A stretch of 40,119 nucleotides of DNA from Candidatus Thermoflexus tengchongensis (GTDB taxonomy: Bacteria; Chloroflexota; Anaerolineae; Thermoflexales; Thermoflexaceae): positions 1 through 40,119 of the forward strand of contig JAEVEX010000029.1 in the NCBI GenBank assembly GCA_016842085.1, written 5' to 3'. Below the pieces are notes generated by a model, which saw only the letters and a program-made list of their open reading frames with translations, did not search any database and had not been told where the DNA came from. Within the stretch, counting starts at the first letter, position 1, and each line of letters begins with the position of its first letter. Positions 1-40,119 of this stretch are shown in pieces. Both the position numbers and the translations under genes were made by a program.

Positions 1-2102
1 TCGCCGATGCTCCCCCGGCCCCCGACGGCCACCCTGCGCCCCTCCACGTCCCTCTCCCGCTCGGCCTCGGTGAGGGCGGGGAGGGCCTGGGGGTCACGGA
101 TCTTCCCCAGGGCCCAGGCGGCCGCCCAGCGCACCAACCCATCCTCATCCTTCAAGGCCTCGGTGAGGGCGGGGAGGGCCTGGGGGTCGCCGATCTTCCC
201 CAGGGCCCAGGCGGCCGCCCAGCGCACCTTTGGGTTCTTATCCTTCAAGGCCTCGGTGAGGGCGGGGAGGGCCTGGGGGTCGCCGATCTTCCCCAGGGCC
301 CAGGCGGCCGCCCGGCGCACCCTTGGGTTCTTATCCTTCAAGGCCCTCAAGGCCTCGGTGAGGGCGGGGAGAGCCTGGGGGTCGCCGATATTCCACAGGG
401 CCTCGGCGGCTGCCAGGCGCACCCTCCAGCTCTCATCCTTCAAGGCCTCGAGCAAGGCCTCGAGGAGGGCGGGGAGGGCCTGGGGGTCGCCGATCTTCCC
501 CAGAGTCCGGGCAATCGTGGCCCGAGAGGAGAGCCAGGGAGCTCGCTGCAGGGCCTTCTGAAGGGCAGGAAACAGCTCTGCCCACACCTCCTCCCACCGC
601 CCCGCCTCGACCGCCAGCTCGACGCTGAGAAGAAGGTCCCGCCACAGGAGAACTTCCGCTTCGGAATCGGCCTCCCGGATCCATCGCAGCAGCGTTCGCG
701 CCCGCTCCGGAGGCAGCGCGCCGGTGAGCAGGGCCAGGGGCTCCCGCCATTCAGGAAGGTGCAGCCGCGGGCGCAGGAAGGCGAAGGTCCGCTCAGGATA
801 CCGCTCATACGCCCGCTTCAACCGCAGCGCCACGAAGTATTCCCGCACGGTCTGGTGGGCGAAGGCATAGCGATGAACCTCGCGGGGCCCGCTCTTTTCG
901 ACGAAGCGCACCAGGAGGCCCATCTGCTCCCGCAGGAGAGCGAGGCGATGCCGCGCCTCCTGGTCCGCCCCGCCCCCCAGCGTTCGCAGCCCCTCCAGGA
1001 GGCTTTCCTCGTCGTTTCCCCCGCCGAGGTGCAGGTGCCAGGCGATGGCTTCCAGGGCGTTCAGGGCCTCGTCTTTCCTCTCGGGGGTAGCCCCCCGGGT
1101 TTCCGCCCGCCGCCATGCTTCCTCCACCCACGCCCGATACAGCTCCGCCCGGTTCGGGGCGATCTGTCCGTCGGTGCGGATGAAGTATTCCACCATCAGG
1201 CGCAGGAGCAGGGGGTTGTTCCGCAGCCGCTGCAGGGCCGGCCGGGCCTCGATCTCCCTCAGGAGCGCCCGGGCCTTCGCTTCTGCTTCCTTCGCCCATT
1301 CCGGCTTCAACGCCATCAGCCAGCCCTGGATGTAAGGCAGGGCCTCCCGTTCCATATCCTCGAGGGGCTTGAGCATATATTCCCGCAGCCCGGCCATGGG
1401 CTCGAACCCGGCGGGCCGGGAGGCGACGACAACCCGCCCGAAGCCGCTTCGGACGAAGGCCTCCATGGCCCGGCGCGCGATGGGGCGCCGGTCCGGGGGA
1501 ACCTCATCCAGGCCGTCCAGCAGGACGAGCAACCGCTTCTCCCGGGCCCACGAATCCAGGAGCGAGCGGGCTTCGTCTTCCCGGATCTGCAGCCGCGAGC
1601 GGACCTCCGCCTCCAGGGCATCCCGGAGGATCCGGCCTCCGCCCCAGTCGATCAGGGGCAGCCGGAGGAGAATGGGGATGAGGGGTTCGGGGATGCCCAG
1701 CCGCTCCTGATGCCAGCCCTTGTCAGCGCGGGCGAAACACAGGCCGATGAACTGGAGGGCGGTCGACTTGCCAGCCCCCGGCTCACCGAGGAGGACGAAA
1801 TGGGTCGCTTCCCGGAGGGCCTGGCCCAGGGGGATCGGCGGGGGCGGAGGCGACGCCTGGGCCCCGGGTTCCGGGAACGGCATTCGCTCGTCGATCCCCA
1901 TGGCCTTCAGGCGCTCGGAGCTCACATCCAGCTCAGGGCGGGGCGGCCCCATCGGGCGGGGCTCGGGGCGCTCCCGGGCCTGGAGCATGAAGAAAACGCG
2001 CTCCAGGGGCAGCTGGGCCTCCCCGACGCGGAGGAAGGCCCATTCATCGGCTACGGACTTCAGGTAACGTCCGGTGAGCGCAGCGGCGCCTTCGGGATCC
2101 AT
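1..2102 (-). CDS. NACHT-domain ATPase with C-terminal HEAT repeats (partial, runs off left edge)
   Basis: This is a STAND-type NTPase, a class that usually senses a ligand through its repeats and oligomerises. Translated from ATG at 2102 it stays open to base 1, giving at least 700 residues. Seen directly: Walker A GEPGAGKST at residues 106-114, Walker B LLVLLDGLDEVP with the first Asp at about 196, and the NACHT-typical SRPAGF. A helical region with FAHQTVREYFVA follows. From about residue 525 there are HEAT/PBS-lyase-like repeats of 31 residues (WAAAWALGKIGDPQALPALT). The first 100 residues are short and Pro-rich near the end and contain no effector domain I recognise, so any effector would have to lie beyond the left edge or be a separate protein. 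The start is set by the GGAGGTG site. An upstream HEPN/MNT pair on the same strand suggests a defence or stress context, which is inference. Confidence 0.88.
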   Translation of the reverse strand, partial: MDPEGAAALTGRYLKSVADEWAFLRVGEAQLPLERVFFMLQARERPEPRPMGPPRPELDVSSERLKAMGIDERMPFPEPGAQASPPPPPIPLGQALREATHFVLLGEPGAGKSTALQFIGLCFARADKGWHQERLGIPEPLIPILLRLPLIDWGGGRILRDALEAEVRSRLQIREDEARSLLDSWAREKRLLVLLDGLDEVPPDRRPIARRAMEAFVRSGFGRVVVASRPAGFEPMAGLREYMLKPLEDMEREALPYIQGWLMALKPEWAKEAEAKARALLREIEARPALQRLRNNPLLLRLMVEYFIRTDGQIAPNRAELYRAWVEEAWRRAETRGATPERKDEALNALEAIAWHLHLGGGNDEESLLEGLRTLGGGADQEARHRLALLREQMGLLVRFVEKSGPREVHRYAFAHQTVREYFVALRLKRAYERYPERTFAFLRPRLHLPEWREPLALLTGALPPERARTLLRWIREADSEAEVLLWRDLLLSVELAVEAGRWEEVWAELFPALQKALQRAPWLSSRATIARTLGKIGDPQALPALLEALLEALKDESWRVRLAAAEALWNIGDPQALPALTEALRALKDKNPRVRRAAAWALGKIGDPQALPALTEALKDKNPKVRWAAAWALGKIGDPQALPALTEALKDEDGLVRWAAAWALGKIRDPQALPALTEAERERDVEGRRVAVGGRGSIG
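52..480 (-). repeat. Tandem 93-bp coding repeats (HEAT units)
   Basis: The same stretch (plus strand ggcctcggtgagggcgggga) recurs at about 63, 156, 249 and 351, with a more divergent copy near 450. Spacing is 93, 93 and 102 bases, and the extra 9 bases are an in-frame insertion. Each unit encodes one 31-residue HEAT-like helix pair. Several neighbouring units are almost identical at DNA level, not only in protein, which points to recent duplication. Confidence 0.85.
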
Positions 2103-2110
2103 CCGGGTTG

Positions 2111-2117
2111 CACCTCC
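2111..2117 (-). promoter_or_regulatory. Ribosome binding site of the NACHT-HEAT gene
   Basis: On the minus strand the sequence reads GGAGGTG, 8 bases before the ATG at 2102. It fixes the start codon. It also shows that the palindromic block just upstream ends before the translation signals. Confidence 0.7.
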
Positions 2118-2129
2118 GCGGGATGGGCG

Positions 2130-2530
2130 GCGTGGGCGTCGAATGAATTCGACCTCGAGAGGCCATCGGCCGATGGCCGGCCTTCGCCGGCCGAAGGTTT
2201 TTCACGTCGGCGGAGGCCGACGTCTGGCGCGTAAGCGCCTCGGGAGGCCGATTTCCAATCGGCGCGATAGGCCGACGCCGGGCGTGTGGGCGTGTGTCGA
2301 ATGAATTCGACCTCAAAGGCCTTCGGCCGGTGGCCGGCGTGAGCGTCGAATGAATTCGACCTCAAAGGCCTTCGGCCGATCGGCCGGCCTTCGCCGGCCG
2401 AAGGGCTTCTTGCGTCGGCGGAGGCCGACGCGCGGCGCGAAGCGCCTCGGAAGGTCGATTTCCAATCGGCGCGAAAGGCCGACGCGCGGCGCGCGAGCGC
2501 CTCGGAGGCCGATTTCAATCGGCGCGAAAG
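2130..2530. repeat. Cluster of interleaved palindromic repeats
   Basis: This 0.4 kb gene-free block is built from a few short hairpin modules used several times. GTCGAAT-GA-ATTCGAC occurs at 2138-2153, 2296-2311 and 2345-2360. GTCGGC-GGAG-GCCGAC occurs at 2206-2221 and 2414-2429. GCCGATT-TCC-AATCGGC occurs at 2247-2263, with variants near 2454-2470 and 2508-2523. There are also GGCCGGCCTTCGCCGGCC-type hairpins near 2177-2194 and 2382-2400. It resembles REP/BIME-like composite elements. It lies between the MNT gene and the NACHT gene, all in one orientation, so a read-through transcript would be very strongly folded here. I see no credible protein in it: several frames are open only because the repeats lack stops. 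Confidence 0.85.
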
Positions 2531-2546
2531 GGCCAGGTGGACGTTT

Positions 2547-2915
2547 TCATGCCAGGCGGATGCCTTCCCGCGCGACGGCACCGGCAACCCCGCGCCCGTT
2601 TCGCCTGCCCTCCTCCAGCTGCCGCGTGGATTGCACGAAGATCTCCACCGGAACCGGTGCCTCCAGGAAGACGTCCTGCGCCTGATCCCGAATCTCCTCA
2701 CGAAGCGCCGGGTCATCGGAAGCGATCTCCACCACAATATCCGCATCGCTCCGCGGGGTGGCCTGACCCGTTGCGAAGGATCCGAATAAATACACGGCCA
2801 CCACTTTGTCGCATCGATCCCTCAACTGCTGGGCACAATGGCGCAGGATTTCAAGAACGGCTTCCCGATCGATGAACCTGCTGCTGGCAAAATTCATAAA
2901 TACGCTGCGCGTCAT
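2547..2915 (-). CDS. MNT-type nucleotidyltransferase (antitoxin-like)
   Basis: This is a minimal nucleotidyltransferase of about 122 residues. The family signature is clear: YLFGSFATG followed by SDADIVVEI, i.e. G-S-x(10)-D-x-D, the nucleotide and metal site of the DNA polymerase beta-like fold. Such proteins pair with HEPN partners. In characterised HepT/MntA pairs the MNT protein AMPylates and silences the HEPN toxin. Here it follows a HEPN gene and overlaps its end by 65 bases. I chose ATG 2915 because AGGAGG lies 6 bases upstream. An in-frame ATG at 2978 lacks a good site and another at 2897 is possible. The short Arg-rich C-terminal tail is unremarkable. Function in this strain is inferred from the pairing. 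Confidence 0.85.
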   Translation of the reverse strand: MTRSVFMNFASSRFIDREAVLEILRHCAQQLRDRCDKVVAVYLFGSFATGQATPRSDADIVVEIASDDPALREEIRDQAQDVFLEAPVPVEIFVQSTRQLEEGRRNGRGVAGAVAREGIRLA

Positions 2916-3258
2916 GAATGGCCTCCTGAGCCTCCGACGCCGTGTAATAGTCCCGCGGTGCCCCGATGTCGAATCCATTCGGATAACGGGAGGGAATGTA
3001 ATGCTTATCCAGACGCTGAGCCATCTGGATCAGATCCTCTGGAACCGGGATCCGATGCCCGGCATCCTTCAACAAATGGGTGATGGAATGTCCCCACCCC
3101 TCTCCTCCCATGGCGAGAAGCAATCCTTTGACCGCCTTTTCGGCCGCCTGATGGGCTGCAAAGCAAGCCCAGTCATAATCCCCATCCTCCAGGGCGTGCC
3201 GGGCATGGTTCAGATCATGGAAGGCCTGCGCCAGCCAGTCGAGAGCACGGTTTGCCAT
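2851..3258 (-). CDS. HEPN-domain protein (toxin-like partner of MNT)
   Basis: A 135-residue, mostly helical protein of the HEPN family (COG2250 type). Recognisable parts are the N-terminal ALDWLAQAFHDLNHA, the central CFAAHQAAEKAVKGLL and the late RLDKHYIPSRYPNGF followed by EAIHDAQRIYEFC, the usual order in HEPN proteins encoded next to MNT genes. HEPN toxins are often RNases using an R-x(4-6)-H motif. I do not see that spacing: the closest is R-LDK-H, three residues apart. It may therefore be a non-canonical HEPN or a non-nuclease partner. The start ATG 3258 has AGGGG upstream. It is the first gene of the minus-strand unit and overlaps the MNT gene. Confidence 0.85.
   Translation of the reverse strand: MANRALDWLAQAFHDLNHARHALEDGDYDWACFAAHQAAEKAVKGLLLAMGGEGWGHSITHLLKDAGHRIPVPEDLIQMAQRLDKHYIPSRYPNGFDIGAPRDYYTASEAQEAIHDAQRIYEFCQQQVHRSGSRS
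2922..2927 (-). promoter_or_regulatory. Ribosome binding site of the MNT gene
   Basis: AGGAGG on the minus strand sits 6 bases before the ATG at 2915, inside the 3' part of the HEPN gene. It selects this start over the in-frame ATGs at 2978 and 2897, and suggests translational coupling of the pair. Confidence 0.6.
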
Positions 3259-3484
3259 TTCGATCCCCCTATCCCCCTTCCCACAACTCTGGGGCCAGCC
3301 CTGAAAGCCTGAAAGATTGTCCGCTGCTCCTTATTTCGTTTCCATGTTAGCGCAACAGATACCTGTTTCCCAGCCTGCTTTCCTCCCCGGAGGAACGTTT
3401 TCCTAACCTTCTGTTTATCCCCACCTAACCCCTACCCCTTATCGTGAAAGCCGTAAAAGTTCGCTTTCCGGAGACCCATGACCC
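3259..3484. other. Divergent intergenic region between HEPN gene and heptose operon
   Basis: These 226 bases should hold promoters for both directions. I could not find a convincing -35/-10 pair on either strand. A perfect 16-base palindrome TTCCTCCCCGGAGGAA lies at 3380-3395 and is followed on the plus strand by CGTTTTCC. It could be an operator or a weak hairpin. The sequence is locally more A/T-rich than the genes around it. Confidence 0.5.
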
Positions 3485-4489
3485 ATGCTGCTCATCGCCC
3501 GCGCGCCGGTCCGGATCAGCTTCGCGGGGGGCGGAACGGATCTTCCCGCTTATTTCACGCGCTACGGCGGCCAGGTCCTCAGCGTCACCCTGAACCGCTA
3601 TGTCTACACAATCCTCTCCCCGGCGCCCCGGGCGGCCCATCTGATCTCGGCGAACTACAGCCTGTTCCATCAGTATGCGCCGGACCGGGATGCCCTGTGG
3701 GATGGAAACCTTTCCCTCCCCCGCGCCATCCTGGAGGCCTTCGGGAGCCCGGGCGGGATCGATCTCTTCATCGCCGCCCAGGTCCCGCCGGGCACCGGAC
3801 TGGGATCCTCGGGGAGCCTGGCGGTCTCGATGATCGCCGCCCTGGCGGCATGGAGCGGCTGGCCCCTCTCCCGGGCGGAGATCGCGGAGCTGGCGTGCCA
3901 GATCGAGATCGAGCGCCTGGGGATGCCGGTGGGGAAACAGGATCAATACGCAGCGGCCTTCGGGGGTCTGAACCGGATCCGGTTCGATGCCCGCGGGGTC
4001 ACGGTGGAGCGCATCGTCCTGGCCCCGGAGATCCGGCAGGCCCTGGAGCAGCGGTTGCGGCTGTTCTACACCGGCCAGGCCCGCCCTTCCTCAACGATCC
4101 TGAAGACGCAACAGCGGGCGACGGCGGAGGAAGACCCTCAGGTGTTGCGACGGCTGCATCTGTTGAAGGCGCTGGCGGAGGAGATGGAGGAGCGCCTGAC
4201 GATGGGCGATCTGGATGGCTTCGGCCGCCTGCTGCACGAGGCGTGGACCCTGAAGCGCGGCCTGGCCTCCTCGATCTCGAACGATTTTATCGATCGTTGC
4301 TATGCCGCTGCGCGGGAGGCGGGAGCGCTGGGCGGAAAGATCACGGGGGCCGGCGGAGGGGGATTCCTCCTGCTTTATTGCCCCGAGCCCGCCATTGAGC
4401 CGGTGACAAAGGCCATGACCGACATGGGGTTGAAGCCGATGGATGTGGCCTTCGATGATCAGGGCGTCCAGGTCTTCCGGGTGGAATGA
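3485..4489 (+). CDS. hddA: D-glycero-D-manno-heptose 7-phosphate kinase (GHMP kinase)
   Basis: A GHMP-superfamily kinase of 334 residues, the usual length for HddA. The three family motifs are present: RAPVRISFAGGGTDLPAYF near the N-terminus, the ATP loop PPGTGLGSSGSLAVSM at about 101-116, and ITGAGGGGFLLL near residue 287. The FAGGGTD form is typical of heptose-7-phosphate and fucose kinases. The assignment to heptose rests on the next two genes, which are the isomerase and bisphosphatase of the same route. It would phosphorylate C1 of heptose 7-phosphate in the cytoplasm. It opens a tight plus-strand operon: the stop at 4489 is 3 bases before the next ATG. No HddC-type nucleotidyltransferase is visible in the window. 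Confidence 0.87.
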   Translation: MLLIARAPVRISFAGGGTDLPAYFTRYGGQVLSVTLNRYVYTILSPAPRAAHLISANYSLFHQYAPDRDALWDGNLSLPRAILEAFGSPGGIDLFIAAQVPPGTGLGSSGSLAVSMIAALAAWSGWPLSRAEIAELACQIEIERLGMPVGKQDQYAAAFGGLNRIRFDARGVTVERIVLAPEIRQALEQRLRLFYTGQARPSSTILKTQQRATAEEDPQVLRRLHLLKALAEEMEERLTMGDLDGFGRLLHEAWTLKRGLASSISNDFIDRCYAAAREAGALGGKITGAGGGGFLLLYCPEPAIEPVTKAMTDMGLKPMDVAFDDQGVQVFRVE

Positions 4490-4492
4490 GCG

Positions 4493-5125
4493 ATGTGGGC
4501 CCAGTGGATCGAGGAGTATTTCGACGGCGTTCATCGGGCGCTCGACGCGCTGCCCCGCGAGGTCCTGCTGCAGATCATCGCGCAGATCGAGGCGGCCGCC
4601 CGGGACGGGCGCATGATCTTCCTCTGCGGGAACGGGGGGAGCGCCGCCACCGCCTCCCATTTCGCATGTGACCTCGCCAAGGGCACCCGACGGCCCGGCG
4701 CGCCGATGATCCGTGCGGTGGCCCTCACGGATAACATCCCCTTGCTTACCGCATGGGCCAACGACACGGAGTATCGCCGGGTATTCGCCGAGCAGTTGCG
4801 CCCGCTGGTGCGCCCGGGGGATCTGCTGATCGCCATCAGCGGCAGCGGGAATTCCCCCAACGTCCTGGAGGCCGTCCGGGTCGCCCGGGAGGCCGGCGCG
4901 TTCACCATCGGCCTCACGGGCTTCCAGGGCGGCAAGCTGCGCGAGCTGGTGGATCTGTGCCTGATCGTCCCCAGCGACTGTATGGAGCAGATTGAGGATC
5001 TCCACCTGATCCTGCACCACACCATCACCACGGTGTTGCGGCGGACGTGGGAGAACGCGATCGCCGTGGCGCCGATCCTGCACGAGGAGCCTCTGCCGGA
5101 TGCGAGCCGTGTTCCTGGACCGTGA
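4493..5125 (+). CDS. gmhA: Sedoheptulose-7-phosphate isomerase-type SIS protein
   Basis: A single SIS-domain protein of 210 residues. It carries the GmhA-like phosphosugar loop CGNGGSAATASHFACDL and the second SIS motif AISGSGNSPNVLEAVRVAREAG. A GLTGFQGGKLRELVDLCLIVPS stretch follows, then the C-terminal helix EDLHLILHHTITTVLR. GmhA converts sedoheptulose 7-phosphate to heptose 7-phosphate, the substrate of the kinase encoded just upstream. The loop ATASH departs from the commoner ADAQH, so it is a divergent member. The gene overlaps the following phosphatase gene by 26 bases, indicating coupled translation. Confidence 0.85.
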   Translation: MWAQWIEEYFDGVHRALDALPREVLLQIIAQIEAAARDGRMIFLCGNGGSAATASHFACDLAKGTRRPGAPMIRAVALTDNIPLLTAWANDTEYRRVFAEQLRPLVRPGDLLIAISGSGNSPNVLEAVRVAREAGAFTIGLTGFQGGKLRELVDLCLIVPSDCMEQIEDLHLILHHTITTVLRRTWENAIAVAPILHEEPLPDASRVPGP

Positions 5126-5705
5126 CGGCGTGATCTGTGAGAACCGCCCGGACCATGTGAAGTCCTGGGCGGAGTTCCGCTTTCTGCCCGGCGCGCTCTC
5201 CGCCCTGCGCCGCCTGGCGGATACGCCGTTCCCCATCATTGTGGTGACCAACCAGGCGATCGTCCATCGGGGGATGGTTCCCGCCGAAGTGGTGGATGAG
5301 ATCCACGCGCGGATGATCCAGAGCATCCGCCGGTTCGGGGGCCGGGTGGACGCGGTTTACTACTGCCCGCACCGACCGGAGGAAGGGTGCTTCTGTCGCA
5401 AGCCGAAGCCCGGGCTGCTGCTCCAGGCCGCCCGGGAGCTGGGGATCCAGCTGGAGGGTTCGTATCTGATCGGGGATGCCCTCACGGATGTGGAGGCCGC
5501 CCTGGCTGTCGGGTGTCAGCCGTTGCTGGTTCGGACCGGCCGGGGCGCGCTCCAGGCGGAATCTGTGCTCCAGCGCTATCCCGGGGTTCCGATCTTCCGG
5601 GATCTACCGGAAGCGGCGCTGTGGGTCTTGCGCCGCGAAGCGCTGATCCAGATCCATCGATCGCTGGGGGTGGCGGATGTCCCGCTGGCCACGCCACTGG
5701 GTTGA
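5100..5705 (+). CDS. gmhB: D,D-heptose 1,7-bisphosphate phosphatase (HAD family)
   Basis: A HAD phosphatase of 201 residues, similar to the usual 180-190. FLDRDGV supplies the two catalytic Asp residues (D7, D9). VVTNQAIVHRG is motif II. The zinc-binding cluster characteristic of GmhB/HisB-N is intact (C89, H91, C97, C99 in CPHRPEEGCFCRKPKPG), and GDALTDVEAALAVG is motif IV. It removes the C7 phosphate of heptose 1,7-bisphosphate. The gene starts inside gmhA and ends inside the acyltransferase gene (29-base overlap). With the kinase and isomerase it gives three of the four steps to a nucleotide-activated heptose. Confidence 0.88.
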   Translation: MRAVFLDRDGVICENRPDHVKSWAEFRFLPGALSALRRLADTPFPIIVVTNQAIVHRGMVPAEVVDEIHARMIQSIRRFGGRVDAVYYCPHRPEEGCFCRKPKPGLLLQAARELGIQLEGSYLIGDALTDVEAALAVGCQPLLVRTGRGALQAESVLQRYPGVPIFRDLPEAALWVLRREALIQIHRSLGVADVPLATPLG

Positions 5706-6474
5706 AGGGCTGGATCTCTATATCCGGACCCAATCCACCGGTTGGGGATCCTATTTTCTGGAACAGCTGGTGATGGGGCTGCTCCGGAATTTCCCCGGAC
5801 TGGTGGGGATCGGGTTGCGGGGGCTGGCCTATCGTCTGTTCCTGAATGCCCGGGGCTTCCCCTACATCGCCCGGGGGGTGCGCCTCGCTCAGCCCCGGCG
5901 GATCACCCTGGGGCGAGGGGTCTATCTGGATGAGGGCGTTTACCTCCACGCCTGCCCGAACGGCATCGCCATCGGCGATGGGACGGTGATCATGCACGGC
6001 TCGGTGCTCCACGTCTACAACTTCCGGGGCCTGCCGCATGCGGGTATCACCATCGGGCGACGGTGCTTCATTGGGGAATACAACGTCATCCGGGGCCAGG
6101 GAGGCGTGACCATCGGGGATTTCGTCTACACCGGCCCGCTGGTCCAGATCCTGGCCGTCAACCACGTCTTCCAGGATCCCCATCGGCCGATCGCGGAGCA
6201 GGGGATCACAGCCCGGGGGATCGTCATCGAGGATGACGTCTGGCTGGGGGGCGGGGCGGTGGTCCTCGACGGAGTGCGCATCGGGCGGGGCGCGGTGGTG
6301 GGCGCGGGGGCGGTGGTGACGGAGGATCTGCCCCCCTACGCGATCGCCGTCGGCGTCCCGGCGCGGGTGGTGGGCAGCCGGCTGGATCGCTCCCGGCGGA
6401 TCGAAGGCCCTGTCTTCCAGGGCGGCCTCCCGACCGTTCAAACGGCGGTTCTCGTTCAGGAGGAATCGGTATGA
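5677..6474 (+). CDS. Left-handed beta-helix acyltransferase (WbbJ/maltose-O-acetyltransferase-like)
   Basis: A 265-residue protein of the hexapeptide acyltransferase class, which transfers acetyl or another acyl group to sugars. After an 80-residue helical N-terminus the hexad-repeat pattern runs from ITLGRGVYLDEGVYLHACPNG through IAIGDGTVI, ITIGRRCFIG and VTIGDFVYTG to IVIEDDVWLGGG. The closing part AVVLDGVRIGRGAVVGAGAVV and the tail YAIAVGVPARVVG are typical. The likely active-site His is in LAVNHVF. It overlaps its neighbours on both sides, with a 4-base ATGA overlap to the glycosyltransferase. It therefore probably decorates the glycan made by this operon. The acyl donor and target cannot be read from sequence. 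Confidence 0.85.
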   Translation: MSRWPRHWVEGLDLYIRTQSTGWGSYFLEQLVMGLLRNFPGLVGIGLRGLAYRLFLNARGFPYIARGVRLAQPRRITLGRGVYLDEGVYLHACPNGIAIGDGTVIMHGSVLHVYNFRGLPHAGITIGRRCFIGEYNVIRGQGGVTIGDFVYTGPLVQILAVNHVFQDPHRPIAEQGITARGIVIEDDVWLGGGAVVLDGVRIGRGAVVGAGAVVTEDLPPYAIAVGVPARVVGSRLDRSRRIEGPVFQGGLPTVQTAVLVQEESV

Positions 6475-7715
6475 GCACGCTGTCGATCGTGATCCCCGCT
6501 TACAACGAGGAGGGCGCCATCCAGGCGGTGCTGGATCGGATCCGGATGATCGGGCCGGCCCTTCAAGAGGCCGGCTTGAGGGAATGGGAGATCCTGGTGG
6601 TGGATGATGGGTCCCGGGATCGCACGGCGGAGATCGTGGCCGCCTATCCAGAGGTCCGCCTGATCCGCCACCCGGTCAACCGGGGCTACGGGGCGGCGCT
6701 CAAGACCGGTTTCGCCCACGCCCGGGGGGAGTGGCTGGCCTTCCTGGATGCGGATGCCACATATCCGCCCGAAGCGATTCCGGAGCTCTACCGCGTCGCC
6801 CGGGCCAGCGGGGCCGATCTGGTGGTGGGGTCCCGCATGGACCGGGCGGATTCGGAGATGCCGCTGGTGCGCCGGATCGGCAACTGGGGGTTTGCGTTCC
6901 TGCTCCGGCTGCTGGGAGGGGCGGCGGTCCGCGACAGCGCCAGCGGCATGCGGCTGCTGCGGCGGGAGATCCTGGAGCGCCTGTATCCGCTGCCGGACGG
7001 CCTGAACTTCACCCCGGCGATGAGCGCCCGCGCGATCTACGAGAACATCCGGATGATCGAGGTGCCGATCCTCTATCGCGAGCGCCTGGGCCAGTCGAAA
7101 CTGCATCCGCTGCGGGATGGGGTGCGGTTCCTCCATTCGATCGTCTGGACGGTGTTCACATACAACCCGGTGCGGGTGTTCGGGATGGCCGGGTTCGGGC
7201 TCGGGCTGATGGGCCTGGCCCTGGGGGGGAGCGCGATCCTGTGGCCGGGCCCGGGGGGATGGTCCTTCCCGCGCCTGTTCGCTGCGGTGGTGCTGGTCGC
7301 CCTCGGGCTGCACCTCTTCGCCGTGGGGACGCTGTTCAACTATATCGTCTCGCTGTTCCACAAGCGCCCCATCCGTCAGGGGCTGTTCGGCCGTCCCCTG
7401 TTCCGCCGCCCTCTGGAGCAGCGCTTCCTGCCCATGGGCCTCTTCAGCGTCCTCCTCGGCCTGGGCCTGTATGGATGGGCGGTGATGGCGCGGCTGACCG
7501 CGCCCCCCTTCCCTGCCCCGTGGTTCGTTCCCGCGGTCAGCGCCCTCGCGGTGATCATGGGGGTGGACCTCCTCACCGCCGGGATCCTGGTCCGGGCCCT
7601 GGCGGAGCTCCGTCAGCGGGAACTCCAGGCCCGTCAGGACCTGGAGGCCGGGCCGGCGATCGTTTCGCCGGCGGAGCCCCTCCCTCAACCGGTCTCGATT
7701 TCCCATCCCGCATAG
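6471..7715 (+). CDS. Family 2 glycosyltransferase with C-terminal membrane domain
   Basis: A 414-residue inverting GT2 enzyme of the dolichyl-phosphate-mannose-synthase-like branch. The N-terminus SIVIPAYNEEG begins the nucleotide-sugar fold. Next come VVDDGSRDRT, the metal-binding FLDADATYPP (DAD at 93-95) and VVGSRMDRA with DSASGMRLLRREIL. A polar linker is followed by about four hydrophobic segments: two in the 230-310 region around a short loop, then two near 325-350 and 355-385. Such proteins usually act on the inner membrane face using a lipid-linked acceptor. The start overlaps the acyltransferase stop as ATGA. It is the last gene of the heptose operon before the secreted-protein block. 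Confidence 0.85.
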   Translation: MSTLSIVIPAYNEEGAIQAVLDRIRMIGPALQEAGLREWEILVVDDGSRDRTAEIVAAYPEVRLIRHPVNRGYGAALKTGFAHARGEWLAFLDADATYPPEAIPELYRVARASGADLVVGSRMDRADSEMPLVRRIGNWGFAFLLRLLGGAAVRDSASGMRLLRREILERLYPLPDGLNFTPAMSARAIYENIRMIEVPILYRERLGQSKLHPLRDGVRFLHSIVWTVFTYNPVRVFGMAGFGLGLMGLALGGSAILWPGPGGWSFPRLFAAVVLVALGLHLFAVGTLFNYIVSLFHKRPIRQGLFGRPLFRRPLEQRFLPMGLFSVLLGLGLYGWAVMARLTAPPFPAPWFVPAVSALAVIMGVDLLTAGILVRALAELRQRELQARQDLEAGPAIVSPAEPLPQPVSISHPA

Positions 7716-7731
7716 CCCGTCGCGATCGCGG

Positions 7732-8937
7732 ATGAGCCATCGGATCCTTCTGGCCTTCAGGCCGGCTGGCATGTGGCTTCTCCTCTTGCTCCTCCTTTCC
7801 GCGGCCTCCTCTTCTTCGCGGGCGAAGGCCGCGGGGGGGTTCTCTCTGCGCTTTTACGGGAACGGTGACAGAGATATCGACCGGGTCAAGATCCTCGTGG
7901 AGGGGCGATCCATCAACGTCGGCGGGGATTTCACCATCGAGTGGTGGATGAAGGCGCAGCTGTCGGAAAACCCCAGCTCAACATGCATGTCCGCGGCGGG
8001 AGATCTCTGGATCTTCGGCAACATCATCTTCGACCGGGATATCTTCGGACCGGGGGATTACGGCGACTACGGGATCTCCCTGGCCGGTGGGCGGATCGCC
8101 TTCGGGGTCAATCAGGGGGGAAATGGGTTCACCCTGTGCGGATCCATCCCGGTGGCGGATGGGAACTGGCATCACATTGCGGTCACCCGCCGTCAGAGCG
8201 ATGGGCGGATGCAGATCTTCGTGGACGGGCGGCTGGATGTCAGCGGCCTGGGGCCACCCGGGGACATCCGGTATCGGGATGGGCGTCCGACGGATTTTCC
8301 GAATGATCCCTACCTGGTGATCGGGGCGGAGAAGCACGACGCGGATCGCAGCACCTATCCCTCCTACAGTGGGTGGATCGACGAGGTGCGGATCTCCCGG
8401 ATCGTGCGCTACAGCGGGCCGTTCTCGCCCCCCACGACGCCTTTCACGCCTGATGCCGATACCCTTGCCCTGTATCATTTCGACGAGGGGCCTGCGGGGC
8501 CATGCACCGGCGGGATTGTGGATGCGGCGGGGGCCAATCCGGGGGAATGCCGCTATGGATCCATCGACCGGACAGCGGGCCCGGTTTACAGCACCGATAC
8601 GCCCTTCGGAGCGATCGCCCCGCCGTCGATCCTCTCCGGGCCGGTGGTCACCCCGTTCGCCACGACGGCTGTGGTGAGCTGGACCACCGATGTGGAGGCC
8701 AGCAGCGAAGTTCGATGGGGGGCTTCCTGCGGGGCATGGAGCCAGGGGCGCCAGGATCCCACGCCCACCCGCTCCCATTCCATCGTCCTCGACGGGCTGA
8801 ACCCCAGCACGAGCTATTGCGTTCAGGTCCGATCGGCGAATGCGGGAGGCTACACACCGTGGACGCCGGCGGAAGGTCTGAGCTTTACCACACGCGCCGC
8901 GGAGTTTCGGATCTACCTCCCGCTGATCCAGAGATAA
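7732..8937 (+). CDS. Secreted LamG-fold / fibronectin type III protein
   Basis: 401 residues with a Sec signal (hydrophobic run WLLLLLLLSAASS after RPAG). A concanavalin/LamG-like domain spans roughly residues 35-250, shown by FTIEWWMKA, DGNWHHIAVTRR, MQIFVDGRLDVSG and GWIDEVRISRIVRYSG. A fibronectin type III-like module spans roughly 295-390 (VVTPFATTAVVSWTTD, SSEVRWG, LDGLNPSTSYCVQVRSAN). The protein ends in FRIYLPLIQR, a short hydrophobic tail with a Pro seen on many Chloroflexota exported proteins. LamG domains typically bind glycans. No catalytic motif is visible, so a binding or adhesin role at the cell surface is the best guess. A second Met at residue 14 is an alternative start. Confidence 0.75.
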   Translation: MSHRILLAFRPAGMWLLLLLLLSAASSSSRAKAAGGFSLRFYGNGDRDIDRVKILVEGRSINVGGDFTIEWWMKAQLSENPSSTCMSAAGDLWIFGNIIFDRDIFGPGDYGDYGISLAGGRIAFGVNQGGNGFTLCGSIPVADGNWHHIAVTRRQSDGRMQIFVDGRLDVSGLGPPGDIRYRDGRPTDFPNDPYLVIGAEKHDADRSTYPSYSGWIDEVRISRIVRYSGPFSPPTTPFTPDADTLALYHFDEGPAGPCTGGIVDAAGANPGECRYGSIDRTAGPVYSTDTPFGAIAPPSILSGPVVTPFATTAVVSWTTDVEASSEVRWGASCGAWSQGRQDPTPTRSHSIVLDGLNPSTSYCVQVRSANAGGYTPWTPAEGLSFTTRAAEFRIYLPLIQR

Positions 8938-8998
8938 GCGTGGAGGGGTCCGGGAACAGGACTCCCAGGGCGCTCCGCGCTGGCGAAGGGAGACAAAA

Positions 8999-10306
8999 GT
9001 GAAAAGGCCGGGTGTTCGGCTGGGTTTCCTGTGGCTGGGGCTGATCGCAGGGATCGGAGGGATCCCGGGAAGGCCTCCGGGGATGGCGGAAGCCCAGGGG
9101 CTGTCGGCAGGCAGCTGGGAGAGCTGGACCGTTGAGTGGGGGGGCGAGGCCCACGAGGTGCGGGTTTACCGGCCGGATGGCTTCCCGTCCCACCGGCCCT
9201 ACCCGGTGGTTTACCTGCTGTCCGGATGGGCGATGGGGCTGGGCATGTGGGAGCGCCCGGATCTCCAGCAGGCCGCCGACGCCGCCCACATCCTGCTGGT
9301 GGCGCTGCAGGGGGAAGATGACGGCGTTCCCTCGTATTACTCGATCTATTCAGGCCTCCCATGGCCCGGAGGATCCGCCTGGAAGGTCTCGTTCTACGAC
9401 TGGTTCTTCCAGGGTGTCATGCCCTGGGTGGAACGTCGCTATCCGGTGCGGCGGGATGCAGGTGGGCGGGCGCTGGTGGGCTTTTCCATGGGCGGGAAAG
9501 GCGCGTTCTCCCTGGCCGCTCATCGCCCGGACTGGTTTGCCGCAGCGGTGTCCATCGGCGGGGTGCTGGATCTCACCCTTCACGATTCCGATGCCCTTCG
9601 GGCGGTCTATGGGCCCCGGGATGCCAGCCCGTTCCGCTATGCCGCGGATAACCCGGCGGAGCTGGCTCCGAATTTACAGGGATTGTCGTTGCTGATCCTC
9701 CATGGCGCGGACGATCCGGAGGTTAGCCCGGCTCACAGCCGGCGGATGCATGAGATCCTTCAGGCCCTGGGCTACCCCCATGTCTGGGAGGAGATCCCCG
9801 GGATGGGCCATGAGGTGAGCGCCTATGCGATCGAGCGGACCTTCGCGATATTGCGCGAGGCGTTCGGACGCCCGCGCGCTGTTCCCTCATCCTGGCGCTA
9901 TCGCTTCGCGGCCGCGACGGTGCGAACCGTTTACCGGATGACCCTTATCAAAAGCGATCCGGCTACATGGTCCGAGGTGTGGCATATCTCTCCCGAGGAG
10001 CTGGAGGTTCGAACGGACGATCGGCTCCTCCTCTTCACCCCACCGGTGGTTCCCCGAGGCGGCCGGGTGCGGATCCAGGTATGGAACCGCGAGACCGGTG
10101 CCCTGGCGCAACAGCTGGAGCGTCCGGCCCTGAACGGCCGCGTGCGGCTGGAGCTCCCGGCCGGGCACTGGACGATCCGGCTTCAGCCGCTTCGTCCCCA
10201 GCCCTCCATACCGAAGCGCATGGCTCCGCCGACGGGGATGGACGGGACGTTCGTCCGCAAACCGGGATGCGTGGAGGAAGACGTCATCTGCTACGTGGTC
10301 CGCTGA
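8999..10306 (+). CDS. Secreted alpha/beta-hydrolase esterase (esterase D-like)
   Basis: 435 residues starting at GTG with GGGAGA five bases upstream. A signal peptide ([14 protein letters not shown]) precedes an esterase D/feruloyl-esterase-like domain. The nucleophile elbow is GFSMGG (S163), followed by [14 protein letters not shown] (Asp near 238-239) and PGMGHEVS (H271), a complete Ser-Asp-His triad. After residue 290 there is a beta-rich C-terminal extension of about 140 residues ([42 protein letters not shown]) that I do not recognise as a named family. It probably removes acyl or acetyl groups from an extracellular polymer. It lies between two other exported proteins on the same strand, with a 61-base gap upstream. 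Confidence 0.8.
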
Positions 10307-10325
10307 TCCTGGGGAGGATTTCCCG

Positions 10326-13244
10326 ATGAGAGGATTCAGAGGCCGAACCGTGCGTTCCGCCCTGGCGCTTTTTCTGCTGGCCAGCCTGCTTCTGGGCCGG
10401 CTGTTCCTCTCCGGCGGGCGCCGCGCTCAGGCCGTGGCACCCGCCCCCATCGCCCTGGTCGTGGATCCCAGTGCACCGAACCCGTTCGGGCTTTATCTGG
10501 GGGAAATCCTGCGAGCGGAAGGCTGGGTCACCTACGATGTAATCCCTCTCTCCTCCATCTCGCCGTCGCTCCTTCAGCCCTACGCGATCGTCTTGCTGGC
10601 GGAAGTTCCTCTGGATGGAACGCAGGCCGGGGTCCTGCGGAACTATGTGGAAAACGGGGGACGTCTGATCGCCATGCGCCCCGCGCCGGAGCTGCGCGCC
10701 GCCATGGGATGGAACATCGCTGGAACGCTTTCGGATGCTTACATCCGGTTCGAGCCAGATCACCCGACCGTTCAGGGCCTGGCAACCGAGAGCCTTCAGT
10801 TCCACGGGGTGGGGGATCTTTACGCCCCACAGGGCGTGGAGGTGATCGCCCGGTTCTATCAGGATCGGGATACGAACAGCGGGTTTGCGGCGATCGGGCG
10901 TGTGGCCCGGGGGAACGGATGGGCGGCGTTCTGGGGCTATGACCTGGCCCGCAGCATTGCCCTCACCCGCCAGGGGAACCCGGACTGGGTGGGGCAGGAT
11001 CGGGAACCGGACGGGATCCTCCGAACCACCGATGTGTTCAGTGGATGGATCGACCTGGAACGCATCGCCATCCCGCAGGCCGACGAACAGATGCGGTTGC
11101 TCTCACGGCTGATCCGCGAGGGCCTGGCCGCGGCCGCCCCTGTGCCCCAGCTCTGGTATTTCCCGGATGGCGCTCGAAGCCTCCTGGTCCTCACTGCCGA
11201 TGCCCATGGGGGCCTCCAGAGCTATTACGAGGGAGAGATCGCCAGCATCGAATCCTTCAACGCCCGCGTGACGCTCTTTTTGACCCTGAACTTCGATTCA
11301 TGCCCGAGCGTGCCCACACCGGATTCGGTGAACGCATGGCGAGCGGCCGGGCACACCGTTGGGATCCATCCCTATGTTGGTGTGGATGATGGATATGACT
11401 TCGGGGATTTCCGGACCAGCACCATGCGCACCCGCGATCGCTTCCTGCGGTGCTATGGCCCGCCGCTTTCCCCCACCATCCGCACCCACCAGATCCGGAT
11501 GGGGGCCGGCTGGGTGGGCAACGCGCGCGTCCATGCGGAGTTCGGTTTCCCCCTGAACCTGGATTATTACATGCGCGGCCGGGTGACCGCGCGCCCGGAT
11601 GGAACCCAGGCCCATGGGTATCTGACCGGGAGCGGGCTCCCCATGCGCTTTGTGGATCTCAACGGGGAGATCCTGCCGGTCTACCAGCAGCTGACCAACA
11701 TCGTGGACGAGCAATACATGGATCAGCCCTTTTACCCCGACTGGCGTCGGGATGCGGATCAGGTCATCGCCATGATGGACGCAGGGCTCAACGCTTACTA
11801 TTCCGCCTTTGTGGCCAACTTCCACGTGGATTACTACAACTGGGGGGAGATCCGGCCCTGGGCGGAAGCGATTATGGCGGCGGCGCGATCTCGCGGCATG
11901 CCCATCTGGACCGCGGATCAATGGCTGGATTATGTGCTCAACCGGGACACCGCGCAAATTCAGGATCTGCAATGGGATGGGGCCGCCGGGCGCCTCTCGT
12001 TCACCTTCGTCAGTACGCCCACGCTCTCCTTCTCGCACACGCTCTGGCTGCCGCAGCGTTTCGGGGCATGGGAGATCCGCGAGGCCCGGGTGGATGGCCA
12101 GCTCGTCCCTCTCCTGTCTCAAACCCTGCGGGGGAGTCCAGGGGTTTTCCTGCTTCTGGTCCCCGGTTCCCATGCGGTGGTGATCTCCTTCGCGCCTTTC
12201 GGAGGGCCCACGCCCACCCGCACCCCCAGCTCGACACCGACGGCGACCGCCACCCCTACGCGAACGCCCACTCCCAGCCCGACACCGACGGCGACGCCGA
12301 GCCCCACGCCCACCCGCACCCCCAGCCCGACACCAACGGCGACCGCCACCCCTACGCGAACGCCCACTCCCAGCCCGACGCCGACGGCGACGCCGAGCCC
12401 CACGCCCACCCGCACCCCCAGCCCGACGCCGAGCCCGACCCCCAGTCCCACGCCGACCATTCCGCCGGTCGCCTGGATAGAGGGGAGCGGAGGATGGAGC
12501 CCGGTCTTGCCGGTGGCCGGCGAACTGGTCACGCTGACCCTTACCATAACGAACACCGGGCCGGCAGAAGCCCGGGGGCTGGACGTTCATGCCGTCTTCC
12601 CACCTTTCGCGACGGTCCGGGCATGTGATCCGAACCCCTGTCAGGTGGAACCGGGGGCACTGCGTTGGACCGGGGCCTGGCTTCCGCCAGGCCAGGCGCA
12701 GATCCTGACCGGCGTCCTGGATCTGCACCCGGAGGCGCTGGGGGATCTCTCCACCCGCATCGAGATCTCTTCGACTGAAACCCCATTGCAGGGAGAGACG
12801 GACTTCACCGTCACAACCTCTATCACCTCCCACGTCGATCTGGTTCTATCCGGACAGGTGGAGCCGAACCCGGTCATCGCCGGCCAATCAATAACCCTTA
12901 CGATGGTCCTGACGAACGCCGGGCCCAGCACGGCGCGAGCGGTGCAGCTGGAGGCTTCATGGCCGCCCAGCCTCACGCTGGAAGCCTGCGTGCCCTCATG
13001 CACGAGTACGTCAGGGGCTCGCTGGGCCCTGGACCTCCTTTCCCCACGGGAGCCAGCGTTCTTTCAGATCCGGCTCCGCGTGGCTCCCGATTTCACCGGG
13101 ATCGCTCCCATGGAGGTCCAGGCACGCTCCGCCCCTGTGGAGATTGACCCCCATACAAATTCCCAACGATTTGACCTCCAGGTCCTAACCCGCTTCCGCT
13201 ACCGTGTGTTCATGCCCGTGATCCTGCATGCGGGGTCCCCGTAG
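10326..13244 (+). CDS. Large exported protein: amidotransferase-like + deacetylase-like + DUF11 domains
   Basis: 972 residues with a Sec signal ([20 protein letters not shown]). Residues about 40-270 look like a class I glutamine-amidotransferase/ThuA-type fold ([55 protein letters not shown]). Residues about 275-560 resemble a divergent NodB/polysaccharide-deacetylase barrel ([48 protein letters not shown]). A beta region is followed by a Pro/Thr/Ser linker and two DUF11-like Ig modules ([18 protein letters not shown] and [17 protein letters not shown]). The tail is [14 protein letters not shown]. Domains one and two are shared with the Tat protein at 16395. Substrate is unknown and enzymatic activity unproven. 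The classical deacetylase D-D/H-x-x-x-H set is not intact. Confidence 0.8.
12207..12465 (+). repeat. 96-bp tandem repeats coding a Pro/Thr linker
   Basis: The stretch cccacgcccacccgcacccc recurs at 12207, 12303 and 12399, a period of exactly 96 bases (32 codons), for about two and a half copies. It encodes the [20 protein letters not shown]-type linker that tethers the catalytic-like part to the DUF11 domains. Such linkers are flexible and often O-glycosylated. Confidence 0.85.
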
Positions 13245-13320
13245 AGTGGGATCAGCTTCGAACAGCATCCTGAAAGCATGGGACGGGTGGAACGGATGCA
13301 GGTGTGAAAGGAGCGGAAGG

Positions 13321-14985
13321 ATGGCCACACAGACGCAGATACCGGTTGTTGAAGAGGAGGAGCTGCGGCGCAACCTGGGGACGCGGCGGATCCCTCCGCT
13401 GCCGGCTCCCAAATTCCCGGACGCCAGCCCGGTGATCCGGCGGCTGCGACCGCCCCGTTCATCCGAAGCCGTGGATGTGCTCCTGGTGAATCCACCTTCC
13501 CCGGATGGGGCAGTCTGGATCCGCAGCCAGCATCGGGTGGGTCGTCGCTCCCGGGAGAACATGATCTGGCCTCAGGTGAGCCTGGCTCAGATGGCGGCCA
13601 TGCTCCATCCGGATTACAGCGTGGAGATCGTGGACGCCATCGCGCTACGGATGGACTGGAAGGAGTTCGAAGATCTGCTTCGCCGCAAGCAGCCGAAATA
13701 CTACATCACCCAGGTCACCGCCCCCACCCTCACCAACGATATGTATGGCGCCTTCCTGGCCCGCAGCCTGGGCGCGAAGACTATCGCCTTCGGGACCCAC
13801 GTGACCCCCATGCCGATCCCGACGATGGAGGCCTACCCCGCGCTGGATTTCGTGCTGCGGGGGGAGCCGGAGCTCACCCTGCGGGAGCTGATCGACACCC
13901 TGGAGGGCCGGGTCCCTGAAGGCCGCATCCGGCGGTTGTTCGAGGACAGCGATCCCGGGTGGTTCCCCCTGAACGAGGGGGAGGCTCGGGAGTGGCCCCT
14001 GGAGGAGAAGCTGGCTCGCATCAAGGGGCTGGTCTGGCGTCGGAACGGCGAGATCCGCGTGAACATCGACCGTCCTTTCATCCGCAACCTGGACGACATG
14101 CCGCTTCCGCTGCACCATCTGTTGCCCCTCTATCATTACCGGGCGCCGATGATCCGGGGCCCATACACCTTCATCGTGACCAGCCGGGGCTGCACCGCCG
14201 GGTGCACCTACTGCATCAAGCACGTGAGCTACCAGTACTCCATCCGCCTCCGTTCCCCCGAGAACATCGTGGAGGAGATCCGTCACCTCGTGGATCTGGG
14301 GATCCGGAACATCCATATGTATGCCGACCTCTTCACCATCAGCCGGGATCAGGTGATGGGGATGTGCGATCTGCTGATCCGCGAGGGGATCCGGATCCGC
14401 TGGACATGCAACAGCCGGGTGGACTACGTGGATCGGGAGATGCTGCGCCGGATGGCTCAGGCGGGCTGCTGGTTGATCTCCTGGGGCATCGAATCGGCGA
14501 ACGAGCAGATCCTGAAGGGGGTGCGTAAGGGATACCGTCTGGAGCAGGCGCCCCAGGCCCTTCGCTGGGCGAAGGAGGCCGGGATCAAGAACTGGGGCTA
14601 CTTCATTATCGGCCTGCCCGGGGAGACCGAGGAGACCATCCGGCAAACCATCGAGTTCGCCAAGTCCCTTCCGCTAGACCTCGCCCTCTTCCATATCGCG
14701 GCCCCTTATCCGGGCACTCCCTTCTTCTTCCAGGTGGTGGAGAACAACTGGTTCCGCCCGGGCACGGCCTGGGAGGAAGTGGACATGGATCGCTCAACGG
14801 TCCTGGACTATCCGGGGCTGCCGGCAGAGCGGCTGGAATACTGGCAGAAGCGGGCGTTCCGGGAATGGGCGCTGCGACCCGGGCCGATCCTCACCTTCCT
14901 GAAGGGCGCGCTGGATCCGGCGGTGGTGGGGTCCGCCATGGAGGTGGCCATCCGCCATGCGCGATGGCTCCTGGGGATGGAGTAG
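13321..14985 (+). CDS. B12-binding-domain radical SAM protein
   Basis: 554 residues from ATG 13321, which has GGAGCGGAAGG just upstream. The frame is open to 13228 but that extension overlaps the previous gene and looks non-coding. An N-terminal cobalamin-binding-like domain spans about 50-205 (VDVLLVNPPSPDG, VEIVDAIALRMDW, FGTHVTPMP, DFVLRGEPELTLRELI). The radical SAM core follows with SRGCTAGCTYC (C291, C295, C298), binding the 4Fe-4S cluster, and later MAQAGCWLISWGIES and GYFIIGLPGETEETI. This is the BchE/P-methylase-like class, which does difficult C-H chemistry on lipids, sugars or cofactors. The substrate cannot be told from sequence. Its position between two exported paralogues and an acyltransferase suggests modification of a surface lipid or glycan. 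Confidence 0.85.
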   Translation: MATQTQIPVVEEEELRRNLGTRRIPPLPAPKFPDASPVIRRLRPPRSSEAVDVLLVNPPSPDGAVWIRSQHRVGRRSRENMIWPQVSLAQMAAMLHPDYSVEIVDAIALRMDWKEFEDLLRRKQPKYYITQVTAPTLTNDMYGAFLARSLGAKTIAFGTHVTPMPIPTMEAYPALDFVLRGEPELTLRELIDTLEGRVPEGRIRRLFEDSDPGWFPLNEGEAREWPLEEKLARIKGLVWRRNGEIRVNIDRPFIRNLDDMPLPLHHLLPLYHYRAPMIRGPYTFIVTSRGCTAGCTYCIKHVSYQYSIRLRSPENIVEEIRHLVDLGIRNIHMYADLFTISRDQVMGMCDLLIREGIRIRWTCNSRVDYVDREMLRRMAQAGCWLISWGIESANEQILKGVRKGYRLEQAPQALRWAKEAGIKNWGYFIIGLPGETEETIRQTIEFAKSLPLDLALFHIAAPYPGTPFFFQVVENNWFRPGTAWEEVDMDRSTVLDYPGLPAERLEYWQKRAFREWALRPGPILTFLKGALDPAVVGSAMEVAIRHARWLLGME

Positions 14986-15004
14986 ATCACCGGAGGCGGC
15001 TCCC

Positions 15005-16243
15005 ATGACGGGATCGGTTTCCACGGGGGCTCCCCGACTGGCCTGGCTCTCCGCGATGCGGGGTCTGGCCATCCTGATGATTGTGCTTTATCACATCACG
15101 ATCGCCATCTATGGGGTGCCCTGGTTCGCTCACCCCCGGAGCGACTGGCCGGAGCTGACGGCCCGGATCGCCCAGCTCCGGCCGATCCCCCAGGAAAATC
15201 TGGGGGCTTTTCTGCTAGCCAACCTGTTCCGCTACACCGGCTGGCTGGGGTATCAGGGCACCGGGGTGTTCCTGGTGATCAGCGGGTTCGGTCTCACCTG
15301 GGCGCTGGTCAGCCGTTCCCGGGAGGCCCTCCTGGATCGCCGGGCGTTCTACATGCGGCGCTTCCTGCGCCTGTTCCCCCTCTACTGGGCTGGACATCTG
15401 TTCTTTCTGGTCTTCAACAACCTGGTGGGCTGGCGGCCGTTCTCCCCCCTGGACCCCCGTTTCATGCTCAGTCTGCTTGGGCTCCGGTTTTTGCCCGGGG
15501 TCTTCCATTTTATCTCCCCGGCGTGGTGGTTCATCGTGCTGATCATGCAGCTTTATGCGGTCTTCCCCTTTCTCTGGGAAGCCCTGAAGCGGCTCGGGGC
15601 GGTCCGGTTCTGGATCGCGGCGGTGCTCCTCACAGTGCTCACCCGGGCGATCGGCTTCCTCCTCCTGCCGGTGGATCCGGAGATGTGGTCCCGGGGGTTA
15701 CTGTTCACCTCACGGCTGGGGGAGTTCGCCATGGGGATGGTCCTGGCCTGGCAGGCGGCAGGGGATCCGGGGAAAGTTCATAGCTGGCTGCGCTCGCCGC
15801 GCTCCTGGCTGGCTCTCCTGGTTCTATATGGATGGGGAATGGGGCTCTCCTTCACACGGCCCGGGGCGGCGATCGCCCCCCTTTTCATCGCTCCGGCCGT
15901 GACGGGCTTCCTGATGCTGCTGGCCCGGGATCTCCTGCCCCGCTGGCCACAAGCCGCCCGGGCTTTCGCCCAGGTCGGCACCTTTTCCTATGGGGTGATG
16001 GTCTTCCACCAGCCCCTCCTCTGGGCGCTGATCGTCTGGCTGTGGCCGTTCCGCATGCCGCTGACCATCCGCCTGGGCCTCATCGGGGCCGCCACTCTCC
16101 TCATTATCCTTTTCTCCGCGGCGGCGGAGATCGGGATAAACGGGTTGCTGCGCCGATGGCCCCTCAACCGGATCTTCCCGCCCCTCGGACCTTACGCCCG
16201 CGTTCCAGTCCGGAATACATCCCTCTTATTCCCACGATCGTGA
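15005..16243 (+). CDS. Acyltransferase 3 (OafA/YrhL-like) membrane protein
   Basis: 412 residues from ATG 15005 (GGAGGCGG upstream). The frame extends to 14957 but that stretch lies inside the preceding gene. Ten or so hydrophobic segments are visible. The first holds the family's essential His in AILMIVLYHITIAIYG, followed by GYQGTGVFLVISGFGLTWAL and RRFLRLFPLYWAGHLFF. These three match the acyltransferase_3 signature. The family moves acyl groups across the membrane to glycans or lipids outside the cell. It starts 19 bases after the radical SAM gene, so the two are probably co-transcribed. Confidence 0.87.
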   Translation: MTGSVSTGAPRLAWLSAMRGLAILMIVLYHITIAIYGVPWFAHPRSDWPELTARIAQLRPIPQENLGAFLLANLFRYTGWLGYQGTGVFLVISGFGLTWALVSRSREALLDRRAFYMRRFLRLFPLYWAGHLFFLVFNNLVGWRPFSPLDPRFMLSLLGLRFLPGVFHFISPAWWFIVLIMQLYAVFPFLWEALKRLGAVRFWIAAVLLTVLTRAIGFLLLPVDPEMWSRGLLFTSRLGEFAMGMVLAWQAAGDPGKVHSWLRSPRSWLALLVLYGWGMGLSFTRPGAAIAPLFIAPAVTGFLMLLARDLLPRWPQAARAFAQVGTFSYGVMVFHQPLLWALIVWLWPFRMPLTIRLGLIGAATLLIILFSAAAEIGINGLLRRWPLNRIFPPLGPYARVPVRNTSLLFPRS

Positions 16244-16334
16244 AGTAGGACAGCTGCAAGAAGCCGTCCGGCCTGCCTTGAAGCCCCCGGGGCAGCCCAT
16301 CCTTTCAGGAGTTGCTGGGGGATTTCGGGACCGT

Positions 16335-16367
16335 GGGGAGGAGGGGGCGAAGCCATCCCTCCTCCCC
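16335..16367 (+). promoter_or_regulatory. Hairpin in the leader of the Tat-exported protein gene
   Basis: GGGGAGGAGGG (16335-16345) pairs perfectly with CCCTCCTCCCC (16357-16367) around an 11-base loop. No U-run follows, so it is not a normal intrinsic terminator. The left arm resembles a ribosome-binding sequence. The hairpin lies about 28 bases before the ATG at 16395 and could influence translation or mark the end of the acyltransferase transcript. Confidence 0.5.
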
Positions 16368-16394
16368 TGCTTCGAGCTCAATGGAAGGTAAGGC

Positions 16395-18374
16395 ATGGGC
16401 TCCTACACCCGACGGCAGTTTCTGAAGATGAGCGGCGCGGCGGGGCTCACGGTGGCGATGGCAGGGGCCTTCGGGGGCTACCGTCTGTGGGAGGACACGG
16501 ATGGGAGGCCACTACCCGTCCGTTCCCCCTTTGTTGAGCCCCCCGATCGCCGCTGGCCCCTCCCGGGCGGAGAGGCACCGATCCTCCTGATCCTGAACGA
16601 TCGGGCCTCGCCCCCCGGCGGAGCTTTCCTCGCGGAGATCCTGCGAACGGAGGGCCTCAACGCCTTCCGGGCGGCCTCCCGGGCTGCCCTGCGCCCGGAG
16701 ATCCTGGAGCGCTTCCCCATGGTGGTGCTCAGCACCGGGGGGCTGGATACCGCAGAAGGAGAAGCCCTGCGCCGCTACGTCGCTCAGGGCGGTTGTGTGA
16801 TCGCCATGCGGCCGCCCCGGGCTCTGGCGGACCTCTTCGGGCTGGAGCCCGCTGCGGGCGAGACCGCCGAGGGGTATGTGCGGATCCGGGAGGATCATCC
16901 GCTGGGCCGGGGCTTTCCTCAGGAAGCCCTGCAGTTCCATGGCGTGGCCGATCATTACCGGCTGGCCGGGGCGGAGGCCATCGCCTTCCTGGCCGGGAAG
17001 GCCGGGGATCTCCCCTTCCCGGCCGTGACGCTGCACCGGTTCGGCAGAGGGAGGGCCGGGCTGTGGGCGTTCGATCTCGCGGGGAGCATCGCCCGGACCC
17101 GCCAGGGCAACCCGGAGATGAGCCATCAGGAACGGGACGGGCTCCACGGACTGCGCGCCCACGAGCTCTTTGACGGCTGGGTGGATCTGGATCGCATCGG
17201 AATCCCCCAGGCGGATGGGCTGATGCGGCTGCTGAGCCGACTGATCACCGGGATGCTCCTGGATCGACTCCCCCTTCCTCGCCTCTGGTATTTCCCCAAT
17301 GGGGCGCCGGCGATCCTGGTGGCGACGGGAGACGCCCACAACACTCCTCCCCTGGCCGTGGGAGAAGTCTTCCGCCGGGTGGAGGAGCGAGGGGGAACGT
17401 TCAGCGTGTATTATGCGCCTCTGCCGCGGAATCACCTTCAACGGGCCTGGCATCGCCTGCTGGACTGGATCGATCGGCCGGCGGGGCATGTCATCCTCCC
17501 CGAGCACGTGCAGCGCTGGCGGGCGCGGGGCCATGAGTTCGGAATCCATCCCTACGTTGAGGAGGGCCTGGAAGCCGGATGGCAGCGCTACTGGGAGGTG
17601 TTCACCGGGATGGGCTACGGCCCGGTTTCCCCTACCGTGCGCACCCACCGGGTCCTCTGGAGCGGATGGGTGGAGACGGCGCGGGTCCAGGCGACGTATG
17701 GGATCCGGATGAACCTGGATTTCTATCACGTCGGCCCGATGTTCCGGAAGGCGGATGGGGAATGGGTCTTCGGTTATTTCACCGGCAGCGGGCTTCCCAT
17801 GCGTTTCGTCGACGAGGAAGGTCGCGTCCTGGACATCTACCAGCAGCTGACGGCCCTGGTGGATGAACAGCTGATCGGATGGACATGGCCTCAGGCGCCC
17901 CGCTTCCCGCTTCCCATCGCGCTGGATATCTCCCGGAACCTGCTCCACAACGCTATGGAGCAGAATGAGGCCCTGGCGTTGCAAGCCCATGTGGATCCAT
18001 TCGCCATCGGTGGGGAGGCGGCGGAGACCCAGGCGCGCTGGCTGGAGGGGACCCTGGATGAGGCGGCCGGGCGGGGGATCCCCATCACGTCGGCACAACG
18101 CTGGTTGGAGTTCGTGGAAGCCCGGGAACGGACCGAACTGGAGGCGCTGCGCTGGGATCCCGAAAGCCGGACGCTTCACCTGCGGGTGGTGGCTCCATCC
18201 ATTCCCTTCCGCCTCACCCTGGCCCTCCCACTGGAGATCCCCGGTGGGCGGCTCGTTGAGGTGCGGGTGGACGGAGCCTCCGTGTCCCATTCCGAACGGA
18301 GCTGGCAGGGATTCCCCTATGCCTGGATCCATCTCCCGGGAGGTGTCTCACAGATCGCGGCCCTTTACAGATAA
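16395..18374 (+). CDS. Tat-exported amidotransferase-like/deacetylase-like protein, paralogue of the 10326 gene
   Basis: 659 residues with a twin-arginine signal: TRRQFLKMSGAAGLTVAMAGAFGG. Residues about 60-290 are an amidotransferase/ThuA-like domain (ILLILNDRASPPGGAFLAEIL, LRRYVAQGGCVIAMRPP, RAGLWAFDLAGSIARTRQGN). Residues about 295-590 are a deacetylase-like barrel (ILVATGDAHN, GHEFGIHPYVEEG, SPTVRTHRVLWSGW, GRGIPITSAQRWLEFV). Long matches to the 10326 protein ([23 protein letters not shown]) prove common ancestry. This copy lacks the Pro/Thr linker, DUF11 domains and the FMPVI-type tail, so it may stay soluble or be membrane-tethered. Tat use suggests folding or cofactor loading before export. 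The conserved DAH of both copies may bind a metal. Function is unknown. Confidence 0.82.
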   Translation: MGSYTRRQFLKMSGAAGLTVAMAGAFGGYRLWEDTDGRPLPVRSPFVEPPDRRWPLPGGEAPILLILNDRASPPGGAFLAEILRTEGLNAFRAASRAALRPEILERFPMVVLSTGGLDTAEGEALRRYVAQGGCVIAMRPPRALADLFGLEPAAGETAEGYVRIREDHPLGRGFPQEALQFHGVADHYRLAGAEAIAFLAGKAGDLPFPAVTLHRFGRGRAGLWAFDLAGSIARTRQGNPEMSHQERDGLHGLRAHELFDGWVDLDRIGIPQADGLMRLLSRLITGMLLDRLPLPRLWYFPNGAPAILVATGDAHNTPPLAVGEVFRRVEERGGTFSVYYAPLPRNHLQRAWHRLLDWIDRPAGHVILPEHVQRWRARGHEFGIHPYVEEGLEAGWQRYWEVFTGMGYGPVSPTVRTHRVLWSGWVETARVQATYGIRMNLDFYHVGPMFRKADGEWVFGYFTGSGLPMRFVDEEGRVLDIYQQLTALVDEQLIGWTWPQAPRFPLPIALDISRNLLHNAMEQNEALALQAHVDPFAIGGEAAETQARWLEGTLDEAAGRGIPITSAQRWLEFVEARERTELEALRWDPESRTLHLRVVAPSIPFRLTLALPLEIPGGRLVEVRVDGASVSHSERSWQGFPYAWIHLPGGVSQIAALYR

Positions 18375-18400
18375 TTGTAGCGGTTGTCCCGTGCGGATCA

Positions 18401-21400
18401 TTACCGCTCCGGTTCATGATCAAGGGCTGCCCCTGTGGATCGAAGGGCTGTATAAAACACAATCATAAACGCGAACGCCAGGTCCACCAGGAAGAACCCA
18501 TTATCCACCATCCCATGGGCCAGTGTGTCCGCCATCGCGCCTGCTGCGCCCCAGCGCCAGGGATCCATGGAAGCCCCCGGGCGGACGATTCCCCGCCAGA
18601 AGAGAACCTGCCAGGCCAGCCCGGCGATCAGCCCCAGCAGGCCAGTGCGGGCCCAGAAGTCCAGGAAGATGTTGTGGGGATGGGAGAGGTTCGGCTCCTG
18701 CCACGCGTCGGGCCGGATGTAGCGGCTGCGATACCAGTAAAGGAAATTATCCGGCCCAACCCCGAGGAGGGGATGTTCTCGCAGCAGATCTATGGTGCTG
18801 GCCCACAGGCGGATGCGGAAGAAGACCGTGCTGCCCGGGGTGGATGCGCGCCGGGCCACCGCTTCCCTCACGCGCGGCCCAAGAAGCCCTCCCAGCCCCA
18901 TCGCTGCGCCGAGGGCGAGGATCCCAAGCCCCCACCGGGCCCTTCGCGGCAGCCTTCCCCAGCGATCGCGTAACCACAACCCGCCCATCGCAATCAGCGC
19001 CGCTGGGATCCCCAGGAACGCGGCCCCTTCGGAACACGTCCCAACGCCTGCGATCCCCACGATCACGAGGCCCAGCCCGGCAAGAAGCCGCCCCCGCCGC
19101 GAACTTCCAGCCAGCGTCATGGCCAGCAGGAACGGGAAGATCCGACCCAGGTAGAGGGCCAGATTATTGGGCGAGCCGAAGGGCCCTCGCATGCAGCGGG
19201 CGCCGGCCTCCCCGGTGATCAACCCAACTCCGGTGATCCCCTGCATCAGCCCCACGCCCGCCGCTGCGATCCCACCCCCCAGAAAGGCATGCAGCACCGT
19301 TGCCCATTCCGCGCGTGACGGCCGCATGGCCCGGGCCATGGCGTAGAACAGGAGGGGCTCCAGGATCACCATGCGCCACTCCCGCCACGCCACCCGCTGG
19401 AACGATGCGAGGGATGTGCTGAGGGTTGCCGCCCCGAAAAAGACCAGCATCCAGCGATCCGCTGGCTCCCACGCCCAGGCATTCCTCCTTTCCTTCCCCC
19501 AGCGGATCCCCGAATGGAGCAGCCAGGCCGCGGCGGTGAGCAGGAGCATCAGCTCGTTCATCGGGAAGGCCTTCTGGAAGAAAGGCTTCGGATACAGATA
19601 GAAAGGGGCCCAGAAGGCGGTGAGGGCTAGGCCGAGGGAGGGCCGTCGGATCAGCACGGCCAGAAGCAGCAACGCGACCAGGGCCGTGAAGGCCACCCGG
19701 GGGGCCAGATAGAAGAGCCCGCTCAGGGCCAGGCCCAGGCCCAGCCATCCGACCTCCCCTCCGCGTCGGAGCCCCCATGGCTCCAGGGAGATCCACCACA
19801 TCCCGGCGTAGACCAGCGCGGAGAGTCCCCAGGCGCCCCACAACTCCAGCCGATGGACCATGGATCTCAGAAGCTCCCAGATGGGGAAAGCGGCGGACCG
19901 GCGGGCCTGGAAGACTCCGGTGATCAGAAGCCATCCCCCGATCCCAATCCCGAGCAGGCCCAGGCCCAGCGCGAGGCGATACCGGGAGAGATCCGGCTGC
20001 ACGCCGGCAACGCTCCAGCCCACCAGCGCCCATTGCCCCCATCCTCGCTCCGCTTCGATCTGCACGGTGTGAGGCCCATAGGCCAGGCCATCCGCTACCG
20101 GGATGGTGAGGACTTCCGGTGTGGCGTAATCTGGGGAGGTCAGGATCAGGTAGGCGCCGCGGGCATCCCGGGGAAGCCGGTTCGCCGGCTGTCCATCCAC
20201 CCATACGTAGAGATGGGCGCGATACCCACCCCGTCGGACTCGCAGGGCGAGCCCGGTGCCCTCGAAGACGAAGCGCAGGCGATCCCCCTCCTCTCGCCCG
20301 ATATCCGCGCCCAGCGCCGAGAACCGCCATGCGCCCTCGTAGACCGCTCCCGGCGGCGGACTGTAGGCGAGCGCTCCGGTTCCTCCCTGAGGGATCGCCG
20401 CCGGATAGTAACCGGGGGTGAAGGGCGCATGGGAGGCTGCCGCGCGAAGCGCCTCGGCGACCGGGCGTAACCGTCCGGAGGGATCCACCACTGCAAAGCC
20501 CCATCGCGGATCATCGGGTGGAGCATCCGGCCGCCAGCTCTCCAGAAACAGGGTTCCCATCCAGGGCCATTCCCGACGGACCCGCTCGATGGCCTCCCGA
20601 ATGTAACGGGCCTGGGTCGCCTCATCCACCTGCCCCCAGATCGAGGGGCGGCCGCTCCAGCCCGGCGGCAGGGCATTCCACCCCCAGTGGCTGGCCCAGA
20701 TGGGCTTCTCCCCATCCCCATAGCGGACCATCACCTCGCGCAGCAGGATCGCCCGCGAGAAGTTCAACACATCCGGATCCACCCGCCGATCGTCCGGTCC
20801 GGTATCGAACCCATACGGTTTGGCGGCGACGATGTCGAAAGCATCCCGGGCCCCCAGCTGGTAAAGCCGCTCCAGGAACAGCCAGTCGGCCAGGTTCCAC
20901 GGACCCTGCTCCACCGTGGGGGCCAGGCCGGCCAGCACGATCACCGCGTCCGGGTCCGCTGCACGGATCGCGGCCGCAGCCTGTTGCAGCAGGGCCGCGT
21001 AAGCCTGGGGATCCGGGAGCCCACCACCCCATCCGATGGTGAGGTTCGGCTCATCCCAGATCTGGTAAAAGCGCACCCATCGCCCGTAGCGCGCCGCGAA
21101 AGCGCCGGCGAACCGGGCGAAGTCCGCGGGATCCAGGGGCGGAGCCATCGGTCCGTTTCGCCGGGCCGCCCATGCCGGGCTGTCCCCCAGCACGGCCACG
21201 AGCTCCAGGCCGGCCGCCTGGACCCCGGCCATCACCGAATCCGCTTCGGACCAGTCCCAGCGGTCCTTCTCCGGCTGGATCGCCCGCCAGGGGAAGAAAA
21301 CGCGGATCCGGGAGATGCCCAGGGCGCGGATCTGCTCCAGATCCCGGTGCTGCTCTTCGGGCCTTTGTCCGAACAGATAGACGTTCAAACCCACGCGCGG

Positions 21401-21616
21401 CTCGCCGGACCACGGGATCGGCGGGGGGAAACCGGCAATAGTCCCCTGCCAGCGGGCACGCAGAAGCTGCCCCGTCAGCCCCAGCCCGAGCAGCCCGAGG
21501 CCGATCAGCAGCAAACCCAACCCGATCTGAAGCGAACTGCGCCGTCGATCGATGAAAGATGCCATGGGATCTTTCTCAACGAGGAAAGGCTTCCGGGGTC
21601 CCGGGGGCATCTTCAA
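18401..21616 (-). CDS. Glycoside-hydrolase-like domain fused to O-antigen-ligase-like membrane protein
   Basis: 1,071 residues. One membrane segment (about 30-50) is followed by a TIM-barrel like GH39/GH5-type hydrolases at about 70-395 (GISRIRVFFPWRAIQPEKDRWDW, FYQIWDEPNLTIGWGG with the acid/base-like E189). A beta-sandwich follows at about 415-540 (LRFVFEGTGLALRVRRGG). The second half has about twelve hydrophobic segments and the Wzy/WaaL signature GVGPDNFLYWYRSRY then SHPHNIFLDFWARTGLLG. The site where a nucleophile Glu is expected reads PIWASHWGWN, so the usual T-E is replaced by S309-H310. The hydrolase part may thus bind glycan rather than cut it. The start could be 21616 or ATG 21565; neither has a strong ribosome site. 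It converges with the 16395 gene after a 26-base gap. Confidence 0.8.
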   Translation of the reverse strand: MKMPPGPRKPFLVEKDPMASFIDRRRSSLQIGLGLLLIGLGLLGLGLTGQLLRARWQGTIAGFPPPIPWSGEPRVGLNVYLFGQRPEEQHRDLEQIRALGISRIRVFFPWRAIQPEKDRWDWSEADSVMAGVQAAGLELVAVLGDSPAWAARRNGPMAPPLDPADFARFAGAFAARYGRWVRFYQIWDEPNLTIGWGGGLPDPQAYAALLQQAAAAIRAADPDAVIVLAGLAPTVEQGPWNLADWLFLERLYQLGARDAFDIVAAKPYGFDTGPDDRRVDPDVLNFSRAILLREVMVRYGDGEKPIWASHWGWNALPPGWSGRPSIWGQVDEATQARYIREAIERVRREWPWMGTLFLESWRPDAPPDDPRWGFAVVDPSGRLRPVAEALRAAASHAPFTPGYYPAAIPQGGTGALAYSPPPGAVYEGAWRFSALGADIGREEGDRLRFVFEGTGLALRVRRGGYRAHLYVWVDGQPANRLPRDARGAYLILTSPDYATPEVLTIPVADGLAYGPHTVQIEAERGWGQWALVGWSVAGVQPDLSRYRLALGLGLLGIGIGGWLLITGVFQARRSAAFPIWELLRSMVHRLELWGAWGLSALVYAGMWWISLEPWGLRRGGEVGWLGLGLALSGLFYLAPRVAFTALVALLLLAVLIRRPSLGLALTAFWAPFYLYPKPFFQKAFPMNELMLLLTAAAWLLHSGIRWGKERRNAWAWEPADRWMLVFFGAATLSTSLASFQRVAWREWRMVILEPLLFYAMARAMRPSRAEWATVLHAFLGGGIAAAGVGLMQGITGVGLITGEAGARCMRGPFGSPNNLALYLGRIFPFLLAMTLAGSSRRGRLLAGLGLVIVGIAGVGTCSEGAAFLGIPAALIAMGGLWLRDRWGRLPRRARWGLGILALGAAMGLGGLLGPRVREAVARRASTPGSTVFFRIRLWASTIDLLREHPLLGVGPDNFLYWYRSRYIRPDAWQEPNLSHPHNIFLDFWARTGLLGLIAGLAWQVLFWRGIVRPGASMDPWRWGAAGAMADTLAHGMVDNGFFLVDLAFAFMIVFYTALRSTGAALDHEPER

Positions 21617-21715
21617 ATCCCCGCGACCTTTGAAAGCTCAGGGCTTTGAGAGCCTTTGAGGCCAGGCCGGCCTTAAAGACTCGTGAGGAAAGGATCCGTG
21701 TCCTCTGCCGAATGC

Positions 21716-22645
21716 TTATGCCCGGAGGAGATTCCGCACCACGAACCAGACGTTGGCCGGGCGTTCTCCAAGGCGCCGCATAAAGTATGGATACCACTCT
21801 GTCCCGTAGGGCACATATACCCGGACCGTATACCCCTGGCGGGCCAGGGAGACCTGGAGATCGCGGCGGATCCCATAGAGCATCTGGAACTCGAAAGCAT
21901 CGCGGGGGACTTCCCACTCCGCGATCCGGCGCAGCGCGTGCTGGATGATCCGCTCATCGTGCGTGGCGATCGCCACATAGGCGCCTCGTGCCCGCGCCTC
22001 CGCGGAGAGCAACCGCTCCATCAGCTGCACATAGCTGGCGTCCACATCTCGCTTTCGGGGATAGGCGATGTGAGGCGGCTCCTGGTAGGCTCCCTTACAT
22101 AAGCGGATCCGGGCGATCCCCTCTTCGATCAGGCGCTCCACGTCCTCCCGGCTTCGATACAGGTAAGCCTGGATCGCCACCCGGGTGTTGGGATACCGCG
22201 GGGCGAGTCGCCGATACAGCCTCAGGGTTCGCTCCGTGTAAGCGCTGCTCTCCATATCGATCTCCACCACCGTCCCCACCTGGGCCGCCCGCTCGATCAC
22301 CCGCTGCAGATTCCCCTCGCAGAACTCCTCCCCGATATCCAGGCCCAGGTGGGTCAGCTTCACCGCCAGATGCGGCCGCAGCCCCAACGCGGCCAGGCGA
22401 TCCAGCGCGAGCAGGTAATCCTCGGTGGCCCGCACCGCGTCGGCGGGGGATTCCACATTCTCCCCCAGATGATCCAGGATCCCCCGGATCCCCAGAGCCT
22501 CCAGCTCACGGATGGCCCGCAGGCCATCCTCCAGCGTCTCGCCGGCCACAAAGCGTGAAGCGGCCTGCCAGACGAATCCCCAGCGCATCACCCGTTCCTT
22601 CATCGTCCGGTTCCGGGAGAGCGAGACAAAGAGGGCACGCCACAT
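21716..22645 (-). CDS. Proline dehydrogenase
   Basis: 309 residues, a monofunctional FAD-dependent proline dehydrogenase, which oxidises proline to pyrroline-5-carboxylate. Signature parts: VKLTHLGLDIGEEF, VEIDMESSAYTERTL, VAIQAYLYRS, RLCKGAYQEPPHIAYPRKRDVDASY, VAIATHDERII and FEFQMLYGIRRDLQ. The length fits the compact thermophile type. I chose ATG 22645 (AGGGGG upstream). The frame is open to 22813 but that part lies over the PBP2 gene and is Arg-rich, non-conserved sequence. It begins 43 bases after mrdA and is the same strand, so it may be co-transcribed. No P5C dehydrogenase is visible here. Confidence 0.9.
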   Translation of the reverse strand: MWRALFVSLSRNRTMKERVMRWGFVWQAASRFVAGETLEDGLRAIRELEALGIRGILDHLGENVESPADAVRATEDYLLALDRLAALGLRPHLAVKLTHLGLDIGEEFCEGNLQRVIERAAQVGTVVEIDMESSAYTERTLRLYRRLAPRYPNTRVAIQAYLYRSREDVERLIEEGIARIRLCKGAYQEPPHIAYPRKRDVDASYVQLMERLLSAEARARGAYVAIATHDERIIQHALRRIAEWEVPRDAFEFQMLYGIRRDLQVSLARQGYTVRVYVPYGTEWYPYFMRRLGERPANVWFVVRNLLRA

Positions 22646-22688
22646 GGGATCCCCCTGATGCCGAGGATGAGGTCCTGGCCATCGCCGC

Positions 22689-24698
22689 TCACCGCCGGAA
22701 ATAGGCCTCCAGAACCTCCCGGGCCACCGGCGCGGCGTTCTGAGAGCCCTCCCCCCCATTCCAGATGAAAACGAGGATGGCGATCTCCGGCGCCTCCGCG
22801 GGCGCGAAGGCAACGAACCAGGCGTGACTGGGCAGCCGTCGTCCGGCGCACAGCCCCATGCGGAGGGCTAAATCATCGCAGAACTCCGCCGTCCCGGTCT
22901 TGCCGGCGATCCGGATCCCCGGGATCTGGGCCCGAACCGCGGTTCCCCGTTCCACGGCGGCCACCATCCCCTCACGAACCACGGCCAGGTGCTCTGGGGC
23001 AATGGGGAGCCGCCCGATGACCTCCGGCTGGAAGGCCTTCATGAGGGTGCCGTCCGGACCGGCGATCTCGTGGACCAGGGTGGGCCGATAAAGGGTTCCC
23101 CCGTTCGCAATCGCGCTGACGGCGTTGAGGAGCTGCAAGGGCGTCACCAGCAGATACCCCTGCCCGATCCCCAGGTTATACGTATCGCCGGTGGACCATG
23201 TCTCCCCGAAGGTTTTCCGCTTCCACTCCGGATCCGGCACCTGTCCCGCCGCCTCCCCGGGCAGCTCGATCCCGGTCGGGTGCCCCAGGCCGAAGGCATG
23301 CATGTAGCGCACCAGGCGCTCGATCCCCAGCCCCTCGAACACCGGCTCCCCCGGCACATCGTAGCCTCCGGCGACCTTATAGAAGAACACATTGCAGGAG
23401 TTCGCCAGGGCATCCACCACATCCTGCCAGCCATGGCCAGAGCGCAACCAGCAGAAGAAGTGCTGAGCGAGCCCTGGATCGTTGGGAAAGTAACGGTTGG
23501 GGATCACGATCTCTCCCGGGTCGAACAGCCGGGTCCGAGGCGTGATGACCCCTTCCTGGAGCGCAGCGGCCGCCACGATGGGCTTGAAGGAGGAGCCCGG
23601 CGCGAACTGAGAGGCGATCGCGTGGTTGAGCAGCGGCGCAAAGGGATCCTCCACCAGACGGCTGTAGGCCTGAGGGAGATCGGGGCTGACGAACAGGTTG
23701 TTATCGTAATCCGGGAGGCTGACCATGGCCAGGATCTCCCCGGTGCTCGGCCGCATGGCGAGGACCACCCCCCGCCGCGTGATCTCCCGTCCGGCGATGC
23801 GGTTCAGCTCTTCCAGTTTGGCCTGCAGGGCCGCCCGCGCGGCGGCCTGCAGGTCCAGATCCAGGGTGAGCGTGATCCGCGCGCCGGCCTGAGGAGGGAT
23901 CTCCGCCAGCACCCGCACGGGCCGTCCCAGGGCGTCCTCCTCCACGTAACGGGCCCCCTTCGTCCCCCGCAGCCACGATTCCAGGGCATACTCCAGGCCG
24001 CTCAGACCCACCCGATCCACGGCCGGATCATAGCCCTGGGCCTGGTAACGAGCGGCCTGCTCCGCCGGGATGCGCCCCACGAAGCCCACCACATGGGCGG
24101 TCAGCGGGCCGGTAGGATAACGCCGTTGCATGGTAAGCTCCACGCGGACGCCGGGGAGACGGCTGCTCTCTTCCATCAGGCGGAAAGCGACCTCCCGATC
24201 TACCGGCTCCTTCAAGACCAGCGGCCGGAAGGGGGCCTCCCGGGCGGCGGCCTCGATCCGGTCCCGGATCCCCGGGCCGCCCTGCCCTTGAGCCGAGGCC
24301 CCGCCGCTTTCCACGGGTATGCCCAGCCATTGGCTGAGCTGATGGAAGATCGCCTCCCGCCGGGCCGGATCCTCCGGCAGATCGCCCGGGATCACCAGGA
24401 CCCGGAACGCCGGGTCGTTCTGAACCAGCGGGCGCCCCTGGCGGTCCAGGAGGAGCCCCCGGGGGGCCTCCAGAGGGATCACCCGCAGACGGTTCCGTTC
24501 CCCCAGGGCCTGATATCCAGGTCCCTCCAGGATCTGAAGCCGGTAAAGGCGATAACCCAGCCCCGTGAACGCGAGGGCGATGAATAGTGCCCAGAGGATG
24601 AGGCGAAGATAAGGGGAAGGACGAGGCGGTGGAGGGGGGCGGAACACCGCCACGCTGTCCAGGGCTTCCGGCTCACGAGGTGGATAAGGTTCCGACAT
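22689..24698 (-). CDS. mrdA: Penicillin-binding protein 2 (elongasome transpeptidase)
   Basis: 669 residues, class B PBP. A Pro-rich cytoplasmic N-terminus precedes one membrane anchor (LILWALFIALAFTGLGY, about 33-50). A PBP dimer region follows (LEAPRGLLLDRQGRPLVQND), then the transpeptidase domain with APGSSFKPIV (S369-x-x-K372), ANSCNVFFYK (SxN motif) and IAGKTGTAEF (KTG motif). These are all intact catalytic motifs, and SWLRGTKGARYVEEDALGR is typical of PBP2. It cross-links peptidoglycan in the rod-shape complex. It is the fourth gene in order mreB-mreC-mreD-mrdA, the classical arrangement. Start ATG 24698 has GCAGGAA upstream. The 121-base gap before it holds no clear promoter. Confidence 0.93.
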   Translation of the reverse strand: MSEPYPPREPEALDSVAVFRPPPPPRPSPYLRLILWALFIALAFTGLGYRLYRLQILEGPGYQALGERNRLRVIPLEAPRGLLLDRQGRPLVQNDPAFRVLVIPGDLPEDPARREAIFHQLSQWLGIPVESGGASAQGQGGPGIRDRIEAAAREAPFRPLVLKEPVDREVAFRLMEESSRLPGVRVELTMQRRYPTGPLTAHVVGFVGRIPAEQAARYQAQGYDPAVDRVGLSGLEYALESWLRGTKGARYVEEDALGRPVRVLAEIPPQAGARITLTLDLDLQAAARAALQAKLEELNRIAGREITRRGVVLAMRPSTGEILAMVSLPDYDNNLFVSPDLPQAYSRLVEDPFAPLLNHAIASQFAPGSSFKPIVAAAALQEGVITPRTRLFDPGEIVIPNRYFPNDPGLAQHFFCWLRSGHGWQDVVDALANSCNVFFYKVAGGYDVPGEPVFEGLGIERLVRYMHAFGLGHPTGIELPGEAAGQVPDPEWKRKTFGETWSTGDTYNLGIGQGYLLVTPLQLLNAVSAIANGGTLYRPTLVHEIAGPDGTLMKAFQPEVIGRLPIAPEHLAVVREGMVAAVERGTAVRAQIPGIRIAGKTGTAEFCDDLALRMGLCAGRRLPSHAWFVAFAPAEAPEIAILVFIWNGGEGSQNAAPVAREVLEAYFRR

Positions 24699-24819
24699 CG
24701 CGGGTTCCTGCTTGCTCTTCAGGGTTGCGGAAGATCCTCTTCTCGCGCCATGACGCGGCGCGGAAAACCCGAAAGGAGGGAGGCGGGCTCCCCGGGCGTC
24801 CCCGCTCCTCCTTCGGCGT

Positions 24820-25329
24820 TCATCCGCGCAATGCAGGCCGTTCCGGGCGCGGGCGGAGCGCCCGGAGCAGCGGGTAAAGCAGCAGCATCCCCATCGTATT
24901 CCAGAGCGCCTCCGGCAGCATGATCTGCTGGAACACGGTATTCCAGTCCACCAGATATTGTAAAGCCATCAGGAGGAATCCCCGAACCCCCTCCATCAGG
25001 AGAGTGCCCACAGCGGCCACCAGCGCCGGCATGATCAATCGCCCCCGGAAAACCGGTCGGCTGAGCCCATGGGCGAGCGGAACGACCGCCATCAGCGCCA
25101 GCGCGCTGAGGCCGATCGGCCCGCCGGAGAAGAGATCCAGCAGCACCCCCCCGGCCAGTGCCCACCCCAATCCTTCCTCCGGAGGGGCGAGAAAGGCCGC
25201 CGTGGCGACCGCCAGGAACACCAGATTCGGCCGCCCCGGATCCGGGATCCCCATTGGGATCCAGGTGGCCTGAAGCATGGCGGCCAGCCCCAGAACACCG
25301 AGCGCTCGCACCCACGGCTTTCGCAGCAT
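24820..25329 (-). CDS. mreD: Rod-shape-determining membrane protein MreD
   Basis: 169 residues with about five hydrophobic segments, the MreD size and pattern: VRALGVLGLAAMLQATW, NLVFLAVATAAFLAPPEEGLGWALAGGVLLDLFSGGPIGLSAL, LIMPALVAAVGTLLMEG and a final WNTMGMLLLYPLLRAL. The phrase GLxWALxxGxLLDLFSGxPxG is the family hallmark. MreD is the integral membrane partner of MreC and PBP2. ATG 25329 has AAGGGATC upstream. A perfect palindrome lies in the gap before it. Confidence 0.9.
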   Translation of the reverse strand: MLRKPWVRALGVLGLAAMLQATWIPMGIPDPGRPNLVFLAVATAAFLAPPEEGLGWALAGGVLLDLFSGGPIGLSALALMAVVPLAHGLSRPVFRGRLIMPALVAAVGTLLMEGVRGFLLMALQYLVDWNTVFQQIMLPEALWNTMGMLLLYPLLRALRPRPERPALRG

Positions 25330-25359
25330 GATCCCTTCGACCCAAAGTGTCCTGGCTTT

Positions 25360-25389
25360 CGTAGGGCAACTGCTTGCAGTTGCCCTACG
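25360..25389. repeat. Perfect 30-base palindrome between mreC and mreD
   Basis: CGTAGGGCAACTGC-TT-GCAGTTGCCCTACG: two 14-base arms and a 2-base loop, with no mismatch. It lies in the 71-base gap between mreC stop and mreD start. It would fold in the mreBCD mRNA. No U-run follows in the direction of transcription, so it is not an intrinsic terminator. It may be a copy of a dispersed intergenic palindrome, or an mRNA processing or stability site. Confidence 0.85.
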
Positions 25390-25400
25390 CGGCTGCAGGA

Positions 25401-26231
25401 TTAAGGTGGAGACTCCATCCCGGGAAAACTCGTGATCACCAGCACATAGCTCAGACGCCTGGGATCGACGGCGGGCTGGATGCGGGCGCGCTGGAAGGGC
25501 TCGCTGCCTTCCAGCACCTCGGTGATCTGGCCGATGACCAGCGCCCGCGGGATCTGGCCGCCCACTCCGGAAGTCAGCACCACATCCCCCGGAAGGATCT
25601 GCTCATCGGGCCGCACGAAATCCAGCAACAGGCTTCCATCGGGCTGGCCGATCACCATCCCGGTCGCCCGGGTGGTCTGCAACAGCGCCCCCACCTGGTT
25701 TCCCCCGTCGTTCAGCAGGCGCACCCGGGAGCGGTTGAGATCGGCGGAAGCGATCCGTCCGACCAGGGCCGAGCCCCGGGTGATCACCGGCATCCCCTCC
25801 CGAACCCCCTGGCGGGTCCCCACATCCAGGATGAGAAAGCGAAGATAGGGATCCGTTTCGTAGCCGATCACCGTGGCGGCCACGAAGGTGGTCTGGGGGT
25901 TCTCCTGGACAATCCCCAGCAGCGCTTTCAATTCTGCGTTCTCGGCGGCCAGTTCCCGCAGACGCAGGTTCTCGGTCTGCAGATCTTCCACCTGAGCCCG
26001 CAGGCGTTCCACCTCCTCCCGGAGATCACGGATCTCCCGGAGGAATCCCACCGCGCCCAGGGCATTCCGCCCCAGATCCGCTATGAGACGCTGGAGAGGC
26101 GTCAGAGGGACTGTCAGGAGAGATTCCACGGGCTGAAGCCATCCCAGCCCGTGGAGGAAAAGGAGCAACACGGCCAGGCCCACAAACAGCCAGGCTGTCC
26201 ATGGCCGTCGATCTCCGGAGGGCAGGGCCAT
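25401..26231 (-). CDS. mreC: Rod-shape-determining protein MreC
   Basis: 276 residues. One N-terminal membrane segment (AWLFVGLAVLLLFLHGLGW) is followed by a coiled coil (FLREIRDLREEVERLRAQVEDLQTENLRLRELAAENAELKALLG). The double beta-barrel domain comes next (VAATVIGYETDPYLRFLILDVGTRQGV, GMPVITRGSALVGRI, SRVRLLNDGGNQVGALLQTT, DVVLTSGVGGQIPRALVIGQI). All are diagnostic of MreC, the periplasmic or extracellular scaffold linking MreB to PBP2. ATG 26231 has AAGGAG upstream. It follows mreB after 81 bases. Confidence 0.93.
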   Translation of the reverse strand: MALPSGDRRPWTAWLFVGLAVLLLFLHGLGWLQPVESLLTVPLTPLQRLIADLGRNALGAVGFLREIRDLREEVERLRAQVEDLQTENLRLRELAAENAELKALLGIVQENPQTTFVAATVIGYETDPYLRFLILDVGTRQGVREGMPVITRGSALVGRIASADLNRSRVRLLNDGGNQVGALLQTTRATGMVIGQPDGSLLLDFVRPDEQILPGDVVLTSGVGGQIPRALVIGQITEVLEGSEPFQRARIQPAVDPRRLSYVLVITSFPGMESPP

Positions 26232-26312
26232 TCAATCTCCTTCTCAAGACGATGGGATGGCCCCTCCCCGTGGCAAAGGGCGGGTGGGGAGGGAACTGCA
26301 GGACGCGTTCCC

Positions 26313-27407
26313 CTACCGGGCGATCGGCTGGCCGATGTGCACGGGCGATCGGGGCGGCCGGCCGCGATCCAGCGAGGTCAGCACCTGATGCCAGGTGTCC
26401 AGGTTCTCCAGGACCTTCGCGGCCCCCAGGGCAACCGCCGTGACCGGATCCGGTGGCACCCAGCATCGGATGCGGGTCTCCTCGGTCAGGCGCTGGGCCA
26501 GGCCTTTCAGCTGGGCCCCGCCGCCGACCAGCGCGATGCCGATCTCCATGATATCGGCGACCAGCTCCGGCGGCGTCTCATCCAGGACCGATTTCACCGT
26601 GTCCACGATGATCCCCACCGCATCCCGCAGCGCCTCGCGGATCTCAATGCTGGAGACCTCGATGGCATCCGGCAGGCCGGTGATCAGGTTCCGCCCGCGG
26701 ACTACCATGGTTCGCTCCTCGGGCAGGGGGTAGGCGGACCCGATCTCGATCTTCACCCGTTCGGCCATCCGCTCGCCGATGAGCAGATTGTAACGCTGGC
26801 GCATGTAATTGATGATCGCCTCGTCCATCTCATCCCCGGCCACCCGGACGGAGCGCCCGACGACGATCCCTCCCAGGGCGAAGACGGCCACCTCGGTGGT
26901 TCCACCCCCGATATCCACCACCATGCTTCCGCGAGCCTCGGCGACGGGGAGGCCGATTCCGATGGCCGCCGCCAGGGGCTCCTCGATCAGGAAAGCGGCC
27001 CGGGCGCCGGCAGCGAGGCAGGCGTCGTGGACGGCGCGGCGCTCCACCTCGGTCACCCCGCTGGGGATCCCCACCACCACCCGCGGGCGGGGGATCGGAA
27101 CCGGAACCTGCTGGTGGGCTTTGCGGATGAACTCGCCGATCATCTCCCGGGTCACTTCGAACTCCGAGATCACGCCATCCCGCAACGGGCGGATGGCCAC
27201 AATGTGAGCGGGGGTCCGGCCGACCATCTCCTTGGCCGCCTCCCCAACTGCCAGCACCTGTCGGGAGCGCCGGTCAATGGCCACCCATGAAGGCTCGTGG
27301 ATCACAATCCCCTTCCCCCGCACGCACACCAGGGTGGTGGCGGTCCCCAGATCGATCCCGATATCCAGGGAAAATAATCCCAGCAACGCATCGATCGGAT
27401 TCCACAC
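26313..27407 (-). CDS. mreB: Rod-shape-determining actin homologue MreB
   Basis: 364 residues from a GTG at 27407. The frame is open upstream to 27749 but that extension crosses the promoter and the end of ybeY and is not conserved. Actin-fold motifs are intact: phosphate 1 DIGIDLGTATTLVCVRGKGIV, then VGRTPAHIVAIRPLRDGVI, phosphate 2 MVVDIGGGTTEVAVFALGGIV, and adenosine GIALVGGGAQLKGLAQRL. MreB polymerises on the membrane and guides lateral wall synthesis. A GGAGAAGAG stretch precedes the GTG. The residue order WNPIDALLGLFSLD before the first motif is longer than in most MreB, so the exact start is moderately uncertain. Confidence 0.92.
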   Translation of the reverse strand: MWNPIDALLGLFSLDIGIDLGTATTLVCVRGKGIVIHEPSWVAIDRRSRQVLAVGEAAKEMVGRTPAHIVAIRPLRDGVISEFEVTREMIGEFIRKAHQQVPVPIPRPRVVVGIPSGVTEVERRAVHDACLAAGARAAFLIEEPLAAAIGIGLPVAEARGSMVVDIGGGTTEVAVFALGGIVVGRSVRVAGDEMDEAIINYMRQRYNLLIGERMAERVKIEIGSAYPLPEERTMVVRGRNLITGLPDAIEVSSIEIREALRDAVGIIVDTVKSVLDETPPELVADIMEIGIALVGGGAQLKGLAQRLTEETRIRCWVPPDPVTAVALGAAKVLENLDTWHQVLTSLDRGRPPRSPVHIGQPIAR

Positions 27408-27546
27408 CGGTTCTCTTCTCCAGAGCCAGGATGATCCATTCAGGCAGAAACACGTCCCCGCGCTTCCCTGCTTGCCACAGACCTTTTCCCTTTTGAGAGG
27501 CAGATCCCCGGGTTGCCACATCGGCTTTTGAGGGGATCCGGGCTGG

Positions 27547-27575
27547 ATTATACGGGGGGCCTGCTGGTTCGGCAA
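27547..27575 (-). promoter_or_regulatory. Sigma-70-type promoter of the mreBCD-mrdA operon
   Basis: On the minus strand TTGCCG (27575-27570) and a perfect TATAAT (27552-27547) are separated by 17 bases. The predicted start is near 27540, giving a leader of about 130 bases before the GTG of mreB. It sits in the only sizeable gap (27408-27667) between ybeY and mreB and is the clearest promoter in the window. I see no other structure in that gap. Confidence 0.7.
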
Positions 27576-27667
27576 CCGCTTTTTCGCCGGGCCCATCGCT
27601 CCAGGCAGGGTATCCCCGGCACCCTCATGGCTCCAAAATCTCCAGGAGGAGATAAACGGCACCGTTT

Positions 27668-28270
27668 CTACGAGACCGGGGTCTCTTCGTCCGGAGGCGC
27701 GACCTCGGGAAAACCCAGCTGGTGGAGGATCTCCCGCTGGATGGCCCACATCCGGCGCCGCTCGGGCCCGGTCTCATGATCATAGCCCAGCAGATGCAGA
27801 ACCCCATGCACCGTTAGCAGCGCCAGCTCACCCTCCAGCGAGTGACCCTCCTGCTGGGCCTGGCGGACCGCATAGGGGAAAGCGATCACCACATCGCCCA
27901 GATATCGGATGCCGGGAGGGATTTCCACCCGGGTGGGGAAGGACAGCACATCGGTTGGCGCGTCGATCCCCCGATAGGTCCGGTTCAGCCGGCGGATGGT
28001 TTCTTCATCCACCAGCGCCACCGTCAGTGTGGCATGGTTTTCCAGGCCGTGGCGCTGAAGGACCGCGCGGGCGGCCCGCCGCAGCCCGGCGATGCGCCCG
28101 GGCGCCTGATAGGCCCGGGGCGCGCGGATTTCAATGCGAACGCCGGCTCCTTTTCCCTTCGTTGAAGTCTTCCCGGATCCAGGGCTCATCGGTTGGCTAT
28201 CCGGCGATCCGGTTTGAGGAGCGGAACGGATATCGAAGTCGCTCGCTTCCTGCCCTTCCAGCCCCTTCAA
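27668..28270 (-). CDS. ybeY: rRNA maturation endonuclease YbeY
   Basis: Up to 200 residues. The YbeY core is clear: ALVDEETIRRLNRTYRGIDAPTDVLSFP, then YLGDVVIAF and the zinc site HGVLHLLGYDHE (three His). It is an endoribonuclease involved in 16S rRNA 3'-end processing and ribosome quality control. The frame opens with TTG at 28270, overlapping the pgpH stop as TTGA. An in-frame ATG at 28189 or a GTG at 28141 would remove a low-complexity N-terminal part that is not family-like, so the start is uncertain. The gene order pgpH-ybeY is widespread in bacteria and supports the call. Confidence 0.9.
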   Translation of the reverse strand: MKGLEGQEASDFDIRSAPQTGSPDSQPMSPGSGKTSTKGKGAGVRIEIRAPRAYQAPGRIAGLRRAARAVLQRHGLENHATLTVALVDEETIRRLNRTYRGIDAPTDVLSFPTRVEIPPGIRYLGDVVIAFPYAVRQAQQEGHSLEGELALLTVHGVLHLLGYDHETGPERRRMWAIQREILHQLGFPEVAPPDEETPVS

Positions 28271-30381
28271 CGGAAGGGGGTCTCCGGATACATCAGGCGG
28301 GGGTGGAACATCCCCTGGAAGACCTGCAGGAACGCCTCGCGGATCCCCTGGAGATCCTGCATGGTTAGCGGCGCCTCATCCAGCTGCCCGGCCTGGATGC
28401 GCTCCTGGAACACCCGCTCCAGGATCTGGGCCAGCTCCTGGGGATCCTTCGGCCGCGCCGCCCGAACGGCGGCCTCGCAGCCGTCCGCGAGCATCACAAT
28501 GGCGGTTTCCTTGCTTCGGGGCCGCGGTCCCCGGTAGCAGAAGGCGGCCCGATCGACTTTCCCCGGATCCCCGGCCTCCTGGACAGCGCGATGATAAGGG
28601 ATCGTCACGCACAGCGTCCCATGGTGCTCCTGGATGAAAGCCCGGACCCGACGGGGCAGGTGGTAGCGTCGAGCCAGCGCCAGGCCATCCTCCACATGGC
28701 GCAGGATCGCCTGCGCGCTGGCATACGGATCCATCTGTTCGTGAGGGTTATCCCCGTTCACCTGGTTCTCCACGAACAGATAGGGGCGGACCATTTTCCC
28801 GATATCGTGATACAGGGCTCCCACCCGGGCCAGAAGGGGATCCGCACCGATCCGCAGGGCGGCCTGTTCCGCCAGGTTGGCGACCATCAGGGTATGGTGA
28901 TAGGTTCCCGGGGCCCGCACCATCAGCTGCTGCAGGAGCGGATGGGTCGGGCGGGCCAGCTCCAGCAGGTGAAGGGGCGTGGTGACATCGAAAAGGGCTC
29001 CCAGCACGATAAACCCGATCAGGGCGATCGTCACCGACAGGGCGCCCGCCAGCAATCCCATCCCTCCGGTGACCAGCAGGTTCAACGGGGAAAACGATCC
29101 GCTCTCTACGGTGGCGGCGATGCCGATCAGGCTGGTGAATGCGCCCGCGCTCAATCCGGCCATCAGCAGGGTCTGAAAGCGCTCCAGCCGGTGGAGCATC
29201 AGGATGGTCACCCAGTTGGCCAGGAGGGAAGCGGCGAGGAAGGCCGGCGTTCGGTCGGCGATCAGCCCGAACCACAGCGACCAGATCGCGCTGAGCAGCA
29301 GCGCCGGCATCGTGCCCATTCCGGTAGCGATCAGCATGCCCAGCGCCGCGGTGGGGAAGGCCCAGATCCATTCGGGCGCGAAAACGGTGATCAGGCGCGC
29401 GCTCAGCGTGAACAGCAGGAAGAGCCCCAGCAGGGCCAGCGGGCGTCGTGGGCGTTCGTGAACCTCCGGGACGAGGCGCTGGAGGAGCAGCAGGAGTCCG
29501 ATCACTCCGAGCCCCGCGATCGCTCCCCGGGCGATGGGGAGATGCCCGGGGAGCGCCGGGGAGATCAGGCCGTATTGCTGAAGCGCCTCCAGCGCCAGCG
29601 CGTCCAGGATATCGCCCTGGCGGATGATCGCTTCGCCGGCGCGGATCTGCCGGATCTGAGGGGGCACGGCCTCCCGGGCCCGCTGGCGGGCGGCCTCCGT
29701 AGCCTCCGTGTCCAGCACACTGTTCGGGACGATCAGGGGGGCCACCAGGTGGACCACCAGGCTGGCCTCCTCCTCGGTCAGGCGGGCGGTGACCTGACGG
29801 GGAAGTTCCTGGAGCACAGCAGGCACCTCATCTTCCCGGATGGGCTCCCGCATGATCTGATCCAGCAGCCTCAGGGCCTCGCCGGTGATCAGCTCCCATC
29901 GGGAGGAGTCTGCGGTTAGCAGACGGAGGCGCTGCTCTGGGGAAAGGTCGTAATCCCGGGTCATTTGCTCCAGACGGCGGATTTTTTCCTCCAGGGGAAG
30001 GGTTTCCGCCCGGAGCTGTCCGATCCCCTCCAGGCTCTGGCGGAGCTTCTCCACCTGCTGCCGGGCAATGCGAGGATCCGGGCTGGTGTAGATGGGCGCG
30101 ACCTGGGCTGCGGCGGCCTCGCGAGCCCGCTCGGTCAGGACGGCGCTGGGGTATTGAAGCTCATAGGGGGCGAAGATCGTTTGCGGAGCTGCCTGTCCGA
30201 TCTGCCATGCCGGGCTGGCTCCATTGTTGATCGGCCATGCCACCAGAACGACCATCAGCACCCCTGTGGTCAGCGACCAGCTGACCCAGCCGATGGTCCT
30301 CAGCACCCGACCCCATGGGATGGCCCGGAGGGGGTTGTGCTGGGATTCTCCGCCCATCGCGTGGCTCATCGGACCGGGCAT
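28267..30381 (-). CDS. pgpH: 7TM-HD domain phosphodiesterase, PgpH type
   Basis: 704 residues of the 7TMR-HDED family. An N-terminal membrane segment (VSWSLTTGVLMVVLVAWPI) leads to an extracellular helical domain (about 60-290). Seven hydrophobic segments then lie between about 290 and 480. The HD domain carries LYHDIGKM (H525-D526), FIQEHHGTL and MLADGCEAAVRA. In characterised members the domain hydrolyses the second messenger c-di-AMP. Here that is family inference. The stop overlaps the ybeY start. ATG 30381 is weakly supported; ATGs at 30369 and 30357 are alternatives. A 100-base gap separates it from the cupin gene. Confidence 0.9.
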   Translation of the reverse strand: MPGPMSHAMGGESQHNPLRAIPWGRVLRTIGWVSWSLTTGVLMVVLVAWPINNGASPAWQIGQAAPQTIFAPYELQYPSAVLTERAREAAAAQVAPIYTSPDPRIARQQVEKLRQSLEGIGQLRAETLPLEEKIRRLEQMTRDYDLSPEQRLRLLTADSSRWELITGEALRLLDQIMREPIREDEVPAVLQELPRQVTARLTEEEASLVVHLVAPLIVPNSVLDTEATEAARQRAREAVPPQIRQIRAGEAIIRQGDILDALALEALQQYGLISPALPGHLPIARGAIAGLGVIGLLLLLQRLVPEVHERPRRPLALLGLFLLFTLSARLITVFAPEWIWAFPTAALGMLIATGMGTMPALLLSAIWSLWFGLIADRTPAFLAASLLANWVTILMLHRLERFQTLLMAGLSAGAFTSLIGIAATVESGSFSPLNLLVTGGMGLLAGALSVTIALIGFIVLGALFDVTTPLHLLELARPTHPLLQQLMVRAPGTYHHTLMVANLAEQAALRIGADPLLARVGALYHDIGKMVRPYLFVENQVNGDNPHEQMDPYASAQAILRHVEDGLALARRYHLPRRVRAFIQEHHGTLCVTIPYHRAVQEAGDPGKVDRAAFCYRGPRPRSKETAIVMLADGCEAAVRAARPKDPQELAQILERVFQERIQAGQLDEAPLTMQDLQGIREAFLQVFQGMFHPRLMYPETPFR

Positions 30382-30481
30382 ATCTGCGCACCCAGAGTCA
30401 TTTCGCTTTGCGGCGTCGAAGGCTTCGGGCGGATCGGTGCATCCCCGGCGCGCTCATCGGTTTGGAGCTCCGCAGATCCGC

Positions 30482-31153
30482 TCATTCCATATCCTCCACC
30501 CAGAGGAGCACGGAGCGTTCCTGGCTTTCCCAGCGCCAGCGGGTGCCGGGAGGAAGGACGGCCAGCTCGCCAGGGCCCAGGATCCCGCGGGCTGGCTCCG
30601 GCCACTCCGGCCGGTGGGCCTCCATGGCGATTTCCCCCCGCAGCAGCAGCGTGAACGCCGGTCCCCGGGTCTCCCACTCCGGGGAAGATCCGCTTCCTCG
30701 AATCCCCTGGTAGCGGACGGCGTTGGCTTCCAGCAGCAGGACGGGCGTGAAATCCGGATAGGCTCGAAGATGATCATGGATGCGAACAGTGATCAGAGAT
30801 TCTGCTGCCGGTTCGCTGATCTGGAAATCGCCGTTCCGGCGCTCGGGCATCAGGTCTTTTCGAAACAATAATACCAGTGAGGGCACGCGGGATCCGGATC
30901 GATGGGCCATCCCCCGGGGGATCCGGATCAGCTCGTCGGGCTTCAGCGTCAGCTCCTGGCGATCGGTCCAGAAGGTGACGAGCCCTTCGTAGATCAGAAA
31001 TACCTCATCGAATTCCGGGTGGCGATGCCGGGTGATTTCGCCGAAGGAGCGATAGGCGTAAACGTGAACGGTTCCGAACCGGGCGATCGGGTAAACCTGG
31101 AAGGGTTGCACCAGGCTCTCACGGATTTCAGGGATCGAGGCCCGAAAGATCAT
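30482..31153 (-). CDS. Two-domain cupin protein
   Basis: 223 residues with two cupin barrels. The first (about 25-105) has ITRHRHPEFDEVFLIYEG, giving a His-x-His and a Glu metal set, and IRIPRGMAHRSGS with a third His. The second (about 130-215) has LLLRGEIAMEAHRPEWP and GELAVLPPGTRWRWES but lacks the same full set of His ligands, so it may be non-catalytic. It could be a dioxygenase, isomerase or a sugar- or metabolite-binding protein, which the sequence does not settle. The ATG at 31153 lies 26 bases inside the end of the transporter gene, with GGAGCAGGCGGG upstream. Translation is therefore probably coupled. Confidence 0.8.
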   Translation of the reverse strand: MIFRASIPEIRESLVQPFQVYPIARFGTVHVYAYRSFGEITRHRHPEFDEVFLIYEGLVTFWTDRQELTLKPDELIRIPRGMAHRSGSRVPSLVLLFRKDLMPERRNGDFQISEPAAESLITVRIHDHLRAYPDFTPVLLLEANAVRYQGIRGSGSSPEWETRGPAFTLLLRGEIAMEAHRPEWPEPARGILGPGELAVLPPGTRWRWESQERSVLLWVEDME

Positions 31154-32561
31154 TCCCGCCTGCTCCGCTTACCGGAAGCGTGTTTTGGGGCATCTCCGCC
31201 GGCTCTACATGGACAATGATATGCTGAAGCTCCGGATAGCGCTGCCGCAGCTCCTGTTCAACGGCTTCTGCCTGTCGATGGGCTTCCTCCAGTGGCGTCT
31301 GACCGGCCACCTGGCAGATCAGCGCCACATCGTAGCCGGCCTCGTGGGGATAGAGGCGAACCTCCCGGCATGATCCGGGGCCGAAGATCCGCTCAACGGC
31401 TTCCCGCGCGGCGACCACCAGATCTTCCGGGGCTCCCAGGCTGGCCGCCCGCGGCCCATGGGCCCGGGGCTCCATGTGGGTGGTCACCGTGAGGATCTGC
31501 GGGAAGTGTTCCCGGACCCTTCGTTCCAGCTCCGTGACCCGGGCATGCGCCTCCTCCACAGAGAGCGTCTCATCGATCTCCACATGGAGGCCGATGTGAT
31601 AGCCTTCCGGGGTCTGGATCCCATGGAGCTCGTGCACGCCCAGGCCCAGCCCATCCGCCAGGTTCCGCAGGCGGATCGTCATGGCTTCCCATTCCGAGGA
31701 GGGGGGCAGACGGCCGGGCTCGATATGGACCACGGCATCCACCACGCCCGGGATTTCGGCTTTCAATCGCTCTTCGACCTCTGTGGCGATGGCGTGGGCC
31801 TGCTCGGTGCTCATCGCGGGATCCACCTTCAGATGAAGATCCACATAGGTCTCATCGGGCGTTCCCCGGCTGCGCACCCGGTGGATGGAGCGCACCCCGG
31901 GCACTGACAGGGCTACCCGTTCGACCTCCGCCGGATCCACCGCGGCGCTGTCCGTGAGCACCAGGGCGGTGGATCGAAGGATCCGCAGGCCGGCGGAGAG
32001 GATCACGCCCACCACGCCCAGCGCGACTGCCGGATCCAGCCATGGGAGTCCCAGGCGGACGGCGGCCAGGCTGGCCAGGACCGATAGGGTGACGAAGACG
32101 TCGGTGCGGGTGTGGAGGGCGTCGGCCATCAGGATGCTGCTGCGCAATCGTTCCCCCTGGCGGGCCTCGTAACGGGAGATCACGAAATTCATCGGCAGGG
32201 TGAGCAGCATCAGCAGGAACAGCGGTCCGCTCACCTCCGGCTGCCCGCCCAGGAGCAGCCGTTCGATCACGCCCCGGATGACCTCCAGGGAGGCCATCAG
32301 CAGGAAGACCCCCAGGATGAGGGCGGCGATGGCCTCATATTTGCGGTGGCCGTAAGGGTGGTTGCGATCTGGCGGCCGGGAGGCGAGGGCGATCCCGACC
32401 AGCCCGATGACGTTGGCCGAGGCGTCCAGCCCGCTGTGGAACGCATCGGCCAGCGCGCTCAGCGCCCCTGCCTGCAGGCCGACGAAGAGTTTGATCGCAG
32501 CCACCGTGAGGTTGGCTCCCAGGACGATCCACAGCACGCGCTGTACCTGGCGCTGATACAT
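31128..32561 (-). CDS. Cation diffusion facilitator transporter with three cytoplasmic CTD modules
   Basis: 477 residues, against about 300 for ordinary CDF proteins. The membrane part (about 10-205) has the two metal motifs of zinc-type CDFs: LADAFHSGLD (H42, D46) and MADALHTRTD (H150, D154), plus NHPYGHRKYE. The usual cytoplasmic ferredoxin-like domain then appears three times: about 208-282, 289-365 and 377-454. Each has a long helix with an EEAHA- or EQAHA-like stretch and each ends VHIEP, THMEP or VHVEP. Extra CTDs may change metal sensing or dimer stability. It starts 17 bases after the slipin stop and overlaps the cupin gene. Zinc or iron export is the likely role. Confidence 0.9.
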   Translation of the reverse strand: MYQRQVQRVLWIVLGANLTVAAIKLFVGLQAGALSALADAFHSGLDASANVIGLVGIALASRPPDRNHPYGHRKYEAIAALILGVFLLMASLEVIRGVIERLLLGGQPEVSGPLFLLMLLTLPMNFVISRYEARQGERLRSSILMADALHTRTDVFVTLSVLASLAAVRLGLPWLDPAVALGVVGVILSAGLRILRSTALVLTDSAAVDPAEVERVALSVPGVRSIHRVRSRGTPDETYVDLHLKVDPAMSTEQAHAIATEVEERLKAEIPGVVDAVVHIEPGRLPPSSEWEAMTIRLRNLADGLGLGVHELHGIQTPEGYHIGLHVEIDETLSVEEAHARVTELERRVREHFPQILTVTTHMEPRAHGPRAASLGAPEDLVVAAREAVERIFGPGSCREVRLYPHEAGYDVALICQVAGQTPLEEAHRQAEAVEQELRQRYPELQHIIVHVEPAEMPQNTLPVSGAGGNDLSGLDP

Positions 32562-32578
32562 CCATCGTTCCCCTATGT

Positions 32579-33349
32579 TCAGGAGCCGGGACCGGGTCGG
32601 TGCATGTTGCCCAGGAAGAGCTGGAGCGTATCCACAGGCACCGGGAAGATGATGGTGGAGTTCTTCTCCATCGAGATCTCCGTCAGCGTTTGCAGGTAGC
32701 GCAGCTGGAGCGCGGCGGGTTCGGAGGCGATCATCCGGGCGGCCTCCACCAGGGTCTTCGCTGCCTGGTATTCCCCTTCCGCGTGGATGATTTTGGCCCG
32801 CTTTTCCCGTTCCGCCTCCGCCTGCCGGGCCATCGCCCGCTGCATCCCCTGGGGCAGCTCCACGTCCTTCACCTCCACCATCACCACCTTGATCCCCCAG
32901 GAGTCTGTGGCCTCATCCAGGATCTGCCGCAGGTGCGCATTGACCTTGTCCCGATGGGCGAGCAGCTCATCCAGCTCCGACTGGCCCAGAACGCTGCGGA
33001 GAGTGGTCTGAGCCAGGTTCCAGGTTGCGGCTTTGAAATCCTCCACCTGGGTGATGGCCTTCGCCGGATCGATCACACGGTAGAAGACGACGGCGTTCAC
33101 CTTCACCGTGACGTTATCCCGGGTGATGGCCTCCTGGGGGGGCACGTCGAAGGTCATCAGCCGCAGGTTGACCCGGATCACCCGATCGATGATCGGGATG
33201 ACAAAGAAAAGGCCGGGGCCTTTGGTCGCATGATAGCGCCCCAGCCGTAATATCACACCCCGTTCCCACTCCGGCAGGATCCGGATGGCTGACGAGAGCA
33301 GGACCAGGATGGCCACCAGAACAGGCACGCCCCACACGATCCATTCCAT
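32579..33349 (-). CDS. Slipin / stomatin-like SPFH membrane protein
   Basis: 256 residues. An N-terminal hydrophobic anchor ([18 protein letters not shown]) is followed by the SPFH domain: [59 protein letters not shown], then [20 protein letters not shown] charged coiled coil [22 protein letters not shown] precedes the C-terminal stretch NSTIIFPVP. These are the bacterial slipin hallmarks. Slipins form membrane scaffolds and are commonly encoded next to an NfeD protease or membrane protein, but no NfeD is seen here. It is the first gene of the minus-strand unit and reads away from the PHP gene. Confidence 0.92.
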
Positions 33350-33623
33350 TGGAACACCCTCCTTTGGGTCCGGCGGCCGGAACGTTGGTTTCCTTCATCT
33401 GGCCATGGCGGGTCTGTCTTTCCCCCTCCATTCTCCATTGTAACCCAGTTTGTAGCAGCGGATGGGAATAGGGGAAGTGGAGTGGAGCTGCTGCTCGGTT
33501 TCATGCGCTCTCCTCTTGTCTCCTTTTCCCTCTCCCTCTAAACTGGGAAAGGTTTGGATCGAGTTGTTTCTCGATCTCCGCGGGTTCAGTGTTCGAATTC
33601 CGGTTCTGCATGGTGAGGGGCTC
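33350..33623. other. Divergent intergenic region, slipin / PHP gene
   Basis: Both neighbours are transcribed outward from here. On the minus strand a TACAAT (33442-33437) could be a -10 box for slipin, but no good -35 lies at the right distance. On the plus strand GATCGAG-TTGTTT-CTCGATC (33557-33576) forms a 7-bp hairpin about 48 bases before the PHP start. It could be an operator or leader structure. The plus frame is open through this region, but I see no conserved coding content. Confidence 0.45.
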
Positions 33624-34673
33624 ATGATCGAGCTGGTTTGTAATCTGCACAGTCACACGCGTTTCTCGGATGGGGCGGGGTTTCATCGGGATATCGTCGC
33701 CGCTGCGGCCCGGGCGAGCCTGGATGTGGTGGGGGTGACGGATCATAACGTGTGGGTTGGAGGGGTAGAGGGCTACTATGATCGAGTCCTGCTTCTGGTG
33801 GGCGAGGAGGTCCATGACCCCTGCCGGCAGCCCCAGGTGAATCATGCCCTCGTTTTAGGGGCCGGGCGGGAGCTGGCCATGTGGGCGGCTTCCCCTCAGG
33901 CGCTGATCGATGCAGCCCGGGAGCGGGGGGCGCTGGTCTTCCTGGCTCATCCGGTGGAGTATACGCCTCGCTGGTTGCAGGATCGGCTGGGGGAGCCGGT
34001 TCTTCCCTGGGTGGATCGGGAGGTTGTGGGGTTTACAGGCCTGGAGATCTGGAACACGATGAGCGAGTTCAAGGCCCGGTTGAGAACACCGCTTCACGCG
34101 CTTTATTATGCCCTCTTCCCCCATCGGTTCCTGCGGGGTCCGTTCCCGGAGGCGGTCCGCTGGTGGGAGCAGTTGTGGCTCTCGGAGGTCCCGGCGGTGG
34201 CGATCGGTGGGGCGGATGCGCACGGGCATACCTATGCCCTGGGGCCGTGGCGGCGTGTTCTTTTCCCCTATGAATGGTTGTTCCGCGCAGTGAACACCCA
34301 TATCCTGGTGGATCGTCCGCTCCAGCGCCGTCTTGAGGTGGACTGGCCGCTGATCCGCGATGCGTTGCAGGCGGGTCGTGTCTGGGTTGCCAATGATCTG
34401 CTGGGGTCCTCTCGAGGGTTCCGTTTTGAGGCCCATAGCGGTCATCGACGAGCGACCATGGGGGAAACTTTGCGGCGGGCGGGGGCTGTTCATATCGAGG
34501 CGGTTGCTCCCTTCCCCGGGGAGTTCCGGTTGATTCGTTTTGGAAAGGGAGTGGTGGCCCGGGCCCGCGGGCGGAGGCTGCATCATCTCACGGCGGAGCC
34601 GGGGGTTTATCGGGTGGAGGTGTATCGGGGGGGCCGCCTCTGGATCCTGACCAATCCGATCCGGGTGATTTAG
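33624..34673 (+). CDS. PHP-family metal-dependent phosphoesterase
   Basis: 349 residues from ATG 33624 (GTGAGGGG upstream). An earlier in-frame ATG at 33462 adds 54 residues unlike the family. PHP motifs are in order: NLHSHTRFSDG, VVGVTDHNVW, LLVGEEVH, VFLAHPVEY and IGGADAHGH, supplying the His/Asp/Glu ligands of a tri-metal site. The last 100 residues form a beta-rich C-terminal part (VHIEAVAPFPGEFRLIRFGKG). PHP proteins of this stand-alone type hydrolyse phosphoesters. The true substrate is unknown. It is 11 bases upstream of the epimerase gene and probably in its operon, so a sugar-phosphate link is plausible. Confidence 0.85.
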   Translation: MIELVCNLHSHTRFSDGAGFHRDIVAAAARASLDVVGVTDHNVWVGGVEGYYDRVLLLVGEEVHDPCRQPQVNHALVLGAGRELAMWAASPQALIDAARERGALVFLAHPVEYTPRWLQDRLGEPVLPWVDREVVGFTGLEIWNTMSEFKARLRTPLHALYYALFPHRFLRGPFPEAVRWWEQLWLSEVPAVAIGGADAHGHTYALGPWRRVLFPYEWLFRAVNTHILVDRPLQRRLEVDWPLIRDALQAGRVWVANDLLGSSRGFRFEAHSGHRRATMGETLRRAGAVHIEAVAPFPGEFRLIRFGKGVVARARGRRLHHLTAEPGVYRVEVYRGGRLWILTNPIRVI

Positions 34674-34684
34674 GGGGAGGCCGG

Positions 34685-35656
34685 ATGCGGGTGCTGGTTA
34701 CGGGTGGCGCGGGTTTCATTGGCTCCCATCTGGTGGAGCGTTTGCTGGCAGAGGGGTATTCCGTCACGGTTCTGGATGATCTCAGTGGAGGTCGCCTGGA
34801 GAACCTGAGGGATGTCCGTGATCATCCGGGGCTCCGGGTGATCATTGGGGATGTGCGGGATCCGGCAGCGCTTCAGGCGGCGCTGGCGGGGGTGGAAGTG
34901 GTCTTTCATCTCGCAGCGGTGGTGGGGATTCCCCGGGTGCTGGCGGATCCCCTGCGGGCGATTCGGGTGAATGTGGAGGGGACGGAGCGGGTTCTGGAGG
35001 CATGCGCGGAGCGTGGGATCTCCGTTTGTGTGGCTTCTTCCTCGGAGGTTTACGGGAAGGGCGTGCGATGGCCCGCCGCGGAAGGGGATGATCTGCAGCT
35101 GGGCCCGCCGATGGCGTCGCGCTGGGCCTATGCAGTGAGCAAATTGCTGGATGAGCACCTGGCCATGGCCTGGGCACGTCGGGGTCTTCGGGTCAGCGTC
35201 GTTCGCTATTTCAACGTCTACGGTCCGCGAGCTGATCCCCATGGCTACGGCTATGTGATTGCCCGTTTTATGGACCAGGCCCTTCGGGGTGAGCCGCTGA
35301 CTGTTTATGGGGATGGACGGCAGACCCGTTCGTTTATTTATGTGATGGACGCGGTGGAGGGGACGCTTTGGGCTGGGTTGTCGCCAGCGGCCTCTGGTCA
35401 TATTTTCAACATCGGACATCCGGAGGAGATCTCCATTCTTGCGCTGGCGGAGAAGGTTCGGGCGATTACGGGTTCCCGGGTGCCGATCCGCTTTCTCCCG
35501 CTCTCGGAGGTCTATGGGCCGGAGTTTGAGGAGGTTCCCCGTCGGGTTCCGGATGTCTCGAAAGCTCGTGTCTTGCTGGGTTTTGAGGCCCGTGTTACCC
35601 TGGACGATGGCCTTCAGCGAACCTGGGAGTGGTGGCGGACATGCCGACGCGTTTGA
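34685..35656 (+). CDS. NAD-dependent sugar-nucleotide epimerase/dehydratase (extended SDR)
   Basis: 323 residues. The Rossmann motif VTGGAGFIGSHL opens the protein. DVRD, HLAAVVGIPRVLADP and the catalytic ASSSEVYGKG follow, with YAVSK (Y149, K153), then RYFNVYGPRADPHGYGYVIARF and DGRQTRSFIYVMDAVEG. The C-terminal half binds the nucleotide sugar. It is closest in layout to UDP-glucose 4-epimerase or UDP-glucuronate decarboxylase-like enzymes. The sequence does not separate these. Its start has GGGGGAGG upstream. The gene overlaps the following ligase gene, so it likely supplies an activated sugar to the glycan handled by that protein. Confidence 0.88.
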   Translation: MRVLVTGGAGFIGSHLVERLLAEGYSVTVLDDLSGGRLENLRDVRDHPGLRVIIGDVRDPAALQAALAGVEVVFHLAAVVGIPRVLADPLRAIRVNVEGTERVLEACAERGISVCVASSSEVYGKGVRWPAAEGDDLQLGPPMASRWAYAVSKLLDEHLAMAWARRGLRVSVVRYFNVYGPRADPHGYGYVIARFMDQALRGEPLTVYGDGRQTRSFIYVMDAVEGTLWAGLSPAASGHIFNIGHPEEISILALAEKVRAITGSRVPIRFLPLSEVYGPEFEEVPRRVPDVSKARVLLGFEARVTLDDGLQRTWEWWRTCRRV

Positions 35657-38600
35657 GCAGGTGGTGTGATCGGATTCTGGAGGCGGGGTGGCTGATGGCG
35701 GTGGTCATCGCCCCCCTGTTTTTCAACATCTACACGAGCCGGGTCTTTGAGCCGGATAAGCTTACGCTGGTTCGTTCCCTGGCCCTGCTGATGGCGGCGG
35801 CCTGGCTGGTCAAGCTGGTGGAGGCGTGGGGGCGGCGGGTTTCTCTGGCGCATGCTCTGGGGTTCTCCTGGCGTACCCCCCTGGTGGCGCCGGCGCTGGC
35901 TTCAGCAGGAGTTTATCTCCTGGCTACTGTGTTTTCCATCACTCCTTATACCAGCTTCTTCGGCTCCTACCAGCGGTTGCAGGGGACGTATAGCTGGCTG
36001 GCCTATCTGGTGATTTTCTTCAGCATGCTGGCCGGGTTGCGGACCCGGGCGCAGTTTGAGCGGCTGGCGACCACGATGGTCCTGACCAGCCTTCCGGTGG
36101 CCATCTATGGGTTAATCCAGCGCTATCGTCTGGATCCCCTGCCATGGGGTGGAGATGTCACCAGCCGGGTGGCCTCCCATATGGGCAATGCGATCTTCGT
36201 GGCGGCCTATCTGATTATGGCCTTCATGTTGACGCTGGGCCGTCTGGCGGAGGCCTTTCATTCGATCTTAACCGTGGAGCCGCCTCGCAACAGCGATGTG
36301 GTTCGTGGGGCGGTTTATGTCTTCATTGCGGCGGTGCAGCTGGCTACCATCTATTTCAGTTTCAGCCGGGGGCCATGGCTGGGGCTGATGGGGGGCCTCT
36401 TCCTGTTCGGGTTGCTCTGGCTGGTGATCCGGCGCCAGCGGGTGGGTCTGTTCGCGGTGCTGGGGCTCTCGGCGGTCGGTTTGATTTTTTTGATCCTGTT
36501 GAATATCCCGGGTGGGCCGCTGGAGTTTCTCCGGCAATCTCCTTATATCGGCCGACTGGGTCACATTTTCGAAACGGAGACGGGGACCGGGAAGGTCCGG
36601 GTGCTGATCTGGCAGGGGGCGCTCCGGCTGGTGCTTCCTCATGAGCCGATCCAGTTTCCGGATGGCCGGTCGGATCCTTTCAATCTAATCCGACCGTTGA
36701 TCGGCTATGGGCCGGAGTCGATGTATGTGGCTTACAATCGGTTCTATCCCCCCGAGCTGGCCCACTATGAGGCGCGCAATGCGTCGCCGGATCGTTCTCA
36801 CAACGAGACGTTTGATGCGCTGGTGAACATCGGTTTGCTGGGATTTTTGGTTTACCAGTGGCTGTTCTTTGCGCTTTTTGCCTATGGGTTGCGCAGCCTG
36901 AATCTGATCCATGGGTCGCGGGATCGGAATCTGTTGCTGGGTTTGTGGGTGGGTGGGGCGTTCGCGGCAGGGTTGGCGTTTGCTCTCCGGTTTGGCCCTC
37001 ACTTTCTGGGTGTGGCGGTTCCGGCCGGGACGGTGCTGGGCCTTCTGATTTATCTGGTTTTTGCGACCCTGCGGGCTTCTGGTGAGCCCCCGATTGAGCA
37101 TCCGCATCGCTTTCTCCTGATTGCTCTTCTCGGAGGGGTTCTTGCTCATTATATTGAGATCAATTTCGGGATTGCGATTGCCTCGACCCGGACGTGGTTC
37201 TGGGCGTTCGCGGCGATGCTGGTTGTTCTGGGGGAAAGGTGGCTTTCTGAGCCGATCCCGGCCCGTATTGGGGTATCTCCGGCAGGTTCAGCCTCACACA
37301 GGGGGAAGGGCCGGGGTCGTCGGGAGGTTCGTGAGGCTTCAGGGCAGGCTCGCCCGTGGTGGCCCTGGGTGGCCGCTTCGGGTTTGCTGATGGCGCTGAT
37401 GCTCTCTCTCCTCTCGTATGAGTTTGTGACCAATCAGGGGCAGCGCCTGGATACTTGGTCTTTGATCGCAACCAGTTTGACCCGGTTGCCGTTGCAGGGA
37501 AACCGGTTTTCGCCCTTTGTTCTGTTGATGTTCGGGCTGGTGGGCGGTCTGGGGGCGGCTCTGGTTCTGGCGGAGGGGGTTCGGCGGGATTGGATTCCCG
37601 AGCGCATGGTTTTTCCGGCCCTCGGCCTGTATGGGGCGGTTGCGGGAGGCGGGTGGCTGATTTACACGGTGGCCCACGCGGGGATTCTGGCGGGGCTGAT
37701 TGCCCGTGTGCCTCAGACGGTGGAGGATGTGCTGCGGCTGGCGGATGGGGTGGCCGGATTGCTGGATTTTCTGGTTCTCTTTCTTTTCGTTTTGCTGGTA
37801 TTGCTGGTGGTTCTGATCTCCCGGGAGGAGCCGGTGGCTGGGGATGAGGCCGGGCTGGGGTTGTTTGTGGCACCGCCGGCCTTTCTGGTGGCGGCTCTGC
37901 TGATCTGGAATGTGCATCTGGATCCCATCCGGGCAGATGCGGTTTACAAGCAGGGGGATCCGTGGGATAAGCAGGGGCAGTGGGAGGTGGCCATTTTGCT
38001 GTATCGGCGGGCGATTGAGCATGCGCCTCGGGAGGACTTCTATTACCTCTGGCTGGGTCGGGCGTTGCTGGAGAAGGCGGCGCGGTCGTCGGATTCCAGC
38101 CCGCGGCAGCTGCCGGATGGGGTCTCGTTTGATGTGGCTTTTCGAAATCTGACGCCGGAGCGGCTGGTGATCCTGCCCCGGGGGGATCTGCTGGAGATCA
38201 CCCGGGCTGTGCTGGAGCAGGCGCGGTGGCTGAATCCCCTGAATACTGATCATACGGCGAATCTGGCCCGGATGCACCGGCGCTGGGCGGATCTGTTGCT
38301 GGATCCGCGTTATTGTCGGACGCGGATCGACTTGGCGGCAATGTCTCCTGAGTTCGTGCGCCATGTAGAGCTGGCAGGTCGCTATTATGAAGAGGCTACT
38401 CGATTGAGTCCCAACAACGCGGGATTGTGGAATGAGTGGGCCAGCGTGGATCTTTATCAGCGCAATGATCTGGAATCGGCGGAGCGAAAACTGCAGCGCT
38501 CTCTGGAGCTGGATGATCGGTTCGATCAGACCTATCAGCTCTATGGGGATCTCCTGATGGTGCGTTCAGAGAAGGTCATGGATCCAGTGGTGAAGCGGGC

Positions 38601-39165
38601 GGCTCTGGAGCAGGCGGAGGTCTTCTATCGTCGTTTGGTGGAGCTTCAGCCGGAGCATAGCGTGGGATGGGCAGCTCTGGCTTATTTGCAGGATCAGCTG
38701 GGGCGGTTGGAGGAAGCGCGGGTCTCGCGGGCGCGCCTTCAGGTGCTGATGGGCTCGCGATCGGAGGCCTGGCAGTCGGTGGGCGATTTCTTCCTGAGCC
38801 ATGCGGATTGTGCGCTGGATCGAACCCAGGCTTTGGCGTTGTATCGTGAGGCGGCTGAGGCATATGGCCAGGCGCTGGCTGTGAATCCGGGGGCGCTGAC
38901 GGCTGCTCTGCGTCGGGGTTATGCATTGCGGGGTGCGGGGAATTTAGAGGAGGCTGTGGCGGTGTTCCGTCAGGCGATCCAGGTGGCGGGTGAGAATCCG
39001 GATGTCTGGCTGTTTTATCGGGAGCTGGCGGTTACGCTGGCGATGATGGGACGGAAGGTGGAGGCGGAGGAGGCGGCGGCTCAGGCTTGGCGTCGGGCAC
39101 CGGCGGGGGAGCATCCGGGGCTTCAGGCGCTTTTTGCTCAGCTGGGCCTTTCGATTCGTCCGTAG
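35641..39165 (+). CDS. O-antigen-ligase-family membrane protein with C-terminal TPR repeats
   Basis: About 1,174 residues. Roughly a dozen membrane segments fill the first half. The Wzy/WaaL-type signature is LIGYGPESMYVAYNRF, then DRSHNETFDALVNIGLLGF. A further hydrophobic block lies at about 580-760. The last 400 residues are soluble tetratricopeptide-like repeats (AILLYRRAIEHAPREDFYYLWLG, YYEEATRLSPNNAGLWNEWA, YGQALAVNPGALTAALRRGYAL, AVAVFRQAIQVAGENPDVWL). Proteins of this build in other bacteria transfer or polymerise glycans, sometimes onto protein. I chose ATG 35641, inside the end of the epimerase gene. A GTG at 35629 in the same frame is the alternative. Many codons end in G or T, unlike the mreB region. 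Confidence 0.85.
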   Translation: MPTRLSRWCDRILEAGWLMAVVIAPLFFNIYTSRVFEPDKLTLVRSLALLMAAAWLVKLVEAWGRRVSLAHALGFSWRTPLVAPALASAGVYLLATVFSITPYTSFFGSYQRLQGTYSWLAYLVIFFSMLAGLRTRAQFERLATTMVLTSLPVAIYGLIQRYRLDPLPWGGDVTSRVASHMGNAIFVAAYLIMAFMLTLGRLAEAFHSILTVEPPRNSDVVRGAVYVFIAAVQLATIYFSFSRGPWLGLMGGLFLFGLLWLVIRRQRVGLFAVLGLSAVGLIFLILLNIPGGPLEFLRQSPYIGRLGHIFETETGTGKVRVLIWQGALRLVLPHEPIQFPDGRSDPFNLIRPLIGYGPESMYVAYNRFYPPELAHYEARNASPDRSHNETFDALVNIGLLGFLVYQWLFFALFAYGLRSLNLIHGSRDRNLLLGLWVGGAFAAGLAFALRFGPHFLGVAVPAGTVLGLLIYLVFATLRASGEPPIEHPHRFLLIALLGGVLAHYIEINFGIAIASTRTWFWAFAAMLVVLGERWLSEPIPARIGVSPAGSASHRGKGRGRREVREASGQARPWWPWVAASGLLMALMLSLLSYEFVTNQGQRLDTWSLIATSLTRLPLQGNRFSPFVLLMFGLVGGLGAALVLAEGVRRDWIPERMVFPALGLYGAVAGGGWLIYTVAHAGILAGLIARVPQTVEDVLRLADGVAGLLDFLVLFLFVLLVLLVVLISREEPVAGDEAGLGLFVAPPAFLVAALLIWNVHLDPIRADAVYKQGDPWDKQGQWEVAILLYRRAIEHAPREDFYYLWLGRALLEKAARSSDSSPRQLPDGVSFDVAFRNLTPERLVILPRGDLLEITRAVLEQARWLNPLNTDHTANLARMHRRWADLLLDPRYCRTRIDLAAMSPEFVRHVELAGRYYEEATRLSPNNAGLWNEWASVDLYQRNDLESAERKLQRSLELDDRFDQTYQLYGDLLMVRSEKVMDPVVKRAALEQAEVFYRRLVELQPEHSVGWAALAYLQDQLGRLEEARVSRARLQVLMGSRSEAWQSVGDFFLSHADCALDRTQALALYREAAEAYGQALAVNPGALTAALRRGYALRGAGNLEEAVAVFRQAIQVAGENPDVWLFYRELAVTLAMMGRKVEAEEAAAQAWRRAPAGEHPGLQALFAQLGLSIRP

Positions 39166-39434
39166 TGTCCAGGGGATATGGTGCTTCCTTTTGGTTGGTC
39201 CGGCTGGTGAGGTGGGAGATTAGCCTTCTTTTGGCGAAATGTCTATGCGAAATTACCCCCATGGCTGGCCTCCCCTTTCCGGGCCACCTCTGAATAGGAG
39301 AGGAACGCCCGAGAGCCCTCCAGTTCCTCGACCTCTACAGAGGGTCCTCATCGCAAGAACATGTCTTCGCACCGTAGGGACGGGGGATCGCTTCTGAAGG
39401 CTCCCAGTCCCTGGAAATCCTCCGTCGCTTATGT
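39166..39434. other. Intergenic region with repeated 13-mer and small hairpins
   Basis: No gene recognised. ATGTCTATGCGAA occurs at 39239-39251 and again at 39431-39443, about 190 bases apart. An inverted repeat GAGGAAC/GTTCCTC lies at 39300-39306 and 39323-39329. A 9-bp hairpin CCGTCGCTT/AAGCGACGG (39422-39450) overlaps the end of the broken SDR gene. No intrinsic terminator for the ligase gene was seen. Confidence 0.5.
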
Positions 39435-40002
39435 CTATGCGAAGCGACGGTAGTGACGGGCGAGTTCGGACAGATAGCGTGTGCCCACCTGGTCCCGGTT
39501 CGCTTCCACCCAGTCCCCCAAACGAACCTTCCCCCGCGGCGGTTCCTGAGAGACCAGATATTCTTCCATCAACCCCCGGAGCTCCTCCCAGGTCAACAGG
39601 ATGTCCCCTACCCCCTTCCCAATCCCCCACGCCACCCCCCACGCCAGCAGCGGTGGAACATGGAGAAGCGGACGAGGTCGTCCGATTTTCTCCCCAATCT
39701 GCCGCACCAGCTCCTCAAAGGTGAAAACATCCGGCCCCCCCACATCCATACATACCTCCTCCTCCATATCCCCGGCCTCAACCGCCAGCCTGGCCAGATC
39801 CTCCACATAAACCGGCTGCAGACGATAGCGACCATGGCCCGGAATGGCAAGGAAGGGAAAACGCCGCAACAACCACGCTATATTGTTGATCAGAATCCCT
39901 TCCGGCCCAAAGAGGACAGTGGGACGAAGAATGGCCCAGGATAACCCGGATTCCCGCACGATTTGCTCCGCAAGCGCTTTGCCCCGAAAGTAGGTAGTCT
40001 CC
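39435..40002 (-). pseudogene. SDR-family NAD(P)-binding protein, N-terminus lost (likely broken by an insertion sequence)
   Basis: The open frame encodes the last ~190 residues of an atypical SDR (NmrA/NDUFA9-like). From TYFRGKALAEQIVRESGLSWAILRPTVLFGPEG it runs through PGHGRYRLQPVYVEDLARL and MDVGGPDVFTFEELVRQIG to the C-terminal helices. The first ~100 residues, including the GxxGxxG nucleotide loop, are absent. The only in-frame start available upstream is a TTG at 40034, inside the transposase-coding tail, and a TGA follows two codons further up. Without the Rossmann loop it should not bind cofactor, so I call it a remnant. In intact relatives such enzymes act on quinone- or sugar-linked substrates; the original role here is unknown. 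Confidence 0.75.
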
Positions 40003-40119
40003 CTATTTTGTGTTGATGACTTCAGGAGCCACAACGGTCATCAGTAGCTCTTTAACAGTCCAAATATGGTCGGTCAAGCCGGCGACCATCGCTGGCGAGC
40101 GAGGCCGCCAGCGGCGTCG
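40003..40119 (-). mobile_element. 3' end of a transposase gene (partial, runs off right edge)
   Basis: The minus strand from 40119 reads 38 codons then TAG (40005-40003). The peptide includes [19 protein letters not shown] and ends [10 protein letters not shown]. From memory, PAMAAGLTDHxW followed by ELL is a recurrent C-terminal pattern of DDE transposases (IS1-like or related). The family assignment is tentative. It sits directly against the truncated SDR frame. Only about 117 bases are in the window and I cannot identify the terminal inverted repeat. Confidence 0.65.

Follow-up and report, generated by a model that had tools for sequence, protein, structure and literature searches.

Why should a glycoside hydrolase barrel that lacks its catalytic nucleophile be kept on a membrane enzyme of the O-antigen-ligase type? 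The question is raised by one gene in the window analysed in this study, a stretch of 40,119 nucleotides from Candidatus Thermoflexus tengchongensis. The gene occupies positions 18401-21616 on the minus strand (read from 21616 to 18401), where it forms a frame of 1,071 residues when counted from a TTG; the start codon is likely an ATG, either the one at 21610, which lies two codons downstream of the TTG, or the one at 21565. A plus-strand reading of the frame was ruled out, as stops interrupt it across 18401-21616.

The encoded protein combines a membrane anchor, a GH39 (PslG)-like barrel, a beta-sandwich and a WaaL-fold GT-C polymerase/ligase, all on the minus strand. Pfam detected Wzy_C (PF04932) at residues 849-998 (18623-19072; E 8e-19, with 68.3 bits against a gathering cut-off of 31.7) and weak GH42/GH5-type matches at the N-terminus, and the NCBIfam matches of the membrane part were confined to IctB and RfaL, both below cut-off. 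In the AlphaFold model of the whole protein (mean pLDDT 89), an N-terminal membrane helix at residues 17-55 (21452-21568), with a hydrophobic core at 29-47 after an RRR, is followed by a (beta/alpha)8 barrel at residues 70-400 (20417-21409), a beta-sandwich at about residues 425-537 (19997-20344 when drawn to residue 540) and a helical membrane bundle from residue 543, the GT-C domain spanning residues 543-1059 (18440-19990). Frame, Pfam match and model thus bear out the original prediction that one protein joins a barrel of GH39 type to a sandwich and to a membrane domain like that of O-antigen ligases, and place it on the minus strand.

PslG is the closest relative of the barrel by sequence and by fold. 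It was the first PDB match of a profile built from 64 full-length homologues (E 3e-32 over the whole barrel), and both structural searches of the predicted barrel ranked it above the other GH39 enzymes that follow it, Foldseek with E 3e-18 and VIA-align with Z 32.4 (rmsd 4.1 over 332 aligned residues). GH1 and other clan-A enzymes appear at lower Z in the VIA-align lists, and no family equals PslG, so that the comparison with GH39 structures suggested originally points to GH39 of the PslG type. PslG is an endo-beta-glucanase of this family, in which the nucleophile E276 has been trapped covalently in a crystal, E165 serves as acid/base and N164 contacts the -1 sugar (PMC11912335), and it belongs, at the inner membrane, to the complex that synthesizes Psl (PMC6813494). 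When the two are aligned, E165 corresponds to E189 of the fused barrel, N164 to D188 and E276 to H310. The model has eight barrel strands (75-79, 103-109, 138-144, 183-186, 225-227, 262-265, 306-311 and 353-358); E189 comes directly after strand 4 and H310 (20687-20689) stands at the end of strand 7, the positions of the acid/base and the nucleophile. The acid/base Glu is therefore present and the nucleophile Glu absent, both as had been claimed, and the Asn that precedes the acid/base in the NEP motif of clan GH-A is absent too, its place being taken by Asp (D188-E189, 21050-21055). Since PslG N164 is Asp here and the other sugar contacts of PslG appear, from the sequence, to be unconserved, the glycan is probably not Psl-like.

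It is extremely improbable that we are dealing with an ordinary, active GH39 enzyme whose nucleophile seems missing through an error of alignment. Glu does stand in column 310 in 15 of 120 homologues of the class, but the register around H310 is fixed by a near-invariant W307 and by invariant G312 and W313, the model puts H310 at the end of strand 7, and N188 and W359 have changed as well.

The fusion is widespread. In the window's class, 279 of 298 sampled genomes have a match to the whole protein at E <= 1e-10, a count that includes ligase-only matches, and at least about 85 among the matches listed span barrel and ligase without a break. We extracted 142 fused frames of at least 900 aa from the class, of which 120 were non-redundant at 95%, and further fused frames were found in other Chloroflexota classes. 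Recurrence of the fused frame in 120 non-redundant class homologues excludes chance, and its presence in many independent assemblies rules out a one-off or assembly-made fusion. The best 80 loci of a genome scan all belong to Chloroflexota where the phylum is named (Thermoflexus, Promineifilum, Roseilinea, Anaerolineales and others), and barrel relatives, fused and stand-alone taken together, were found in 110 of 251 genomes drawn from the whole phylum. No barrel match was obtained from the near-complete genomes of the class families f27, f59 and nearly all of f53, and outside Chloroflexota the sole match in the plasmid collection was one of 23% to the barrel region, in Methanomethylovorans. 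The architecture had been presented as unusual, which does not hold for its distribution across the window's class and other classes, but does hold in that we found no published description of the fusion, or of its inactive form, in the open-licence literature; both halves belong to known families. Some loci carry variants of the gene. A 1,236-aa fused protein (L167:1390-5097), with a barrel match of about 515 residues, suggests a partly duplicated barrel; two fused genes lie in tandem at L048:2099-5245 and 5270-8377, with H-Q-G and D-E-A at positions 188/189/310; and a broken copy in genome G030 (L075) consists of three open frames split by in-frame stops.

Loss of the active site is a feature of the class as a whole. 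Among its 120 homologues, position 310 holds Asn in 34, His in 32, Glu in 15, Ser in 12, Ala in 10, Gln in 9 and, in the rest, one of seven rarer types, Asp in 2 and the others once each; position 189 holds Glu in 107, Asn in 10 and Gln in 3, and position 188 Asp in 104, His in 14 and Asn and Gln in one each. At position 359 Trp is found in none, Glu in 43 and 13 other residue types in the remainder, and the full N188-E189-E310-W359 (NEEW) set is carried by no member. Stand-alone barrels have Glu at 310 in 20 of 22 cases, Asn at 188 in 20 of 22, Trp at 359 in all 20 that have a residue there and the full set in 19 of 22, two such intact barrels (L157 and L158) being encoded in the window's own genome. 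Fused barrels outside the class have Glu at 310 in 11 of 12 cases and the full set in 8 of 12, and since they mostly keep an intact Glu pair, the decay followed the fusion. On a FastTree phylogeny built from just the ligase domain, in which many branches are weak, position 310 changes between Glu and non-Glu at least 9 times and changes residue at least 39 times, and position 189 changes between Glu and non-Glu 6 times. N188 and W359 occur together in no class member and E310 persists in 15, thus N188 and W359 seem to have been lost earlier than E310 was in most cases.

Could another residue have taken over from the lost nucleophile? E359 (20540-20542) had been named as a candidate, and in the model it lies just after strand 8; 43 of the 105 class members that lack E310 have it, against none of the 15 that carry E310, as would be expected of a retaining hydrolase that has relocated its nucleophile. 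We nevertheless regard this as very unlikely, because E359 occurs in clusters on the tree (with at least 11 changes), gives way to 13 other residue types elsewhere, is missing too in most members without E310, and occupies what is a Trp site in active relatives, namely in 20 stand-alone barrels. The data therefore speak against the proposed substitution.

Across ten close pairs, which include pairs without the nucleophile, the barrel had a dN/dS of 0.11-0.23, the sandwich one of 0.05-0.21 and the ligase one of 0.09-0.26. Purifying selection acts on the barrel as it does on the ligase, and the low dN/dS of the barrel indicates that it is not decaying although the nucleophile is gone. W187, N191, W196, E236, W307, W313 and W352 fall within the lowest 0-5% of barrel entropy, positions 188/189 at the 16th-18th percentile, 310 at the 74th and 359 at the 82nd, and the pocket-side residues E189, Y268 and W313 are conserved. 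A barrel held under purifying selection while position 310 drifts fits the suggestion, made in the original prediction, that it has become a glycan-recognition module, a role in which it would bind the polymer.

What the attached membrane domain might act on can be narrowed from its fold and from the genome. A profile of the ligase half matched WaaL (7tpg) alone in the PDB (E 1e-10), and the ligase half as a single sequence gave no PDB match. Its separate model (pLDDT 88.5) aligned with WaaL (7tpg_B) at Z 24.8 over 369 residues (rmsd 4.2), with FtsW/RodA next in VIA-align at Z 12-13. All 120 class homologues share R934 (18815-18817), which aligns with the WaaL Arg at chain index 265, and likewise H981 and N982; H981 (18674-18676) belongs to an HPHN motif, aligns with the His of the WaaL HxHN motif (chain index 313) and probably corresponds to the residue named His338 in PMC10449877. 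LpxC and LptD were not found in the genome, which is 95% complete and in which the controls were positive, and the Chloroflexi genomes of PMC5826079 likewise have no LPS genes. LPS O-antigen ligation is thus ruled out, and the name O-antigen ligase does not apply in its literal sense, because the acceptor is something other than lipid A-core. As the genome has flippase-family proteins but neither LpxC nor LptD, the substrate is likely a non-LPS undecaprenyl-PP glycan, and the membrane domain is likely a polymerase or ligase of such glycans, sequence and fold fitting both equally.

The neighbourhood of the gene offers further clues. Upstream on the same strand (21716-27749, minus; Pfam and NCBIfam) lie genes for MreB, MreC, a 216-aa ORF at the MreD position, PBP2 (MrdA) and proline dehydrogenase, and the order MreC, PBP2, proline dehydrogenase, fused gene is kept in two Thermoflexus relatives (L077 and L078). 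In Thermoflexus the fused gene stands beside mreB/mreC/PBP2 (window 22689-27749), in an order that differs from that of four Anaerolineales loci (L124, L138, L149 and L154), where it is beside mreC and PBP2, and mreD in most, in the series G5-propeller, fused gene, sugar epimerase, MreC, (MreD), PBP2. An mreC/PBP2 neighbourhood in differing orders hints at a link to cell elongation. A G5/DUF348/propeller gene lies directly upstream in at least 66 of 141 fused loci, some of which have no upstream sequence, and often overlaps the fused gene by about 10 bases (a G5 + DUF348 + beta-propeller gene at L086:8250-9854 is an example); its product is likely a partner of the fused protein. In the window's genome the G5-propeller homologue is located elsewhere and not at the fused gene. 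Frequent downstream genes encode Macro-domain proteins, SDR sugar epimerases/dehydratases, a second Wzy_C protein and GtrA, and at several loci of other classes an intact stand-alone barrel is encoded directly upstream of the fused gene. The window itself also holds, just after an epimerase gene, a gene for a Wzy_C membrane protein with C-terminal TPR repeats (P0002, 35629-39165, plus strand), and genes for an esterase, a DUF11 protein, a radical SAM/B12 protein, an acyltransferase and a Tat-signal protein adjoin the fused gene (8999-18374, plus strand).

These neighbours could be taken to mean that the barrel is a structural or protein-docking module with no carbohydrate role, for instance for the G5-propeller protein, whose gene so often abuts and overlaps the fused one, or for MreCD/PBP2, given MreC and PBP2 beside the gene in the window's genus and in the four Anaerolineales loci. 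Such a module is unlikely, if the least so of the alternatives considered here, because fused barrels of other classes mostly keep the full glycoside hydrolase active site and E189, Y268 and W313 on the pocket side stay conserved.

The persistence of D188-E189 raises another possibility, that the barrel is an enzyme by a changed mechanism, in which this pair would act together with the 2-acetamido group of the sugar, as in substrate-assisted N-acetylhexosaminidases, and would trim or terminate a HexNAc polymer. The pair is kept in 102 of the 120 class members, 89 of all members with the pair are without E310, and E189 changes rarely when compared with the changes at 310. The G5 domain, encoded directly upstream at the 66 loci, has been proposed to bind N-acetylglucosamine. 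The residue of PslG at the position of D188, N164, contacts the -1 sugar (PMC11912335), and GH20 enzymes use an invariant Asp-Glu pair (PMC4752478). On the other side, none of the 120 has the Trp that active relatives carry at strand 8, ten members retain the protein after losing D188 as well as E189, and 15 members with D188 still have E310, which leaves a substrate-assisted enzyme a rather doubtful prospect. It is more doubtful still that the change of N188 to Asp made the nucleophile dispensable, so that a GH-A barrel working by substrate assistance on a HexNAc polymer would be the built-in chain terminator of the polymerase.

In what we consider the best reading of this protein, and on balance a probable one, the barrel is a pseudo-glycosidase that serves as guide domain to a polymerase or ligase of undecaprenyl-PP glycans. 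The membrane enzyme of WaaL/Wzy fold would join undecaprenyl-PP-linked glycans outside the membrane and would carry the PslG-like barrel and the beta-sandwich on the outer membrane face. Its ancestor was probably an active endo-glycosidase of GH39 type, already joined to the polymerase/ligase, from which the barrel of the class would have lost its cutting chemistry (N188 to Asp, E310 to His and others, W359 to others) with its fold and conserved aromatic framework retained despite these losses. The barrel would now most likely hold, position or measure the growing glycan beside the ligase active site, as a guide or ruler. PslG in the Psl complex may serve as a precedent for a glycoside hydrolase working with a polymer machine (PMC6813494). 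However, retention of E189 in 107 and of D188 in 104 of 120 members is more than pure binding needs, and some residual chemistry is possible; 15 of 120 members carry Glu at 310, and the conserved aromatics of the barrel may be structural only.

The role of glycoside hydrolases in polysaccharide-making clusters, such as PslG, PelA, PgaB and BcsZ, is a standing question. Here a hydrolase is joined to a polymerase/ligase across a phylum, and its cutting residues were then lost in one class with the barrel kept under selection, a retention that speaks for binding or placement of the chain, and not cutting alone, as a selected function. Active-looking and inactive natural versions of one fused protein provide material for testing this. 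The protein also suggests that monoderm Chloroflexota possess an envelope glycan system, of which the same open-licence literature yielded no description.

How does the fused protein compare with known systems? Its nearest comparison within the window is P0002 (35629-39165), which likewise adds an extra domain to Wzy_C, but has TPR repeats and no barrel. The stand-alone Chloroflexota barrels, two in the same genome (L157 and L158) and others beside fused genes (L164 and L182), belong to the same family, with L157 41% identical to the fused barrel over the barrel region; unlike the fused barrel of the window, they keep the NEEW set and have no ligase. With the WaaL O-antigen ligase (PDB 7tpg/7tpj) and Wzy_C, the ligase half shares the membrane fold, the Arg and the HxHN motif, whereas WaaL has a lipid A-core acceptor, which does not suit a genome without LPS genes, and the fused domain follows a glycoside hydrolase barrel. 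PslG of the Pseudomonas aeruginosa Psl locus (PDB 5bx9, 4zn2 and 9g17) has the barrel fold and the WxEPN acid/base motif in common with the fused protein and, like it, is membrane-associated and linked to glycan assembly; PslG, however, is a separate protein with E276, N164 and hydrolase activity, while the fused barrel has H310, D188 and an attached ligase.
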